The translations under genes and the position numbers were made by a program. Below are positions 1 to 64,000 of a DNA stretch of 64,000 nucleotides, piece by piece. Source of the stretch: Sinorhizobium fredii NGR234 (GTDB lineage Bacteria; Pseudomonadota; Alphaproteobacteria; Rhizobiales; Rhizobiaceae); NCBI RefSeq assembly GCF_000018545.1, contig NC_012586.1, forward strand, positions 1,922,001 through 1,986,000, read 5' to 3'. Below the pieces are notes generated by a model that was given only the letters and a program-made list of their open reading frames with translations, made no database searches and had not been told where the DNA came from. Within the stretch, counting starts at the first letter, position 1. The number at the start of each line of letters is the position of its first letter.

Positions 1-507
1 GGTGCCATGGTGCTCGACCACATCGATCGTGTCGCCTATGCGGTGCGCTCCGACCGCACCGACCCGATTGCACTCGAACGCTTTTCGACTCATTTCGGCT
101 TCGAGCCTATGGTGTTCGACGCCCATGACGGCGACGGCGTCCCCGTCTATCACACCAACGTGCTGATGTGCGTCGCCACCGACTTTGCGATGATCGGTCT
201 CGACATGTTGACGGATCCGGCAAGGCGGCGCGAGATCGTCGCCCGGCTGGAGCACTCGGGCCGCCGGGTGATCGCGCTCAGCAACGAGCAGATCGCCCGC
301 TTCGCCGGCAACGCCCTTGAACTCCATGGGCGGCAGGGCCGCATCCTGGCCTTGTCGGCAACGGCGCTTGCCGCCTTGGACGGGGAGCAGATCGCCGCGA
401 TCGAGGAAAGCGCGACCCTCGTGGCGCTTGACATTCCGACCATCGAAAGGGCCGGCGGATCGGTCCGCTGCACGCTGGCCGGCGTCCACTTGACGCCGCG
501 GCCGTGA
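1..507 (+). CDS. ctlX: Citrulline utilization hydrolase CtlX-like (amidinotransferase family), 3' part only
   Basis: The reading frame is open from the first base, so the gene starts outside the window; about 168 C-terminal codons are present. The protein resembles the CtlX / arginine deiminase-related branch of the guanidine-modifying (amidinotransferase) superfamily. Visible marks are the segment VLDHIDRVAY at the start and a C-terminal GGSVRCTLAGVHL, where the Cys sits in the position of the catalytic nucleophile in this superfamily. The family hydrolyses citrulline or related guanidino/ureido compounds in the cytosol. It ends 31 bp before a convergent small gene. The family call is fairly secure; the exact substrate is inferred from the family. 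Confidence 0.75.
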   Translation, partial: GAMVLDHIDRVAYAVRSDRTDPIALERFSTHFGFEPMVFDAHDGDGVPVYHTNVLMCVATDFAMIGLDMLTDPARRREIVARLEHSGRRVIALSNEQIARFAGNALELHGRQGRILALSATALAALDGEQIAAIEESATLVALDIPTIERAGGSVRCTLAGVHLTPRP

Positions 508-537
508 GCCGACCTGGAACGTCGCGCGAGCCCTACT

Positions 538-840
538 CTACTTGAGCCGCGCCAGCGCTTCTGCCGCCTCCTTGACCAGTGGATGGTCCGGATGGCGGCG
601 GATGAAGCGCTCGTAGGCTTCCACCGTATTCTCCGCCCTGACCCGCTCGAATTCCGCCCGGACGGCCGCCTCGTGATCCGGAGGTTTCTGCATGTCCACC
701 CCGCTTGCCTTTGTCGTGCCTGATGCAGTAGGAGCAAGGCTGATTGCTGCCAGCATCACCGCGGCAAGATACGACAGCAATTTCAGGAACGGCACGATTC
801 TCTCCAATCTTACTGATCTCGTTACGACGATCGTAGGCAT
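538..840 (-). CDS. Small exported or membrane-anchored hypothetical protein
   Basis: The 100-residue product has a hydrophobic stretch around residues 15-40 (VPFLKLLSYLAAVMLAAISL) that looks like a signal peptide or anchor. A charged helical part follows, ending in a TPR-like pattern (AYERFIRRHPDHPLVKEAAEALARL). No family was recognised; the C-terminal pattern resembles single tetratricopeptide units of periplasmic scaffold proteins, but this is weak. It is convergent with the CtlX-like gene and divergent from the metalloprotease. The start codon is not certain, since only the part from the hydrophobic segment onward is convincing. Confidence 0.5.
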   Translation of the reverse strand: MPTIVVTRSVRLERIVPFLKLLSYLAAVMLAAISLAPTASGTTKASGVDMQKPPDHEAAVRAEFERVRAENTVEAYERFIRRHPDHPLVKEAAEALARLK

Positions 841-920
841 TCGGAGCCTAACGTCGCCGCCACGATCTGCGCTTTTTTGAGCCGAGGCAACGCCTGGCGC
901 TCTTATGATGGGAATTTGGG

Positions 921-2450
921 ATGAGCGGTACCGGCAAAACCGTACAAACTTTGGATACGACCGGCAATGAGTTGGTCGATGGACTGCTGTCGGGTTACGC
1001 TTGGAGCGGCACGATCACCTATGCCTTCCCGACTTCAGCCAGCGCCTACAACTACGGGCCTGAAAAGTATGACGGTTTCAATTCCATATCGCAGGCGCAG
1101 ATAAATACTGCGCGCTTCGCGATGGTAGTGGGGTACGGTTCAGCCGCGAACGATGGTTTTTCCGTCGAGGGCTTCACCAATGCCAGATTCGCCGCCGGAA
1201 GCGCGTCCAGCGCGACAATCCGCTTCGCACAATCGAACGAACCGGACACGGCTTACGCGTACATGCCGGGCAACTATTCCCAGGCCGGTGACATCTGGTT
1301 CGGCACTGACTACATCGGCACCGTCGCCGACTACCGCAAGCCGGTCGCCGGAAACTACGCCTGGCACACTCTGCTGCACGAACTCGGCCATGCGCTTGGC
1401 CTGAAGCACGGGCACGAGCAAGAGGGAGCCTTCGAGCCCCTTCCTTCCCAGTACGATTCGATCGAATATTCGATCATGACTTACCGCGGCTATGTCGGCG
1501 GCTACGGCTACGCCTATGAACAGTACGGCGCGCCGCAGACCTTCATGATGGCCGACATCGCTGCGCTGCAGGAAATGTACGGCGCGGATTTCAGCACCAA
1601 TAGCGGCAATACGGTCTACAAGTGGACGCCCGGCAGCGGCGCGACGCTCGTGAACGGAGCGGTCGGCATAGCTCCCGGCGCCAACCGAATCTTCGCGACC
1701 ATATGGGACGGCGGCGGCAGCGATACCTACGACCTCACCGCCTACAAGATCGCCCTCAAGATCGACTTGCGCCCGGGGAAGGTCTCGACCTTCAGTGCCG
1801 ATCAACTTGCCTGGCTCGGCGGCGGCTCCAACGATGGCTATGCTGCAGGCAACATCTTCAACGCGCTGCTCTATCACGGCGATACGCGATCGCTGATCGA
1901 GAACGTCTTGGGAGGCTCCGGCAACGACGCGATTACCGGCAACCAGGCGGCCAACAAACTGTACGGCTATGCCGGCAACGACATTATGAATGGAGACACC
2001 GGCCATGACACGCTTTACGGCGGTGTCGGCTCGGACAAGCTTTACGGCAGCAGCGGCAATGACGCCCTCGTGGGCGACGCAGGGAACGACGCGCTCTATG
2101 GCGGCACCGGAGCAGATAGGCTCTATGGCGGCTCCGGCAACGATACCTTCGCGTTCCGGTTATTGGCGGAGAGCACCGTCGGCGCAACGGGTCGCGACAC
2201 GATCTACGATTTCGCCGCCTCCGACAGGATCAATGTTTCCGCCATCGACGCCAACTCGACCGCGAGCGGCGATCAGGCTTTCACCTTCGTCGGAACCGCC
2301 GCTTTCAGCGGCAAGAACGGCGAGTTGCGTTACGACCGCGCTGCCTCCGACACCTATATCTATGGCGACGTGAACGGCGACAAAAAGGCCGACTTCGCCA
2401 TCCGCCTCGATGACGCCGTCACCCTGCAGAAGGGCTACTTCCTTCTCTAG
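921..2450 (+). CDS. Serralysin-like RTX zinc metalloprotease (peptidase M10)
   Basis: The 509-residue protein carries the metzincin zinc site HELGHALGLKH (HExxHxxGxxH, about residues 153-163) followed by a Met-turn in SIMTYR (about residues 183-188). Glycine/aspartate-rich RTX nonapeptide repeats (GGSGNDAITG to GGSGNDTFAF) span about residues 331-408, and a peptidase M10 C-terminal domain ends in a hydrophobic tail. There is no N-terminal signal peptide, as expected for type I secretion with a C-terminal signal. Calcium binding by the RTX repeats is family knowledge. No type I secretion genes lie next to it in the window, so it would rely on an exporter encoded elsewhere. The start is preceded by a G-rich stretch (GGGAATTTGGG). 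Confidence 0.92.
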   Translation: MSGTGKTVQTLDTTGNELVDGLLSGYAWSGTITYAFPTSASAYNYGPEKYDGFNSISQAQINTARFAMVVGYGSAANDGFSVEGFTNARFAAGSASSATIRFAQSNEPDTAYAYMPGNYSQAGDIWFGTDYIGTVADYRKPVAGNYAWHTLLHELGHALGLKHGHEQEGAFEPLPSQYDSIEYSIMTYRGYVGGYGYAYEQYGAPQTFMMADIAALQEMYGADFSTNSGNTVYKWTPGSGATLVNGAVGIAPGANRIFATIWDGGGSDTYDLTAYKIALKIDLRPGKVSTFSADQLAWLGGGSNDGYAAGNIFNALLYHGDTRSLIENVLGGSGNDAITGNQAANKLYGYAGNDIMNGDTGHDTLYGGVGSDKLYGSSGNDALVGDAGNDALYGGTGADRLYGGSGNDTFAFRLLAESTVGATGRDTIYDFAASDRINVSAIDANSTASGDQAFTFVGTAAFSGKNGELRYDRAASDTYIYGDVNGDKKADFAIRLDDAVTLQKGYFLL

Positions 2451-2756
2451 GGCCAGAGGGTAGGGCGCGCGCCCCTATCGCCCGGCTGACGGCCTCCCAA
2501 GAAGTAGTCCGGTGCTCCTCGGTGGAACTGTTTCCGCCCGAGTGCGGTTTTCGCCCGCATTCCGCTCCCATCATTCAGAACGATCCGCTTGGACGCCTGA
2601 TCTGGCGTATCTCTCGCGCGCGCCGCTTCGAATCTCTCTCCCATTCACCTGCAGTTTCCGAGCCGCAAGGCGCAATGGCCTGCAATTGACAAGTGTTGCC
2701 TATCGGATTATGACTGACGAAATTCGAAAAACGTCACCAATCATGAATGCGAGCCC
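2451..2756. other. Intergenic region with a degenerate palindromic repeat
   Basis: About 306 bp between the protease and the TetR gene. At 2543-2569 the sequence GTGCGGTTTTCGCCCGCATT followed by CCGCTCC resembles the second half of the repeat found intact at 4532-4577 and 45100-45147. A promoter-like sequence lies at 2686-2714. No convincing gene was seen. Confidence 0.5.
2686..2714 (+). promoter_or_regulatory. Sigma-70-like promoter for the tetR-RND efflux operon
   Basis: TTGACA at 2686-2691 and TATGAC at 2709-2714 are separated by 17 bp, a good match to a housekeeping promoter, 43 bp before the TetR start codon. Just downstream, TGACG (2715-2719) and CGTCA (2732-2736) form an inverted repeat that could be the TetR operator. 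The operator is an inference from position only. Confidence 0.5.
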
Positions 2757-3365
2757 ATGACCGAACCGGCAGAAAGCAGCATCGACGCCAGCAGACAGGA
2801 AAATATCGCCCGGATCCTCGAATCCGCCGAGCGGCTTTTCCGGCATTACGGCTACACCAAAACGAATGTCGCCGACATCGCGCGCGACCTCGGCATGTCG
2901 CCCGCCAATATCTACCGCTTCTTTAGCTCCAAGACGGAGATCCATCAGGCGCTTTGCGCGCGGATGCTGGAGGCGAGTTATCAGCAGGCCTACGAGATTG
3001 CCCGCCTGCCCCTGAGTGCTCCCGAGCGCCTGCGGCGCTATGTGCTGGCGCAGCACAGGATGACCGTGGAAACCATGCTCGATGAGCAGAAGGTGCACGA
3101 GATGGTCGTCGTAGCGATCGAGCAGGAATGGCACGTCATCGAAAAACATCTCGACCGCATCGACAGGCTTCTGGCCGGCATCATTCGCGAGGGTATCGAG
3201 GCCGGTGAGTTCGCCGAGCAGGATCCGGAGATCGCCGCCCGATGCTTCGGTGCGAGCATCGTGACGCTCTGCCACCCGCAGATCGTCGCCCAGTGTCTTG
3301 CCAAGGAAAACCGCCCCACCCCCGACGAGCTGATCGAATTCGCCGTCAGAGCGCTGAAGAAATAA
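2757..3365 (+). CDS. TetR/AcrR family transcriptional regulator
   Basis: The 202-residue protein has an N-terminal TetR helix-turn-helix, seen around residues 15-60 (ARILESAERLFRHYGYTKTN, then VADIARDLGMSPANIYRFF). A longer helical ligand-binding domain follows. It lies 33 bp upstream of the RND adaptor gene on the same strand, the classic layout of a local repressor of an efflux operon. It probably represses itself and the pump, with a pump substrate acting as inducer. The start is the ATG after a promoter-like sequence; its ribosome site is weak. Confidence 0.88.
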   Translation: MTEPAESSIDASRQENIARILESAERLFRHYGYTKTNVADIARDLGMSPANIYRFFSSKTEIHQALCARMLEASYQQAYEIARLPLSAPERLRRYVLAQHRMTVETMLDEQKVHEMVVVAIEQEWHVIEKHLDRIDRLLAGIIREGIEAGEFAEQDPEIAARCFGASIVTLCHPQIVAQCLAKENRPTPDELIEFAVRALKK

Positions 3366-3398
3366 GAGCCGCCAATAGCGGGATCAGGAGTCCGAACG

Positions 3399-4532
3399 AT
3401 GCTTGCACCTTTCAACCGCCCCTTCATTGCCCGTGCGCTGGCCGTGATCGCACTTGCCGTCGCGGTCTCCGGCTGCTCGGAGGAAAAGGCGGAAACGAAA
3501 GAGACCATTAGGCCGGTCAAGGTGATCGAAATTGCCGGTACGGGTGAGGCGCGCCGGCTCGACTACGCCGGTTCGGTGAAGGCGCGCACAGAGATGAATC
3601 TCGGCTTTCGTGTCGGCGGCAAGATCACCGAGCGGCTCGTCAATGTCGGCGATCGGGTCAAACCGGGCGATCGTCTCGCTCGTATCGACCCGACCGACTA
3701 TCTGCTTGCCGTGAAGAGCGCCGACGCGACCCTTTTCGCCGCCGAGAAGCAGGTGCAGACGACGTCTTTGACAAAAGAACGGGCAGCGCAGCTCTTTACC
3801 AAATCTTTTTCCTCCAAGGCTGAACTCGACCAGGCGACCCTGCTCTACGACCAGGCGATCTCGACGCGCGACGCGGCCGCATCCAGCCTGAGCCAGGCGA
3901 AGAACCAGGTGGCCTATGCAGACCTCACGTCGGACCAGAGCGGCATCGTGACCGCGATCAATGCCGATGTCGGCCAGGTCGTCGGCACCGGCACGCCGGT
4001 GGTCACCGTCGCTGTCGACGGCGAGAAGGAAATCGAAGTTGCGGTTCCCGAACTGGACATAGCCGAGTTCAAGCCGGGCAAGGCGGTCAGTGCCCGGTTC
4101 TGGTCCAACGACATGCTCACCCTCGACGGCCAGGTGCGCGAAGTCTCCGGCAGCGCAGACCGGCAATCCCGGACATTCGCGGTGCGCATCAGCCTGCCCA
4201 ACGATCCCCGCGTCCTGCTCGGCATGACCGCCACCATCGAGGCGGCTGCCACCAGTTCCGAGAGCCTCGTTTCCGTTCCACTCAGCGCGCTTGCACAGAA
4301 GGACGGCAAGGACATCGTCTGGGTGGTCGATCGCAGCGCCTCGACCGTGCACGCCCGCCCCGTCCGGCTCGCCGACTACGCCGGCGACCAGGTGCGCGTT
4401 GCCGAAGGGTTGCGGCAGGGCGATCTCGTCGTCGCCGCCGGTACGCAGTTCATGGCCGAGGACCTGAAGGTCAAGCTGCCTCTCGCCGAGCAGCAGTCCG
4501 CCCGCGCCGAGACGCGCGAAATCGTCCGCTAG
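3399..4532 (+). CDS. RND efflux periplasmic adaptor (membrane fusion lipoprotein)
   Basis: The 377-residue protein begins with a signal peptide ending in a lipobox-like VAVSGC, so it is probably a lipoprotein. The remainder follows the HlyD/AcrA order: a beta-barrel/lipoyl start (FRVGGKITERLVNVGDRVKP), a coiled-coil hairpin about residues 100-165 and a second lipoyl half (VAYADLTSDQSGIVTAINAD). It would link the inner-membrane pump to an outer-membrane channel; no TolC-like gene is nearby. The start is supported by AGGAG eight bases upstream. The stop codon runs into a palindromic repeat that separates it from the pump gene. Confidence 0.92.
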   Translation: MLAPFNRPFIARALAVIALAVAVSGCSEEKAETKETIRPVKVIEIAGTGEARRLDYAGSVKARTEMNLGFRVGGKITERLVNVGDRVKPGDRLARIDPTDYLLAVKSADATLFAAEKQVQTTSLTKERAAQLFTKSFSSKAELDQATLLYDQAISTRDAAASSLSQAKNQVAYADLTSDQSGIVTAINADVGQVVGTGTPVVTVAVDGEKEIEVAVPELDIAEFKPGKAVSARFWSNDMLTLDGQVREVSGSADRQSRTFAVRISLPNDPRVLLGMTATIEAAATSSESLVSVPLSALAQKDGKDIVWVVDRSASTVHARPVRLADYAGDQVRVAEGLRQGDLVVAAGTQFMAEDLKVKLPLAEQQSARAETREIVR

Positions 4533-4577
4533 AGCGGGATGAGGAAAAATGTGCGCGGTTTTCCGCCCGCATCCTCT
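4532..4577. repeat. RIME-like palindromic intergenic repeat, copy A
   Basis: The sequence GAGCGGGATGAGGAAAA, a short centre, and GGTTTTCCGCCCGCATCC form a nested hairpin. Nearly the same sequence occurs at 45100-45147 and a degenerate form at 2543-2569. It looks like a rhizobial intergenic mosaic element. It sits inside the operon between the adaptor and pump genes, so it may affect mRNA stability or relative expression. Confidence 0.75.
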
Positions 4578-4623
4578 GACCTTTTAGAATCAAAAGCCAA
4601 TCAAGCAGAACGGAAATAAGCCG

Positions 4624-7600
4624 ATGCACGCCTCCACCGGGGACAAGAAGCCGTTCAATCTGTCGCGCTGGGCGATCGGTCATCCGAGCATCGCGCGGTT
4701 CCTGTTCGGACTGATCATCATCACCGGCGCGCTTGGTCTCGTTCGCATGGGGCAGCGCGAAGATCCGGAATTCACCTTCCGCACCATGGTCGTGCAGGCT
4801 GTCTGGCCGGGCGCCTCGATCGAAGAGATGCAGGACCAGGTCGTCAACAAGATCGAGCGCAAGCTGCAGGAAACGCCGCATCTCGATTTCGTGCGCTCCT
4901 ACACCCGCGCCGGCAGCGCCGTCATCACCGTGCAGATCGAGGGCGACACGAACGCCGACGATGTTGCCGATGCCTTCTACCAGGTTCGCAAGAAGGTGGG
5001 GGACATTGCCAACGAACTGCCTGACGGCGTCCTCGGCCCGTACTTCAACGACGAATTCGGCGATACGTTCATCACGCTCCACGCGATCAGCGGCAACGGC
5101 TATAGCTACCCCGAATTGAAGCGCTTCGCGACCGAAGGCCGCGACATGCTCTTGACGACGCCCGGCGTCGAGAAGGTCGTCATCCTCGGCGATCAGCCGC
5201 GGAAGATCTATATCGACGTTTCTTCCAAGCTGCTCGCCGCCCGCGGACTGACGCTCAATGACCTGCGCAACGCCGTCGCCGGACAGAATACGGTCGATCC
5301 CGCCGGCACTGTCGAGACGGGCGTCCGCTCGGTTCGCATCTCCGTCGACGGTGACGTCAGGCGTGCCGAGGACATCCGCGAGCTGAGGCTGCGCGCCGGC
5401 AACGAGACGATCCGGCTTGGTGACATCGCCACCGTCACCTCGGGCCTCGAAGATCCCTATTCGCGCAAATTCCGCTTCAACGGCCACGACAGCGTGCAGA
5501 TCGGCGTGGTCATGGCCAAGGGACACAAGGTTACTGACGTCGGCAAGGCGGTGGAGGCAACCTATGAGCGCTTCGAGTCGGCCCTTCCCTACGGCGTATC
5601 GGTCGAACAGATCTCCAACCAGCCGGAAGTCGTGACCGAGGCGATCAGCGAATTCAGCCACGCGCTCGTCGAGGCGCTGATCATCGTGCTCATCGTCTCG
5701 TTCCTGTCGATCGGCTGGCGCTCGGGCCTGGTGATCGCCATCGCCATCCCGCTGGTGCTCGCCGCCACCTTCGCGATCATGTACGAGCTCGGCATCGACC
5801 TGCAGCGCATTTCGCTCGGGGCGCTGATCATCGCGCTCGGCCTGCTCGTCGACGACGCGATGATCGTCGTGGAAATGATGGAGCGGAAGCTCGAGGAAGG
5901 GTTGGTGAAAATCGAAGCGGCGAGCTTTGCCTACTCCTCCACGGCCTTTCCGATGCTGACGGGCACGCTGATCACCACGGCCGGCTTCATCCCCGTCGGC
6001 TTCGCGGAATCGACTGCGGGCGAATATGTCCGCTCGCTCTTCTACGTCGTTGGCATCGCTCTCGTCGTGTCGTGGTTCGTGGCAGTGTATTTCACGCCTT
6101 GGTTCGGTTACATGATCCTGAAGCAGCGCCACCATGCGGGTAGCCATCACGACGCGTTCGACACCCGCTTCTACCGGCGCCTCCGGTCGACCGTCGGCTG
6201 GGCCGTGCGCCATCGCGTCATCGTGCTCGTCCTGACGCTGGCAACCTTCATGACGAGCCTCTGGGCCTTCCAGTTCATTCCGAAGAACTTCTTCCCGCAG
6301 TCCTCGCGGCCGGAAATCCTCGTCGACCTCTGGCTGCCGGAGGGCACCAGCATCAAGGAAGTCGAAAAGCAGGCCAAGGCGCTCGAGGCGCGCATGATCG
6401 ATGACGAGGACAAGCGCTTCATCGCCACCTATATCGGCGAAGGCATACCGCGCTTTTTCCTGCCGCTCGACCAGCAGCTCCGCAATCCCAACTTCGCGCA
6501 ACTCCTCGTCATGGCGAAGGACGAGCCGGCCCGTGAAAGGCTGATCGCCAAGCTGCGCACGATCCTCGCCGAAGACTTCCCCTCGATCCGCGCCAAGGTC
6601 GATCGCCTCTTCCTCGGTCCGCCGACCGGCTGGCCCGTGCAGATCCGGGTCATGGGGCCCGATCGCCAGGAGGTACGCGGCATCGCCGATCAGGTGAAGG
6701 CGAAATTTCAGGAGAATCCGCTGCTCGGCGCGGTCCATGACGACTGGCTGGAGCCGGTGCCGGCGATGAAGCTGGTGATCGACCAGGATCGCGCCCGGGC
6801 GCTGGGCGTCACCTCGCAGCGCATCCGCCAGATGCTGCAGGCGGCGATGTCCGGCGTGCCGCTCGACGATTTCCGCGACGGCGAAGAGACCGTCTCGATC
6901 GTGGCCCGCGAGCCGGACGGCAACCGCCAGCTGCTTTCGGCGGTCAACTCCGTCTATGTGCCGACCGACTTCGGCAGCTTCGTGCCGGTGTCCCAGGTGG
7001 CCAAAGTGGTTCCGGTCCTGGAGCAAGGCATCGAATGGCGGCGCGATCGCCTGCCGACCATCACCGTGCGCGCAACACTGCCCGACGGCATCCAGCCGAA
7101 CGACGTGACCCTGCAGATCTACAACGAGCTGCAGGGCCTGCGGGACGGTCTTGCCCCGAGCTACAAGGTCGAGATCCAGGGCGGCGCGGAGGACAGTGCC
7201 GAGAGCCAGGCCTCTATCGCCGCCAAGGCGCCGGTCATGCTGGTCGTCATTGTCATCCTGCTGATGGCGCAACTCCAGCACTTCGGCAAGTCGATGCTGG
7301 TGCTCGCAACGGGGCCGCTCGGCATCATCGGTGCGGCCGCGGCCTTGCTGATCAGCGGCGCCCCCTTCGGCTTCGTCGCCATCCTCGGCGTCATCGCACT
7401 GCTCGGCATCATCATCCGCAATTCGATCATCCTCGTCGATCAGATCGACCAGGATATTGCGGCCGGCATGGAGCGCTCCGAGGCTATCATCGGTGCGGCG
7501 GTGCGGCGCTTCCGGCCGATCGTGCTCACGGCGCTGACCGCCGTGCTCGCGCTGATCCCGATCTCGCGCGGCGTGTTCTGGGGACCGCTGGCCTATGCGA

Positions 7601-7776
7601 TGATGGGCGGCATTCTTGTTGCGACGGTGCTGACGATCCTGGTGCTGCCGGCCGGCTACGCGCTGTTCTTCGGCAAAGAGCCCAAGGGGCGCGAAACGGA
7701 GGGCGAAACCGCCGAGCCGCACAGGCAGGCGCCTGAGGCCCGCGCCGCCCAACCCACACCGATTGCCGCCGAATGA
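4624..7776 (+). CDS. RND efflux pump inner-membrane transporter (AcrB/MexB-like)
   Basis: The 1050-residue length fits the HAE-type RND family. Transmembrane segment 1 lies near residues 24-40 (FLFGLIIITGALGLVRM), followed by a large periplasmic porter domain. The TM4 motif GLLVDDAMIVVEMMERK carries the paired aspartates of the proton relay. A second internal half repeats the layout, with TM bundles near residues 870-1020. It acts as a proton-driven trimer exporting drugs or other amphiphiles with the upstream adaptor. It lies 91 bp downstream of the adaptor, separated by a palindromic repeat. The substrate cannot be told from sequence. Confidence 0.95.
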   Translation: MHASTGDKKPFNLSRWAIGHPSIARFLFGLIIITGALGLVRMGQREDPEFTFRTMVVQAVWPGASIEEMQDQVVNKIERKLQETPHLDFVRSYTRAGSAVITVQIEGDTNADDVADAFYQVRKKVGDIANELPDGVLGPYFNDEFGDTFITLHAISGNGYSYPELKRFATEGRDMLLTTPGVEKVVILGDQPRKIYIDVSSKLLAARGLTLNDLRNAVAGQNTVDPAGTVETGVRSVRISVDGDVRRAEDIRELRLRAGNETIRLGDIATVTSGLEDPYSRKFRFNGHDSVQIGVVMAKGHKVTDVGKAVEATYERFESALPYGVSVEQISNQPEVVTEAISEFSHALVEALIIVLIVSFLSIGWRSGLVIAIAIPLVLAATFAIMYELGIDLQRISLGALIIALGLLVDDAMIVVEMMERKLEEGLVKIEAASFAYSSTAFPMLTGTLITTAGFIPVGFAESTAGEYVRSLFYVVGIALVVSWFVAVYFTPWFGYMILKQRHHAGSHHDAFDTRFYRRLRSTVGWAVRHRVIVLVLTLATFMTSLWAFQFIPKNFFPQSSRPEILVDLWLPEGTSIKEVEKQAKALEARMIDDEDKRFIATYIGEGIPRFFLPLDQQLRNPNFAQLLVMAKDEPARERLIAKLRTILAEDFPSIRAKVDRLFLGPPTGWPVQIRVMGPDRQEVRGIADQVKAKFQENPLLGAVHDDWLEPVPAMKLVIDQDRARALGVTSQRIRQMLQAAMSGVPLDDFRDGEETVSIVAREPDGNRQLLSAVNSVYVPTDFGSFVPVSQVAKVVPVLEQGIEWRRDRLPTITVRATLPDGIQPNDVTLQIYNELQGLRDGLAPSYKVEIQGGAEDSAESQASIAAKAPVMLVVIVILLMAQLQHFGKSMLVLATGPLGIIGAAAALLISGAPFGFVAILGVIALLGIIIRNSIILVDQIDQDIAAGMERSEAIIGAAVRRFRPIVLTALTAVLALIPISRGVFWGPLAYAMMGGILVATVLTILVLPAGYALFFGKEPKGRETEGETAEPHRQAPEARAAQPTPIAAE

Positions 7777-7835
7777 TCCGGACGGCAAGCGGCGCCGCCG
7801 CGCGGCGCGTCGCGGCGGCAAGGCCGTTAAGCCAA

Positions 7836-7918
7836 GCTACTTCATGATTGCTTAAATCGCAGCCGGTTTAAGGATGAAGCATGCAGCAAATCCAAGTGCT
7901 GCAGTGTCCTTTGTGCGC
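7836..7918 (-). repeat. Palindromic repeat, copy 1 of the element also at 43754-43860
   Basis: Read on the minus strand this matches the element at 43.8 kb: GCGCACAAAGGACACTGCAG, then a TGCTGCATG block, then a CTTAAA...TTTAAG hairpin and a terminal GTAGC. The hairpin arms are less perfect than in the other copy. It lies between the convergent ends of the RND pump gene and the XRE regulator gene, as the other copy lies between two convergent ends. Confidence 0.75.
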
Positions 7919-7929
7919 AGCCGGTGGCT

Positions 7930-8376
7930 TTATTCTTCGAAGGCCATCGCTGCGGTCAGTGCGGCTTCCGAAGGTGCCAGGGCCTTGACGAGCGCCACGA
8001 TCTTCCGCCGGACCTGCGGATCGCTGAGCCGGGCGAAGGCCCGGTTGAGAGCCACACCCTCCTCGGTCGCAAGGAACTGCAGCATCTCGTCGCTGGACGT
8101 CACCGCGGCACTCTGCTCGCCGCCGTTCGAGGTCTCGGGGCCGCCTTCGAAGAAATAGGAGACCGACACGCTCAGGACCTCGGCGGCGCGCTGGAGGCGG
8201 CTGGCGCCAACGCGGTTCAGGCCCTTTTCGTATTTCTGCACCTGCTGGAAACTGACGTCGAGCGCCTCGCCGAGCTTTGTTTGACTCCAATCCAGGGCCA
8301 ATCGGCGCAAGCGGATGCGGTTGCCCACATGGATGTCGATTGCACGCGGTTCTTTCTTGTTCGGTCTGACCAGCAT
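7930..8376 (-). CDS. XRE-family helix-turn-helix transcriptional regulator
   Basis: The 148-residue protein has a Cro/CI-type helix-turn-helix at about residues 15-70 (VGNRIRLRRLALDWSQTKLG, then EALDVSFQQVQKYEKGLNRV). A C-terminal tail of about 75 residues ends in a helical segment (VRRKIVALVKALAPSEAAL). This layout is common among rhizobial XRE regulators of unknown target. It is convergent with the RND pump gene. The ATG start has AAGGA very close upstream. Nothing nearby shows what it controls. Confidence 0.88.
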   Translation of the reverse strand: MLVRPNKKEPRAIDIHVGNRIRLRRLALDWSQTKLGEALDVSFQQVQKYEKGLNRVGASRLQRAAEVLSVSVSYFFEGGPETSNGGEQSAAVTSSDEMLQFLATEEGVALNRAFARLSDPQVRRKIVALVKALAPSEAALTAAMAFEE

Positions 8377-9067
8377 TCGTCCTTGTTCCCATCTTTTTGC
8401 AGCGTCCTGCGTTCAATGAACGAAAGCGCCATGGTTTGCCTCGCTCGACACCACGCTCAGTAGAGGCCAGCGGCGGCGAGAGTAGTTTTCAACTTAAATT
8501 CACGGCTTCCTTGAATATGTCGGACCGCTTACAAAAGACATATGGAAACAAGCTCTTCAGTATCCGCATAGCGCATGGCTTATCCTGAAGACGACGCTTT
8601 TCGTCGGCGGGAACGGTCGCGGGGTCGCCATTGATGCTCATCGGATAGGCATGAACCTGCGGCTCCCCGGTTGGCCAGCCCAAATCAATCGGTCTGCCGC
8701 GCCGCCTGCAGCGCCCGTCGTAGCGTCGCCTCGCCTTCATCGCTTGGACGCTGCGGTCGATCTTGACCTTGCCGACTGCATGCCGCTGGCGGTTCGGCCC
8801 ACACACGCTGTCCCGTTGGATGTAGCGGCGCGAAGCTTTCCCAAGGGGCGACGCGCTCGGCAATTCCTGCGAAATCCGGCTTCGATTTTCGCTTTTTGGA
8901 TATTCGGGCACACATATCCCTTTGCGAGAAAGCTAATATAGGGCTTAATTGTACGACAATTGAAGACGCGGCAAGCGCCCTTGAAAGGGAGGTGACGTGA
9001 TCCTGATACGCAAAAATGTCCGCCGGGGCGCTGCCCTCGACAGCGTCGGCGTTATTACGGAACTTGA
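8377..9067. other. Gene-free stretch
   Basis: About 690 bp between the divergent XRE and AraC regulator genes. Short open frames on both strands show no family likeness and no good ribosome site. It probably holds the promoters of both regulators, but no clear promoter or repeat was made out. Confidence 0.5.
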
Positions 9068-10093
9068 ATGAGGTACGTTCCTCATCATCCAGTGTTCCGC
9101 ATCCTCAAGGCAGATGCCGACGAAATGTCGGAGCATTATGCAAGGACGTTGTCGCCCGCCAAGGTTGAGCCACTGGGTGGGGGGCAGCGGATCTCGGTCG
9201 AGGATCGGCACTATTCTGCCGGACCTTTCAGCATCTGGGCCGGCATGTGCCACTCGGGCATGAAAGTCACATTCTCGCAGCCCTCCGATGCCTTCGTGCT
9301 CTACCTGCCGCATTCGAGCGTCATGGAGATCGATGTCGGCCGCAAGCGCCTCCTGTCGACCCCGGGAACGGCGATGGTCGGCAATATGGCGCACTTCGAA
9401 AGGCTGACCATCCACGAGAATCGCGGCCATATCGGCATCGCCTTCGACAAATCGGCGATGGTCGGCCAGCTCAGTCAACTCCTGGACGCCCCGGTCCTCG
9501 GAGATATCGGCCTTTGTGCGACAGTCGAAACGGACTCCGCCATCGGCTCGCGGCTCGCCGCTCTTGGAAGTTTGCTCTGGGATTGTTTCGACGGACCGGG
9601 CGGAAACCGTGTCTCGACGACGGCGACCACGCATCTTTTCCAGGCTGCGATGGTCATGATCCTCGAAACGCTTCCCCACAACTACAGCGCGCGACTGCAC
9701 AAGCCCATGTCCCCTGCCATGCCACGAAACCTGAAACGCGCGATCGAATATATGGTTGCCAATATCGCCGAACCCATGAGCGTCGCCGATATCGCCCGGG
9801 AGGCAGGCACGAGCGTGCGGGCCCTGCAGACGGCCTTCCAGCAGTTCAAGGATACGACGCCCTTGAACTATCTGCGCCAGATGCGGCTGGAGGGTGTCCG
9901 CAAGACCCTTTGCGACGATGCCAATACGCTGTCGATCGCGCAGGTGGCGCGCGCCTGGGGCTTCACCCATATGGGCCGGTTTTCCGCGGTGTACCACGAC
10001 GCCTTCGGCCAGACGCCGTCCGAGACCCTCAAGCTTCATAGCCGGCGCGGCATCGGCATTGCGCCGTCAAGCTCCCCCGACGCGAACCGCTAG
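9068..10093 (+). CDS. AraC-family transcriptional regulator
   Basis: The 341-residue protein has a cupin-like N-terminal sensing domain (about residues 40-190). A C-terminal double helix-turn-helix follows at about residues 225-330, with the family signatures MSVADIAREAGTSVRALQTA and SIAQVARAWGFTHMGRFSAV ending in FGQTPSETL. The N-terminal half resembles the AraC-binding-like domain of regulators of aromatic or amine catabolism. No catabolic gene is adjacent, so the target is unknown. The ribosome site before the ATG is weak, so the start is only probable. Confidence 0.88.
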   Translation: MRYVPHHPVFRILKADADEMSEHYARTLSPAKVEPLGGGQRISVEDRHYSAGPFSIWAGMCHSGMKVTFSQPSDAFVLYLPHSSVMEIDVGRKRLLSTPGTAMVGNMAHFERLTIHENRGHIGIAFDKSAMVGQLSQLLDAPVLGDIGLCATVETDSAIGSRLAALGSLLWDCFDGPGGNRVSTTATTHLFQAAMVMILETLPHNYSARLHKPMSPAMPRNLKRAIEYMVANIAEPMSVADIAREAGTSVRALQTAFQQFKDTTPLNYLRQMRLEGVRKTLCDDANTLSIAQVARAWGFTHMGRFSAVYHDAFGQTPSETLKLHSRRGIGIAPSSSPDANR

Positions 10094-10288
10094 AAACTGC
10101 GCGTTGTTCGGGCAGCAAGCGGCGAACCCGCGCTGCCGGCGGAACGGTCTCGCACCTCAAGAGTCGTTTCTTGCGCTATCCGGATAGCCCCGCGTCAATC
10201 GGCTAGCCAAGCACCGCGCTAATTTACATCCGAATAATATTTCCCAAGCACGATCAGCACGCAAAGTAACAGAGCTGGTCACTGAAAC

Positions 10289-11644
10289 ATGCATCTTAAT
10301 TTCGGCTTTTTCCGTCAGCTGATCGCCGGCCGAATGGCAACAATGGTCAGCGACCGGGGCGGCAATGTCGCCCTAACGGTCGCCATCTGTATCATTCCGA
10401 TGATCCTCGCCGTCGGCGCCGGCCTAGACTATACGCGCGCCTACAACGTCCAGAGCAGGATGCAATCGGATCTCGACGCCGCGCTGGTGGCGGCCATCAA
10501 GGAGATCGACGAGTACGACGAGGACGAGATCGCCGAAAAGATCAAGGATTGGTTCGACGCCCAGTCGGAGAAGCAAAGCGCCACCTATGACTTGACGGAA
10601 ATCACCGTTGACAAGAGCGGCCACACGATCACCGCCAGCGCAAGCGGAACGGTACCGACGACACTCATGACACTGGCCGATATCAAGACCGTTCCGGTCG
10701 GCGTCATCAGCGCCATCGAGGGGCCGGCGACGTCCTACCTCGAAGTCTACATCGTCATCGACAAGTCGCCGTCGATGCTGCTCGCGGCAACGAGTGAAGA
10801 CCAGGCGATGCTGCGCGCTGACGCGAATATCACCTGCGAGTTCGCCTGCCACGACACGAAGGATCCAGTGAAGAAGAACGGCACCGTCATCGCATCGACC
10901 TACTACAACTATATTAAGAGCCTCGGTGTAAAGCTCCGAACAGACGTCGCACTCGATGCTGTCGAAGAGGTACTCGACATGGTCGACGCGGCGGATGAGG
11001 ACCATGCGAGGATCAAGGTCGGTCTCTACAGTCTCGGCGAAACCATTTCCGAAGTCCTCGAGCCGACCTATTCCACCAGCACAGCTCGGAAAAAACTTTC
11101 TGACGATAGCAGTGGACTAACCAGCGCGACCTCCATGAGTGCCACCTATTTCCAGACCGCGCTGAAGGCGTTGAAGAAAAAGGTCGGGACAGCCGGAGAT
11201 GGCACGTCGGCCGCTTCACCGCTCAAACTCGTTCTCCTGCTTACTGATGGCGTCCAGTCGAATCGCGACTGGGTCATCAAGTGGAGTGGAAAATACTGGG
11301 GCCGAGTGACGCCGTTGAACCCGGACTGGTGCGACTACCTTAAAGACAACGACGCAACAATGGCCGTTCTCTACACGGAATATCTCGCGATCCCCGCTGA
11401 CTGGGGCTACAACGCGACGCTTGCCAAATCGATGGGAAATAGCGATTGGACCTCGACCTGGGGCGGCACGCTGCATAGCGGCGTGAGCAGCAGCACCACC
11501 AGGCACGACTATATCCCGATCGCGCTGCAGGACTGCGCCTCTTCCTCCGACCTCTTCATCTCCGCCGCCTCCGAAGACGAGATCACCGCCGGGCTCTCCA
11601 CCCTCTTCAATCAATATCTGACCTCGGTGCGGCTCACCCAATGA
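10289..11644 (+). CDS. TadG-like protein with von Willebrand A domain
   Basis: The 451-residue protein has an N-terminal TadE/TadG-type membrane segment after a DRGGN motif (GGNVALTVAICIIPMILAVG, about residues 28-47). A VWA-like domain follows from about residue 155, with the metal-site pattern DKSPS in YIVIDKSPSM and a later LVLLLTDGV. Proteins of this type are surface or periplasmic components associated with Tad (Flp) pili. The gene overlaps the next by an ATGA, so the three genes form an operon. The core Tad ATPase, secretin and flagellin-like pilin genes are not in the window. Confidence 0.82.
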   Translation: MHLNFGFFRQLIAGRMATMVSDRGGNVALTVAICIIPMILAVGAGLDYTRAYNVQSRMQSDLDAALVAAIKEIDEYDEDEIAEKIKDWFDAQSEKQSATYDLTEITVDKSGHTITASASGTVPTTLMTLADIKTVPVGVISAIEGPATSYLEVYIVIDKSPSMLLAATSEDQAMLRADANITCEFACHDTKDPVKKNGTVIASTYYNYIKSLGVKLRTDVALDAVEEVLDMVDAADEDHARIKVGLYSLGETISEVLEPTYSTSTARKKLSDDSSGLTSATSMSATYFQTALKALKKKVGTAGDGTSAASPLKLVLLLTDGVQSNRDWVIKWSGKYWGRVTPLNPDWCDYLKDNDATMAVLYTEYLAIPADWGYNATLAKSMGNSDWTSTWGGTLHSGVSSSTTRHDYIPIALQDCASSSDLFISAASEDEITAGLSTLFNQYLTSVRLTQ

Positions 11645-12171
11645 GGAAACGCAAGGGATCCACGCTTCTGCGCCGGCTGCTTCGCGACAGGTCGGGCGTC
11701 GCCGCCATCGAATTCGCGCTTCTCGCGCTACCGTTGTTCACGATCATCTTCGGCATTCTCGAATGTGCGGCGATGTTCTTCATCGACTCGGCGCTCGATG
11801 CGGCGGTTCACAAGGCCGCCCGGCTGATCAGGACCGGCCAGGCGTCGAAAGGCAATATGACCATCACCGGCTTCAAGACGGAGGTCTGCGGCAACCTGCT
11901 CTATGTGCTCGACTGCGGCGACAAGCTTCTCGTGGCAGTCGATACGATCACCGACTCTTCCTCTTCCGGCGCGATGAAGGCGCTCAACAGCAGCGGCGCC
12001 GTCTCGATCACCGAGGGCTTCGAAATCGGCAAGGGCAGCGACTACGTGATGGTCCAGGCCTTCCTCCCCTGGAAGCCGATCGTCAGCCTCTACTCGCTTT
12101 CGAGCTCGACGCTCGCGGACGGCAGCTACCTGATGGGCGCCTCCGTCCTGCTGCGCAACGAACCGTTCTGA
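11641..12171 (+). CDS. TadE-like pilus assembly protein
   Basis: The 176-residue protein opens with a basic stretch and the TadE motif GVAAIEFALLALPLFTIIFG (about residues 19-38), a prepilin-like membrane segment with the conserved glutamate of minor pseudopilins. Two Cys residues occur in the rest (VCGNLLYVLDCG). It overlaps the TadG-like gene by four bases, and its stop is 10 bp before the next gene. It is probably processed by a TadV/CpaA-type prepilin peptidase encoded elsewhere. Confidence 0.83.
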   Translation: MRKRKGSTLLRRLLRDRSGVAAIEFALLALPLFTIIFGILECAAMFFIDSALDAAVHKAARLIRTGQASKGNMTITGFKTEVCGNLLYVLDCGDKLLVAVDTITDSSSSGAMKALNSSGAVSITEGFEIGKGSDYVMVQAFLPWKPIVSLYSLSSSTLADGSYLMGASVLLRNEPF

Positions 12172-12181
12172 GGATCTCCGC

Positions 12182-12751
12182 ATGACCCCGATCGCCAAGA
12201 GAATAGTCGCCCTGTCGCGGCAGTGCCTGCGAAGCCGCGACGGCGCTTCCGCGATCGAATTCGCTTTCCTGTTCCCGATCATGCTGCTGCTGCTCGCCGG
12301 ACTGGTCGATCTCGGCCAGGGCCTGACGGTGCGGAGAAAGATCAATCAGATCGCTTCGACGAGCAGCGAGATCATTGCCATGCAAAGCACCTGGACCGAA
12401 GCGAGCGTCGAGTCGATCCTCGACGGGGTCAGCACCATCGTGCAGCCCTATGAAACCGACGACCTCACGATCCTTCTTTGTGTCATCGACGTCGACAGCA
12501 AGGGCAAGGCGACCGTGAACTGGTCTGCCGCCTATGGCACGACCGCCCTTTCGGCAGGACAGGACTCACCCGTCGAGGTGCCCGAGGAATTGCGGACCGA
12601 GGACGTGCAACTGGTGGTGACGCGTGTCCAGTACAAACTGGATACGATCTTCTCCAGCCTGTTCGAAAGTTTCACCGACGACGGCGCTTACGAATATGAC
12701 CAACACTTCTTCATCCGGCCCCGGAACGGCAACACGATCACCTACAGTTAA
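12182..12751 (+). CDS. TadE/TadF-like pilus assembly protein
   Basis: The 189-residue protein has the same N-terminal pattern as its neighbour (GASAIEFAFLFPIMLLLLAG, about residues 21-40), followed by a mainly beta, acidic extracytoplasmic domain. It is the third gene of the tadG-tadE-tadF-like set. No terminator with a T-run follows it. A small stand-alone set of these three genes is common in alpha-proteobacteria away from the main cpa/tad cluster, and it may supply minor pseudopilins to that machine. Confidence 0.8.
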   Translation: MTPIAKRIVALSRQCLRSRDGASAIEFAFLFPIMLLLLAGLVDLGQGLTVRRKINQIASTSSEIIAMQSTWTEASVESILDGVSTIVQPYETDDLTILLCVIDVDSKGKATVNWSAAYGTTALSAGQDSPVEVPEELRTEDVQLVVTRVQYKLDTIFSSLFESFTDDGAYEYDQHFFIRPRNGNTITYS

Positions 12752-13231
12752 GCCTCATGCAAACCGCGCGTGTCACTTCGTAGCGGATTGGACTCGTTGG
12801 GGAATTTGCCTTGCCAACAAGTCATTCGAAACGACGCGGGAGAAGACTTGCGTAATTAGGTGATATCCGTGCGCCACAATACGGACATCAGCAACCCACG
12901 TTTGCGCCGCATCGTTGCCGGTCGCGGGCCGAATTGCACGATTTAATACATAAAAGGAAACATTACATCCTCTTGTTGATGTTTTACTATCTGTTTCACA
13001 CCCGCCCCAGACATTGACGCAATTATGCGTTAACCGTATACCCTCTGCGCAATGCGGATATGGATTTAATCTTCGAACTGTAGCCTAGCGCCGCCCCGTC
13101 CGCTTACACTCCTTTTTGTGGGTGCAGGGCAGCCTTGGGCATGATGCCCTGGGTATCGTGCCAGCGGCTTGGCTTGCCGCTGGCACGTGCCGCCGCCTTC
13201 CGGCCGCTGGCAAATTGAGCCGCTGACACAC
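12752..13231. other. Intergenic region between convergent operons with palindrome and hairpin
   Basis: About 480 bp separate the Tad-like genes and the chemoreceptor gene. It holds the 14-bp palindrome ACGCAATTATGCGT (13017-13030), which overlaps a promoter-like TTGACG (13015-13020) and TATACC (13037-13042) spaced by 16 bp and pointing right. A strong hairpin lies at 13157-13187. No protein gene was found. Confidence 0.45.
13157..13187. terminator. Strong hairpin downstream of the chemoreceptor gene
   Basis: CGTGCCAGCGGC (13157-13168) pairs perfectly with GCCGCTGGCACG (13176-13187) around a 7-base loop. It lies 45 bp past the stop of the minus-strand chemoreceptor gene, a usual place for a transcript end. 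There is no T-run on either side, so it may be an mRNA-stabilising hairpin and not an intrinsic terminator. Confidence 0.4.
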
Positions 13232-15043
13232 TCATGCCGCGCGGCGCGCACGCCCCGCATTCGCCTTCACCTGAAACCGCTCGGCAATCCTGTCGAGATC
13301 GAGCACCTCTTCGCTGAGCGCGCGGCAGGCGGCATTCGTCTCCTCGACCATGGCTGCGTTCTGCTGGGTGACCTGGTCCATCTGCTGCAAAGCGGCATTG
13401 ATGCCGTCGAGTGCGCAGGATTGCTCGTCGGCCGCGGTGACGATGGCGCCGATCAGGCCGCTGACTTGCAGCATATGTCCTTCAATACCGGTCAGCGCCG
13501 ACCCGGTCTGGTTGACCAATTCGACTCCGTCTGCGACCTCGCGCGCCGAGGTTTCGATGAGTTGCTTGATTTCCTTGGCGGCAGCGGCCGAACGGCCGGC
13601 AAGTTCGCGAACCTCCTGCGCGACGACCGCAAAGCCCTTGCCGGCTTCGCCGGCGCGGGCCGCCTCGACCCCTGCATTCAAGGCCAGCAGGTTGGTCTGG
13701 AACGCGATCTCGTCGATGACATTGAGGATCTGCCGGATGCGTGTCGAAGAGCCGGCTATCCGCTCCATCGCCGCCACTGCATCGCGGACGACAGCAGCAG
13801 AGCGTTCCGCTCCGTCCTTGGCAGTCCGCATCACCAGGCTTGCTTCGCGGGCACGCGCCAGCGAGCTGCGCACCGTCGCAGTGATCTCATCGCAGGCCGT
13901 GGCCGTCTGCTCCAGGGACGCCGCCTGGTGCTCGGTGCGCCTTGCCAGATCGTCGGTGGCACCGGCGATCTCCGACGAGCCGGAACGCAGCCGGCCGGTT
14001 GCGTCGAGCACGCCTGATATTGCTTCGGCAAGCCGCTGGACGCTGTCGTTGAACTCGGTACGCAGCCGCTCGAACTCGGGAGCAAAGCCGACGTCGATCT
14101 GCGCCCCGAGATCGCCGATCGACAGGCGCCCCAGTCCGGCGCTGAGGTGATCGATGACCTTTCGCCGTTCCTTTTCCTCGGCTGCCCGCTGCTCGCGGAG
14201 AACTGTCTCCTGCTCTTCGCGCCGGCGACGTTCTTCCTCGGCGCGCTCACGCATGGTGCGACGCTCCATGGCCGCCTCGCGGAAAACGGCGACGGATTTT
14301 GCCACCGCGCCAATCTCGTCCGCACGATCGGAGAAGGGGACGGTTCGGCTATAATCGCCCGCCGCCAGCGTCTCCATATAGGACGACATCGTCGCCAACG
14401 GCTGAACGGCACGGCGGCGGAAATACCAGAGACCGGCGGCGAGCAGGGCAACCGAGATCACCGAGCTTGTCGTGGCCGCAATGGACAGGCGGTCCGTATC
14501 CAAGGCCGCGGCGGCCTCTTCGCCCGCCTGGAAGGCGACGGCCATCTGCACCAGTTCGTTCACGGCAATCTCGTGATGATGGAAGCTGCCCTTCAAGGCG
14601 TTCAGCGCCTGGCCGGCGCCGGCAAGGTCGTTCGCCTGCAGCGCAGGAAGAAACTGTTTTTCCAACACCTGCCAAAAGACGTCGGCCCGGGCGAGCACCT
14701 CGTCCTCCAGCTTCTTCATCAATGTATCGGGCGCGGCTGAAAGCTTCCAATAGGACCGCCGCTCCTCATAGGCGCGTTTCAGCGCGGCAATCTTTTCCTG
14801 GTTCCTGGCAACGAGTTCCGGGCTGGAGATCGCCTCCATTGCCAGCATGTAGGATTCGACCGTGTACAAGGGCGGCGGCAGGATGTCGGCGACGAGATCC
14901 TTGCCGTAGACGATCTGCGTATAGACCGGACCATTCACCCGCAATTTGTCGAAAGCGTATGTCTTGATGCCGATCGAGACCAACAGGCCGACCGCAATGA
15001 TTCCGCCAAACACAATCATGCCGCGTGCAATGTTGAGTTTCAT
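13232..15043 (-). CDS. Methyl-accepting chemotaxis protein
   Basis: The 603-residue receptor has an N-terminal membrane segment (about residues 7-29), a periplasmic domain of roughly 165 residues and a second membrane segment ([15 protein letters not shown]). A HAMP domain follows ([18 protein letters not shown]), then the cytoplasmic signalling domain with the hairpin tip [20 protein letters not shown], nearly the universal MCP signature. There is no C-terminal CheR-binding pentapeptide. It would signal to CheA/CheW, which are not in the window. The start chosen is the ATG preceded by GGGGGAAT; a longer frame upstream lacks support. The ligand is unknown. Confidence 0.93.
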
Positions 15044-15322
15044 ATATTCCCCCCGAATATACTGCCCCCGCAGGGAACCCTCGCAAAAATGCAAAAATCT
15101 ACTGTCCGCAAGCCGTGATATCGGGCGTCGGCACGTATGAAACAGGTGTCATGTGCAGGAGGAATCCTGCCTGCGCCACACTATTTAGTTGCAGTCCATG
15201 ATTGCAAAATGGTTAAGAGCGCGGCAGCAGCGGATTAAATCGATACAAAACTGCGTGAAGTGGATATCGCGGAGCATTTCGCAATCTTCCCGAGAGTGCG
15301 GGACGGGCCGAGTGCGGTGCGA

Positions 15323-16345
15323 TCAGGCTCCGTTCAGGGCATCGACCAGGAAATCGATCGCCGCGAAGACATCCATCCGCTCCCCGTCCGCCGGGTTGCG
15401 GTAGCTCGGATAGAGACCGAGCGCTGCAGCGGCGAGTTGGTCGGTCGTCGGCGTTGCAACGGCACGGCGCGCCAATGCGAATTCTGCTCCGGTGCTCACC
15501 CGATCCTCCGTCAGCCCCCAACCGCCGTAGAAGGGCGCCGCGTAGCAGCGCACCGGTATTCCCCTCAACAGCGCATCGAAGCCGACCTGGCTGGAAACGG
15601 TCCAGACCTCGTCGACGACGTCGAGGATCGAGGCGACAGACACTTTGTCGGCAAGCAGGATGACGCCGGGAGTCCTGGCGGCGCGTTCCGTCATGTAACC
15701 CTTGCGATAGCCCGCCATCACATCCGGATGCGTCCGCACGACGCATTGCGCTCCGCTCGCCAGCGCGTCGTCCAGCATGCGATCGAACGAACGGCGGCTG
15801 CCGAGCGCGCACGCCACCGAAACATCGCCGAAAACCTGATCCACGAGCAGGATGCGCCGCCGGCTGCTCGGCTCGATCGACGGTTGGCGATGCGGCAGGT
15901 TGTTGTATTTGGAGAGCTTGTGTTCAACCATTCGCTCGCGGATGCGCCGGCCGAACGCGTCATGTCCGCCGCCGGCCGCCTCGGCGATCAACAGCTCGAG
16001 CCGCGACGCCCTGCCCCCGTCGACCGGCAATGCCAGATCGTCGGCGATGATCGAGACGGGCGCGGCTCCATCCTTGCCGAGCCCAACCGAACGCAGGAAA
16101 CCGTCCTCAAGGTGCCAGTGCGGTAGCCGCCGGGCGCGGGCGACCGCCATCGCAGTCTTTGCCGGGATACGCCCGCCCCAGGAAACGACGCCGTCGATCC
16201 CCGGCGACAGGGTCGAGGCGAGCGGCCGGCCGCCGAAATAGCGTCCAAGCCACGGAAAGGCCTGGCGCACGAAGAAAGTCGCGCCGAGGCGGCTGCCTTG
16301 CCTTGGCCACCAGGTCTTGCCGTCGATTTCGGGCAAGCTATCCAT
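15323..16345 (-). CDS. KpsC-like capsular polysaccharide glycosyltransferase
   Basis: The protein of about 340 residues matches the capsule polysaccharide biosynthesis family that contains KpsC and KpsS. Visible marks are HWHLEDGFLRSVGLG near the start, VVRTHPDVMAGYRKGYM in the middle and GFDALLRGIPVRCYAAPFYG followed by GWGLTED near the end. In KpsC these domains are beta-Kdo transferases that build the lipid-linked capsule primer; this protein has one such domain where KpsC has two. It is the last gene of the polysaccharide locus, about 170 bp after the glycosidase-like gene. The start is uncertain: in-frame ATGs at 16345 and 16363 and a longer form to 16402 are possible. Confidence 0.8.
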   Translation of the reverse strand: MDSLPEIDGKTWWPRQGSRLGATFFVRQAFPWLGRYFGGRPLASTLSPGIDGVVSWGGRIPAKTAMAVARARRLPHWHLEDGFLRSVGLGKDGAAPVSIIADDLALPVDGGRASRLELLIAEAAGGGHDAFGRRIRERMVEHKLSKYNNLPHRQPSIEPSSRRRILLVDQVFGDVSVACALGSRRSFDRMLDDALASGAQCVVRTHPDVMAGYRKGYMTERAARTPGVILLADKVSVASILDVVDEVWTVSSQVGFDALLRGIPVRCYAAPFYGGWGLTEDRVSTGAEFALARRAVATPTTDQLAAAALGLYPSYRNPADGERMDVFAAIDFLVDALNGA

Positions 16346-16515
16346 CGTTTCGCGACACTCCATGCGGCTTGACGGCCGATGCGCATCGTTCGACCGCCGC
16401 ATCGATGGCGACCAAAATCAGTTTGGGCCGGGAAATGCAATCGTTAGAGCCTTTCCTGGTTAAATTGAACCATTCTGTGGAGTGCGTCCCCCGCGGGCCA
16501 GCGACGGGGATAAAC

Positions 16516-18693
16516 TCAGCCGTCCTCGAGTTCCAGCAGGAAATAGGTCGTCGGACCATAGGGCGTATCGTTCGAGAGGCGAAAGGCGATCGGACCTGCG
16601 CCGCTGCGCACCGGCGGATAGACGGTGCCGTCGAGGCCGACCGGCGATATCGTCCACCTGGCGGCCCCGCGCGAAAGCGCCAGATCGACATGGCCCTTGC
16701 GAAGCAGTACCGGCAGGGAACCGAAATCCTCGATGATCTTTTCCTCGCTGTCGCGGAAGACCATGCCACTGTTCCGGGCATCGGTTGCGAAGATCAGCAG
16801 CATCCGGCGGCTCTGCGCGAGCGAGGGCTGGCGATTGATTGCGGACAGGGCGACGAGCCCGTTTCCATCCGCCTGCTCGATGCGGAGAACGCCGAGATCG
16901 ATCGGCTCGCGAAGCGAGGAGAAGGCCGCCGCCTCGGTGGCCGGCGTCGAGACCCGCAACTGCCCGGCGCGGCGATCGAGCCGTATCTGCCCGGTGTCGC
17001 TCTCGTAGATGCCGCGTTCCGTGTCGGTCTGATTGTCATGAGGAAGCGAGCCGCTATCGCGAAGAGCAGACAGCACTTCCCCTGCGCCCTGCGTACGCGG
17101 CTGCGCGACGCCGACCGCGTCTTCGAAACGATCCGCGGGAACGAGGCCTATGCCGGCGATCAAGGCGAGTTCGGTGAGGCGCTCCGGCTCGCGCGCCTGC
17201 ATGTCCTCGCCAAGGTCCTCTTCGCCGCGTACGGCAAAGGGAATGCTGATGCCGGAGGCTGCCACGTCGCCGCGCCGGTAAAGCAGGGCCGCCAGCGTTT
17301 CGCCGGCCCGCGCCACCGGATCCAGCGCGATCGCATAGGGAAGCATCGCCTTCTTGTGCGGATAGCGTTCGCCATAGGCCAGCACGATCGGTCCGTGCCC
17401 GTGCCGGCATAGCACGTCCCAGCCCTGCAGCGACGCATAGGCCGGCATGACGAGCCCCGCCTCGTAACGGTACCGGTTCCAGAACAGGTGATCATGCTCG
17501 CTGACGATGAAGGGTTTTCCGAGCCAGCGCGCGGCGGCAATCCTCCGCATGTAGTTGGCACCGTCGGCGATGGAGCTCACCTGCGAGAGGGCGCTGCCCG
17601 GCGCGTAGCCGCCGACCCAGTCATGATAGGTGTTCATGGTGACCGCTTCGAGATCGCGCCTGGCGAGCGCCGTCTGGACGGTCGGCCAGTTGTTGTAAGT
17701 GCTGATCAGGCCCCGATAGCCGAGATCGCGCAGCACCTTGCTCATCCGGGCGGCCGATACCCCCTCGGCCTCGCTGAAGAATGCCTGCAGATCACGCATG
17801 CGGGCGCTGTCGCCGTAGCGATCGGCCGGAAGCCTGACCGTGCCCGTTTCCAGCCGTTCGTCGTCGCCAAGCTCGCCCCAGGTCTGCGCGAGACGGTCGC
17901 TCGAGGCGTAGCGCTTCGCGAGCCAGGCGTTGAATGGACCAGCGAGCGCCTGGTCATAGGCGGGTTCGCCCGGGCGCTCGTGCACGACACTGTCGAACTC
18001 GATGCCGTTTTCGTTGGCGAGGATCACCAGCGCCAAGGCGTCGTCACGGATCGGGGCGACGCCCGTATAGGGATTGACCCGCCCCAGGAATTTCTCCTGC
18101 AGCGTCCGCCAATGGGCGAAAGCCTCTTCGTCCAGATGCAGGCGCAGCTTGAGATCGCCGTTGGCGTCCCAGCGGTCGTCATATCCGCCATAGGCGCCGC
18201 GCGGCGACGAAAGCCCGTCGATGATCCAGTAGATGCCGTTGCGCTTCAGCGCCGCGAGCAGGTAGTGGATGCGGTCGAGAGTGTAGGGATTGAAGTCGAA
18301 ATCCTTCTGCCGCCCGGACATCAGGCTCGCATCGGCGAAATGCAGCCGGGCGATGTTGTAGCCGTGCAGGGCCAGCTGGCGCGCGTAACGCTCCGCGCCT
18401 TCATGATCGGGAAAGCCGCCCGAAGCGGGGCTCCAGGCGAGCGAGGCGCAGAGCATCCTGAGCGGCTTGTCCGGCGATTTCGCGTGGGCCAGATGCCCGC
18501 CCTCCCCCGTAATCAGGCGGTGATCCGCGTCGATCGCGCCGTTGGGGAGAAAGGCCGAGAAATCCAGTGGACTTCCCGATTGGAACTCGAGCGAGACGTC
18601 ACGGACAGCCACCCATTGGTCCGAGGCGCCGGCCCACGGCACAAATCCGGCGAGGAAGATCGCCGCAGCCGCAAGCCGTGGACGCATCGTCAC
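16516..18693 (-). CDS. Exported glycoside hydrolase-like protein (TIM-barrel, GH5-like)
   Basis: The 725-residue protein has a signal peptide (LAAAAIFLAGFVPWAGA) followed by a domain that reads like a GH5/GH42-type TIM barrel: HGYNIARLHFAD, YWIIDGLSSPRGAYGGYDDR, LVILANENGIEFDS (the NE resembling a clan A acid/base) and later PFIVSEHDHLFWN, where the glutamate could be the nucleophile. The C-terminal 200 residues look beta-rich. It overlaps the GT2 gene by GTGA (GTG start at 18693; ATG at 18687 is an alternative). In a polysaccharide locus it may trim the polymer or degrade misplaced chains in the periplasm. The family number is a guess from motifs. Confidence 0.6.
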   Translation of the reverse strand: MTMRPRLAAAAIFLAGFVPWAGASDQWVAVRDVSLEFQSGSPLDFSAFLPNGAIDADHRLITGEGGHLAHAKSPDKPLRMLCASLAWSPASGGFPDHEGAERYARQLALHGYNIARLHFADASLMSGRQKDFDFNPYTLDRIHYLLAALKRNGIYWIIDGLSSPRGAYGGYDDRWDANGDLKLRLHLDEEAFAHWRTLQEKFLGRVNPYTGVAPIRDDALALVILANENGIEFDSVVHERPGEPAYDQALAGPFNAWLAKRYASSDRLAQTWGELGDDERLETGTVRLPADRYGDSARMRDLQAFFSEAEGVSAARMSKVLRDLGYRGLISTYNNWPTVQTALARRDLEAVTMNTYHDWVGGYAPGSALSQVSSIADGANYMRRIAAARWLGKPFIVSEHDHLFWNRYRYEAGLVMPAYASLQGWDVLCRHGHGPIVLAYGERYPHKKAMLPYAIALDPVARAGETLAALLYRRGDVAASGISIPFAVRGEEDLGEDMQAREPERLTELALIAGIGLVPADRFEDAVGVAQPRTQGAGEVLSALRDSGSLPHDNQTDTERGIYESDTGQIRLDRRAGQLRVSTPATEAAAFSSLREPIDLGVLRIEQADGNGLVALSAINRQPSLAQSRRMLLIFATDARNSGMVFRDSEEKIIEDFGSLPVLLRKGHVDLALSRGAARWTISPVGLDGTVYPPVRSGAGPIAFRLSNDTPYGPTTYFLLELEDG

Positions 18694-19688
18694 GCCGGAT
18701 TTCCGAGGATACGGCTCTCGATCGGTTCGCCGGGCTGCCTGCGGCTTCCGAGCATTCCGACGGGCAGCGCCGCCGCATGGAAGAACCAGGCGACGACCGT
18801 GTAGATCCCCATGCCGAGGCTGCGCTTCTTGATGCTCGCCAGCGCAACGACAGCTGCGACCATGGCCAGGACGGCGCCGATCGCGACAAGCTTGTCAGGC
18901 AGGAAGACGATCAGGCACAGGCAGACCAGCCACCAGAGATGCACGAGCCCCCAGAGCCTGAGTTCCGGCAGTTCGCGCAGGAGCTGGAGGAAATAGGGCT
19001 TGCCGAGCGAAGCGCGCAGGAGCTCGCCGATGCCATAGAGATATTTGCTCTTCCAGCGACGGACGAGCAGCCGGTAGGAATTGACCGTGTGGCCGAAGTG
19101 CTGGACGAACCGCCGATCGAGGCGGTGAAGACCCCAGCCGGCGCTTCTCAGCCGGATGCCGAGATCGAACTCCTCATAGCCGTGCAAATTGCGATCCGAG
19201 AGGTAGCCGACATCCTCGATGGCGCTGCGCCTGTAGAGGCCGCCACCATTCATGCGGTCGATCGGCCCGATACGGTTTTCCGGAGCATTGCGGTTGACGC
19301 GTCGCGCAAATTCCAGATTGGCGACATGCATCTCCTCGACGTGACCGGTCACGCCGGCGATGCCCGGATTGTCGGCGAGAAAGCGGACGGCTTCGTCGAG
19401 AAAGCCGGCATCCAGCAGCATGTCGCCATCAATGAGGCAGACATGCTCGTGACGCGAATATTGAAAGCCGAGTTGCGGCCCGATCCCACAGCTCGGCCGC
19501 GCCGGCGGCGCGATCTGCGCTATGACGACCGGATATTGAGCGGCGATCTCGACCGTGGCGTCCGACGATCCGCTGTCGGCGACAATGACTTCGCCGCCGA
19601 TGCCCCGAAGCGCCGCCAAGGCGCTTTCGATTGTCGCGGCAATACGCTTCTCTTCATTCAAGGTCTTGATAATAACGGATATCGCCAA
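18690..19688 (-). CDS. Glycosyltransferase family 2 with C-terminal membrane segments
   Basis: The 332-residue protein opens with the GT-A fold pattern of GT2 enzymes (ISVIIKTLNEEKRIAATIES, then GGEVIVADSGSSDATVEIA). A DxD-like site occurs in CLIDGDMLLD, and an acceptor-binding ED-like region in NLHGYEEFDLGIRLR. Two or three membrane segments follow residue 250 (LVHLWWLVCLCLIVFL; AVLAMVAAVVALASI). It would add one sugar to the lipid-linked repeat unit at the cytoplasmic face. It starts at TTG after a run of five G. It overlaps the next gene by four bases. Confidence 0.88.
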   Translation of the reverse strand: MAISVIIKTLNEEKRIAATIESALAALRGIGGEVIVADSGSSDATVEIAAQYPVVIAQIAPPARPSCGIGPQLGFQYSRHEHVCLIDGDMLLDAGFLDEAVRFLADNPGIAGVTGHVEEMHVANLEFARRVNRNAPENRIGPIDRMNGGGLYRRSAIEDVGYLSDRNLHGYEEFDLGIRLRSAGWGLHRLDRRFVQHFGHTVNSYRLLVRRWKSKYLYGIGELLRASLGKPYFLQLLRELPELRLWGLVHLWWLVCLCLIVFLPDKLVAIGAVLAMVAAVVALASIKKRSLGMGIYTVVAWFFHAAALPVGMLGSRRQPGEPIESRILGNPA

Positions 19689-19749
19689 GGAGGCCCCCAG
19701 GAAGGTTACGCCGTGCTTCCGCTCGCCGCGCCCATGCCGCCAGAATGCA

Positions 19750-20196
19750 CTAAGCTGAACTTTCTACCCGCGATGGCTTGAATTTTGGTTTACTTTGCCG
19801 GCCCCGCAAACGCCACCAGCGGCCGCTAAACCAGACGGCACCGACCCCGCATGTCGCCCCGGCCATTTTGACGGCAAGGTCCTCCAGGCGCGCGTGGCGA
19901 TCCGCCGACAGCATCTGCAGCAATTCGAGCCCGACCGCCGCTCCCAGCACCATGGCGAGAACAAGCGTTATGCGCCGCGGAAAGGCCGTCGCGAAGAGCA
20001 AGCCCATAAGCCCGTATGCGCCAAACCGCTCGACGTGAACCCACGTGCCGACATGCGGACGCATGCCGATCGGCGACAGCGTCGAGTAGGCGATCAGCGC
20101 CAACAGGAGCCATGCGAGCGCCTTGGCCGCGCGCCGCAAATCCATGATCCGCTGCCTCATATCTTCGGCCACCCCGCCGCATTGCGGCGTGCTCAT
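19750..20196 (-). CDS. VanZ-like family membrane protein
   Basis: The 148-residue protein has three to four membrane segments and the VanZ-family pattern: a first helix (ALAWLLLALIAYSTLSPIGM) leading into a polar segment, then VERFGAYGLMGLLFATAF, then VLGAAVGLELLQML followed by R-x-x-x-x-ED-L. It overlaps the upstream GT4 gene by ATGA and so is cotranslated with it. VanZ-like proteins occur in many polysaccharide and exosortase loci, but their biochemical role is unclear. The start could also be an internal ATG at 20160 or 20145. Confidence 0.8.
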   Translation of the reverse strand: MSTPQCGGVAEDMRQRIMDLRRAAKALAWLLLALIAYSTLSPIGMRPHVGTWVHVERFGAYGLMGLLFATAFPRRITLVLAMVLGAAVGLELLQMLSADRHARLEDLAVKMAGATCGVGAVWFSGRWWRLRGRQSKPKFKPSRVESSA

Positions 20197-21530
20197 CTGG
20201 CGAGCGCTCGATAGACCGCAAGGGTTCTCTGTGCGACGCCCGCCCAGCTGTGGGTCGATTCCACATGAGCGATCTGCGAACGGACCTCGTCGTCACTCGG
20301 GGGATTTTCGATCTTCCTGGCAATCGCGTCGGCAAGGGCGTCGATATCGCCGAGCGGGAAATAGTCATCGGCGGGCAAGCCGAGCTCGCGATTGGCAACG
20401 ATGTCGCTGGCGAGGACCGGCAAGCCGTGGGCCATGGCCTCCAGGAGGGCGATCGGCATCCCTTCATGACTGGAGGGCAGGACGAAGAGCGCCGCATTGG
20501 CAAAGAGTTCCGCCAGCCTGTCGCCCGACTGAAAGCCCGTCAGAACGACGCCGGGCACGGCTTCGGCCATCGCCCTCACCTCATTCGCAAAGGGCGTTTC
20601 GAACTCGGCGCTCCCCGCCAGGACGAGTTTGACGCCGGTATCGCCGAGGCTCGCGAAAGCCCGGATGAGATCGGTCTGGCGCTTCTCGGGAACGAGTCGC
20701 GCAGCAAGCAGAATATAGCCGCGGCTCGTCAGGCCGAACTCGTCGAGTATGCCGGTTCCGGCGCGCCACGGCATAATGGCAACGCCGTTCGGGATGAGGG
20801 ACACCGGCACGGTGTAACGCTCATCCATCGTCTCCACGATGTCCTTCGAAATGGCGATGCGCCCATGCGCAAGCCGCATGCCCAGGCGCTCTCCGAGTTT
20901 CAGCATGCGCTTGGCGAAGGTGCCCCACTTCTGCCGGTCGTAATCATAGCCGTGATGCGTGACCACCACCCTCATGCCCAGGAGCCGCGCCAGGGGAACC
21001 AGCAAGGCGGGGCCGATAGCATGAATATGCAGGACGTCCGGCCGGCGCAGCGCGGCGAAACAGACGCCGACGAAGGTGTGGGCAATGGCTTCGAGCGCCA
21101 TCAATCGCGGCGCCCAGAGCGGGAAGACGCGAACCTCGCCCCAGGAGTAGGAGGAGGATTTTGCGAGATAGCGCCGTCGCCCGATGACATCGACGCTCCA
21201 GCCGAGGGCGACCAGTCTGGCGGAGAGCATCTCGACATGTTTCTCCACGCCGCCCTGCACGTCCGGTATGCCGCGCAGTCCCAGCATCATCACACGCGGA
21301 CGCGCAGCAAGGGACGGGTGAAACCCGTCGCGTTCCTCCGCCGACAATGCCACGCCGCCGAGGCCGAAGGAAGACCCTTCGAGCAGCGCGGCGGTCGCAC
21401 CGTCCTGCACATGGACCGGGAGCAGCTTTTCGGGAAACCGCTCGACGCCGCCACGAGCGTTGCGCACCGACGCCACCGAACCTCTCGGCTGCTGCGGACC
21501 GTCTCGCGAGACTGCGGTCTGACTGCTCAT
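20193..21530 (-). CDS. Glycosyltransferase family 4 with an N-terminal extension
   Basis: The GT-B core runs from about residue 78 (RVMMLGLRGIPDVQGGVEKH) to the end. It has the donor-binding motif region SSHEGMPIALLEAMAHGLPV with the E-x7-E pattern typical of GT4 retaining enzymes. The first 77 residues are polar, low in complexity and without a recognised domain, unusual for this family. The ATG at 21530 has AGGA five bases upstream, so the extension appears to be translated. The gene follows the other GT4 gene by 114 bp and overlaps the VanZ gene. Confidence 0.88.
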   Translation of the reverse strand: MSSQTAVSRDGPQQPRGSVASVRNARGGVERFPEKLLPVHVQDGATAALLEGSSFGLGGVALSAEERDGFHPSLAARPRVMMLGLRGIPDVQGGVEKHVEMLSARLVALGWSVDVIGRRRYLAKSSSYSWGEVRVFPLWAPRLMALEAIAHTFVGVCFAALRRPDVLHIHAIGPALLVPLARLLGMRVVVTHHGYDYDRQKWGTFAKRMLKLGERLGMRLAHGRIAISKDIVETMDERYTVPVSLIPNGVAIMPWRAGTGILDEFGLTSRGYILLAARLVPEKRQTDLIRAFASLGDTGVKLVLAGSAEFETPFANEVRAMAEAVPGVVLTGFQSGDRLAELFANAALFVLPSSHEGMPIALLEAMAHGLPVLASDIVANRELGLPADDYFPLGDIDALADAIARKIENPPSDDEVRSQIAHVESTHSWAGVAQRTLAVYRALAR

Positions 21531-21644
21531 GGTTGTCCTGCCCCGGAAGTTTCCCTTTGGACAGCTTTTACGAGCGGAACACTTTCGCCCGGCGTAAGAA
21601 GATCGCTAAACTTTTAAGCGGCTGGCCAAAAACCGAACGTCGGA

Positions 21645-22889
21645 TCAGGCGACGCCGAGCGACGCGTAGAGGTCGAGGGTCCTCGCCCGATAGGCCGCGG
21701 CGGAAAATTCGCTGGAGATCCACGAACGCCCCTCGGCCCCCATGCGGCGGCGCGCTGCCGGCGAAAGCGCCGCCATTGCGCGCAGCGCCCTTGCCAGATC
21801 TTCCGGCTTCCCGGAGGACGCCAGCAACCCGGTTTCACCTTCCCTCACCATTTCCGGAATGCCACCGATCGCCGCGCCGATGACCGGCCGCTGCAGCGCA
21901 TAGGTCTCGAGAAGGCTGATCGGCGCATTCTCGTACCATTCCGAAGGAAGCACGAGGGCGCGGGATTCGCCGATGACGCGATGCAGCTTGTCCCCGGAAA
22001 GATAACCGGCAAAAGTCACGTCTGCGCCGAGTTCGCCCGCCAATCGACGAAGGCTCGCCTCTTCGGGGCCGGTCCCGGCAACAATCAGCCGCTCTCCCGA
22101 AAGGGCGATCGCTCTGATCAGGGTCGCCAGGCCTTTTTCGGGCGCCAGGCGGCCGGCGAAGACAAAATAGTCGCCCTCCTGCCAATCGGTGCGAAAGGTG
22201 GAGACATCGACGAAATTAGGCACGTGGACCATCTTCTCGCGCGGCCAACCCCATTCGGCGAGCTTTTCCAGGTAGAAGCGGCTCGGCACGACGAGCCGAT
22301 CCACCTTGTCGCGGTAGAGGCCGAGCAGCCGATGCAGCATGGTTTCGGCAAGCACCACGGCGCTCAGGGGCACGGAGTCCTTGACGCAGCGATGGCGAAG
22401 CACGTTGTAGATCTTCCCGCCGCGACAGTCTTCGCAGACCTTGCCGTCGCGCAGCATCTTGTAGGACGGGCAGGCGAGCTTGAGATCATGAACCGTCATG
22501 ACCACCGGAATGCCGGCGGATTTCAGGGTGGAGAAAATCGCCGGCGACAGATGGTGGTAGACGTTGTGGGCATGCGCGATCGCCGGGCGCCTGTGCTCGA
22601 TCAGCCGACCGACGTTGCGTTGGGCCTCGAGCGAATAGATGACGCTTGCCGCCTGCACCGCCTTGCGAAACAGGCCCGTCTGCCGGCCATATTCGATCTC
22701 GGAGACGAAATAGTCGGACCAAGGCGTAGGTTCATTGCTGTCGTGCCGCATGGCGAAGGGCACCACGTCCCAGCCGATTTCGGCGAACATGCTCATGTGG
22801 TCGAAGAAGACCACCTCCGCTCCGCCGCGGCGATAGAAGTAGTTGTTGATCGCCAGCAGGCGCTTCCCGGCTTTCTCGAGCACCGGCAT
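21645..22889 (-). CDS. Glycosyltransferase family 4
   Basis: The 414-residue protein starts with the acceptor-side motif LAINNYFYRRGGAEVVFFDH. The family features are HAHNVYHHLSP, a Cys-rich insert (CPSYKMLRDGKVCEDCRGGK), the domain linker VFAGRLAPEKGLATLI and the donor site SEWYENAPISLLETYALQRP. The four-Cys insert is seen in a subset of polysaccharide GT4 enzymes. A perfect ribosome site (AGGAGG, six bases before ATG) sets the start, 9 bp after the deacetylase stop. It would add a sugar to the growing repeat unit. Confidence 0.9.
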   Translation of the reverse strand: MPVLEKAGKRLLAINNYFYRRGGAEVVFFDHMSMFAEIGWDVVPFAMRHDSNEPTPWSDYFVSEIEYGRQTGLFRKAVQAASVIYSLEAQRNVGRLIEHRRPAIAHAHNVYHHLSPAIFSTLKSAGIPVVMTVHDLKLACPSYKMLRDGKVCEDCRGGKIYNVLRHRCVKDSVPLSAVVLAETMLHRLLGLYRDKVDRLVVPSRFYLEKLAEWGWPREKMVHVPNFVDVSTFRTDWQEGDYFVFAGRLAPEKGLATLIRAIALSGERLIVAGTGPEEASLRRLAGELGADVTFAGYLSGDKLHRVIGESRALVLPSEWYENAPISLLETYALQRPVIGAAIGGIPEMVREGETGLLASSGKPEDLARALRAMAALSPAARRRMGAEGRSWISSEFSAAAYRARTLDLYASLGVA

Positions 22890-22898
22890 TTCGGCCTC

Positions 22899-23654
22899 CT
22901 ACCAATCGAGCCGGTCGAGGGCCTCATCGACCGGAAGCACGCGGCAGCCCTTTTCAACGGCATAGCGCACGAGGTTGTCGAAGGTTTCCGGCGTGCAGCC
23001 ATAGGGCGTTGGCCGCGGCGCGACGTCATGCGTGAAGAAGATCAGCCAGCCGGGCTCGGCGACGACGTCGTCGATCCATCGGGTCAGGGTTTGGGCATGC
23101 TGCTCGGGCTGGCGGATCTCGACGGCCCTGAGCATCAGCGGATCCACGGGTCCACGGTTGATGGCCTCGCCGCCGGCGCGGCAGGATCGATACCGCCGGC
23201 GCAGTTCGGGGCGCGCCAGGGGCCAGGCGGCGTTGTAAGGGAAGGCGAAGTTGCGCGCCGGCCGGGCGACGCCGACGCTCTCCAGATACTCGGCATTTCG
23301 GTCGAGATCGGCGGCGAGACCACCGGCGCTACGCACCCGGTGGTGCGCGAAGGTGTGGCAGCCGATCTCGTGGCCGCGCGCCAGCAGTTCCGCGCATCCT
23401 TCCGGCGTGATCAGGGTCCGGTCCTTCTCCACTTGTCCGGCGAGACCACCGGCGATGTAGAAGGTTCCGCGAACGTCGTATCGCTCGAGTGTTGCCGCCC
23501 CTTCGTGAAGCGCGCTGTCCGGCACGTCGTCGAAGGTGAAGGAGACCAGCGGGAGCTCCGTTTTCAGGGAGCGCCGCGCCCGGGCGAGCCGCCAGATTGC
23601 CCGGTTGGCCAGCCGGTCGACAAACGCGCCGATCTTTACTTCCACGTCACGCAT
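22899..23654 (-). CDS. Polysaccharide deacetylase (NodB-homology domain)
   Basis: The 251-residue protein has the carbohydrate esterase 4 motifs: VSFTFDDVPDSAL (TFDD metal site), HEIGCHTFAHHRV (HTxxH metal ligands) and a late FFTHDVAP. It probably removes acetyl groups from an amino sugar in the polymer or its lipid-linked unit. No signal peptide is visible, which suggests cytoplasmic action on a precursor. The start chosen is the ATG at 23654, which overlaps the ligase gene by 8 bp; a longer frame reaching 23756 has no support. Confidence 0.85.
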   Translation of the reverse strand: MRDVEVKIGAFVDRLANRAIWRLARARRSLKTELPLVSFTFDDVPDSALHEGAATLERYDVRGTFYIAGGLAGQVEKDRTLITPEGCAELLARGHEIGCHTFAHHRVRSAGGLAADLDRNAEYLESVGVARPARNFAFPYNAAWPLARPELRRRYRSCRAGGEAINRGPVDPLMLRAVEIRQPEQHAQTLTRWIDDVVAEPGWLIFFTHDVAPRPTPYGCTPETFDNLVRYAVEKGCRVLPVDEALDRLDW

Positions 23655-24978
23655 GAGCGACACGCTTCCTGTTTTCCGGGACGGCACCTTGCGCCACCAC
23701 GGCGCTCGATTGCAGGTGCAGTCCGTAGAGGGCAAAGACGAAAGTGAACCAGACAAAGCTTCCGCCTTCGAAGAAGAGGGTTTCGAGACCGGCGTGGAAG
23801 ATCGTGTAAAGCCAGATGCGGACGTAAAGCCGCGTCAGGGGCGCGTTCTCACGGTCGGACGCGAGGCGCGAAATATCGCGAAGCGGCAGCAGGACGACCC
23901 AGATGAGCGTCAGCAGCAGTCCCGGGAACCCGGTGGTCAATGCAATGTCGAGATAGGAATTGTGGCCGTTCGCAGCAGCCACCGCCCAGGTCTCCACCGA
24001 GCCGCCGCTGTAGACCAGTTCCTCCGTCTGCCAGAACGCCCGAAAACCGTAACCCGTCAACGGTCGCTCGGCGAGTGCCGAGAAAGCGAACCGCCAGATG
24101 TCGGAGCGATTGGTGAATGTCGCATCGATGCCAAGGCCGCTGATGAATTCTCCAAGCGGCCGGAAAACCGCCGAGCCGACGGCGAACAGGTTGAACAGGC
24201 CGACACCGCCGATGACGATCAGGGCACGCAGCGGCCGCATCTTTTCGAACAGCCAGCCGAGGACCAGGATGGCCGGCAGCATCGCCGTCGAGGTCTTCCC
24301 GCCGGTGTTGACGAGGAACAGGAACGACAGCACGAAGATTGTCAGCCCGGCCATGCGCGACCAGGCGCTCGCGACGAAAAGGCCGAAGAAGGCGGCGAGC
24401 ACCATCGCCGAGGCCGCGCTGTTCTTGTGCGGAAAATGGCCGCGCCAAAGGCCGGCATTCATCGGCTCGCGCAGTTCGGACGCCTGATGGATGGCGAGCG
24501 TCGGCTTGAAGAGAATGCCGTAATAGGCGAATGCCAGCATGATCAGGGTGCCGATCCCGAGCATCTTGGCGAAGTGGCGCTCCGAAGCGGGGAGCAGCAG
24601 ATAGATGCTGGCATTGACCGTCATCATCGTCGAGAGAACGATGCCCTTGATGCCGAGCATCGGATGAGCGGAGATCAGCGAGACGAGGAGAAACCAAAAG
24701 CAGAGAATGGCCAGAAGCAGGCGTGGCTGCAGGATGATATCCCGCATCGGATGGAGCAGCCCATAGCCGAGTATCCCGGCGGACAGCAGCAGCGCCAGGA
24801 TCTGGTTCAGGCGGTTGGAGTTGCCGGCGGAAGGATCGAGGATCGCCTCTCCCGTCAGATCGACATAGGGCGTGATCGACACCCACAGAAAGAGAAACAT
24901 CGCCATGAAGAGGAAGGCGCCGACGCGCGCCCTCACAGCGTCCGGCGCACTTGTCTCCCGATAGGCGGCGCTGGTCAT
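23647..24978 (-). CDS. O-antigen ligase / Wzy-like polymerase family membrane protein
   Basis: The protein of about 443 residues has some ten membrane segments and the family's conserved HN motif in the large periplasmic loop (AAANGHNSYLDIALTTGFPG), preceded by RPLTGYGFRAFW. Wzy polymerases and WaaL ligases share this layout, and sequence alone does not separate them; beside a flippase and a Wzz protein, polymerase is more likely. The ATG at 24978 lies 14 bp after the Wzz stop; an upstream frame to 25119 overlaps Wzz and lacks likeness to the family. Confidence 0.83.
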   Translation of the reverse strand: MTSAAYRETSAPDAVRARVGAFLFMAMFLFLWVSITPYVDLTGEAILDPSAGNSNRLNQILALLLSAGILGYGLLHPMRDIILQPRLLLAILCFWFLLVSLISAHPMLGIKGIVLSTMMTVNASIYLLLPASERHFAKMLGIGTLIMLAFAYYGILFKPTLAIHQASELREPMNAGLWRGHFPHKNSAASAMVLAAFFGLFVASAWSRMAGLTIFVLSFLFLVNTGGKTSTAMLPAILVLGWLFEKMRPLRALIVIGGVGLFNLFAVGSAVFRPLGEFISGLGIDATFTNRSDIWRFAFSALAERPLTGYGFRAFWQTEELVYSGGSVETWAVAAANGHNSYLDIALTTGFPGLLLTLIWVVLLPLRDISRLASDRENAPLTRLYVRIWLYTIFHAGLETLFFEGGSFVWFTFVFALYGLHLQSSAVVAQGAVPENRKRVAHA

Positions 24979-24992
24979 TGCCGGCGTAGCTC

Positions 24993-26585
24993 CTATCCGG
25001 CCACGGGCCGCGGGTCGCGGACGTAGCGCCACAGGCCAAGTGCCAGCGCAATCCCGATACCTGCGGCAAGCCCGAACGCGGCACCGGCGATGAGCAGGAT
25101 CGATGTCGGCGGCGGCCAACTGCGCGCATTCGGCGGCAAGGCGCGCGAAATGACGCGGATATTTGTCGTGTCGATCTGCTGGCGCTCGGTGATCTGCTGG
25201 GCACGCGCCAGATGGGTCTCGTAGATCGCTGCCTTGGTGCGGGCATCGCGTTCGAGGTCACGAAGATGGACCTGAGCCTCGTTGTCGGTGAAGACGTTCG
25301 ACTGTTCGGCGTCGGCCTTGGCCCTCAGGGCGTTGAGCGCCGCGCGTTCCCGATCGGAATCCGCCTTGGCGCGCTCGGCTATGCGGCGCGCTTCCTGGTT
25401 GATGGCGGCTTCGAGCGTGGCCCGCTCCGAGCGCGCCGCAGCCAGACGTGGATGCCTTTCGCCATAGGTGAGCTGCATCGCGCCGATCTGCTGCTGCAGG
25501 GCGTTGTACTGCTGGCGCAGGTTCGTCATGTCGGCGGATTCGAAGACCGAGGCGCTGGTCGTCTGTCCTTGGGCAATCGCCGCACTCATCTGCTTGTAGC
25601 GGGTCTCGGCCTGGATGAAGCGTTGCTGGGCCTCGAGGACCTGGGTGTTGAGTTCGCTCGAGAGTTGATTGCTGACGAGTTCGCCATTGGCGGACAGCAA
25701 GCCGTTCTCGCGGCGGAAATCCTCGACTTTCCTTTCGGCCCCGGTGACGTTGCGGCGCAACTCGTCGAGACGCGCATTGAGGTTCTGCGCCACCCGGCCG
25801 GCGCTTTCCGCCGCCGATTGGAAGAGTTCCGCTTCGAAGGCGTCGACGATCGCGTCGGAGAGCGTGACGGCCTTTTCCGGCGTCTCGCTCCAGACCTCGA
25901 GAACGACGACGAAGGAGCGCTCCTCGCGACGCGCCTCGACCCTTTCCGACAAGGCGCGAATGACAGCCAGTTCCTTGTCGGCCTTGCTGTCTCCGGATGA
26001 GAACAGCGAGATCAAGGACGCCAGGGGTGACGGCTTGACGAATTCCCGATCGTTCGTCAGGTCAAGCTTGTCGATGACCCGCTTCAGAACGTTTCGCGAG
26101 GTCAGGATTCTGAGCTTGCTTTCGACTTCCAGCAGCTGCGCATCGCGCTGCGGGTTGCTGGTAAAGACGTCGTCGCTGACGACGTTGAGATTGGAGGGGT
26201 CCACGACGAGATCGGAATAGACGGTGTAGCGCGGCGTCGCCGTCACTGCATAGACAAAGGCGGCGGCGAGGCAGGCAATGAGCGCAAGGACGATCCATCT
26301 TGTCCCGTCACGCAGCCAGAGGATGACGTCATCGATGCCGACGCTGCCGAGATTGTGAAGCTGCGGAAAATACGTCCCGACGATCGCTGGACCGGGCTGG
26401 ACCACCGGCGCGGCCTGAATAACATCCGGCTGTTTCTGCTCCGGAATTTCCTTCTCTTGCGGTGGACGCGCCGTTTCCTCGTCCATCGCCGGAACGAGGT
26501 CCAGCAGCGAGCCGCCCGCGGCGCGCCGCGGGTAACGCGTCTCCAGGCGCAATCCTTGCTCTAAGGGCTCGCTCCGCCGATACAT
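24993..26585 (-). CDS. Wzz/GumC-type polysaccharide chain-length determinant (no kinase domain)
   Basis: The protein of about 530 residues has a Pro-rich cytosolic start and a first membrane segment (about residues 95-115, WIVLALIACLAAAFVYAV). A large periplasmic coiled-coil part rich in A/R/E follows, then a second membrane segment near the end (LLIAGAAFGLAAGIGIALAL). This is the polysaccharide co-polymerase layout. It ends a few residues after the second segment, without the Walker motifs and Tyr cluster of the fused BY-kinase forms. The start at 26585 has GGGGA ten bases upstream; ATG 26606 and GTG 26630 are alternatives. Confidence 0.85.
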   Translation of the reverse strand: MYRRSEPLEQGLRLETRYPRRAAGGSLLDLVPAMDEETARPPQEKEIPEQKQPDVIQAAPVVQPGPAIVGTYFPQLHNLGSVGIDDVILWLRDGTRWIVLALIACLAAAFVYAVTATPRYTVYSDLVVDPSNLNVVSDDVFTSNPQRDAQLLEVESKLRILTSRNVLKRVIDKLDLTNDREFVKPSPLASLISLFSSGDSKADKELAVIRALSERVEARREERSFVVVLEVWSETPEKAVTLSDAIVDAFEAELFQSAAESAGRVAQNLNARLDELRRNVTGAERKVEDFRRENGLLSANGELVSNQLSSELNTQVLEAQQRFIQAETRYKQMSAAIAQGQTTSASVFESADMTNLRQQYNALQQQIGAMQLTYGERHPRLAAARSERATLEAAINQEARRIAERAKADSDRERAALNALRAKADAEQSNVFTDNEAQVHLRDLERDARTKAAIYETHLARAQQITERQQIDTTNIRVISRALPPNARSWPPPTSILLIAGAAFGLAAGIGIALALGLWRYVRDPRPVAG

Positions 26586-26722
26586 CCGTAATTTTTCCCC
26601 ACGCATGCCCTTGACGCCACTGAAGAGCACTGCCGCTGCGTTGCCGCACCGCCTGTTAAGAATTAGGAGTGCAGGGTGAATATTCCGTTAAGCGCTGGCT
26701 GCGGCTGGTAACCTTCAACCGT

Positions 26723-27871
26723 TCAAAAATCGGTCAATAGCCGGCTCCAGCTTTCGGACGCGAGGCCGCCGATATAGATGTCGCCGCCGAGCGCCGCTTG
26801 CTTGATGTCGGCGTGGCGGGTGACCATGCAGAAATAGCCCCGATGGCGGAAGCACAACCACCGCTGGCGCGAAATCGCATTCATCAGGAATGGCTGCGCC
26901 ATGCCGGTGGCGAGGGCATAGCCTTCCGCGTCGAGGCAGGCGTACATTGCCGCGGTGACGTCAGCTTCGCGGCCGTCTTCGCAAAGCAGGTTAAGCACGC
27001 TCGCCATGCCGTTGGGCCTTCCGAAGAACAGGAAGGCGCCGATCGTGCGACCATCGTCGACAACGACCTTCCTGCATTGCAGCGTCCCGAGGCTCCTGTT
27101 CATCGCTGCAAGGTCGACGAGCCAGTCGAACTCGGATTTCGACCAGGTGGGACGGACCGAAAAACGCTCGAGCATCGGTGCCGCGCAACGGAGAAACTCA
27201 TCCAGGCTTGCTGTCCTCGCCTGGCAGCCCGTCGCGACCGTCGGTTTCGATGACGGGCTCCACCATCGCAGCACGCGGTCGATCAACCCCAGTGCGCCAA
27301 CGACCGGACGCGCTCTGAAGATCGGGAGGCGCCGGCCGGCGAGAACGGCTGCGGCGGCGAGCGGCCGGAAGAAGCGCTGCCATTCGAGACTCTGGATCGG
27401 CAGGATGACGCCCCCGCCGGCAACGCAGTGGTCGGCACTTACCGGCGAGGAGCTATCGGAAAAACACAGGTCCTGGCGAACCGCCCGCACGCTGCGGGCG
27501 AGCCGCGCCGCGCCGGCAGCACCCGTCTTGCCATCGACCATGAAGGCGCAAAGTAGACGCGCCACGATCCGGCGGCCATTGACGTCGAACTGCATCGGCA
27601 CCGAAAGAATGGCGCTGTCGATGTCGCCATTGCCCTTTTCATGCACGATGCTGCCCTGTTCAGGGGTATAAAAAGGGGCACCGAAGAAGACGGTGGCGAT
27701 GTAGCGGCAAAGGTCCTCCCCGGCCGCGCGGTCGCGCCTGCGAAACACCTTGTTGAACAATCGTCCGATCGCCGGAATATCGGCGCGTCCCATCGGGCGC
27801 GTGCCGGCCGGGCATGGCGGCTCCACAATGCCCGCCGGATGAGCCGCAATTTTCCGCAACTCAACTCCCAT
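26723..27871 (-). CDS. GNAT-like acyltransferase, paralogue A
   Basis: The 382-residue protein begins with a GNAT-like block (RPMGRADIPAIGRLFNKVFR) and ends in GGLASESWSRLLTDF. The same opening and ending recur in the gene at 30111-31229 (RPLVDADIPAIAGLFQKIFR ... VGEHWSRLIGG), so the two are distant paralogues flanking the flippase and methyltransferase genes. No catalytic residues can be named. It overlaps the flippase stop by 11 bp and so belongs to the polysaccharide operon. It may transfer an acyl or aminoacyl group to the polymer; this is inference from context. Confidence 0.6.
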   Translation of the reverse strand: MGVELRKIAAHPAGIVEPPCPAGTRPMGRADIPAIGRLFNKVFRRRDRAAGEDLCRYIATVFFGAPFYTPEQGSIVHEKGNGDIDSAILSVPMQFDVNGRRIVARLLCAFMVDGKTGAAGAARLARSVRAVRQDLCFSDSSSPVSADHCVAGGGVILPIQSLEWQRFFRPLAAAAVLAGRRLPIFRARPVVGALGLIDRVLRWWSPSSKPTVATGCQARTASLDEFLRCAAPMLERFSVRPTWSKSEFDWLVDLAAMNRSLGTLQCRKVVVDDGRTIGAFLFFGRPNGMASVLNLLCEDGREADVTAAMYACLDAEGYALATGMAQPFLMNAISRQRWLCFRHRGYFCMVTRHADIKQAALGGDIYIGGLASESWSRLLTDF

Positions 27872-29180
27872 GCACTATTCCCACCGGAAACTCGCGTGCC
27901 GCCCGCTCCCGGTCGCGGCGCACGAAGCGCAGGAAAACGCTCCATGTGGCGACCACCATGGCGATCTCGATGAGATAAAAGGAGACGAAGGTGCCGGCCG
28001 GCGGGGCGTACCAGCTCGCCGCGGCAGCAAGCCCGGCCCCGGCGATGCTTCCGAGCCCCATCACGGTGGCCCGGGCGGCATGGTAGCCCGAGGCGCCCAG
28101 GGCTTCCACCGCCACCGACCAGATGGCGAGCGGCACGACCACCCATGCGAGGCCGCGCACAAAGCCGACAAGGGAAACATATTCCTGGCCGAACAAATAA
28201 GGCAGGACCGGCGCGAGCGCGAAGACCGTCAGGCCCGCTGCAAGGCTGATGCCGGTCGCCGCGCCAAGCACGCGCAGAACCCGTTGCAAGGCGTGGTGCA
28301 GGCCGGCCGTCGTCATCCGCGCCGAGCCCGGATAGATGAGGCGGTTGAGCGCCTCGACGGACAGGAAGCTGCTCTCGAGCATCCGCCGCGCCACGCTGTA
28401 GCTCGAAACGATCTCGGCCGTGGTGACGAGGCTCAGGACGAGCAGGTCGGCATTCTGCCTGAGCGCGCGCAGAATGAACGGAATGCTGAAATAGAGGCCC
28501 TGCGGCAATTCCTCCCGTACGATACGGTAACGCGGCGCGCCGAGGCTCTTGATGGCCCAGAGACAGGCCGCGGCCACCAGAACGTGGCAGATGAACTGCC
28601 AGACGGCCCAGGACGCTACGGTCGAAACGCCGAAAGCCAGGCAAGCGAGGGCCGCGGCAACGGTACGCGCCACAGCGAAGCCGACGACGACCTTGTTTGC
28701 GGAGGCGAAATCCGAATGGGCGATGAAGATCTGCTCGGCCAGAACGATGACGCGGACGAGGACGATGTTGGTGACGAGCATCAGCGCAATCACCGCAAAA
28801 TTGGCGAGCGGGTCCGGCGAAAGCGTGAAAAAGAACGGCAACGCGACGGCGCCGGCCAGCATGAGGGCGAGCCCGCTTACCGATGTCAGCAGGATGTTGT
28901 GGCCGAGCATTTCCGGATAGATCGTGCGATCCCTCGCGACGCGCCGCACCAGGCATTCCATGGCGCCCAATCCGCAGAGATGCACGGCAATGCTGGCGAC
29001 TGCGGTGATGGCGACGAAGACGCTGAACTCATCGACGCCGAGAAAACGGGCGAGGATCGCGAAGGTCAGAAGCTGCGCCGCGGAACCGAGCACGAGGCTG
29101 CCGCCGGATGCCACATAGGACAGGATCATCGGCAGGAACGGCTTGTAGCCCCGCGATTCCGTTAAGCCTTCCGAAGACAT
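27861..29180 (-). CDS. Oligosaccharide flippase (Wzx-like, MOP superfamily)
   Basis: The protein of about 439 residues has twelve or more hydrophobic segments in the order expected for polysaccharide flippases, beginning with LPMILSYVASGGSLVLGSAA and ending near FYLIEIAMVVATWSVFLRFV. It would move the lipid-linked repeat unit across the inner membrane. It is the first gene of the minus-strand polysaccharide operon and is divergent from the HemK-like methyltransferase. The start at 29180 has AAGG eight bases upstream; ATG at 29231 and a form to 29300 are possible. Confidence 0.85.
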   Translation of the reverse strand: MSSEGLTESRGYKPFLPMILSYVASGGSLVLGSAAQLLTFAILARFLGVDEFSVFVAITAVASIAVHLCGLGAMECLVRRVARDRTIYPEMLGHNILLTSVSGLALMLAGAVALPFFFTLSPDPLANFAVIALMLVTNIVLVRVIVLAEQIFIAHSDFASANKVVVGFAVARTVAAALACLAFGVSTVASWAVWQFICHVLVAAACLWAIKSLGAPRYRIVREELPQGLYFSIPFILRALRQNADLLVLSLVTTAEIVSSYSVARRMLESSFLSVEALNRLIYPGSARMTTAGLHHALQRVLRVLGAATGISLAAGLTVFALAPVLPYLFGQEYVSLVGFVRGLAWVVVPLAIWSVAVEALGASGYHAARATVMGLGSIAGAGLAAAASWYAPPAGTFVSFYLIEIAMVVATWSVFLRFVRRDRERAAREFPVGIVHGS

Positions 29181-29389
29181 CCGATCTGCCTTGTCGATCT
29201 TGCGCCACGGGATCCGGTATCCAAAGGCCATGGCTTGCCGCAGCCTCCCGCCGATCCCCGGGCGCAGACTAAGGCGCAGAGATGATTGGGCGGTTAACAT
29301 ACGCCCAACAATTGAATTTCAGCTTCCGTTTACCCGAGTGCGCTAGTGTCCGCCGGACCGAAAACCATCCCATAGCCGAAGGAGCGTTC

Positions 29390-30109
29390 GTGCTGCAGCG
29401 CGACAATCTTCCCGACGTCAGCCTGGCGAACAGCCCTTTGCCTCGCCTCGTTCGCTTCATGGACATCGAAATCGAACTCGCGCCCGACGTCCTCGTCCCG
29501 CGCGAGGAGACGGAACTGCTAGGCCGGAACGCCGTTCAGCGGCTTCGCGACCGGACGGGACCGGTGATGGTCATCGACATGTGCTGCGGCTCGGGGAACC
29601 TCGCGCTCGGCATCGCCGCCGCCCTGCCGCTCGCGCAGGTCTTGGGCGCGGACCTCACCGACAGCACCGTCGCGCTCGCCCGCCGCAACGTCGGGCTGCT
29701 GTCGCTGCAGCAGCGCGTGTCAATCCGGCAGGGCGACCTGTTTGCGGCGCTCGAAGGCGACGGCCTCGAAGGCGAGATCGACATGATCGTCTGCAATCCG
29801 CCCTACATCTCGACGTCCCGTCTCGAAGGCGACAGCGCCCATCTGCTCGACAGCGAGCCGCGCGAGGCCTTCGACGGCGGTCCCTACGGCATTTCCATCC
29901 ACCAGCGGCTGATCCGCGATGCCGTCGCCTTCCTGAAACCGGGCGGCTGGCTGCTGTTCGAATTCGGCGAAGGACAGGACCGGCAGGCCGCAGCCCTGCT
30001 CAGCCGCGCCAAAGCCTACGAGCCAGTGAGCTTCGCCCATGACGCGCAGGGCAAGCCGCGCGTCGCCATCGTGCGCAAGATGGGTGCGTCCGGCGACGAG
30101 GGCAGATGA
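29390..30109 (+). CDS. HemK/PrmC-like SAM-dependent methyltransferase
   Basis: The protein of about 239 residues has SAM motif I as VIDMCCGSGNLALGIA and the NPPY signature in DMIVCNPPYIS, typical of methyltransferases acting on a planar nitrogen such as glutamine N5 (HemK/PrmC family). It lacks the usual N-terminal PrmC helical domain, so the substrate is probably not a release factor. The GTG start at 29390 has GAAGGAG five bases upstream, better than the earlier in-frame start at 29282. The next gene starts one base after its stop. Confidence 0.8.
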   Translation: MLQRDNLPDVSLANSPLPRLVRFMDIEIELAPDVLVPREETELLGRNAVQRLRDRTGPVMVIDMCCGSGNLALGIAAALPLAQVLGADLTDSTVALARRNVGLLSLQQRVSIRQGDLFAALEGDGLEGEIDMIVCNPPYISTSRLEGDSAHLLDSEPREAFDGGPYGISIHQRLIRDAVAFLKPGGWLLFEFGEGQDRQAAALLSRAKAYEPVSFAHDAQGKPRVAIVRKMGASGDEGR

Positions 30110-30110
30110 G

Positions 30111-31229
30111 ATGAGCGACATCCGTCCGCTCGTGGATGCCGACATCCCGGCCATTGCCGGCCTGTTTCAAAAGATCTTCCGCAACAGCAACGCGGCCCCG
30201 CCGCCCGCGCTGGTCGACTATCTTCGCTACCTGTACCTGGAGGCGCCCGGCTACGACCCGGAGGTCGCGCCGCTCGTCCACGTCAACGACAGCGGTCGCA
30301 TTTCCGGCTTCGTCGGGGTCAACGCACTGCCGATGCGCTACAAGGGCCGGCACCTGCGCGCCGCCATCTGCGGCTCGCTGATGGTCGAGGGCCGTGAGAG
30401 CGACCCGATGGCCGGCGCCCGGCTCCTGAAGGCCTTCCTGGCCGGGCCGCAAGACCTTTCCTTCAGCGAGACGGCGAGCGAGGTCTCGACGCAAATGTGG
30501 ACGCGGCTGCGTGGCATCGTCCTGCCGCAGTACAGCCTCGATTGGGTCCGCGTCCTGCGCCCCGCCAGCTTCGCGCTCGAGCTTGTCTCGCGCCGGATCG
30601 GACCGACTCGCGTCCTTCGCCCGCTGGCCCAGGCTTTCGACGAGCGCCATCGCGGTAAAATGGGACGCGGCGAACTGCGCTGGTCGGCCGTACCCAAAGA
30701 CGCCGGCCTGCCCGGAGCTCTCCAGATCGCCGACATCGATGCCGGATCCTTTGTCGGGCTCTTCGAAGGCTTGACCAAGCAATTCGCCGTGCAGCCCGCC
30801 TGGGCGGACGGCCAGTTCGAGCATATCCTCCAGGACGCAATCGATAAGCCCGAGTTCGGCGAACCGGTCCTCGCTGCCGTCAAGACCCGCGCGGGGGCTG
30901 CTGTCGGTGCCTTCTTCTACCACCTCAAACCCGGGGGGACCGCGCGGGTTCTGCAGTTGCTTTCGCTGCCGGGGCAGGCAGGTCCCGTACTCGACTGCCT
31001 GATCGATCACGCAGCCGCCCGCGGCGCCGCGGCGCTCCGCGGCCGTACCCAGCCTGCCCTGCTCGAAGCGATGATGGGCCGCCGCATCGGTTTCGTCCAC
31101 GCGGCCTCGACGGTTGTCCACTCGCGCGATGAGGAACTCGTCGACGCCTTCCGGCACGCGCAGGGATTCGTGAATGGCCTCGTCGGAGAACATTGGAGCC
31201 GCCTGATCGGCGGCTCCTTCGATAAATAG
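30111..31229 (+). CDS. GNAT-like acyltransferase, paralogue B
   Basis: The 372-residue protein starts with a GNAT-like block (IRPLVDADIPAIAGLFQKIF) and is related to the product at 26723-27871 over its full length in order and spacing, though identity is low. The start is set by an ATG one base after the methyltransferase stop, so the two are translationally coupled. It faces away from the polysaccharide operon, yet the shared family and short distance suggest the same pathway. The acyl donor and acceptor are unknown. Confidence 0.65.
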   Translation: MSDIRPLVDADIPAIAGLFQKIFRNSNAAPPPALVDYLRYLYLEAPGYDPEVAPLVHVNDSGRISGFVGVNALPMRYKGRHLRAAICGSLMVEGRESDPMAGARLLKAFLAGPQDLSFSETASEVSTQMWTRLRGIVLPQYSLDWVRVLRPASFALELVSRRIGPTRVLRPLAQAFDERHRGKMGRGELRWSAVPKDAGLPGALQIADIDAGSFVGLFEGLTKQFAVQPAWADGQFEHILQDAIDKPEFGEPVLAAVKTRAGAAVGAFFYHLKPGGTARVLQLLSLPGQAGPVLDCLIDHAAARGAAALRGRTQPALLEAMMGRRIGFVHAASTVVHSRDEELVDAFRHAQGFVNGLVGEHWSRLIGGSFDK

Positions 31230-31251
31230 ATGTAGGGATCGCGGCAGTCTG

Positions 31252-31512
31252 TCAGGCCGCGCGCACCGCGTTCAGCGGGATTTCGATATCGACTTCCAGC
31301 GTCGAGACGGTCTCGCCGCGGTCCATCTTGACGGTCACCTTGTCGCCGTCCACCTGCACGTGCTTGGCGATGACTGCGAGGATTTCCTCGCGAAGCTTGG
31401 CCACCAGATCCGAGTGTCCGACAGATGCGCGCTCGTGCGCCAGCAGGACCTGCAGACGCTCGCGCGCCGTCGGCGCCGACGTCTGTTTGCTGAAGAAACG
31501 GAATATGCTCAT
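31252..31512 (-). CDS. minE: Cell division topological specificity factor MinE
   Basis: The 86-residue product matches MinE in length and order: an N-terminal amphipathic start ([10 protein letters not shown]), the MinD-contacting helix region ([14 protein letters not shown]) and a C-terminal dimerisation strand set ending in VDIEIPL. It stimulates the MinD ATPase and drives Min oscillation that keeps the Z-ring at mid-cell. It overlaps the minD stop by ATGA and is the last gene of minCDE. Confidence 0.95.
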
Positions 31513-32324
31513 GCTGCCCTCCGTCCGAACAATTTGCCGAGAAAGCCGCGCTTCTCGCCAGGAATGGTCATCGGCACCGTTTCGCCGGCAATCCGGCGGG
31601 CGGCGTCGAGATAGGCAAGCGCCGGAGCGCTCCGGCTGTCGGCAAGCGTGACCGGTGCGCCGAGGTTGGAAGCCTTCAGGACGTCGGTGCTCTCCGGTAC
31701 GATGCCGACCAGCGGGATCGACAGGATCTCGAGGACATCGTCGACCTTCAGCATGTCGCCGCGCTCGGCGCGGGCCTGGTCGTAGCGGGTCAAGAGCAGA
31801 TGTTTTTCGACCCGCTCGCCGCGCTCGGCCCGTTCGGTCTTGGCGTCGAGCAGGCCGATGATGCGATCGGAGTCGCGCACCGATGAGACTTCCGGATTGG
31901 TGACGATGACGGCGATGTCGGCGTGCCGCATCGCAAGCGTCGCGCCGCGTTCGATGCCGGCCGGGCTGTCGCAGATGATCCAGTCGAAGTGCTTCTTGAG
32001 CTCGGCCATCACCTTCTCGACACCCTCGGCGGTCAGGCTGTCCTTGTCGCGGGTCTGCGAGGCCGGCAGCAGGAAGAGCGTGTCGAGCCGCTTGTCGCGG
32101 ATCAGCGCTTGCGGCAGCTTGGCATCCCCCTGGATGACGTTGACGAGATCGTAGACGACCCGCCGCTCGGCGCCCATGACGAGGTCGAGGTTGCGCAGGC
32201 CGACGTCGAAATCGACGACGACCGTCTTCTCGTTCCTCTGCGCCAGCGCCGCGCCAAGCGCGGCGGTCGATGTCGTCTTGCCGACGCCACCCTTCCCCGA
32301 TGTAACAACGATTACTTTCGCCAT
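31509..32324 (-). CDS. minD: Septum site-determining ATPase MinD
   Basis: The 271-residue protein has the deviant Walker A motif [10 protein letters not shown] at residues 10-19, a Walker B-like [12 protein letters not shown], and a C-terminal amphipathic tail ([14 protein letters not shown]) for membrane binding. It recruits MinC and oscillates with MinE at the inner membrane. The ribosome site AGGAG lies seven bases before ATG. Length and motifs are standard. Confidence 0.97.
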
Positions 32325-32357
32325 CTTCCCGCTCCTGTATGCTGGCCGGCCGCCGGC

Positions 32358-33107
32358 TCAGTTAAGTCTCTCTGCCATGATCGAATCGCCTTCCAGCCAA
32401 AGCTGGACGGGCTGCCCGCGAAGGTTGGGGGCCATATCTTCCGCCGTCTTGTAGACGCCATCGATTGCCAGCAGCTCCGCTTCGAGCCGGCGGCAGAAGA
32501 TGCGCGCCGAAGCGTTGCCCACCGAACCGGCCAGCGCCCGCCCCCGGAGCGTCCCGTAGACATGCACCGATCCGCCGGCGATGATTTCCGCGCCCGAGGC
32601 GACCGACCCGACGACGGTGACGTCGCCTTCCGGGAAAATCACCGACTGGCCGGATCGCACCGGCTCGCGGATGACGATCGACGAAATCGCCCGTGCCGCC
32701 TGCGGCTCCACCTGTACGCTCGGCGCCGCAGCCTGCGGCGAAGCGGCGCCAACCGGTTCGACGGTCGGCCCGGCCGGAATTTCGAAGTCCGGGGCCGGGC
32801 GACCGCCCTTCATGGCCGGCGGCATTCCCGGCTCGAAAAGCGACGGGCGGCCGCCTTCGATACCCATGATCCGAACGTTGCGCTTGCCGAGCTCGTCGAT
32901 CAGCTTCTTGAGTTCGGCCCGGTCGATTTCGAGGTCAGCGACATCGAGTACGACCGGCCGACCCAGGAAAAACCCGGCCGAGCGCGAGGCCAAGTCATCA
33001 AGGCGGGTGAGCCAGGCGTCGAGCGGCGGCTCCGGTGAAAGCACCAGCGCCAGGAACGAGCGGCCCTTGATGCGGATCGAGCGGGTGTCTGTTAGCACTT
33101 TGGTCAT
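32358..33107 (-). CDS. minC: Septum formation inhibitor MinC
   Basis: The 249-residue protein has an N-terminal MinC domain (about residues 5-100), a Pro/Ala-rich linker and a C-terminal beta-helix domain with the signature [20 protein letters not shown] followed by RGRALAG. It inhibits FtsZ polymerisation at the poles. It is the first gene of minCDE, with 33 bp before minD. The promoter should lie in the region to its right, which also holds a long inverted repeat. Confidence 0.95.
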
Positions 33108-33326
33108 CTACGTTAATTTTCCGTTGCCAAAGATGTAGGCGAGTCACGGTTAACAAATGGTTAATTTCGCTACCCTGCCCGGGGCTGGAGGCGCGGCTTC
33201 AACGGCTTGGAAATTGCGGGGCAGACAGTCGATCAGCGACAAAGTTGGCCCGGAACTTGCGGCATCATGAACCTCGAGGGGGCCGTGAGCGACAGTGGAG
33301 CAAGCGGTAGTTGCGGGGCAGTCACC

Positions 33327-33489
33327 CCCTCTGGCCTGCCGGCCATCTCCCCCACAAGGGGGGAGACGACTCGCGGCACCGACCTCGCTCCCTCGAAGCG
33401 TTCCACTTGCTGAAACCGCTGGCTGTGGCGAATCGGCAGCCGCACATATTCTCCCCCCTTGTGGGGGAGATGGCCGGCAGGCCAGAGGG
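33327..33489. repeat. Perfect 40-bp inverted repeat with an 83-bp centre
   Basis: The arm at 33327-33366 (starting CCCTCTGGCCTGCCGGCCAT) is the exact reverse complement of 33450-33489, and outside it both arms continue with CAC/GTG after a two-base difference. The whole unit of about 165 bp could fold into a very long hairpin. It lies between the nadE stop and the minC start, both on the minus strand. It has the look of a small mobile palindromic element (MITE-like) of rhizobia. No other gene is present in 33108-33533. Confidence 0.85.
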
Positions 33490-33533
33490 TGTGTTACTTC
33501 GGCATCACGCGTGGCCGCGAAAGCCGCCCTTTT

Positions 33534-34541
33534 TCACTCGCCGATTTCCGCGACCGGCTGCACGAGCTGCGGCCCGAGGTGCAGATAGCGAGTCGCCTTG
33601 CGCTTGGCGGCAATGTCCGCCCACACGCGTTCGACCTGCGCTGCGGAAAGGTCAGCGGCGCGGCCCACGTCTTCGGCGCTCAAGCCGTTGTTGAGGCCGT
33701 AGAGGCACAGGTCCATCCGATCGTAGGGGAGCGAGAAATAGAACTCCTCCTGCGTCTGCTCGAGCGAATAGGTATCGGTGGTCGGCGGCCGTCGGCGAAT
33801 CTCCTCGGGAACGCCAAGATAGGCGGCAAGCGCATAGACCTGCGACTTGTAGAGATGGGCGATCGGCTTGACGTCGGCAGCGCCGTCGCCGTTCTTGACG
33901 AAGAAGCCCTGGTCGTATTCGAGCCGGTTCGGCGTGCCGAGGACCGCGAAGTTCAGCCGGTCGGCGTGATAATATTCGAGCTGCTTGCGGGTGCGCTGCT
34001 TCATATTGGTCGCGGCGACGATACCGAGATAGACGGAAGGCGGCATGCGAAGCTTCGTCTGTTTGCCTTGCGGGTCCTGAACCACCAGCGAGGAGATGTT
34101 GTAACCGTCACCCTCCAGCGCATTGGCGATGACGATCTTCGACGCCCAGCCCGGCCCGTAGTCCGGGACCAGTTCGCGAATGAAGGCGTCGCGCCGCGCA
34201 TAGCAGCCCATGGCGGCAAGCGTCGGCCCGATGTCCTCGACGATTGCCTCGACGCCATAGGTCTCGGCCACCAGCCGGCCGAGCCGGAGGCTTTCGGGAT
34301 CGGAATCGTTCTCCGGCATGAACAGGCAGAAGACGTTTTTCGCGCCGACGGCGCGCACCGCGAGCGCCACCGAGACGCTCGAATCGATGCCGCCCGAAAG
34401 GCCGAGCACAAGCCCGCGCTTGCGCATGCCGCGCAATTGGGCGCGCAAGCCCGCGACGATGCGATCGGTCTCGGCGGCTCCGTCGATCTTCAAGGCATCG
34501 GCGGAGAAAGTGAACCTTTCCTGGTCCGGGTGGATGTTCAT
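33534..34541 (-). CDS. nadE: NAD(+) synthetase, short ammonia-dependent type
   Basis: The 335-residue protein has the ATP-pyrophosphatase loop LGLSGGIDSSVSVALA (about residues 46-61) and the NAD synthetase segments VLGTPNRLEYDQGFFVKNGD and ADVKPIAHLYKSQVYALA. It forms NAD from deamido-NAD, ATP and an amino donor. It lacks the N-terminal nitrilase domain of glutamine-dependent NadE, so it uses free ammonia or a partner glutaminase. It overlaps the AMP-ligase gene by ATGA in an operon with an acyl carrier protein and an asparagine synthetase, which suggests a dedicated role beyond general NAD supply. Confidence 0.85.
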   Translation of the reverse strand: MNIHPDQERFTFSADALKIDGAAETDRIVAGLRAQLRGMRKRGLVLGLSGGIDSSVSVALAVRAVGAKNVFCLFMPENDSDPESLRLGRLVAETYGVEAIVEDIGPTLAAMGCYARRDAFIRELVPDYGPGWASKIVIANALEGDGYNISSLVVQDPQGKQTKLRMPPSVYLGIVAATNMKQRTRKQLEYYHADRLNFAVLGTPNRLEYDQGFFVKNGDGAADVKPIAHLYKSQVYALAAYLGVPEEIRRRPPTTDTYSLEQTQEEFYFSLPYDRMDLCLYGLNNGLSAEDVGRAADLSAAQVERVWADIAAKRKATRYLHLGPQLVQPVAEIGE

Positions 34542-36085
34542 TCTGCGGCCTCCAATGTTTCGGCCGCCAGCCTGCGGCTCACCTTGCCCGTGTCCGTCTT
34601 CGGGAGCTCGGCGCGGAATTCGACGACCTTCGGCACCATGAAGTCCTCGAGGTGACGGGCGCAGTGGCGAATGATGTCCTTCTCTGTAACGGTCGGATCG
34701 GAGAGGACAACGAGGGCGCCGATGGCAGCCCCGAGCACCGGGTCGGGAATGCCGATGACGACGGCCTCTGCGATACCCGGATGCGCATGCAGGACGGTCT
34801 CGACCTCCTTCGGCGCCACCTTCTCGCCGCGCGTCTTGATGATGTCGTCCTTGCGGCCGACGAAATAGAGGAACCCCTCAGCGTCGGTGCGGAAGAGATC
34901 GCCCGTGTAGAGCACCTTTTCCCAGGGGTTGGGCCCGGGGCGCAGCATGCGCTCGGTGGCCGCCTCGTTGCGCCAGTAGCCTTGCATGACATGCGGACCG
35001 CGGATCACCAGTTCGCCCGGCACGCCGGGCGGCACGCGCTTGCCGTCGTCATCGACCACGAAGGCTTCGGTGTTGGGAATGGCGATACCGACTGAACCGG
35101 GCCGGCGATCGAGCTCCTCCGGCGGCAGATAGGTGCAGCGTTTGCACTCCGTCAGGCCGTACATGGAATAGAGCCGGGCGGAGGGAAAAAGCTCTCGCAG
35201 GCGCGCGATATGTGCCGGCGGCAGGGCCGCGGCGGTATTGGAGATATAGCGAAGGCTCGCCAGGAAGCCGGGTTCGAGGTCGCGCATCTGCAGGATCATC
35301 GCGGCCATCGTCGGGACCAGCGGGAAGCCGGTGACGCCTTCGGCGCGAATGCGTTCGAAGATCGCCTGCGGGAAGGCGAAGGATTTTTCCAGCACGAGCG
35401 TAGCGCCAAGCCGGATCGCCATCAAAAGCTGATAAAGGCCGTAGTCGAAGGCCAGCGGCAGGACGTTGAGGATGACGTCGTCCGGGGTGTTGCGCAAGTA
35501 GGTGGTAATCGAGTGAGACGCCGCATCGATATTGCGATGCGTCATCATCACGCCCTTCGGACGGCCCGTCGATCCGGAGGTATAGATCAGCATGGCAAGA
35601 TCGACGTCGATGCCGCCGTGCAGGACGAGCACCGGCTCGGCCTCCAGGCACGCCTCGAAAGAGGCCGCGCCTTCCGGCGTGCGGCCGCCCGGCGTCGCGG
35701 TCGAAGCGACGAAAAGCGGCTTCGCGGACGAAAGCGCCCGCGCCTCCGCGACGATCGGCATCAGTTTCGCCTGGGTCAGAATCGCCGCCGCCTCGCAATC
35801 GGTAATGATATAGGCGAGCTTGTCGGCCTTCGTGGAGGCATTGACCGGGCTGAAGGTCGCGCCGGCCTTGAGGATGGCGAAGATCGCCACTGCCGCTTCC
35901 CAGCAATTGTCCATGAAGACCAGGACGCGGTCGTTGGCATTCACTCCGCTCGCGGCAAGTGCGGCGGCGAGCCGGGACGAAAGATCGTCCAGTTCGTCGT
36001 AGCTCAGCCGCGTGCGATCGGTGACCAGCGCCGTCTTTGTCCCGTACGCCGCGGCGTTCCTGATAAGGAATTGCTCGAACCTCAT
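34538..36085 (-). CDS. AMP-dependent acyl-CoA/acyl-ACP synthetase
   Basis: The 515-residue enzyme has the adenylate-forming motifs in order: YTSGSTGRPKGVMMTHRN (A3, about residue 169), YGLTECKR (A5), YTGDLFRTDAEGFLYFVGR with DDIIKTRGEKV (A7-A8), and a C-terminal lysine in ELPKTDTGKVSRR (A10). It activates a carboxylic acid as its adenylate and passes it to a thiol. An acyl carrier protein lies 27 bp upstream, so loading of that carrier is the likely job. It resembles the acyl-CoA ligases of exosortase-linked polysaccharide loci. The acid is unknown. Confidence 0.88.
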   Translation of the reverse strand: MRFEQFLIRNAAAYGTKTALVTDRTRLSYDELDDLSSRLAAALAASGVNANDRVLVFMDNCWEAAVAIFAILKAGATFSPVNASTKADKLAYIITDCEAAAILTQAKLMPIVAEARALSSAKPLFVASTATPGGRTPEGAASFEACLEAEPVLVLHGGIDVDLAMLIYTSGSTGRPKGVMMTHRNIDAASHSITTYLRNTPDDVILNVLPLAFDYGLYQLLMAIRLGATLVLEKSFAFPQAIFERIRAEGVTGFPLVPTMAAMILQMRDLEPGFLASLRYISNTAAALPPAHIARLRELFPSARLYSMYGLTECKRCTYLPPEELDRRPGSVGIAIPNTEAFVVDDDGKRVPPGVPGELVIRGPHVMQGYWRNEAATERMLRPGPNPWEKVLYTGDLFRTDAEGFLYFVGRKDDIIKTRGEKVAPKEVETVLHAHPGIAEAVVIGIPDPVLGAAIGALVVLSDPTVTEKDIIRHCARHLEDFMVPKVVEFRAELPKTDTGKVSRRLAAETLEAAE

Positions 36086-36112
36086 GCTCGTGAACCCCGC
36101 CCCTACCGCCGT

Positions 36113-36376
36113 TTACGCCGTGACCGGCACGGCTTTTGCCGCGATGAAGGCAGAGATGCGCGCCAGCGAATCGAGATTCGCCGGAACGATATCGGCATCC
36201 CCCATCACGATACCGAACTGGTCCTCGATGAAGGCGACGAGTTCGAGGACGCCGGTCGAATCGATGATGTCGTTCTCGATCAGCGAGGCGGTATCGTCGA
36301 GGTCGTAGGAGGTGTCGCCGAACAGGAAGTTCTCGATGATGAAGGTCTTGACCTTCTCTTTGATCGCCTGGGTCAT
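36113..36376 (-). CDS. Acyl carrier protein
   Basis: The 87-residue protein has the four-helix carrier layout with the phosphopantetheine serine in NDIIDSTGVLELVAFIED, where the usual DSL is DST. The ATG at 36376 has GGAAAGGAAAA upstream; a longer frame to 36439 is not needed. It sits between the asparagine synthetase gene (25 bp away) and the AMP ligase gene. It probably carries the acid activated by the ligase. It is distinct from fatty-acid AcpP in its serine motif. Confidence 0.9.
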   Translation of the reverse strand: MTQAIKEKVKTFIIENFLFGDTSYDLDDTASLIENDIIDSTGVLELVAFIEDQFGIVMGDADIVPANLDSLARISAFIAAKAVPVTA

Positions 36377-36401
36377 ATGTTTTCCTTTCCCTGTTTCCGT
36401 T

Positions 36402-38339
36402 TCAGGCCGCTTCCGCCTTGCGGATGCGCGTGCCTGCAAATGTCTGCAGCCAGAGCTGCGTCGAGAGAATGCCGACGAAAGCCGCGTTGTCGCGGAAGCC
36501 CGAGGCGGGACGCGAGCGGCATTTCTCGTAGAGCTTCGTCACCGCCTTGGCATTGAAGAGGCCACCCTCGGCCACGGCATCCTCGCTCAGGGCGCCGCGG
36601 ACGTAATCGAGCTCACCCGGCCCGGTGAAAGAGTGGCTGTCGGGGGCGCGATAGGGCTGCTTCACCCGCCTGCCGATGGCGGGCGGCAGAAGATCCTTCG
36701 TTGCCTCGCGCAGGATGTGCTTCTCGGTAAGGCCTTTGAGCTTCATCTCCGGCGGCAGCTTCGCGGCAAACTCGACCAGCCGGTGGTCGAGGAAGGGGAA
36801 GCGTCCCTCGATCCCATGGGCCATCGCCATCCGGTCGCCCTGGCTGGAGAGGATGTAGCCCGGCAACAGGAAACGGCTTTCGAGATATTGCGCCTGATGC
36901 AACGGATGCCATCGGCGGAAATCCTGCGGGAGCCGGCCGATGAGCTCCGCAGCGGCATCGTAGTCCTTCAGTTCAGCGCGCAGGTCGCCGGAAAAGAACA
37001 GTTTCGTCGCAGCGGTGCCCTTGAGGCGCGGCCGATGCGAGAAGAGCGGGTCGTCGAGCGGCGCGTCGCCGGCGCCGAAGAAGGCGGCGAGATATTCCGG
37101 CGACTGCTGCTTGAGACCCGGGAGATAAGGATAGAGCTTGCGGAAGAGATGCGGCCGGATGCTCGAGCCCGGCTGTCGCCCGCAGAAACGGCGCACCCGC
37201 GCTTCCTTGAAGATGTCGTAGCCCGCGAAGACCTCGTCGGCGCCTTCGCCGGTCAGCACGACCTTAAGCCCGGCCTCGCGCACCAGCCCGGACAATTGGT
37301 AGAGCGGGGCTGGCGCCGTGCGGATGATCGGTCTCTCGGTGAAGCGGATGACATCCGGGAAGACCTTGGCGATGTCGCCGGCGCGGCAGGCGATCGCGCT
37401 ATGCTGCGTGCCGAGTGCTGCGGCCATTTCCAGCTGGAAGGCGCTTTCGTCGTGTTCGGCGCTGTCGAAGGTAACCGAGAAGGTCCGAAGCCCCTGCGGC
37501 GTCATGCCGGCCGCCAGCGCCGAGACGATCGACGAATCGAGCCCGCCGGAGAGATACGCGCCGACCGGCACGTCGGCCCGCATGCGGATGCGGGTCGCGT
37601 CCGCCAAAAGGGCGCGCAGTTCCTCGGCGGCACTTCCTTCGTGTGTGTAGCCTGAGGGCTGATCCCGGTCCGGGTATTGAAGCTGCCAGTAGGGTCTCGT
37701 CGTGACGCCACGCTGGTCGACGATCATCACATTGGCCGGTTCAAGCTCGAGGATATTGCGAAACGGCGTGCGGGGCGCGATCGGCGCCCAGAGGGTAAAG
37801 ATCTGGTCGAGCGCGATCGGGTCGATCTCCGCCGAAACGCCCGGCACCTGAAGGAGCGCCTTGACCTCGGAGGCGAAATAGAACGTGCCGCCCTGCGCGG
37901 TATAGAAAAGCGGGCGCACCCCCATCCGGTCGCGCGCCAGCATCATCCGGCAGCGCCGGGCATCCCAGATCGCGAAGGCAAAATCGCCGTTGAGCAGCGA
38001 AACGCAATCCTCGCCCATCTCGTCATAGAGGTGGAGGATGACCTCGGTGTCGCTCGCAGTGCGGAAGCGGCGGCCCTTGGCGCGAAGCTCGTCCCGGAGT
38101 TCCACATAGTTGAAGATTTCGCCGTTGAAGGCGATCGTCAGTTCGCCACTCGCATCCGGCATCGGCTGCTGGCCGTCGCCGAGCCCGACGATGGAGAGCC
38201 GCACATGACCAAGCCCGGCCTCGGGCACGGTGAAAATGCCCTGTCCGTCCGGGCCCCGATGCGCAATCGCGGCCGTCATGCTTTCGAGAAGCGCCCTTCC
38301 GTCCCGTATCGAGCCAAAATAGCCGCCAAAACCACACAT
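36402..38339 (-). CDS. asnB: Asparagine synthetase-like amidotransferase (glutamine-hydrolysing)
   Basis: The 645-residue protein starts MCGFGGYFG, giving the N-terminal Cys nucleophile of class II glutaminases after Met removal. The glutaminase domain runs to about residue 200 (RGPDGQG; FNGEIFNY). The synthetase domain has the PP-loop GAYLSGGLDSSIVSALA and the tail region GIEGRFPFLDHRLVEFAA. It converts a carboxylate to an amide using glutamine and ATP. Its place before an ACP and an AMP ligase suggests it acts in a special pathway, not in asparagine supply. The start is fixed by the required Cys; a longer frame to 38414 is not used. Confidence 0.9.
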   Translation of the reverse strand: MCGFGGYFGSIRDGRALLESMTAAIAHRGPDGQGIFTVPEAGLGHVRLSIVGLGDGQQPMPDASGELTIAFNGEIFNYVELRDELRAKGRRFRTASDTEVILHLYDEMGEDCVSLLNGDFAFAIWDARRCRMMLARDRMGVRPLFYTAQGGTFYFASEVKALLQVPGVSAEIDPIALDQIFTLWAPIAPRTPFRNILELEPANVMIVDQRGVTTRPYWQLQYPDRDQPSGYTHEGSAAEELRALLADATRIRMRADVPVGAYLSGGLDSSIVSALAAGMTPQGLRTFSVTFDSAEHDESAFQLEMAAALGTQHSAIACRAGDIAKVFPDVIRFTERPIIRTAPAPLYQLSGLVREAGLKVVLTGEGADEVFAGYDIFKEARVRRFCGRQPGSSIRPHLFRKLYPYLPGLKQQSPEYLAAFFGAGDAPLDDPLFSHRPRLKGTAATKLFFSGDLRAELKDYDAAAELIGRLPQDFRRWHPLHQAQYLESRFLLPGYILSSQGDRMAMAHGIEGRFPFLDHRLVEFAAKLPPEMKLKGLTEKHILREATKDLLPPAIGRRVKQPYRAPDSHSFTGPGELDYVRGALSEDAVAEGGLFNAKAVTKLYEKCRSRPASGFRDNAAFVGILSTQLWLQTFAGTRIRKAEAA

Positions 38340-38686
38340 ATGAAAATCGCTCTCACGCCCCGCAACCGCGCTGAACGTATAGCCTGAATGGGCAGAGCAA
38401 GCGTTAACTTGCACAAGCTTTTTTCGATGATGGTAAATTATTCAAAAGAGGGTCATTGACGACGAAAGACGGGAATAAATATCAATACTGGTTTTGTTTA
38501 GTATTTTATTAGAATTCACTGGAATTTTTGCGAACTTTATACATAAAAATACCCCGCCAACCTGTGAACGCCTCAACGCTCCGGTCCCATGGGCATCCGC
38601 AGAGCACCGGGGGCCTGGCGTGGTTTCCTTTTTATTAAGAAATTCGGTTCAATTTTTGCGATCAAGCGCAATATCGCTCGGAGCGC
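38340..38686. other. AT-rich promoter region of the asnB operon and of a small gene
   Basis: About 350 bp of sequence much richer in A/T than its surroundings, especially 38410-38560 and 38630-38670. It lies between the start of the minus-strand asnB operon and a plus-strand small membrane protein gene, so it likely holds both promoters. No exact promoter was settled on. Confidence 0.45.
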
Positions 38687-38812
38687 ATGATGAGCTACGA
38701 TTGGACCGGCGAACGCACGCGCCGAATGAAGATGATGAGATACGGCATTGCCATCGTTCTGACGGTCGGCCTGCTTCTCGCGGCGACGTCCTGGACCTTG
38801 CATTCCATCTAA
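38687..38812 (+). CDS. Small single-pass membrane protein (41 residues)
   Basis: The frame ATG to TAA encodes 41 residues: a polar, basic start (MSYDWTGERTRRMKMMRY) and a hydrophobic helix (GIAIVLTVGLLLAATSW) ending in TLHSI. GGAG lies three bases before the first ATG, or six before the second, which may be the real start. It resembles the many one-helix small proteins of rhizobia. No function can be assigned. It is divergent from asnB. Confidence 0.55.
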   Translation: MMSYDWTGERTRRMKMMRYGIAIVLTVGLLLAATSWTLHSI

Positions 38813-39171
38813 CGGGAGCCCGTCGCCCCCTCTGACCTGGCAGCAAGCGGCGCCATCGGGACACCTTTCCCTTTGCCCGATGTAACTTCTAGCTCGAATT
38901 GAGTAAGCTCTAAACCTTGACGGGTGGCTCTGCCGGGAGTGGAATCCGTCGTGAGGCGCATGCCTGAGGCCGCCGAATCGCAGTCCGCTGCACGGCGGCC
39001 TCACCAGTTCGAGGGGCGATAGGTGGACCCCGCCGCATAACCGATCAGCAGCTGCGCGGTTCACCTATTTGACCGGTATCTGCGGAGATGGCGCGCCAAC
39101 GATCCGCCGAGATCGCCTGGGAACTGAAATCGCGGATTTGCGTGTTTCCTGACGCAGCGCAAGGAGGTGAT

Positions 39172-39351
39172 ATGCAGCCGAGATTCATGTCGACTGAGGC
39201 GTTTCTACGCGTCGAGAAGGAATGGCAGCACCTGCGCCGGGCGGCGCACAAATTGGAGATCGAGGCCAACCGGCCTGACGATCAAAACCTCGAAGGCATG
39301 GCCGGCTCCGAACTCACGGAGTCACCCGTGGACCGTATTAAATCTTCGTAA
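39172..39351 (+). CDS. Small hypothetical protein with a near-perfect ribosome site
   Basis: The 59-residue frame is preceded by AAGGAGGTGAT ending right at the ATG, close to the full anti-Shine-Dalgarno match. The product is polar and helical (STEAFLRVEKEWQHLRRAAH). It belongs to no family I recognise. It ends 103 bp before the RND adaptor gene on the same strand and may be cotranscribed with it. The in-frame extension upstream to 39088 is not needed. Confidence 0.6.
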   Translation: MQPRFMSTEAFLRVEKEWQHLRRAAHKLEIEANRPDDQNLEGMAGSELTESPVDRIKSS

Positions 39352-39454
39352 CCTATTGAAATAACACTGGACGCGACCCCTGCTTCTTCTAGATGCTGTT
39401 GCGCTATCGGTGGCCTGCGCGGCCCCCGAATTCCCGCCACAAGGAGCGCGCCTG

Positions 39455-40645
39455 ATGTCTGGCCGGGTCGTCATTGCTGCTGTTGCCGTGGTCTGCACCC
39501 TGGCCGGCATCGCCATCGCGCCGCTGGTGACGAAGGTTCCCGGCATCGGGTCGTTCAACTCGACCGTCGACGCCCATACGGACCCCTCCGGAAAATCCAC
39601 GAGCAAGGCCGCGCATGGTTCCGGCGCGCAGGGCGTCGCAGTCCAGGTCGCCAAAGTCGAGCAGCAAGACTTCCCCGTCGTCATCAGCACCTTCGCCAAT
39701 GTGCAGGCGCCGGAGACCGTGGAGGTAAACGCACGGATATCGAGCCAGATCGTCGGCATTCACGTCAAGGACGGAGCGATGGTCAAGGCGGGCGACCTGC
39801 TGTTTTCCCTCGACGACCGCGCCCTGCAGGCCGAACTCAGCCGCGACGAAGCGATACTGGCGAAGGACACGGCGCTGCTCGCCGACGCGGCAATCGAACT
39901 CGACAGGGCCAGGACGCTGCGCGACGACAACACCGGCACGCAGCAGGCCTACGACAGCGCGCTCTCGGCGCAGCAGTCTGCCAAGGCGACCGTTGCGGCC
40001 GACCAGGCGACCGTGGAGGCGGACAAGGTCGCCATAGACCTGACGCGCATTCGCGCCCCGATCAGCGGACGCCTCGGCGCCGTCCAGGCGACGGTCGGCG
40101 ATCTGGTCGGCACCTCCGGCAGCGCTTCACAGACGAGCCTGGTCACCATCACCGCCATCGACCCGATCGAGGTGGCTTTCCATCTGCCCGAAGACCATTT
40201 GCAGGCCTTCAAGGCTCGGCTCGGCTCCGGCACCCCACCAACCGTCACGGCACGGCTCAGCGGCACCCCCGAGATCATCGGCACGGGCGTGCTCGACTTC
40301 ATCGATTCCGCCGTCGATGCGGCAACCGGCACGGTGTTGATGCGCGCCAGGTTCGACAATGCCGGGCAGAAGCTCTGGCCGGGCCAGTATGTCAATGTCG
40401 ATATCGAGGAAACGACCCTTGCGAAGACGCCGGTTATTCCCGCCGTTGCCGTCCAGGCCGGCCAGAAAGGAGACTTCGTCTACCGGCTGAAAGCCGACGA
40501 CACGATCGAACTCCGTCCGGTCGTCGTCGCCGCCAATGACGGGCAGGACGCCGCGATCGGTTCGGGGCTGGCGCCCGGCGACCGGGTCGTGACGGAAGGG
40601 CAGTTGCATCTCAAGGCCGGCGACAAGGCGCGCGTCGTCCAGTAG
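39455..40645 (+). CDS. RND efflux periplasmic adaptor, second system
   Basis: The 396-residue protein has an N-terminal anchor or uncleaved signal (VVIAAVAVVCTLAGIAIAPL) and the HlyD/AcrA domain order: lipoyl half, coiled coil (about residues 130-200), lipoyl half (IRAPISGRLGAVQATVGDLV) and beta-barrel with a C-terminal membrane-proximal part. There is no lipobox, unlike the adaptor at 3399. AAGGAG lies nine bases before the ATG. It is 23 bp from the pump gene. It resembles MdtA-type adaptors. Confidence 0.9.
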   Translation: MSGRVVIAAVAVVCTLAGIAIAPLVTKVPGIGSFNSTVDAHTDPSGKSTSKAAHGSGAQGVAVQVAKVEQQDFPVVISTFANVQAPETVEVNARISSQIVGIHVKDGAMVKAGDLLFSLDDRALQAELSRDEAILAKDTALLADAAIELDRARTLRDDNTGTQQAYDSALSAQQSAKATVAADQATVEADKVAIDLTRIRAPISGRLGAVQATVGDLVGTSGSASQTSLVTITAIDPIEVAFHLPEDHLQAFKARLGSGTPPTVTARLSGTPEIIGTGVLDFIDSAVDAATGTVLMRARFDNAGQKLWPGQYVNVDIEETTLAKTPVIPAVAVQAGQKGDFVYRLKADDTIELRPVVVAANDGQDAAIGSGLAPGDRVVTEGQLHLKAGDKARVVQ

Positions 40646-40668
40646 CCGGCAAGTCATGGAATACGGTC

Positions 40669-43600
40669 ATGTCGATTTCCGAATTCTGCATTCGCCGCCC
40701 GGTCGCAACGCTGCTGATGTCGCTGGCCCTCGTCTTCGCCGGTCTCTTTGCCTATGCGGCCCTTCCCGTCGCGGCGCTGCCGCGGACCGAGTTTCCGGTG
40801 ATCAACGTCTCGGCGGCTCTCCCCGGCGCTTCGCCGGAGACGATGGCGACCTCCGTCGCAACCCCGCTCATCAAGCAGTTCGACACCATTGCCGGGATCG
40901 ACAGCATATCGACGAACAACTCGCTCGGCTCGACGTCGATCTCCATTCAGTTCGCGCTCGACCGAGATATCGATGCGGCGGCTGCCGACGTCCAGGCGGC
41001 GATTACCCGGACGCTACGAACCCTGCCGCAGGACGTGCCCTCCCCGCCGAGCTTCCGCAAGGTCAACCCGGCCGATGCGCCGGTGCTGCTTCTTGCCCTG
41101 AAGAGCGACACCGTGCCGCTCACCAAGCTGGATGCCTTTGCCCAGCAGGTGATCTCGCCGTCGCTTTCCACCCTCGAAGGTGTCGCGGAAGTCTCGATCT
41201 TCGGCAGCCAGCAATTTGCCGTGCGGATCGAGCTCGATCCCGACGCGCTCGCCGCGCGCGGCATCTCGCTCGCTGAGCTGCAGAGCGCCATTGCCGCGGC
41301 CAACGACAATTCGCCGCTCGGCACGGTGCAGTCGACCGGACGGCAGATGACCATCATTGCCGACACCCAACTGCAGAATGCCGCCGCCTTTTCCAAGGTG
41401 ATCATCAAGACAGCCGATGGCAAGGCGGTCCGGCTGGGCGACGTCACCAAGGTCATCGACTCGGTCGCCAATACCCAGACGGCGAGCTGGCATGACGGCG
41501 CGCGGGCGATCATCCTCGCCATCCAGCGCCAGCCCGATGCCAATACGGTGGCGGTCGTCGACAAGGTCAAGTCGATGCTGCCGACATTCCAGCAATCGCT
41601 GCCGGCAGGAGCGTCGCTCGAAACGCTCAACGACCGTTCCGTCTCGGTGCGGGGCGCGGTCGACGACGTCGAATTCACCCTCGGCCTGACGATCGGGCTG
41701 GTGATCCTGGTGATCTTCGTCTTCGTGCGCCGCCTGTCGGCGACGCTCATTCCGGCGCTGGCCGTGCCGATCTCGATCATAGCCACCTTCGCGGCGATGT
41801 ATGCGCTCGGCTTTTCGATCGACAACATCTCGCTGATGGCCCTGACGCTCTCCGTCGGCCTCGTCGTCGACGACGCCATCGTCATGCTGGAGAACATCGT
41901 CCGGCATATGGAAGAGACGGGACAGAACGCCTTCGAGGCGGCGATCGCCGCGTCAGGCGAGATCGGTTTCACCATCATCGCCATCTCGCTGTCGCTGGTC
42001 GCCGTCTTCATCCCGGTCCTGCTGATGGGCGGCGTGATCGGCAAGATCTTCGACGAGTTCGCGATCGTCGTCACCATCTCGATCCTCGCCTCCGCTTTCG
42101 TCTCCCTGACGTTGACGCCGATGCTGGCGGCCCGTTTGCCCCATAAGCCCGCCGAACCGGACGACCGGCACGGCCCCGATGCGCTGCTGGAGCGCGGTTT
42201 CGATGTGCTGCTGCGCGGCTACGAGCGGTTGTTGACATTGTGCATCCGCGCTCGCCTTGCCGTGCTCGTCCTGTTCCTGGCGAGCATCGGCGTGACGGTG
42301 TATCAGGTCAGCGCCACGCCGAAGGGGTTCTTCCCGCAGGAGGATATCGGCCAGCTTCAGGTGACGACGCAGGCGCGGACGGATATTTCCTTCGCGGCCA
42401 TGTCGGCCCTGCAGGCCAAGGTCGAAAACGTGTTCGCCCGCTCGCCCTATGTCGCCCACGTGGCAAGCTCGATCGGCTCGGGCGGCGCCGGATCGTCCGC
42501 CTTGAACTCCGGAAGGCTCTTCGTAGAATTGAAGCCGAAGAACGAGCGCCCGTCGCTCCCCCGGATTCTTTCCGAACTGCGTCCGGCGCTTGCCAGTATC
42601 GCCGGTATCAAGTCTTCCATCACCCCGGTACAGAATCTCTCCGTCGGCGCACGCAGTTCCGCCAGCCAGTATCAACTCGTCGTCCAGGGCCTCGACCAGG
42701 CGGCGATGAACGCGTGGGCGAACAAGCTGACCGAGGCGATGCGGGCCGACCGCGCCTTCTTCACCGATGTCAGCACGGACCTCGAGAACAACGCCCCGCA
42801 GGCGCGCCTCGTCGTCGACCGCGACAAGGCGGCAGCCCTCGGGATTTCGACGGATGTACTGCGCACGACGCTTTATGGCGGCTTCGGCTCGGAACAGATC
42901 TCGACCATCTACACCTCCGGCGACAGCTACGAGGTCATCATGGAAGTCGACCCGGCCAGAAGCTGGTCCGCCGCCTCGCTTGCCGAACTGCAGGTGCCGA
43001 CCGCCGACAACAGGCTGGTGCCGCTCGGCGCCTTCGCGCGCGTCGATACGGTTCCGGGCCCGCTGACGGTCAACCAACTCGGGCAATTGCCGGCGGTGAC
43101 CATCTCCTACAACCTGCCGACCGGCGTGGCGCTCGGCAACAGCGTCGAGGAGATCGGCCGCCTGAAGGCCGAGATCAGCATGCCACAAGACGTGACGACC
43201 CGGTTCTATGGCACCGCGCAGCTCTTCCAGGATGCCGCTTCCAACCAGGCCTGGCTGATCCTTGGCGCCATCCTGACGATCTATATCGTGCTCGGCATCC
43301 TCTATGAGAGCTTCATCCACCCGCTGACGATCCTGTCCGGCCTGCCGTCGGCAGCCTCCGGGGCGCTCGTGGCGATCAGCCTCGGCGGATTCGACCTGTC
43401 GATCATCGCGGTGATCGGGCTGTTGATGCTGATCGGCATCGTCAAGAAGAACGCGATCATGATGATCGACGTGGCGCTGTCTCTGCAGCGCAACGGCATG
43501 CCTGCCGCGGAGGCGATCCACCGGGCATGTCTGATGCGCTTCCGGCCGATCCTGATGACGTCGCTGGCCGCGCTCATGGGGACACTGCCGATCGCGCTCG

Positions 43601-43800
43601 GCAGCGGCGCCAGCGCAGAACTGCGCCAGCCGCTGGGCGTCGCCGTCGTCGGCGGCCTGCTCGTCTCGCAGCCGCTGACGCTGTTCGTGACGCCGGTGAT
43701 CTATCTCTACATGGAGAGCCTCGCCGACGGCATCAAACGGCTGTTCGGCTACAGCGCCGTGCGTCTTATTAGACGCACAAAGGTCGCTGTAGCACTTTGA
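40669..43800 (+). CDS. RND efflux pump inner-membrane transporter, second system
   Basis: The 1043-residue pump has TM1 near residues 12-30, two porter domains, and the TM4 proton-relay pattern GLVVDDAIVMLENIVRHME. The GFFPQEDIGQL motif opens the second half. It resembles MdtB/MdtC-type pumps. The last 14 or so codons (after FGYSAV) run through a palindromic repeat: the hairpin GTGCGTCT...AGACGCAC at 43759-43778 is coding, and the stop lies just before the main palindrome. The C-terminal tail thus seems to come from a repeat inserted at the gene end. Confidence 0.93.
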   Translation: MSISEFCIRRPVATLLMSLALVFAGLFAYAALPVAALPRTEFPVINVSAALPGASPETMATSVATPLIKQFDTIAGIDSISTNNSLGSTSISIQFALDRDIDAAAADVQAAITRTLRTLPQDVPSPPSFRKVNPADAPVLLLALKSDTVPLTKLDAFAQQVISPSLSTLEGVAEVSIFGSQQFAVRIELDPDALAARGISLAELQSAIAAANDNSPLGTVQSTGRQMTIIADTQLQNAAAFSKVIIKTADGKAVRLGDVTKVIDSVANTQTASWHDGARAIILAIQRQPDANTVAVVDKVKSMLPTFQQSLPAGASLETLNDRSVSVRGAVDDVEFTLGLTIGLVILVIFVFVRRLSATLIPALAVPISIIATFAAMYALGFSIDNISLMALTLSVGLVVDDAIVMLENIVRHMEETGQNAFEAAIAASGEIGFTIIAISLSLVAVFIPVLLMGGVIGKIFDEFAIVVTISILASAFVSLTLTPMLAARLPHKPAEPDDRHGPDALLERGFDVLLRGYERLLTLCIRARLAVLVLFLASIGVTVYQVSATPKGFFPQEDIGQLQVTTQARTDISFAAMSALQAKVENVFARSPYVAHVASSIGSGGAGSSALNSGRLFVELKPKNERPSLPRILSELRPALASIAGIKSSITPVQNLSVGARSSASQYQLVVQGLDQAAMNAWANKLTEAMRADRAFFTDVSTDLENNAPQARLVVDRDKAAALGISTDVLRTTLYGGFGSEQISTIYTSGDSYEVIMEVDPARSWSAASLAELQVPTADNRLVPLGAFARVDTVPGPLTVNQLGQLPAVTISYNLPTGVALGNSVEEIGRLKAEISMPQDVTTRFYGTAQLFQDAASNQAWLILGAILTIYIVLGILYESFIHPLTILSGLPSAASGALVAISLGGFDLSIIAVIGLLMLIGIVKKNAIMMIDVALSLQRNGMPAAEAIHRACLMRFRPILMTSLAALMGTLPIALGSGASAELRQPLGVAVVGGLLVSQPLTLFVTPVIYLYMESLADGIKRLFGYSAVRLIRRTKVAVAL

Positions 43801-43860
43801 ATTGCTGCATGTTTTTCTCCTTAAATCGGTTGCGATTTAAGGAGAAAAACATGCAGTAGC
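43754..43860. repeat. Palindromic repeat, copy 2, with a perfect 24-bp hairpin
   Basis: The arms 43805-43828 (starting CTGCATGTTTTTCTCC) and 43833-43856 are exact reverse complements around a GTTG loop. An 8-bp hairpin at 43759-43778 and the block GTCGCTGTAGCACTTTGAAT precede it. A related element lies at 7836-7918 in the other orientation. It sits between the convergent ends of the pump gene and uxuA and could end transcription from both sides. Confidence 0.85.
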
Positions 43861-43889
43861 GGCCGCTGAGCCAGGCCGCCATTCCGTGA

Positions 43890-45086
43890 TCAGCGCAATC
43901 CATGGGTGGCGTGCGACAGGGCCCGTTCGATGCCGCGCAGTTCCGCAAGCCCTTTCAGGCGGCCAATCGCCGGGTAGCCGGGCTGGGCGCCGCGGGTGAG
44001 ATCGTCGAGAATTTCCTGGCCATGGTCCGGCCGCATCGGGATCTGGTGATCCACGCGTCCGGCGGCGCGACGGCGTTTCTCCTCGGTGAGCAATTCGGCG
44101 ATCACCGCCACCATGTCGGTGTCTCCCTCCAGATGCTCGTCTTCATAGAACGAGCAAGGCGTCCTCTCTTCCTCGCGGCGAACATTGCGGAGATGGATGA
44201 AATGGATGCGCGGCGCGAACTGGCGGACCATCGCCGGCAGGTCGTTGGCGGCACGGGCGCCGAGCGATCCGGTGCAGAAGGTGACGCCGTTGGCCGGACT
44301 GTCGACCTCCCTGAGCATGAAAGCATAGTCCTCGGCGGACGAGAGAATGCGCGGCAGGCCGAGCAGCGGCCATGGCGGATCGTCCGGATGGGCGCAGATA
44401 TTGATGCCGACCCGTTCGGCGACTGGCGTCACTTCGGCGAGAAAATCGACGAGGTGGCGCTGCAGTCTGTCACGGCCGATACCGGCATAGGTCTCCAAGT
44501 GCGCCCGAAGCTGCGGCAGGCTGTAGCCATCGGCGGAGCCCGGAAGGCCCGCACCGATGTTGCGAGACAGGGCGAGGCGCCGCTCCTCCGTCATGTCGCG
44601 GAAGCGCCGACCAGCCGCCTCGCATGTCGCTATGTCGTAGTCTTCGGCGGCGCCCGGCCGCTGCAGCAGATGGAGGTCGAAGGCAACGAAGTCGATCCGG
44701 TCGAAGCGCATCGCCTTGGCGCCGTGACGGGCAGTCCAGCGCAGGTCGGTGCGCGTCCAATCGAGCACCGGCATGAAATTGTAGCAGACGGTGCGGATGC
44801 CGGCCGCTGCCAGGCGGCGCAACGTTTCCTGCCAGTTGGCAACGTGCTCGCGCCAAGGGCCGGTCTGCGTCTTGATGCTTTCCGACACCGGGACGCTTTC
44901 GACGACCTCCCACTCGAGGCCGCCGTCGCGGACCTCTTGCTGCCGCTTCTCGATCTCCTCGACCGGCCAGACGTCACCGGTCGGGATATGATGCAGCGCA
45001 CTGACGATACCGTGCGCGCCGGCCTGCGCCGCGTCCCGAACGCTTACCCGATCCACCGGTCCGAACCAGCGCCACGTATGTCGCAT
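43890..45086 (-). CDS. uxuA: Mannonate dehydratase
   Basis: The 398-residue enzyme matches UxuA from its start (MRHTWRWFGPVDRVSVRDAA, then GAHGIVSALHHIPTGDVW) through GINICAHPDDPPWPLLGLPR and FCTGSLGARAANDLPAM to IPMRPDHGQEILDD. It converts D-mannonate to 2-keto-3-deoxygluconate; His and Cys residues in the AHPDDP, CTGSL and RPDHG segments are likely metal ligands. The ATG at 45086 has GGAAGGAG five bases upstream. It is the last gene of the hexonate operon, separated from the dehydrogenase by a palindromic repeat. Confidence 0.95.
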   Translation of the reverse strand: MRHTWRWFGPVDRVSVRDAAQAGAHGIVSALHHIPTGDVWPVEEIEKRQQEVRDGGLEWEVVESVPVSESIKTQTGPWREHVANWQETLRRLAAAGIRTVCYNFMPVLDWTRTDLRWTARHGAKAMRFDRIDFVAFDLHLLQRPGAAEDYDIATCEAAGRRFRDMTEERRLALSRNIGAGLPGSADGYSLPQLRAHLETYAGIGRDRLQRHLVDFLAEVTPVAERVGINICAHPDDPPWPLLGLPRILSSAEDYAFMLREVDSPANGVTFCTGSLGARAANDLPAMVRQFAPRIHFIHLRNVRREEERTPCSFYEDEHLEGDTDMVAVIAELLTEEKRRRAAGRVDHQIPMRPDHGQEILDDLTRGAQPGYPAIGRLKGLAELRGIERALSHATHGLR

Positions 45087-45099
45087 GTCAACTCCTTCC

Positions 45100-45147
45100 G
45101 AGCGGGATGAGGAAAAGTGTGGGCGGTTTTCCGCCCGCATCCCGCTC
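45100..45147. repeat. RIME-like palindromic intergenic repeat, copy B
   Basis: GAGCGGGATG (45100-45109) pairs with CATCCCGCTC (45138-45147), with an inner hairpin GGGCGG-TTTT-CCGCCC (45121-45136). It is nearly the same as 4532-4577. It sits between two genes of one operon (dehydrogenase and uxuA), as copy A does. Confidence 0.85.
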
Positions 45148-45155
45148 CATTAGAA

Positions 45156-46217
45156 CTAGGAATGAAATGTCAGCTGCACCTTGCAGGCTCGCGAACGGTC
45201 GCCGGCCTGCTCGAAGGCCTCGACCGCCTGATCGACCGGGAAGGCATGCGAAATGATCGGCCGGACATCGATCCGGCGCGCGGCGATGAGTTCGACAGCG
45301 CGGGCGAATTCATCGTCGAAGCGCTGCGATCCGATCCACCGCAGCTCCTTGCCGACGAGCGCATTGAGCGGCAGGTTAATATCGCCGGTCACCCCGACCT
45401 GTACGATCAGGCCACGCGGCCTGACCGCCGCGATGGCGCTGCGCAGCGCCGGTTCGGCGGCCGAGCATTCGAACACGACGTCGAACTGGCCCTTGTCGGC
45501 CTCATACTGGGCCAGACCCGCCGGCTCGCGGCGGACGTTGACCACCCGCGTCGCGCCCATGGCCTTGGCTCGATAGAGCGCCGCGTCGGCGAGATCGGTG
45601 ACCACGATCGTCTCAGCCCGCGCGTGGCGCGCCGCCGCAACGACGAGCGCGCCGATCGGCCCCGCTCCGGTGACGAGCACCTGCTTCCCGACGAGATCTC
45701 CTGCCTGAGCAACCGCATGGAGGCACACCGCCAGCGGCTCCGCACAGGCCGCCTCGCCGGCGCCGACCAACGTGCCCGCCGCGAAGCACTGGCTGGCCGG
45801 AACGACGAGCCAGTCGCGGAACATGCCCTGCGCGTGGGGCAGCCGCATGGCGCTACCCATGAACTGCATGTTCAGGCAATGGATTGCGAGCCCTTCCCTG
45901 CAGAAGCGGCAGGCGCCGCAAGGCTGGCTTGGATTGACCGCCACGAGTTCGCCGATCGTAAGTCCGGAGACGCCGGCGCCGAGCGCCGCTACATGGCCCG
46001 AAGCTTCGTGACCCGGGATGATCGGCTCCCGCACCCGGACGGGGCCGAAGCCGCCGTCCTGGTAGTAGTGGAGGTCGGAACCGCAGATGCCGCCGGTCGC
46101 CATCTTCAAGAGAACCTCGCCCTCGCCGGGCTCGGCGACCTCCGCGATCTCCATCCGGAGGTCGCGCCGTCCGTAAAGCCGGGCGACGCGCGCCCGTCTT
46201 GCCACTCCCGCCATCAT
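45156..46217 (-). CDS. L-idonate/L-gulonate 5-dehydrogenase-like zinc alcohol dehydrogenase
   Basis: The protein of about 353 residues is a medium-chain dehydrogenase: catalytic zinc region GGICGSDLHYY and PGHEASGHV, structural zinc cysteines in CGACRFCREGLAIHC, and the NAD(P)-binding motif VTGAGPIGALVVAA. It resembles L-idonate 5-dehydrogenase (IdnD); in a uxuA operon, oxidation of L-gulonate to fructuronate is equally possible. The ATG at 46217 overlaps the dctM stop by ATGA; ATG 46214 is an alternative. The reading frame stays open further upstream but that part overlaps dctM. Confidence 0.87.
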   Translation of the reverse strand: MMAGVARRARVARLYGRRDLRMEIAEVAEPGEGEVLLKMATGGICGSDLHYYQDGGFGPVRVREPIIPGHEASGHVAALGAGVSGLTIGELVAVNPSQPCGACRFCREGLAIHCLNMQFMGSAMRLPHAQGMFRDWLVVPASQCFAAGTLVGAGEAACAEPLAVCLHAVAQAGDLVGKQVLVTGAGPIGALVVAAARHARAETIVVTDLADAALYRAKAMGATRVVNVRREPAGLAQYEADKGQFDVVFECSAAEPALRSAIAAVRPRGLIVQVGVTGDINLPLNALVGKELRWIGSQRFDDEFARAVELIAARRIDVRPIISHAFPVDQAVEAFEQAGDRSRACKVQLTFHS

Positions 46218-47620
46218 CGGATCAGCCCGACTGCACTCGGCAGCCACAGCGTGACCGCCGGGACGAAGGTGATGAGGATGAGCGCGATGAAGAGCGGCAG
46301 GAGCCAGGGCAGGATCGCCATCGTCGTCCGCTCGACAGAGAGCTTCGCGACGCGCGACAGCACGAAGAGCACCATGCCGAGCGGCGGGTGCAGCAGGCCG
46401 ATCATCAGGTTGAGGGTCATGATCAGGCCGAAATGCACCGGATCGATGCCGAACTGGGCCGTCAGCGGCAACAGGATCGGCACGAGGATGGTGATCGCCG
46501 CGATCGTATCCAGGAAGCAGCCGACGAACAGCATCAGCAGGTTCACCAGGATCAGGAACACCCATTTGTTGTCGGTGATCGTCAGGATCGCCCCCGAGAG
46601 CAGCTGGGCCGCCTGGCTAACCGTTAGCAGCCAGGCGAAGATCGAGGCGGCCGTGACGATGAACAGCACCGAGGCGGTCGTCTCGATCGTGTCGAAGGTC
46701 GCCCGCGCCAGCGTCGACATCGTCATCGTCCGATAGCGCACCAGGCCGAGAAACAACGACCAGAGGACTGCGGCGACGGCGGCTTCGGTCGGCGTGAACC
46801 AGCCCATCGTCATGCCGCCGATCAGGATGACCGGTGTCATCAGCGCCATGACCGCAGAGAAATCGAAATACCAGTCGAGCGCGAGGAGCGCGACAAGCGC
46901 CAGGCCGACGGCGACGTTCATCGACAGTCCGGCCGCCATCAGGAGATAGATGAGAACCGGCACCGCAAGCACGACGACCACTTCCAGCGAAGCGGAAAGC
47001 AGCCGCTTGATTTCGAAAGGCGTGTCGGAGCCCCAGCCGCGGCGATAGGCGAAAATCGCGACCGTCAGCATCATCAGCACCGTCATCACCACGCCCGGTA
47101 CGATGCCGGCCATGAACAGCGCGCCGATCGAAACATTGGCCATCATGCCGTAGATGACGAAGGGCAGCGACGGCGGGAAGATCGGCCCAAGCGTCGCCGA
47201 TGCGGCGGTGACGCCGACGGCGGTCTCCACCGGATAACCGTGGTCCTTCATCGCCTTGATCTCGATCGTGCCGATGCCGGCGGCATCGGCAAGCGCCGTG
47301 CCCGACATGCCGGAAAAGATCACCGAGCCGATGATGTTGACCTGCGCCAGGCCGCCCTTCATCCAACCGACGAGGGCGACGGCGAAGGAATAGATGCGGC
47401 CGGTGACGCCGGCGGAATTCATCAGATTGCCGGCGAGGATGAAGAACGGCACCGCCAAGAGCGGGAAGCTCTCGACGCCGGCGATCATCCGCTGCGCCGC
47501 GATGATATCCGGCGCGACGTTGTAGAACACCAGATAGAGGACCGACGCCACGGCCATGGAAATGGCGACGGGCACGCCGACCACCATCAGCACCAGAAAC
47601 GAACCAACGAGCAGGAGCAT
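46214..47620 (-). CDS. dctM: TRAP transporter large permease (DctM)
   Basis: The 468-residue protein has about twelve or more membrane segments and DctM family patterns such as FFILAGNLMNSAGVTGRI, GMSGTALADAAGIGTIEIKA and PTEAAVAAVLWSL. It carries the transport path of a TRAP system, driven by a sodium or proton gradient. It lies 3 bp after dctQ and overlaps the dehydrogenase start. Confidence 0.95.
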   Translation of the reverse strand: MLLLVGSFLVLMVVGVPVAISMAVASVLYLVFYNVAPDIIAAQRMIAGVESFPLLAVPFFILAGNLMNSAGVTGRIYSFAVALVGWMKGGLAQVNIIGSVIFSGMSGTALADAAGIGTIEIKAMKDHGYPVETAVGVTAASATLGPIFPPSLPFVIYGMMANVSIGALFMAGIVPGVVMTVLMMLTVAIFAYRRGWGSDTPFEIKRLLSASLEVVVVLAVPVLIYLLMAAGLSMNVAVGLALVALLALDWYFDFSAVMALMTPVILIGGMTMGWFTPTEAAVAAVLWSLFLGLVRYRTMTMSTLARATFDTIETTASVLFIVTAASIFAWLLTVSQAAQLLSGAILTITDNKWVFLILVNLLMLFVGCFLDTIAAITILVPILLPLTAQFGIDPVHFGLIMTLNLMIGLLHPPLGMVLFVLSRVAKLSVERTTMAILPWLLPLFIALILITFVPAVTLWLPSAVGLIR

Positions 47621-47623
47621 GGA

Positions 47624-48196
47624 TCAGCCCTCCACCTTCTGGAATTCCTCGGGCTTTTCGAGAACCGAATAGCCGCGGCGTTGATTGGCGATAAAGACCT
47701 GGATCGAGCGGACGAACATCAGCACGAAGCCGGCCAAAACGCTGTAGAAGACGATGTTGCGCGGCAGGTCGACGGTCACCATGCGTTCATGGGCGACGAT
47801 CGCCACGTAACGCCACATCAGCCAGCAGGCATAGGCAAAGAAGCCGATGCGCACGAGATCGACGAAGATCGCCATCGCCCGTGCCATCGGCCGCGGGAAA
47901 TAGTGATAGAGCACGTCGACCTGGATGTGCCGCGAGACGCGCACGCACATGACGGAGCCCAGGAACACGACGCCGATCAGGCAATTGGTGGCGATCTCCT
48001 CCGTCCAGGCGTAGGAATCGTTGAGCACGTAGCGGGTGAAGAACTGCAGGAAAACGCACCCCGTCATCACCCAGAAGATGGCGAGCGTCACCCAATCCTC
48101 GACGGCGTAGGCGGAAACGTCCGCGGTTGGCGGAGCCTCGTCGAAGGTATGGGCGATTTCCTCCGGCGTCGTCTGCAAATGGACTTCCTGGGACAT
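47624..48196 (-). CDS. dctQ: TRAP transporter small permease (DctQ)
   Basis: The 190-residue protein has the four-helix DctQ layout with FTRYVLNDSYAWTEEIATNC in the middle, the family signature. The ATG at 48196 fits the family's usual length; a longer frame to 48418 overlaps dctP and is rejected. Gap to dctP is 67 bp. Confidence 0.93.
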   Translation of the reverse strand: MSQEVHLQTTPEEIAHTFDEAPPTADVSAYAVEDWVTLAIFWVMTGCVFLQFFTRYVLNDSYAWTEEIATNCLIGVVFLGSVMCVRVSRHIQVDVLYHYFPRPMARAMAIFVDLVRIGFFAYACWLMWRYVAIVAHERMVTVDLPRNIVFYSVLAGFVLMFVRSIQVFIANQRRGYSVLEKPEEFQKVEG

Positions 48197-48263
48197 GGCG
48201 TTTATCCGACGGTTTGGGAAACGGATGCCGGCCCGCCGTCGCAGGCAAGCCGGCATGAGCGGT

Positions 48264-49238
48264 TCACTTGACGGCGCGGATGGCCTCCCAGTCTTCCTTC
48301 TTGTAGCCGAAGTCCTCGAGCGCCACCTTGTCCATGACGGTGGTTTCGAAATCGGCCTTGTCGACCTCGGCGACGTCGATGCCGCGCTCCTTGAAGGTCG
48401 AGACGAGCGCCTTCTCACGCTCCTCGATGATCTTGGTGGCGCGCTCGGCGGCCTCCTGCATCACCTCGGTGAAGATCTGCTTGTCGGCATCGGAGAGCTG
48501 CGACCACAGCGACTTCGAGACGACGGTGTTCAGGTGATCGACGATGTGGCCGGTCAGCACGATGTGCTTCTGCACTTCGAAGAACTTTTTCGCCTCGATC
48601 GTCGTCAGCGGGTTCTCCTGGGCCTCGACCGTGCCGTTCTGCAAGGCGAGATAGACCTCGGCAAAAGCAATGGGCGTCGTGTTGGCGCCGCAGGCGCGCG
48701 GCATGGCGAGATAGGCCGGGACATCGGGAACACGCATCTTCAGCCCCTGCATGTCGGCGCATTTGGCGATCGGCCGGTTCGACGTGGTGTGGCGCGTGCC
48801 GTAATAGGTAACCGCGGTGATGTGGTTGCCGGACGCCTCCTCATAGCCCGCCGCCAGCCGCTTGAAGACGTCGCTCCTGGTATAGGCGATCAGATGGGCG
48901 GGGTCGCGGAAGGTGTAGGGGAAATAGGTGACGCCGATCGGCGCATATTCGCGCGCCGCGAAGCTAGAGCCGGAAATGATGATGTCGACCGTGCCGAGCT
49001 TCAGGCCCTGGTTGAGATCCGCTTCCTTGCCGAGCTGCGAGGCCGGAAAGACATCGACCTTGTAGCGTCCCTCGGTGCGCTTGCCGATCTCCTCGGCGGC
49101 CCAGACGGATTCGGTATGGAACGGCTCCGAGGTCTCGTAGACATGCGCCCATTTCAGCGCCGTCTGCGCTTGTGCGGCCAGGGCCGAGCCCAGAATAACC
49201 GCGGTTGCACCGAGTAGCATTAACAGTCTGACCTTCAT
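48264..49238 (-). CDS. dctP: TRAP transporter solute-binding protein (DctP)
   Basis: The 324-residue protein has a signal peptide (LLMLLGATAVILGSALAAQA) and the DctP fold motifs, including the PNRPIAKCADMQGLKMRVPD-like segment with the arginine (KMRVPD) that binds the carboxylate of the ligand, and GTVEAQENPLTTI. Together with UxuA and a 5-dehydrogenase, a hexonate or hexuronate is the likely ligand. A GGAGG-type ribosome site lies upstream. Confidence 0.94.
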   Translation of the reverse strand: MKVRLLMLLGATAVILGSALAAQAQTALKWAHVYETSEPFHTESVWAAEEIGKRTEGRYKVDVFPASQLGKEADLNQGLKLGTVDIIISGSSFAAREYAPIGVTYFPYTFRDPAHLIAYTRSDVFKRLAAGYEEASGNHITAVTYYGTRHTTSNRPIAKCADMQGLKMRVPDVPAYLAMPRACGANTTPIAFAEVYLALQNGTVEAQENPLTTIEAKKFFEVQKHIVLTGHIVDHLNTVVSKSLWSQLSDADKQIFTEVMQEAAERATKIIEEREKALVSTFKERGIDVAEVDKADFETTVMDKVALEDFGYKKEDWEAIRAVK

Positions 49239-49274
49239 CTTCTTTCTCCTCCCAAAGTGAAGTCACTGCATCCT

Positions 49275-50024
49275 TTACGAACTGCTGTTTTCGGCACGCC
49301 TCCATGCGGCCGGTATCGTGCTGTCGGACGGCTCCTCCCCGAAGCTCGCCGACAGGCGAAGCTGAGATTGATCGAGATGCGCACGCATCGCGGCCCGTGC
49401 GGCGGCCGGATCGCCGGCGGCGATCGCGTCGCGGATGGCGCGATGCTCCTCCATCGCAGCCCGCCAGGTGTCGGTGTTTTCGAAATAGCTGGCGAGCTTT
49501 TCGAAATAGGGTGTCATGCGCATGTCGTGGATGCTCCCGACGAAGCGGTTCAGGGTCTGGTTGGCGATGATGCTCGAGACGATGACGTGGAATTCGCGAT
49601 CGATCGCCAGCGCCTGGCGCCGGTCCTCGAGCGCGGCGGCCATGCGCGCCAGGTTGTCGTCGAGGATTTCTATGTGCTCGGGCCGCGCCAGCCGCGCCGC
49701 TTCCTCGGCGATCGCACATTCGACGACCGCCCGCGCCCTCAGCAATTCGAACGGGCCCTCGAAATCCTCCGGGGGCATATCGGCCGCCGGCGCGTGGCGC
49801 GCCGTGACATAGATGCCCGAGCCCATGCGGATATCGATGAAGCCTTCGACCTCGAGCACGATCAGCGCTTCCCGCACCGTCGGGCGCGACACGCCGAGCT
49901 TCTGCGCAAGTTCCCGCTCGGCCGGAAGCCGCGAGCCGGGAGCCAATTCGCCCCGCTCGATGAGGCCTCGCATCTGGTCCGCCACCTGCCGATAGAGGCG
50001 GCGCGATTCCACGGCAGAGAACAT
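49275..50024 (-). CDS. GntR-family regulator, FadR/FCD subgroup
   Basis: The 249-residue protein has a winged helix-turn-helix (about residues 5-70: ADQMRGLIERGELAPGSRLP, then AQKLGVSRPTVREALIVLE) and an FCD ligand domain (about residues 90-220) with FHVIVSSIIANQ and MEEHRAIRDAIAAGDPAAAR. Regulators of this type (UxuR, ExuR) repress hexuronate genes and respond to hexonates or hexuronates. It is the first gene of the operon, 36 bp before dctP. GAGG lies five bases before the ATG at 50024. A matching operator lies at 50073-50083. Confidence 0.93.
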   Translation of the reverse strand: MFSAVESRRLYRQVADQMRGLIERGELAPGSRLPAERELAQKLGVSRPTVREALIVLEVEGFIDIRMGSGIYVTARHAPAADMPPEDFEGPFELLRARAVVECAIAEEAARLARPEHIEILDDNLARMAAALEDRRQALAIDREFHVIVSSIIANQTLNRFVGSIHDMRMTPYFEKLASYFENTDTWRAAMEEHRAIRDAIAAGDPAAARAAMRAHLDQSQLRLSASFGEEPSDSTIPAAWRRAENSSS

Positions 50025-50072
50025 CATATCCTCACTGCAGGCCACAGGATTGCACTACGGCTGGTGGCCAAG

Positions 50073-50083
50073 TGGTCATACCA
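50073..50083. promoter_or_regulatory. FadR-type GntR operator
   Basis: TGGTCATACCA fits the TNGTNNNACNA operator pattern of the FadR subgroup exactly, 49 bp upstream of the regulator start. Since regulator, TRAP genes, dehydrogenase and uxuA are in one direction with short gaps, this site could control the whole operon with self-repression. Binding is inferred. Confidence 0.6.
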
Positions 50084-50451
50084 ATTCGGCCAGAATACGC
50101 TCAAGAATTACGAAGTCAACAACTGTTGAAAGCAACGAGGTTTGGCCGGCGGCAACGAATTTGGCCGCTAAATGCAGTCAAAGATGGCCCGCGCTTCGCT
50201 ATTTAAGGAAATCAGAGCGTTATCGGCTACCGAAACAGGTCAGCTGTTTTCACCGGATAGAACGGAAACGAAGCGCCGCCCGAAAGATGAAACCCGCACG
50301 GTTTAGCGACGCACGGGGGAGAAGAGCGCCTGCTGCTTGCTACCGTGAGAGTGCTGACGAAGCGTCTTTACAGCATCCTGATCATCAGCGGGAATAATCA
50401 CGGGGCTCTAGTTGTCTTTAGCGCTGTCGCGCTGACTGAGGAGAATGCGCC
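50084..50451. other. Gene-free stretch
   Basis: About 370 bp between the operator and a small gene. Only short, unconvincing frames occur on both strands; no repeat or structured RNA was recognised. Confidence 0.4.
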
Positions 50452-50670
50452 ATGCCGGTTCAAACTCCAATTGCCCTTCACGATGTCGACATGCTTAGCG
50501 CGGTGTTCGAGGAGCTGTTGCAGGACCATCACGTCCCCCGCAACAGCGGTGCCGCAGAGGGTATCCTCTCGCGCATAATCTTCACCTATAACCTCGGCGT
50601 CCACGATCCAGCGTTGCTGAAGGTGCTTGCCGTGCCCTTCTTGGGGCAACGATCGTCGGGAACGCAGTGA
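50452..50670 (+). CDS. Small hypothetical protein
   Basis: The 72-residue frame begins at an ATG with GAGGAGA eight bases upstream. The product (TPIALHDVDMLSAVFEELLQ, then GILSRIIFTYNLGVHDPALL) looks like a soluble helical protein. The middle has a normal amino acid balance. No family was recognised. Confidence 0.5.
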   Translation: MPVQTPIALHDVDMLSAVFEELLQDHHVPRNSGAAEGILSRIIFTYNLGVHDPALLKVLAVPFLGQRSSGTQ

Positions 50671-51091
50671 ACACGACCGATGCGCTGCAAAACTCCTTTC
50701 TGGCCCAGCGTCCTGGCTTAAACCATACGTGTCGTGCCGAGCGCCGAACAGGCGAAGCATCGCAGTTGCGTGGCTGGAAAATGAATCGCTCATCCTCGAC
50801 GCGCCGTAGCGTGCGGCCGCGGCGTTGCGGGAAAACGTTCCCGGCTGATCCGAACCTTAAGAGATCAGGTGTTCGTTTTCGTTACCCCAGTTGACAGCAT
50901 CGGTGCGAGCTTCGCGCCCTACCGATTGGGTTGAGCGACGGCACTCGTGATCCTATGCATTTCACGCATGGGAGAGCTGTAATCTGAGCGCTGCAATACG
51001 CAAACGCCATCAATTATATGATGCTCATCGAAGCAAACGAGGCACCACGGACTGGTTGCCAAGCTTCGAATCCCAGGAAAGGGGGATCAAA
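50671..51091. other. Gene-free stretch upstream of the DUF1127 gene
   Basis: About 420 bp with no supported gene. It probably holds the promoter of the DUF1127 gene near its right end. A near-palindrome GGGAAAACGTTCCC lies near 50829; its meaning is unclear. Confidence 0.4.
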
Positions 51092-51238
51092 GTGAACGTA
51101 GCTCGCTCTTTTAACAATTGGCGCAAATACCGTCAGACGGTCGCCGAACTGGGCCGCATGTCGACCCGCGAACTTCATGATCTCGGCATCGACCGTGCCG
51201 ACATCCAGCGCGTTGCCCGGGCTGCCGTCAGCCGCTGA
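51092..51238 (+). CDS. DUF1127 domain small protein
   Basis: The 48-residue product (VARSFNNWRKYRQTVAELGR, then MSTRELHDLGIDRADIQRVA) is a typical short DUF1127 protein. The GTG start has GGGGGA five bases upstream and gives the usual family length; an in-frame start at 51056 would add an unlikely tail. Short DUF1127 proteins in alpha-proteobacteria have been linked to RNA metabolism and to phosphate and carbon homeostasis; that is family knowledge. A clear intrinsic terminator follows at 51282, so it is a one-gene transcript. Confidence 0.9.
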   Translation: MNVARSFNNWRKYRQTVAELGRMSTRELHDLGIDRADIQRVARAAVSR

Positions 51239-51281
51239 GGCCTGACAAGCTGTCGAGCACCGGCAGACAAATGTTTAAGCG

Positions 51282-51315
51282 AGCGCCTGCGAACCGCGGG
51301 CGCTTTTGGTTTTAG
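51282..51315 (+). terminator. Intrinsic terminator of the DUF1127 gene
   Basis: AGCGCCTGCG (51282-51291) pairs with CGCGGGCGCT (51295-51304), with one T-G pair and an AAC loop, followed by a T-rich run (TTT GG TTTT). It lies 43 bp past the stop codon. Confidence 0.85.
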
Positions 51316-51679
51316 CCCGGCGAAGATGCGCTGGAAACAGCCGCTCCCTGCTTACCGGTCACCATTCTTGGTCAGTTACCCTATCGACGGAGTGATCCAC
51401 AAAATGGATCGATCGAACCAGTTATTGGTTCAACGATAAGTTGGTGGCAGTTCTTACCGAATTCCAGATTTTTGCGTTAAACGATTACTTCGACCACCAG
51501 CAACGCCGACAATTGAGCGTCCCGAAGTCGTGACGGCTAGCGGGGCCTATGCGTCGATTCTTGCAGAGCCGGACATTGCCGATATCGCCTTCCTCACACT
51601 TCAAGTGGGAGATTATATCTGGGGATTTACGGGCCCCTACAGCCGGAGCGCTGACCGCACGGCACAGCTCCACCAAAGA
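51316..51679. other. Gene-free stretch
   Basis: About 360 bp without a supported gene, lower in GC than its neighbours (51380-51480 in particular). Nothing else was made out. Confidence 0.4.
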
Positions 51680-52279
51680 TCAAGCATCCGCGTCCACGGC
51701 TTCTCCACCCGCGTAGATGTCGAGCAGAAGCTCCGGGTTCGTGCCCTCGCCGCGGAGCTCATCAAGCGTTTGCTCCAGAATGCGACCGAACTTCGCCAAG
51801 GGCCGGCCCCGCCCCGGACGACGCAAATCTGCCAGCGTCTTTTCGACGCTCCGCGCGAGCTTGTCCGCCAATAGGTCCTGCCCCGCTACGAGGGCAAAAG
51901 GTTCGTCGAAGATCACGAGGTCGAAAAGGCCGTCGCTGAGTGGCAGGCGGCGCGGAGCGCCAAGGATAGAGGCAAGCCACAGAGGACGGCGCGCTACCAC
52001 TTCGGTCGCAAGCGCCGGGGGCAGCGGGCCAGCCAGGCGCGCGAGTTCAAGGTTGGCGAGCTCTTCGCCCAGCCTGACCCGATCGTCTTCTGTAAGCGAT
52101 ATGCGAGATGCAAGAACGCGGGGGAGATGCTGGCGGACCATCTCGCCAATCTCGGTTGTCAGCGCGATCGGATCATCGTTCTCCCGGGGCAGGAGATGGT
52201 CGCCAATGGGTGATCTCCAGCGCCGGAGTTCACGAGCGCCGGACGCTTGACGAGCAAGCCAACGGGGCTGAGAGAAGAG
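51680..52279 (-). pseudogene. Possible remnant of a helicase-like or AAA protein
   Basis: The frame is open from 52279 to a stop at 51680, but the first ATG is at 52141, so the beginning seems lost. The part PLWLASILGAPRRLPLSDGL followed by FDLVIFDEPFALV resembles the Walker B region of superfamily I helicases of the DUF4011-like group (LPLxxGLFDLVIxDEAS), though after FDE the likeness stops. The tail (ADLRRPGRGRPLAKFGRILE) is unassigned. This reads as a fused or deleted fragment. A whole but divergent 153-residue protein from the ATG at 52141 is the alternative. Confidence 0.35.
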
Positions 52280-52290
52280 CTACAAAGGCG

Positions 52291-52773
52291 ATGATCAACG
52301 AAGAAACTGGAGGATTTGAGCTGCGGTTCAAGCGCTTGTTGGACGCGCCGCGTGCGAATGTTTGGCGCTGCTGGACAGAACCCAAGCTGCTGGAGCAATG
52401 GTTTCACCCCCCGTCCTGGACGACCGAGGTGAAGCGCTTGGAGCCGCGTCCCGGCGGCGCGTCGCATATCATCATGCGCAGCCCGGATGGCGAGGTGTCC
52501 GATGGCGTCGGCGTGTTCCTGGAAGCGGTTCCCGAGCGGCGGCTGGTGTTCACCAATGGCTTCACGTCGGGCTGGATCCCATCCGACCAACCATCTGCAC
52601 CCCCGCTGATGACCACAATCATCGAGATGTCCGACGAAGGCGGCAAGACCCGCTACGTCGTCCGCGCCCTGCACTGGACCGAAGAGGCGAGGAAACGGCA
52701 TGAGGAGATGGGCTTCCATGACGGCTGGAAGCAGACGACAGGCCACCTCGAAGCGCTCGCCCGGATGCTCTGA
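52291..52773 (+). CDS. SRPBCC / AHSA1-domain protein
   Basis: The 160-residue protein has the START-like fold signs of the AHSA1 family: an opening FKRLLDAPRANVWRCWTEPK followed by LLEQWFHPPSW, a middle FLEAVPERRLVFTNGF, and a C-terminal helix HEEMGFHDGWKQTTGHLEAL. These domains bind hydrophobic ligands and are often cotranscribed with an ArsR repressor, which is missing here. The ATG at 52291 fits the family start; the ribosome site is weak (AAAGG close by). Function is unknown. Confidence 0.85.
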   Translation: MINEETGGFELRFKRLLDAPRANVWRCWTEPKLLEQWFHPPSWTTEVKRLEPRPGGASHIIMRSPDGEVSDGVGVFLEAVPERRLVFTNGFTSGWIPSDQPSAPPLMTTIIEMSDEGGKTRYVVRALHWTEEARKRHEEMGFHDGWKQTTGHLEALARML

Positions 52774-52934
52774 AGCGGCGCGCCGACGCCCTCACCGATC
52801 GCGCGCCATGAGGTCGTTGCAGCCGGCATGTGGGAGTGCGGGGTCAGCACAGGCAAGGGTCCTCGAGGGCTTGAAACGACATTCGCCCCATTATGAAAAC
52901 GTGGCGAAGGGTACGCCGGCATCCTCAGCCCGCG

Positions 52935-53102
52935 TTAATCGCGATGCTCGCCGTTCGGGTTCGGCGCCGGCGTCTCTCTTGTATCTCGCGTCGGATGTTC
53001 GCGATCGTCAGGCTCCGGTGGCGCTTCCTTGTCGCGGGGACGGCGGACAGGCTGGTCTTTTGGGACGACTGTCTTCGGCGGGGGTACAATTTTCTTGGGC
53101 AT
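52935..53102 (-). CDS. Small proline-rich charged protein (55 residues)
   Basis: ATG to TAA encodes 55 residues, rich in Pro, Lys, Arg, Asp and Glu (MPKKIVPPPKTVVPKDQPVR ... ETPAPNPNGEHRD), probably disordered. AGAGGA lies seven bases before the ATG. The amino acid make-up is unlike a random frame. Short Pro-rich proteins of this kind are annotated in rhizobia, with no known role. Confidence 0.5.
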   Translation of the reverse strand: MPKKIVPPPKTVVPKDQPVRRPRDKEAPPEPDDREHPTRDTRETPAPNPNGEHRD

Positions 53103-53633
53103 GCCCAGTTCCTCTAGCTTCTAGGGACAGGAACCGGGTGGCAGGACTGAAGGTTCCGAGGCCGCCAGGTAGCGTGAATGAAGCCCAAATGTCGCGTAAC
53201 CGCGCGGAGCCAACTGTCATGAGGACAGCGCAACCACCCCATCGGCCAAGCGACAAGGGACGGACAGTCGGCAGCGATCCCGCGGCCCCGTCGAGGCCCG
53301 TCGCCATGTTGGAGGAATCTGAACCAAAGACCCTGTAAATGGGCGCGTGCGTGAGCGTGATCGGACTGTCCATCCCTGATTACGCCGCGGCTGGAATGAC
53401 TGCTAAACGCCAGCGTAAACCTGCAGCGAAGCCGGTCCCGCGAATGGAACAGAGGCTCCGCTGAAGGCGGCTGAAAACGCTTCGATCCCGGCAATCGGCG
53501 CAGGGAACCTAAGCTCATATCCGGAGTTCAAAGTGTGCGCTGGGCGGCTTCGCTTCCACAGTGCTGCCGGTCCCACGCGGATTAGGGGGCCCGGAGCCAC
53601 TTCCCCGGCTCCCCTGCCCCAAGGAGGTAAATC
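53103..53633. other. Gene-free stretch upstream of hsp20
   Basis: About 530 bp between the small proline-rich gene and hsp20. No supported gene was found. It must include the hsp20 promoter and possibly a heat-responsive leader, but none was recognised. Confidence 0.4.
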
Positions 53634-54209
53634 ATGGCACGAAATCCCTTATCCCCCTTCCGGCCCGGTGGCTTGACCGAGCGCGGCTTCGGCGACCCTT
53701 TTCTCTCCCTGCATCAAGAAATGAACCGTCTGTTCGACGATGTCCTGCGCGGCAGGCTGGGTGGCCCCTTGCAGCGCGGCACCCAAGAGGGCGGCATGAT
53801 GATGCCGGACATCGACGTGAGCGAAACGGAGAACGAGGTGCGTATATGCGCCGAGCTGCCCGGAGTGAAAGATGAAGACGTCGACGTGTCGCTAAATGAC
53901 GATACGCTCACCATCCGGGCCGAGAAGAAATTCGAGCGCAAGGACGAGAAGGAGAACTACCACTTCATGGAACGCTCCTATGGCACGTTCCAGCGTTCGT
54001 TGCGGCTGCCCTACTCGGTCGATGCCGACAAGATCCGGGCGGACTTTGCCGACGGGGTGCTGACCGTGACATTGCCCAAAGGGCCGGAGCAAGAAAAACG
54101 TAGGAAGATTCAAGTGCAGCACGGCGGCCGCCTGGAGCCCACCTCAACTACTGGCTCGCGCTCCAAGCAGTCCGAAGGGCAGCAACCTGGCAAATCCGGA
54201 AAAACATGA
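53634..54209 (+). CDS. Small heat shock protein, Hsp20/alpha-crystallin family
   Basis: The 191-residue protein has an N-terminal arm (FLSLHQEMNRLFDDVLRGR) and the alpha-crystallin domain at about residues 58-160 (PDIDVSETENEVRICAELPG, VDVSLNDDTLTIRAEKK, FADGVLTVTLPKG). An I-x-V type C-terminal motif occurs in RKIQVQ. It is an ATP-independent chaperone that holds unfolding proteins. AAGGAGG lies eight bases before the ATG. It is longer at its C-terminus than usual, with a polar S/Q/K tail. Confidence 0.95.
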   Translation: MARNPLSPFRPGGLTERGFGDPFLSLHQEMNRLFDDVLRGRLGGPLQRGTQEGGMMMPDIDVSETENEVRICAELPGVKDEDVDVSLNDDTLTIRAEKKFERKDEKENYHFMERSYGTFQRSLRLPYSVDADKIRADFADGVLTVTLPKGPEQEKRRKIQVQHGGRLEPTSTTGSRSKQSEGQQPGKSGKT

Positions 54210-55236
54210 GGGAGCGGCGGCAAGGGCTCCGAGCGTTTCTGATCTGGTGGGACGAGACTCGTCGGCGGGGAAGCCACCCTAACGGCTCGCCGTCTTATCT
54301 GCGACTGGCTTGCAAGTCGGCGCGGCGGAGCCGATGATTGAGGCCTAGCGAGTTCCGACAATTTGGTCGTTCAAAACCGCAGATCCATACCGGCCTAAGA
54401 AGGACCAAGCCTGGCAGGCGAGTCAGCGCTTACCGTCGGTGGAAACGGCCAGCACGTTGTCGGGATCGGCATTGATTTCCTGATGCGGCACAAAAGGGTG
54501 GTGCGTAGACGAAGTCGCCCGCCCGCTTTCGCGACGGAGTCGAGCTTGTCGCCTCAGCGCATGCGCGCCTTGCCGCGAAGCCCTGAGTTAGTTGGTCATT
54601 GATCAGCGCATATATTCGATTTTCGATGATCAGGACCGGGCCCAAAGGCAATCCATGCAGACCCAAACCGCATTTGGGTTGTTCGATAGCTGGCCGAGCG
54701 CCAAAATCCGCACCTTGGCGTACAGAGGTCACTCAGCGCCATCCCAATGAATTTCGGTTATTCACCCTTCGATGACGGATGGGAACCGGAAAGATCGACC
54801 CATTGCGGACCACCAAGCCCGTCGGACCGATGTCCCTAATGTGGCGGCAAAGCGTTCTTAGCTAAATGAAAGACCCTTTGCCTTGGCGTACGGCTGCATC
54901 GCCACTATTCCACTCCTGCCCTGCCTACGAGTTTCAAGGCCCGAAGCCGACGTGACTGCCCGGCGGGGTAGATTTTTAGTAGTCCCGCAGCCGGACAATC
55001 ACAAGCCGATCAAGGTTGCGACGTGAACTGGCCCCCCAGGCAAATTCCAAATTGAATTCGCGCTTGCCACTGCGCTCCTCCTCGGAGCGCGCATGCTACT
55101 CGCCCTCGCTAGGGGCTCGCGCCGTGGGTACTGCGGAAGTTTCGGCACAACCGAGTTTTTCCCGATGGAGCAGATAGAGCCCTTCGGCAGTCCATGATCA
55201 ACGCCGTGCAAGATGCTTGCGTGAAGCAAGGGCCAC
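54210..55236. other. Long gene-free stretch
   Basis: About 1030 bp between hsp20 and the lipoamide dehydrogenase gene. Several short open frames exist on both strands (for example 54430-54732 minus) but none has a family match, a good ribosome site or convincing composition. It may hold decayed genes. No tRNA, repeat or mobile element was recognised. Confidence 0.45.
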
Positions 55237-56676
55237 TCAGGCGTTCAGCACTTTGCAGTAGGCGTCGAGCACGCTTTCCTTCATCATTTCCGAGAGCGTC
55301 GGATGCGGGAAGATCGTGTGCATCAGCTCTTCCTCGGTGGTCTCCAGATTCATGGCGATGACGAAGCCCTGGATGAGCTCGGTGACTTCGGCGCCGACCA
55401 TGTGCGCACCCAGAAGCTCGCCGGTCTTCTTGTCGAAGATCGTCTTGATCATGCCCTGGTCCTCGCCGAGCGCGATCGCCTTGCCGTTGGCGCCGAAACT
55501 GTAGCGGCCGACACGAATGTCGCGGCCGAGCTCCTTGGCCTTCGCTTCGGTAAGGCCGACCGAGGCCACCTGCGGGTCGCAATAGGTGCAGCCCGGGACC
55601 TTGCTCTTGTCGAGCGCATGGACGCCAGGAACGCCGGCGATCTTTTCGACGCAGATCACGCCTTCATGCTCGGCCTTGTGCGCCAGCATCGGCGGGCCGG
55701 CGACATCGCCGATCGCATAGACACCGGCGACGTTCGTCTTGCCGTAGCCGTCGGTGACGATGCAGCCGCGATCGGTCTTGATGCCGAGCGCCTCGAGCCC
55801 GAGGTTTTCGGTATTGCCCTGCACGCCGACGGCGGAGATCAGACGGTCCGCCTTGATCGGCGTTGTCTTGCCGTCCTTCGTCTCGACATGGGCCGTGACG
55901 TCGTTGGCGCCCTTCTCGACCTTCGTGACCTTGGCGTCTGTGAAGATCTTCATGCCGCGCTTCTCGAGCTGCTTGCGTGCGAGGGCGGAAATCTCGGCGT
56001 CCTCGACCGGCATCACCTGCGGCAGGAGCTCGATGACGGTCACATCGACGCCCATCGAGAGGTAGAAGCTTGCGAATTCGATGCCGATCGCGCCGGAGCC
56101 CATGACGACCATCGACTTCGGCAGTTCTTCGGGCTTCATCGCCTCGAAATAGGTCCAGATCAGCTTGCCGTCCGGCTCGATGCCGGGCAGCGCGCGCGGC
56201 CGGGCGCCGGTCGCGATGATGATGTGCTTGGCCGTATAGGTGCCCTCGCCCTTGACGCCCTTCGGAACCGGATTCTGCGGCTGGACGGCCGGCTTCGACG
56301 GCGCACCGACGACGATCTCGCCGGGCTTCGTCAGCTTGGCCTCGCCCCAGATCACATCGATCTTGTTCTTCTTCATCAGGAAGGCGACGCCGCCGTTCAG
56401 CCGCGCCGAAACGCCGCGCGAGCGGGCGACGACATCCTTGACATTGGCTGTCATCTTGCCTTCGAGCGTCAGGCCGTAATTCTTGGCGTGATTGGCATGG
56501 TCGAGGATTTCGGCGGAGCGCAGCAGCGCCTTGGTCGGGATGCAGCCCCAGTTGAGGCAGATGCCGCCCAGGTGCTCGCGCTCGACGATCGCCGTCTTCA
56601 AGCCCAGTTGCGCCGAGCGGATGGCGGTGACATAGCCGCCCGGGCCCGAACCGATAACGATGACGTCGTAGGACAT
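55237..56676 (-). CDS. lpdA: Dihydrolipoyl dehydrogenase (E3)
   Basis: The 480-residue flavoenzyme has the FAD motif VIVIGSGPGGYVTAIRSAQ, the redox disulfide in GGICLNWGCIPTKALL, the NAD motif MVVMGSGAIGIEFASF and the C-terminal active-site His-Glu in HTIFPHPTLSE. It reoxidises the lipoyl groups of the E2 encoded just upstream. The ATG at 56676 has AAGGA six bases upstream. It is the last gene of the dehydrogenase operon, 81 bp after E2. Confidence 0.96.
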   Translation of the reverse strand: MSYDVIVIGSGPGGYVTAIRSAQLGLKTAIVEREHLGGICLNWGCIPTKALLRSAEILDHANHAKNYGLTLEGKMTANVKDVVARSRGVSARLNGGVAFLMKKNKIDVIWGEAKLTKPGEIVVGAPSKPAVQPQNPVPKGVKGEGTYTAKHIIIATGARPRALPGIEPDGKLIWTYFEAMKPEELPKSMVVMGSGAIGIEFASFYLSMGVDVTVIELLPQVMPVEDAEISALARKQLEKRGMKIFTDAKVTKVEKGANDVTAHVETKDGKTTPIKADRLISAVGVQGNTENLGLEALGIKTDRGCIVTDGYGKTNVAGVYAIGDVAGPPMLAHKAEHEGVICVEKIAGVPGVHALDKSKVPGCTYCDPQVASVGLTEAKAKELGRDIRVGRYSFGANGKAIALGEDQGMIKTIFDKKTGELLGAHMVGAEVTELIQGFVIAMNLETTEEELMHTIFPHPTLSEMMKESVLDAYCKVLNA

Positions 56677-56757
56677 GAGCAATCCTTAAAAAAATTGGGG
56701 GACGCGCCTCGGCTCGACTGCGCCGCGGTAGCGATCCCCCATAGTTGCGGGAGGAAA

Positions 56758-58050
56758 CTAGACCAGTATGCTCAATGGGTTCTCGATGAGCGCGCGGAAC
56801 TTCGCGAGAAGCTCTGCGCCAAGCGCACCATCCACGGCACGATGGTCCGTGGACAGCGTCACGCTCATAACAGTAGCAACGCCCAACTCCCCCTCTGCGG
56901 TTACCATCGGCCGCTTTTCTCCGGCGCCGACCGCCAGAATCGTGGAGTGTGGGGGATTGATGATCGCGGCGAACTCCTTCACGCCGTACATTCCGAGGTT
57001 TGACACCGCTCCCGTACCGCCCTGGTATTCGTTCGGCTTCAGCTTTCCTGCCTTGGCACGCAGGGCCAAGTCCTTCATCTCGTTCGAAATGGTCGACAGG
57101 CTCTTTTGCTCCGCCTGGCGGATGATCGGGGTGATAAGTCCACCGGGAACGGAAACCGCGACTCCGACATCCGAGTGGCTGTGGCGCACCAGATGCTCGT
57201 CCGTCCACGACACGTTAGCGTCCGGAACACCGATCAGGGCTAGCGCGTAGGCCTTGATGACGAGGTCGTTCACCGAGAGCTTGTAGGCCGGTACGCTCTC
57301 TACCAGCGGCGCCGCAGCATTAAGCTCCGCACGCAATTTCAGGAGCGCATCGAGACGGCAGTCTGCCGAAAGGTAGAAGTGCGGAACAGTGCTCTTGGCC
57401 TCGACGAGCCGCCGGGCGATTGTCCGACGCATGGAGGTGTGCGCCTGAAGTTCGTAGGACCCATCGGGAAAATGCCGAAGCGTGTTCTCGCCTACGATGT
57501 TATTGCCGGCCTCCGATCTACCCGATGTCCGGGTGGGCTCCGCCTGTACCCAGGCATCAGCAACGGTGTTGGAGGCCGCCAGCACATCGGCACTGACGAC
57601 GCGGCCATGAGGGCCGCTCGCCGCCAGGGTGGAAAGATCCAGTCCGCGTTCCCGTGCGAGGCGCCGTGCGAGCGGCGTGGCGCGGACTGCGCCTCCAGCG
57701 TTCCGTTCGACTGCGACCTCTGCGGCCGACGTCTTCGTTTCGGACACCGGGAGCGAGCTTTGGACGGCGTCCGACGCCGTCAGAGGGACGGCCGTCTCGT
57801 TAACGGCCTCCCCCTCGGCATAGATCCACGCGACGGCCGAGCCGACGGGGATATCCACACCCTCCTTACCGGTCACGTTATGCAGGACTCCGCTCGCGGG
57901 TGCGTCGATTTCCATAGCCGCCTTGTCGGTCTCGATCTCGAAAAGGACGTCGCCTTCTTTGACGGCATCGCCCTCGCCGAAGAACCACTTTGAGATCTTG
58001 CCCGTCGCCATGTCCATGTCGACCTTCGGCAAAATGACTTCGGTCGCCAT
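56758..58050 (-). CDS. Dihydrolipoamide acyltransferase (E2)
   Basis: The 430-residue protein has an N-terminal lipoyl domain with the modified lysine in FEIETDKAAMEIDAPASG, a peripheral-subunit-binding domain (ATPLARRLARERGLDLSTLA, then SGPHGRVVSADV) and a catalytic domain with the acyltransferase motif HRAVDGALGAEL near the end. It passes an acyl group from E1 to CoA. It follows E1 beta with a gap of 2 bp. Single lipoyl domain and length fit acetoin or pyruvate dehydrogenase-type E2. Confidence 0.93.
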   Translation of the reverse strand: MATEVILPKVDMDMATGKISKWFFGEGDAVKEGDVLFEIETDKAAMEIDAPASGVLHNVTGKEGVDIPVGSAVAWIYAEGEAVNETAVPLTASDAVQSSLPVSETKTSAAEVAVERNAGGAVRATPLARRLARERGLDLSTLAASGPHGRVVSADVLAASNTVADAWVQAEPTRTSGRSEAGNNIVGENTLRHFPDGSYELQAHTSMRRTIARRLVEAKSTVPHFYLSADCRLDALLKLRAELNAAAPLVESVPAYKLSVNDLVIKAYALALIGVPDANVSWTDEHLVRHSHSDVGVAVSVPGGLITPIIRQAEQKSLSTISNEMKDLALRAKAGKLKPNEYQGGTGAVSNLGMYGVKEFAAIINPPHSTILAVGAGEKRPMVTAEGELGVATVMSVTLSTDHRAVDGALGAELLAKFRALIENPLSILV

Positions 58051-58052
58051 AC

Positions 58053-59051
58053 CTATCGCACTCCCCTCGCAAGGCCGCGGGCCGCATCGATTATGTCCGG
58101 CACCTGCGGGACGGCAGCCTTTTCCAGCTCGGGATTGTAGGGGATCGGGGTCTCGGACCCGCCGAGGCGCAAAATCGGAGCATCTAGATAGTCGAACGCC
58201 TCGCTTTCGGCAATCATCGCGCTGATCTCCGCGCCGACACCAAGCGTTTTCACGCCTTCATAGACGCAGATCAGCCGGGAGGTCTTCTTGACGCTGGCGA
58301 CCACCGTTTCCCCGTCGATCGGGCGGATCGAGCGAAGATCGATCACTTCCGCGCTCACACCCTCGCCGACAAGCACTTCCGCAGCCTCCAGGGCCTTGTG
58401 AACCATGATCGAGGTTGCGACGATCGAAACGTCGCTCCCTTCCCTGCGGACCTCCGCCTTGTTGAGCGGCACCGTGTAATGTCCTTCGGGAACCGGCCCC
58501 TTCATCTTGTAGAGCAGCTTGTGCTCGAAGATCATCACGGGATCCGGATCGGCCACGGCAGCAAGGAGCATTCCTTTCACATCATGCGGCGTCGCCGGCT
58601 GAATGACCTTCAGCCCCGGCACGTGGCCGAGCCATGCTTCCAGACTCTGGCTGTGCTGTGCGGCTGCCCCGGTTCCAGAGCCGGCGGGGAAACGCATGAC
58701 GAGTGGAACGGACACCGCACCGCCAAGCATGTAGCGCATCTTGGCCGCCTGGTTGACGATCTGCTCCATTGCGAGCGCGGCGAAATCGGAAAACTGGAAC
58801 TCGAAGATGGGCCGCAAGCCGGTGAGCGCTGCGCCGACGGCGACACCTGCGCCGCCAAGCTCGGAAATGGGAGTATCCATGACGCGGTCGGGGCCGAAGC
58901 GGTCAATCAGATCGCCCGTCACCTGGAAGGCGCCGCCATAGACGCCGATGTCCTCGCCCATGAGGATTACGCGCTCATCCGCTTCCATGGCGATCGCCAT
59001 GGCTTCCTGAATGGCTTGGGAGTAGCTGATTTCTCTGACTGGCGCGTTCAT
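58053..59051 (-). CDS. 2-oxoacid/acetoin dehydrogenase E1 component, beta subunit
   Basis: The 332-residue protein matches E1 beta (AcoB/PdhB type): [49 protein letters not shown] and [20 protein letters not shown]. With E1 alpha it forms the thiamine diphosphate-dependent heterotetramer. The ATG at 59051 has GAGG six bases upstream, one base after the E1 alpha stop. Confidence 0.94.
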
Positions 59052-59052
59052 G

Positions 59053-60087
59053 TCATGCCTCGAACGTGTAGACGTTGTCAGCGAGGCCATCGATAGACGG
59101 CATCGGGCTTGCCTTCGCGAACTCGATACCAGCCTCGATTTCCTGCTGCACACTGCCGCGGACCGCCTCTAGCTCGTCCGACGTCGCGATCCCGAACTCG
59201 ATCAGCTGGGCTTCGTAGCGCTTGATTGGATCCCGATTGGTCATCCAGTCGTCGATCTCATCCCTGGTGCGATAGCGATTGCGATCACTTTTGGAATGTC
59301 CGCGATACCGGTAGGTCTTGCATTCGATGAGTGTCGGTCCGTCGCCGCGGCGGGCCCTTTCAACCGCCTCATGCGAGGCCTCCGCGACGTCCGACAATAC
59401 GTTGCCGTCAACGATCACACCCGGCATGGAGTAGGCGGCCGCGCGATCGGCGACGTTGGCGACCGCCGTCGAGCGGGCGGTCGAAGTCGACATGCCGTAG
59501 CCGTTGTTTTCGCACACGAAAATGACCGGCAGCTTCCAGATGGTCGCCATATTCAGCGCCTCGTGGAAGGCACCCTCGTTGTTCGCACCGTCACCGAAGA
59601 AGCAGACGACGACCTTGCCCGTGCGAAGCCGCTTTGCCGTGAGCGCCGCGCCGACAGCGATCGGAAGCCCGCCCCCGACGATCCCGTTCGCGCCGAGATT
59701 CCCGGTCGACACATCGGCAATGTGCATTGAGCCGCCGCGGCCCGCGCAATATCCGGTAGTCTTGCCAAAGAACTCTGCGAACATCCGCTTCACATCGGCG
59801 TCCTTGGCGATGCAGTGGCCGTGTCCGCGGTGGGTGGAGGTTATCTGGTCCTCGTTGACAAGAGGCATGCAGATTCCCATCGCGCTCGCTTCCTGGCCGA
59901 TGGAAAGATGCATCGTCCCGTGAATAAGTCCGCGCATGTAGCACTCTTCGGCGCCTTCCTCGAACCGCCGAATGAGGTGCATCTTTCGAAGCGCATCGAG
60001 AAGTTGCTCGCGATTGTACTGGCGGTAGATGAAAGGCAGATTGCTGGTGTCCGATTCCACTTGCATCGCCCGGGCGGGTCCCGACAT
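59053..60087 (-). CDS. 2-oxoacid/acetoin dehydrogenase E1 component, alpha subunit
   Basis: The 344-residue protein has [17 protein letters not shown], the TPP region [20 protein letters not shown], and the TPP motif [17 protein letters not shown] ending in NN ([13 protein letters not shown]). No regulatory phosphorylation loop is expected. It decarboxylates or cleaves a 2-oxo acid or acetoin-like diketone or ketol. Its closest look is to AcoA, but acetoin specificity cannot be proven. The ATG at 60087 has GGGAGG seven bases upstream. Confidence 0.93.
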
Positions 60088-60089
60088 GA

Positions 60090-61415
60090 TCAAGCCTCCC
60101 TTCCATATACGAGCGCATCCTGCCGCGCGCGGAGTTCCGCAATGCGCGAGCCTGGCGCAACCGACGCGTTCTGATAGGTAATAAGCTCTCCTTTAAGGAT
60201 CGGCCGCGTGATGGTACCACCCTGAAGGAGCCCGCACGGGATGGCCGAGGAGGACCGAGCCTCCGGCGCCGTCATGATCCAGGCCCGGTAACAGTACTCG
60301 CCGATGGCGTCGAGCGTTTCGCCGGGTGCAAGGTCCTTCTTGGCGACCGCGCAGACTTCGGCGACCGGAGTCGAGAGCGGCACCATGTCCGGCTTACCGT
60401 AAAGCACGACACGCGCACAGGTGAGCGGGACCTCGAGCGAGGTGAGGTGATAGGGGCGATGGAAGGTGAAGTAGGGGCCCTTGCCCATCTTGAGATCTTC
60501 CATGCGCTCGGAAATGCGCGGATGCGACATGTCGGCTACCACGAAAACGCCCGGCGCCACACCCTTGCCGACGGAGTAGTCGACCACACCCGCCTTCGAG
60601 AGGACGCCACCGTCTTTCTTCGGGATCAGGACGGAGGAAAGCTTGTCCAGCGTAGCCGCTGGGCCGTGCATGCCAGGCTTGTCGGGGACCAGTCCCGTGG
60701 CATTTGCGATCGCGGCCATTTCAACCATTGTCTTGGAACCGTCGACGAACTCCACGAGCATCCGGACATTCATGTTCCGGCGCGCGGCCTCCTCGGCATA
60801 GTCGTCTGGAACAGCAGCGACGTTCAGCGGATTGTTCTTGCCCTTCCCGGCCGCAACGATCGGATGACCCATGGAAGACACGAACTCGATGAGCTCAATG
60901 CATGAAGACGGTTCGTCACCTGCCCCGAGCGAGTAGGTCACGCCAAGACGCTCGGCTTCGCTCTTGAGATAGGCGCCGATCGTCACATCGGCCTCAACAT
61001 TCATCATCACTAGGTGCTTGCCGTGCTCCATGGCAGCAAGACCGATCTCCGCGCCGACTGCCGGCACGCCGGTAGCATCGATCACCACGTCGATGAGGCC
61101 GCTGTTGAGAATGTTCGCCGAATCTGCGGTGATCGCGACCTTTCCGCTCTCGATGGCGGCGTTCAGGTCCACCGAATTGGCCGCGTCTTGATAATGGCCG
61201 TCAGATTGGTAGGCGATGTCCACTGCAGATCGCGCGCGGCCGACGTTCAGATCGCAAATCGCTCCAATTTCGATGCCTGGCATGTGGGCGACACGTGTCA
61301 CGATGTCAGTGCCCATTTCTCCACTGCCTATGAGGCCTATGCGGATGGGCCTTCCTCCCTCCTCGCGTCGCATGAGGTCCCGCGTAAGGCCTGTTGGCGC
61401 AACATTGATGGGCAT
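60090..61415 (-). CDS. Homoserine dehydrogenase-like NAD(P) oxidoreductase with SAF domain
   Basis: The 441-residue protein has an N-terminal Rossmann motif IRIGLIGSGEMGTDIVTRVA and a dehydrogenase core with SLGAGDEPSSCIELIEFVSS and HRPYHLTSLEVPL. A C-terminal SAF domain follows (about residues 345-415, VAKKDLAPGETLDAIGEYCY). This fits the group named predicted homoserine dehydrogenases with SAF (COG4091 type). Members occur in polyol and branched-sugar catabolic loci, so it likely oxidises a sugar acid or polyol derivative. It opens the dehydrogenase operon, 2 bp before E1 alpha. GGGAGG lies seven bases before the ATG. Confidence 0.8.
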   Translation of the reverse strand: MPINVAPTGLTRDLMRREEGGRPIRIGLIGSGEMGTDIVTRVAHMPGIEIGAICDLNVGRARSAVDIAYQSDGHYQDAANSVDLNAAIESGKVAITADSANILNSGLIDVVIDATGVPAVGAEIGLAAMEHGKHLVMMNVEADVTIGAYLKSEAERLGVTYSLGAGDEPSSCIELIEFVSSMGHPIVAAGKGKNNPLNVAAVPDDYAEEAARRNMNVRMLVEFVDGSKTMVEMAAIANATGLVPDKPGMHGPAATLDKLSSVLIPKKDGGVLSKAGVVDYSVGKGVAPGVFVVADMSHPRISERMEDLKMGKGPYFTFHRPYHLTSLEVPLTCARVVLYGKPDMVPLSTPVAEVCAVAKKDLAPGETLDAIGEYCYRAWIMTAPEARSSSAIPCGLLQGGTITRPILKGELITYQNASVAPGSRIAELRARQDALVYGREA

Positions 61416-61447
61416 TTCAGTCCTCCCGATATCCACCGTCAGCAATG

Positions 61448-61476
61448 TAGGTATTGTACATTTGTACTTTCGTCAA
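61448..61476 (-). promoter_or_regulatory. Promoter with an overlapping palindrome for the dehydrogenase operon
   Basis: On the minus strand, TTGACG (61476-61471) and TACCTA (61453-61448) are 17 bp apart, 33 bp before the oxidoreductase ATG. The palindrome GTACATTTGTAC (61456-61467) lies within the spacer, a good position for a repressor site. Confidence 0.5.
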
Positions 61477-61491
61477 CATATTTGTTCGACA

Positions 61492-61502
61492 TTGACGGTT
61501 CA
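61492..61502 (+). promoter_or_regulatory. Candidate SorC-regulator motif, site 1
   Basis: TTGACGGTTCA here matches TTGACCGTTCA (read on the minus strand) at 63079-63089 in 10 of 11 positions. The two sites lie in the two promoter regions flanking the SorC gene, in opposite orientation, each upstream of a transcript leading away. It may be the regulator's shared operator. This is inference. Confidence 0.4.
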
Positions 61503-61888
61503 TCGTGACAGCGCCGGGGAACGCATTGGTGGCGAAGATGGATATTTCAAGGAGCTAGACTTTGAGCTCGGGAATTCTCACCTGCTCCTTTTTGCGGAAG
61601 GCATAAAGGGTTGAGCAGACAGGCTCCGGGAGGCCGGCGGCCAAGCTGCAGGCGTTCTACAGGCCTGGTATCGCTGAGCTTTCGTCAAGCTTCGCTTGGA
61701 AATGGGAATGCTGTGATCGCCCACCGCGGTGCGAGCGTTTGCTGAACGCCGGAACGCCAATACAAGGACGCTAACCCTGAAGCCATCAGGACAGCAAACA
61801 GAACAAACAATATACACTTATAAACAATGTTCGAATGAGTGCCGCCGAAGCGTTACGCCAATTGGACGCTACGCCTCCTCGGAGACCT

Positions 61889-62869
61889 CTATGTGTCAGT
61901 CTGCTCAGCCGCCGACAGCAACGACTTTGCCGTTTGCTCATCCGTTACGAAAGTGGTCGGCTTTATGGTAGTGAGGGAGGCGAGAAGCGCGTGCAGTTTT
62001 TCCGGACCGCCCGAGATCAGCACACGTTCGGGCGTGCGACGCAAGCGATCAAGATTTACCGAGATCACGCGGGAATTAACCTCGTGATCAATCACGTTAC
62101 CCTGCTTGTCGATGAAGTTGTAAAGGACGTCGCCGACTGCGCCCGCGTCTATGAGGGAGCGGCGGTCAGCCTCGCTCAGATAGCCGGTGCGATAGCTTGT
62201 TGTAAGGGCCGAAATCCCGCCGACGGACAACAAGGCGACGTCGAGTTTGTCCGCCATCTCAAAAATTGCCGCAAGCCCGCACCTCTCGAGCAGCGCATGC
62301 TTGGTTTCCGGGCTGTCGACCACAGCCGGCGCGGGAACCAGGAATCCCTCCCCCATGAATAGTTCCGCGAACTGCCAGGCAAATTCGGCTGGATTGAAAC
62401 GCCGCGCCGCAGAAATGCCCCCCAACAATGAGACGACACGAAAGTCTTCGAGGGTGGCCCCGGCAATGAAGGGAAGCGTATTGTAAAGGGTTCGCCCCCA
62501 GCCCACGCCGACCACCATCCCCGGTTTCATCATCCCGGATATGAGCGTTCCGGCGGCAGCGGCGATAACTTTCGTAGGGTCTCCGTCGGGATCACTGAAT
62601 GGCGCGACAATTGCCCGCGTGACCCCGAAGGCGATCTCAAGGTCCCTTTCGAGCGCCACCATGTCGGAGAGCGGTGACGAAATCGAAACGCGGACTTCAT
62701 TGCGGCGCCGCGCCTCCGCCAAGAGTCGGACAACCATCACGCGATTGATGCCGAGCTGTTTGGCAATGTCGTTCTGTGTGTAGTTCTCCACGTGATACAG
62801 CCACACGACGCGAGCTCGCAGTCTCTCAGACTCACTCTGAGCCATCACAACTGGAGACGTGATCTGCAT
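61889..62869 (-). CDS. SorC/DeoR-type sugar-binding transcriptional regulator
   Basis: The 326-residue protein has an N-terminal helix-turn-helix (about residues 18-60: VVWLYHVENYTQNDIAKQLG, then INRVMVVRLLAEARRRNEV) and a C-terminal sugar-phosphate isomerase-like effector domain (VGWGRTLYNTLPFIAG, LGGISAARRFNPAEF, DVALLSVGGISALTTSY). SorC regulators respond to phosphorylated sugars or polyols and often act as both activators and repressors. It lies between the dehydrogenase operon and the divergent ABC transporter gene. The ATG at 62869 has GAGGAAA six bases upstream. Confidence 0.92.
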   Translation of the reverse strand: MQITSPVVMAQSESERLRARVVWLYHVENYTQNDIAKQLGINRVMVVRLLAEARRRNEVRVSISSPLSDMVALERDLEIAFGVTRAIVAPFSDPDGDPTKVIAAAAGTLISGMMKPGMVVGVGWGRTLYNTLPFIAGATLEDFRVVSLLGGISAARRFNPAEFAWQFAELFMGEGFLVPAPAVVDSPETKHALLERCGLAAIFEMADKLDVALLSVGGISALTTSYRTGYLSEADRRSLIDAGAVGDVLYNFIDKQGNVIDHEVNSRVISVNLDRLRRTPERVLISGGPEKLHALLASLTTIKPTTFVTDEQTAKSLLSAAEQTDT

Positions 62870-63272
62870 TTTGCTTTCCTCATGGGTTCTACAGGCGTAG
62901 CGGTCGATAGCACACTGCCGTCGCGTTTTCACCTCCTCCTGCCGAGCGAACACGAACGGCAAAGGCACAGGACACACACCCTATCGCCTGTCGCGGGCCT
63001 ATTCGCCTGCCATTTGGTTCCGCAACAGAGAGAAAATATTCGCACACATTATCGTCAGCTACCACCGATGTTCATCAGTGAACGGTCAACATTGCCGTAA
63101 AAGGGGTTGACATTGCGCAGATTGTGAACACATTGTATTTTTGGTTGGCAAATGTTCTCGCGCTTATGAAGCGGGGATCGCCGCCGCAATGGCACGGAAT
63201 GGAGGCCGCGCCAAAACAGTCTTGCCTCCATGGGCATTCAACTGATTAGTTTACATTGGGGAGGAACAGCTA
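62870..63272. other. Divergent promoter region, SorC gene and ABC transporter
   Basis: About 400 bp. It holds the perfect palindrome GTTCATCAGTGAAC at 63070-63083, the 11-bp motif at 63079-63089 and a TTGACA box at 63107-63112 with no well-spaced -10. No protein gene was found. Confidence 0.5.
63070..63089. promoter_or_regulatory. Candidate operator near the ABC transporter promoter, site 2
   Basis: GTTCATCAGTGAAC (63070-63083) is a perfect inverted repeat (GTTCA-TCAG-TGAAC). It overlaps TGAACGGTCAA (63079-63089), the counterpart of the motif at 61492-61502. A -35-like TTGACA follows 18 bp downstream. The location suits activation or repression by the SorC protein. Confidence 0.45.
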
Positions 63273-64000
63273 ATGACTATCTTGACTACGGGTGTGTCGC
63301 GCCGCAGGTTTCTGCGGCAGACCGCAGTGTTGGGCCTGGCCGCCGGTGCGGCCTCCAGCCTGAGGGTACCGGCCTTCGCCCAGTCCGATCTTCCGGATAT
63401 CCAATCCATTCTCGACAAAATATCGGTTAAGGACTACGTGCGGGAGGACTACCGCAAGCTATACTCGATGTCGGACGAGCCGTTGTGGGATCCGGCAAAA
63501 GACTGGATCAGAACGGTCAATTGGGAGCAGGTACGGTCGGAGCAAGCAGGCAAAACCGTCCGCTTCGCAGTCGGAGCAGCAGACCAGGAGTCGGCGGCTG
63601 AGGGTCTGAAGCCGTTCGAACAGTTGTCCGGCATTAAGGTGGAGCTTGTTCCGATCCCGGACGACAGCTTCTACGACAAGGCCGTTTCCGAATTCATTTC
63701 AGGCAATGCTTCCTTCGATGCGCTGCAATTCTTCTCGCCGTGGCTGGGTGATTTTGCCGGCCCGGGCTTCCTGTACGATGATCTCGGCGAGTTTGTCGAA
63801 AAGTGGAAGCTTCCGCTGGACGACTTCTACGACACATACCGCCTCAATTACGGCTATTTCGGCGGAAAGCTCGTCGGCATTCCGTTCGACTGCGATATTC
63901 AGATGGTGCACCTTCGTAAATCGATCATGGAGAAGATCCTTGGCGGACCGATCGATCGTGCGAACTCCGTTCCGAGTTATGACGAGCTCATCCGCATCAC
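63273..64000 (+). CDS. ABC transporter extracellular solute-binding protein, 5' part (Tat signal)
   Basis: The frame opens at an ATG with GGAGGA seven bases upstream and stays open to the window end. It starts MTILTTGVSRRRFLRQTAVL, a twin-arginine signal (SRRRFLRQ) followed by a hydrophobic stretch and an AFAQ cleavage site. Then comes a family 1 solute-binding fold (KPFEQLSGIKVELVPIPDDS; FDALQFFSPWLGD; GGKLVGIPFDCDIQMVHL). It binds a sugar or polyol in the periplasm for an ABC importer whose membrane genes should follow outside the window. It is divergent from the SorC gene. Confidence 0.9.
   Translation, partial: MTILTTGVSRRRFLRQTAVLGLAAGAASSLRVPAFAQSDLPDIQSILDKISVKDYVREDYRKLYSMSDEPLWDPAKDWIRTVNWEQVRSEQAGKTVRFAVGAADQESAAEGLKPFEQLSGIKVELVPIPDDSFYDKAVSEFISGNASFDALQFFSPWLGDFAGPGFLYDDLGEFVEKWKLPLDDFYDTYRLNYGYFGGKLVGIPFDCDIQMVHLRKSIMEKILGGPIDRANSVPSYDELIRI

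Follow-up and report, generated by a model that had tools for sequence, protein, structure and literature searches.

Why should a gene of the NAD synthetase family share an operon with an amidotransferase, an acyl carrier protein (ACP) and an AMP-forming ligase? This question is raised by a minus-strand operon in Sinorhizobium fredii NGR234, which occupies positions 33534-38339 of the 64,000-nucleotide stretch that we analysed (the window) and has the gene order asnB, acp, ligase, nadE (Table 1). The tight packing described in the original prediction was confirmed, including the coordinates, the gaps of 25 bp between asnB and the ACP gene (36377-36401) and 27 bp between the ACP and ligase genes (36086-36112), and the ATGA overlap that joins the ligase and NadE genes (34538-34541). 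That prediction proposed that an acid is activated, loaded onto the carrier and amidated. We retain this as the best reading, and the four genes form a conserved unit.

Table 1. Features of the operon and its surroundings (positions are those of the window).
Feature	Position	Strand	Remarks
Surface-polysaccharide (EPS) cluster	15323..29300	-	proposed acceptor pathway (inferred)
Tandem-GNAT acyltransferase B	26723..27871	-	382 aa; inside EPS cluster; 31% identical to A
PrmC/HemK-like methyltransferase paralogue	29282..30109	+	hemK_fam 151.7 bits, above cut-off; CNPPY
Tandem-GNAT acyltransferase A	30111..31229	+	372 aa; 1 bp after methyltransferase gene
NadE-family protein	33534..34541	-	335 aa; NCBIfam NF002048 533 bits vs cut-off 313
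AMP-forming ligase, VinN-like pocket D-Y-T-K-R	34538..36085	-	515 aa; PF00501 327 bits
Acyl carrier protein (ACP)	36113..36376	-	87 aa; ATG start; carrier motif IDSTG
AsnB-type glutamine amidotransferase	36402..38339	-	645 aa; operon gene 1; TIGR01536 502 bits, above cut-off

The AsnB protein begins with MCGFGG (an MCG start) and carries PF00733 and GATase_7 domains, that is, a synthetase and a glutaminase. It shares the AsnB type with the N-acetylglutaminylglutamine amidotransferases (TIGR03104), but its score of 382 bits falls short of the cut-off of 570 for that family. A second AsnB-like protein of the same genome, at C2:1153266, is 34% identical to it. The ligase is a complete AMP-binding enzyme. 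The best NCBIfam matches of the ACP are ACP families, at scores below cut-off. A longer ACP reading frame with a TTG start at 36439 would run into asnB.

The operon NadE is not the housekeeping enzyme. The domain search found PF02540 (NAD_synthase) only (166 bits), which agrees with the earlier description of a short NadE that lacks a glutaminase, and the ATP-pyrophosphatase P-loop (SGGIDSS) and the motif GDGAAD are present. These features are shared with ammonia-dependent NadE, whereas the long segment that separates the two family-matching halves, the assignment to a subfamily of its own and the carrier-protein context set the operon protein apart. The original prediction suggested that NadE may have been recruited for a second amide or adenylation step, a view that would have failed if the genome held no other NadE. 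We found a second one, a 573-aa frame on a different replicon, and a clear separate long NadE in 15 of the 17 other genomes that carry the cassette, with a weaker long-frame match in the remaining two. Thus, we rejected the housekeeping NadE as the identity of the operon copy, which looks recruited. The cassette type is sporadic, occurring in 6 of 160 genomes of the order and 12 of 299 of the phylum (own genome counted in each); above the family cut-off, it was found in 2 of 240 genomes of the class, own genome included. Among 97 cassette-type relatives, SGGxDS is present in all and a GDGxAD-type region in 95. As judged by its GDGAAD region, the operon NadE may retain NAD activity. The accessible part of PMC3376133 gives no sequence mark that decides the substrate of NadE, and that of PMC6946656 treats a residue on the nicotinate side, for which there is no safe mapping onto the NF002048 subfamily.

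A gene-neighbourhood survey, which the original prediction had suggested as a check, showed that the set stays together. An NF002048-type NadE with a ligase and an ACP beside it was found in the window and in 17 of 17 loci of other genomes (the listed matches of the order and phylum scans plus the above-cut-off class match, own genome excluded); AsnB was present in 16 of the 17, with none found in L067. The linkage persists down to approximately 54% NadE identity and through at least three gene orders. In control loci around housekeeping NadE genes, a ligase or ACP was found in 0 of 16, and there was one weak AsnB match (65 bits). Thus, the linkage is above what chance would give.

We also surveyed 80 named loci over up to 10 kb on each side; they are the best of at least 571 in which a relative of the query is encoded, ordinary NadE perhaps among them. 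All four genes were found in 60 of these 80 and NadE, ligase and ACP without AsnB in 17, so that 77 contained the three-gene core; one locus lacked the ligase only, one had NadE and ligase, and one had NadE alone. In 74 of the 80, both ligase and ACP lay within 5 kb of NadE. AsnB was present in 61; in the other 19, some of which ended at a contig edge, the stretch retrieved showed none. Thus, the role of AsnB may not be core. Gene calls in fetched loci were made by codon scores, and start sites are uncertain; the MCG start of AsnB was readable in 50 of 75 loci, and in 15 of 16 the tblastn alignment covered AsnB from residue 1 onwards.

The original prediction also spoke of a distinct rhizobial system. 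This did not hold, as cassette hosts include alpha-, beta- and gammaproteobacteria as well as single MAGs labelled Myxococcota, Deltaproteobacteria and Chloroflexi, and we discarded the idea of a system confined to rhizobia. The titles of the named loci are mostly of Burkholderiales, Lysobacter or Pseudoxanthomonas type or of other gammaproteobacteria, in a host list that is biased towards the kin of L072 because the 80 are the best matches to the first sequence of the alignment, which comes from L072. Searches of the open-licence literature found no paper that describes the cassette, and no direct precedent around ornithine lipids, cispentacin, VinN, flocs, aspartyl glycans or NAD synthetase.

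What acid might be activated? Among proteins of solved structure, the best match to the window ligase over residues 150-345 is VinN, an enzyme that loads (3-methyl)aspartate onto an ACP by the side-chain carboxyl group, with 126.7 bits against 89.7 for the next. According to the accessible sections of PMC11284099, VinN activates 3-methylaspartate, and aspartate at low efficiency, and loads it onto VinL; the key residues given in those of PMC11253843 are D230, F231, S299, K330 and R331. The corresponding pocket of the window ligase is D-Y-T-K-R, compared with D-F-S-K-R in VinN. Thus, it has the aspartate, a bulky residue at 231, the lysine and the arginine, and a threonine replaces S299. Along the stretch of the β13-β14 loop, which is short in VinN-type enzymes, a pairwise alignment of the window ligase and VinN alone has no gap. 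With VinN and VinL the operon shares a standalone ligase and ACP and a five-residue pocket, and on this basis the window ligase probably loads an aspartate-like acid onto the ACP. Among the other ANL ligases of the same genome, 1 of 10 readable proteins has an arginine at 331 and none has K-R, although some rows were partial.

The pocket varies across the cassettes. R331 was found in 91 of 94 cassette ligases when the frame nearest to NadE was taken, three of the 97 loci (L081, L118 and L147) being excluded because they have no readable ligase. In the three exceptions (L069-L071) the nearest frame is a second ligase, fused to a thioesterase where scanned, and a homologue closer to the window ligase (53-54% versus 29-34% identity) has D-Y-T-K-R. 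With ligases chosen for R331, D230 is present in 27 of 94 and replaced by another residue in 67. As R331 is found in most and D230 in the minority, recognition of a second carboxyl group seems to be general, and recognition of an amino group seems to be special to the window type. Most cassette ligases thus lack the D that would bind the amino group, so that a link with aspartate does not extend to all cassettes.

The surroundings of the operon suggest what might happen to the acyl group. A PrmC-like gene and the gene for GNAT A form a pair 2.3 kb from the cassette. Neither this pair nor the EPS cluster at 15.3-29.3 kb nor the VinN-like pocket figured in the original prediction. The PrmC-like protein shares the HemK family and CNPPY with the PrmC/HemK N5-glutamine methyltransferases, but scores 174.9 bits against the PrmC equivalog TIGR03534 (cut-off 199.1), and no PrmC_N domain was found in the window copy; one relative (L122) has PrmC_N. 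A better PrmC match lies elsewhere in the genome, on C3. The true start of the PrmC-like gene may be the ATG at 29459. A double GNAT fold is predicted for the tandem GNAT, and GNAT B is the only other match to GNAT A in the genome. An F5 or C5 GNAT is present in 10 of the 17 and 36 of the 80 cassette loci, and PrmC-like relatives were found in the stretches retrieved for 5 of the 17 and 18 of the 80.

The PrmC-like relatives accompany ligases of the window type. They occur in 22 of 27 loci with D230 versus 0 of 67 without it when ligases are chosen for R331, and in 19 of 24 versus 3 of 70 by the nearest ligase frame; L081, with no readable ligase, also has one. Genome-wide, a match to the window protein was found in 7 of 10 D-type genomes, one of the seven with an internal stop, and in 0 of 7 non-D genomes. 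However, relatedness, which the Fisher values ignore, could explain the association. Just two independent pairs on supported branches of the NadE tree bear on it, and the result is not significant.

The EPS cluster encodes a Capsule_synth-like protein, three glycosyltransferases, a polysaccharide deacetylase, Wzy-like and Wzz/GNVR proteins, GNAT B and a flippase. Elsewhere, 32 of the 80 named loci contain at least one of four gene clusters that were matched to XrtA/PEP-CTERM-named families (TIGR03013, TIGR03016, TIGR03018, TIGR03006), each cluster being named after a single representative. The best-listed plasmid matches to the window are from S. fredii (90.3-91.7% identity), followed by S. 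americanum and pSymB of S. meliloti. The S. meliloti operon adjoins minCDE; in strain ml56, an aldo/keto reductase gene separates the two. In S. meliloti 1021 pSymB the place of GNAT A is approximately 8 kb ahead of the matched stretch with the minC operon, and in ml56 other genes lie between them.

How does the operon relate to the exosortase loci? The original prediction had pointed to a likeness with their ligase, ACP and AsnB sets, and this likeness is real: the ligase and AsnB superfamilies are the same, the ACP is standalone and the context is EPS. It had also seen no exosortase, and a PF09721 search of the whole genome gave 0 matches; in 2 of 18 cassette genomes an exosortase was found, distant from the cassette. 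The operon nevertheless differs from the exosortase A set, as its ligase scored 461 bits against TIGR03098 (cut-off 592) and its AsnB 441 bits against TIGR03108 (cut-off 817), and where that set has the PLP decarboxylase TIGR03099, the NGR234 locus has NadE, the PrmC-like enzyme and the tandem GNAT instead. A TIGR03098-like ligase occurs in 26 of 249 genomes, four of which hold NadE cassettes. We fetched the loci of 18 of the other 22, with 8 of the 18 ligases above the TIGR03098 cut-off. Each of the 18 ligases carries D230 and R331, and an AsnB match was found in 3 of the 18 loci; none of these loci showed a NadE, a PrmC-like enzyme or a tandem GNAT.

A relative of the PLP decarboxylase, searched with a protein matching TIGR03099 at 417 bits (cut-off 478), was found in 14 of 18 TIGR03098-type loci, the query itself counted, and in 1 of 97 NadE cassette loci (L110), in a contrast between sets that were picked by different markers and with relatedness ignored. 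This TIGR03099-like query gave no tblastn match in the window. In the vicenistatin module, according to the accessible part of PMC11284099, VinO decarboxylates the carrier-bound acid. Together with the contrast between decarboxylase and NadE, this leads us to infer one platform with two fates of the free carboxyl group, which would be removed in the TIGR03098-type loci and amidated in the NadE loci. The cassette would thus differ from the vicenistatin module (and from FlvN for Asp), as NadE and AsnB would amidate where VinO decarboxylates; the setting also differs, as no polyketide synthase was recognised among the cassette genes scanned. We found no paper that explains the chemistry of the TIGR03098-type loci, and a term search of the accessible part of PMC1569441 gave no ligase, ACP, decarboxylase or amidotransferase terms.

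Based on these observations, we propose a model for the window locus, in which the substrate, the order of the steps, the assignment of enzymes to amides and the acceptor are inferred. The VinN-like ligase would adenylate an aspartate-like amino-dicarboxylic acid and the ACP would be loaded via the carboxyl group β to the amino group, so that the other carboxyl stays free. NadE would then convert the free carboxyl to a carboxamide, using ATP and ammonia. AsnB might deliver the ammonia from glutamine or form a second amide. The PrmC-like enzyme would N-methylate the product, and a tandem GNAT would finally transfer the aminoacyl group. The acceptor would be an amino or hydroxyl function on the precursor of a surface polysaccharide, and this is probably the EPS of the adjacent cluster. 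We give this sequence from loading to glycan transfer, whether NadE amidates alone or together with AsnB, about even chances. Against it weigh the many cassette ligases without D230, the loci without AsnB, the few AsnB matches in TIGR03098-type loci, the weak support of the NadE tree for the PrmC association, the distance of GNAT A from the minC-operon stretch in S. meliloti 1021, the arginine at 331 in another ANL ligase of the genome and the GDGAAD region of NadE. A broader claim is more tentative, and we would sooner doubt it than accept it: that a branch of the NAD synthetases works outside NAD metabolism as a carrier-dependent amide synthetase for an ACP-held aspartyl-type carboxyl, that exosortase-type loci decarboxylate instead, giving two acyl decorations of surface polysaccharides, and that PrmC-like methylation goes with the aspartate-type ligase.

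Other explanations, not mutually exclusive in the confidence we give them, have to be weighed against this model. AsnB has the glutaminase and synthetase domains needed to amidate a carrier-bound or glycan carboxyl itself and occurs in 61 of the 80 named loci; NadE, which keeps its GDGxAD-type region in 95 of 97 relatives, would then act on another small substrate (e.g. a uronic-acid nucleotide), and the ligase and ACP would just supply an acyl group. We regard this as unlikely, though the least so of the alternatives, as ligase and ACP are accompanied by NadE more constantly than by AsnB: 17 of 80 loci have the three-gene core with no AsnB in the stretch retrieved, in a count that is favoured by the choice of loci through NadE. 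Alternatively, the cassette might not decorate a glycan but produce a lipid or a small molecule that diffuses. A VinN-type ligase with an ACP is a natural-product starter module in the accessible parts of PMC11284099 and PMC11253843, a KAS III-like protein occurs in 8 of 80 named loci and a thioesterase in a few, and the structural model of the tandem GNAT also resembles N-myristoyltransferases. However, we recognised no large PKS or NRPS in our scan of the neighbours, among which EPS-type genes are common, and we consider such a product slightly less likely still.

A further alternative is that the operon NadE serves as an ordinary backup for NAD synthesis and lies there by chance. Its family motifs are kept, SGGxDS in 97 of 97, and NCBIfam names the NF002048 subfamily NAD(+) synthase. 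Against this stand the separate long NadE of the same genome, which has clear counterparts in 15 of the 17 others, the linkage that holds to approximately 54% identity in several gene orders, and the sporadic spread (6 of 160 genomes of the order, 12 of 299 of the phylum), which together make it improbable.

NCBIfam already has names for the ligase and AsnB families that occur in EPS loci; the literature searches made found no precedent for the NadE form, the substrate proposed from the pocket or the contrast between decarboxylase and NadE. The VinN-like pocket offers a concrete, testable substrate for ligases of the TIGR03098 family; from the contrast, one would expect two different end groups. 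As the operon is present on pSymB of the model organism S. meliloti, these proposals can be tested experimentally. If they are true, the NAD synthetase family would gain a role beyond NAD metabolism, and new names would be needed for many genes that are now labelled NAD(+) synthase.

In the NGR234 genome, the search for NadE of the NF002048 subfamily gave a match above the family cut-off at the window copy and nowhere else. A further AMP-binding protein is encoded on replicon C3 (L232), and its pocket is the most frequent type among cassette ligases without an aspartate at VinN position 230. The A+T-rich stretch in the window may contain the promoter of the asnB-led operon.

Features of the window and of replicon C3
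Feature	Location	Description
A+T-rich stretch	window 38400-38640	upstream of asnB
L232, AMP-binding protein	own genome C3:969584-970228	frame ~897 aa; pocket S-Y-A-T-R

VinN-like D and R are common to the ligases of the 18 TIGR03098-type loci (L205-L222), and a PLP decarboxylase is usually present as well. Together, these features suggest that the product of these loci is a beta-alanyl-type group on the carrier.

Several NadE cassettes from other genomes contain or adjoin further genes. A second AMP ligase with a fused thioesterase domain (scanned in L069) precedes nadE in L069, L070 and L071, and these second ligases lack the VinN-like residues; in L073, a standalone thioesterase is located before nadE. 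The cassette of seven Thiomonas-like loci (L101, L104, L121, L122, L123, L127 and L133) adjoins genes that the scan of L122 identified as encoding a glutamine synthetase, a sensor kinase and a sigma-54 regulator; AsnB was not found within the fetched stretches of these loci. Eight cassette loci (L080, L083, L085, L087, L102, L103, L108 and L135) contain a KAS III-like protein (one representative scanned), accompanied in most by a small ACP-sized protein and in some by an additional GNAT-like protein. This co-occurrence suggests that chains are extended on the carrier in these loci.
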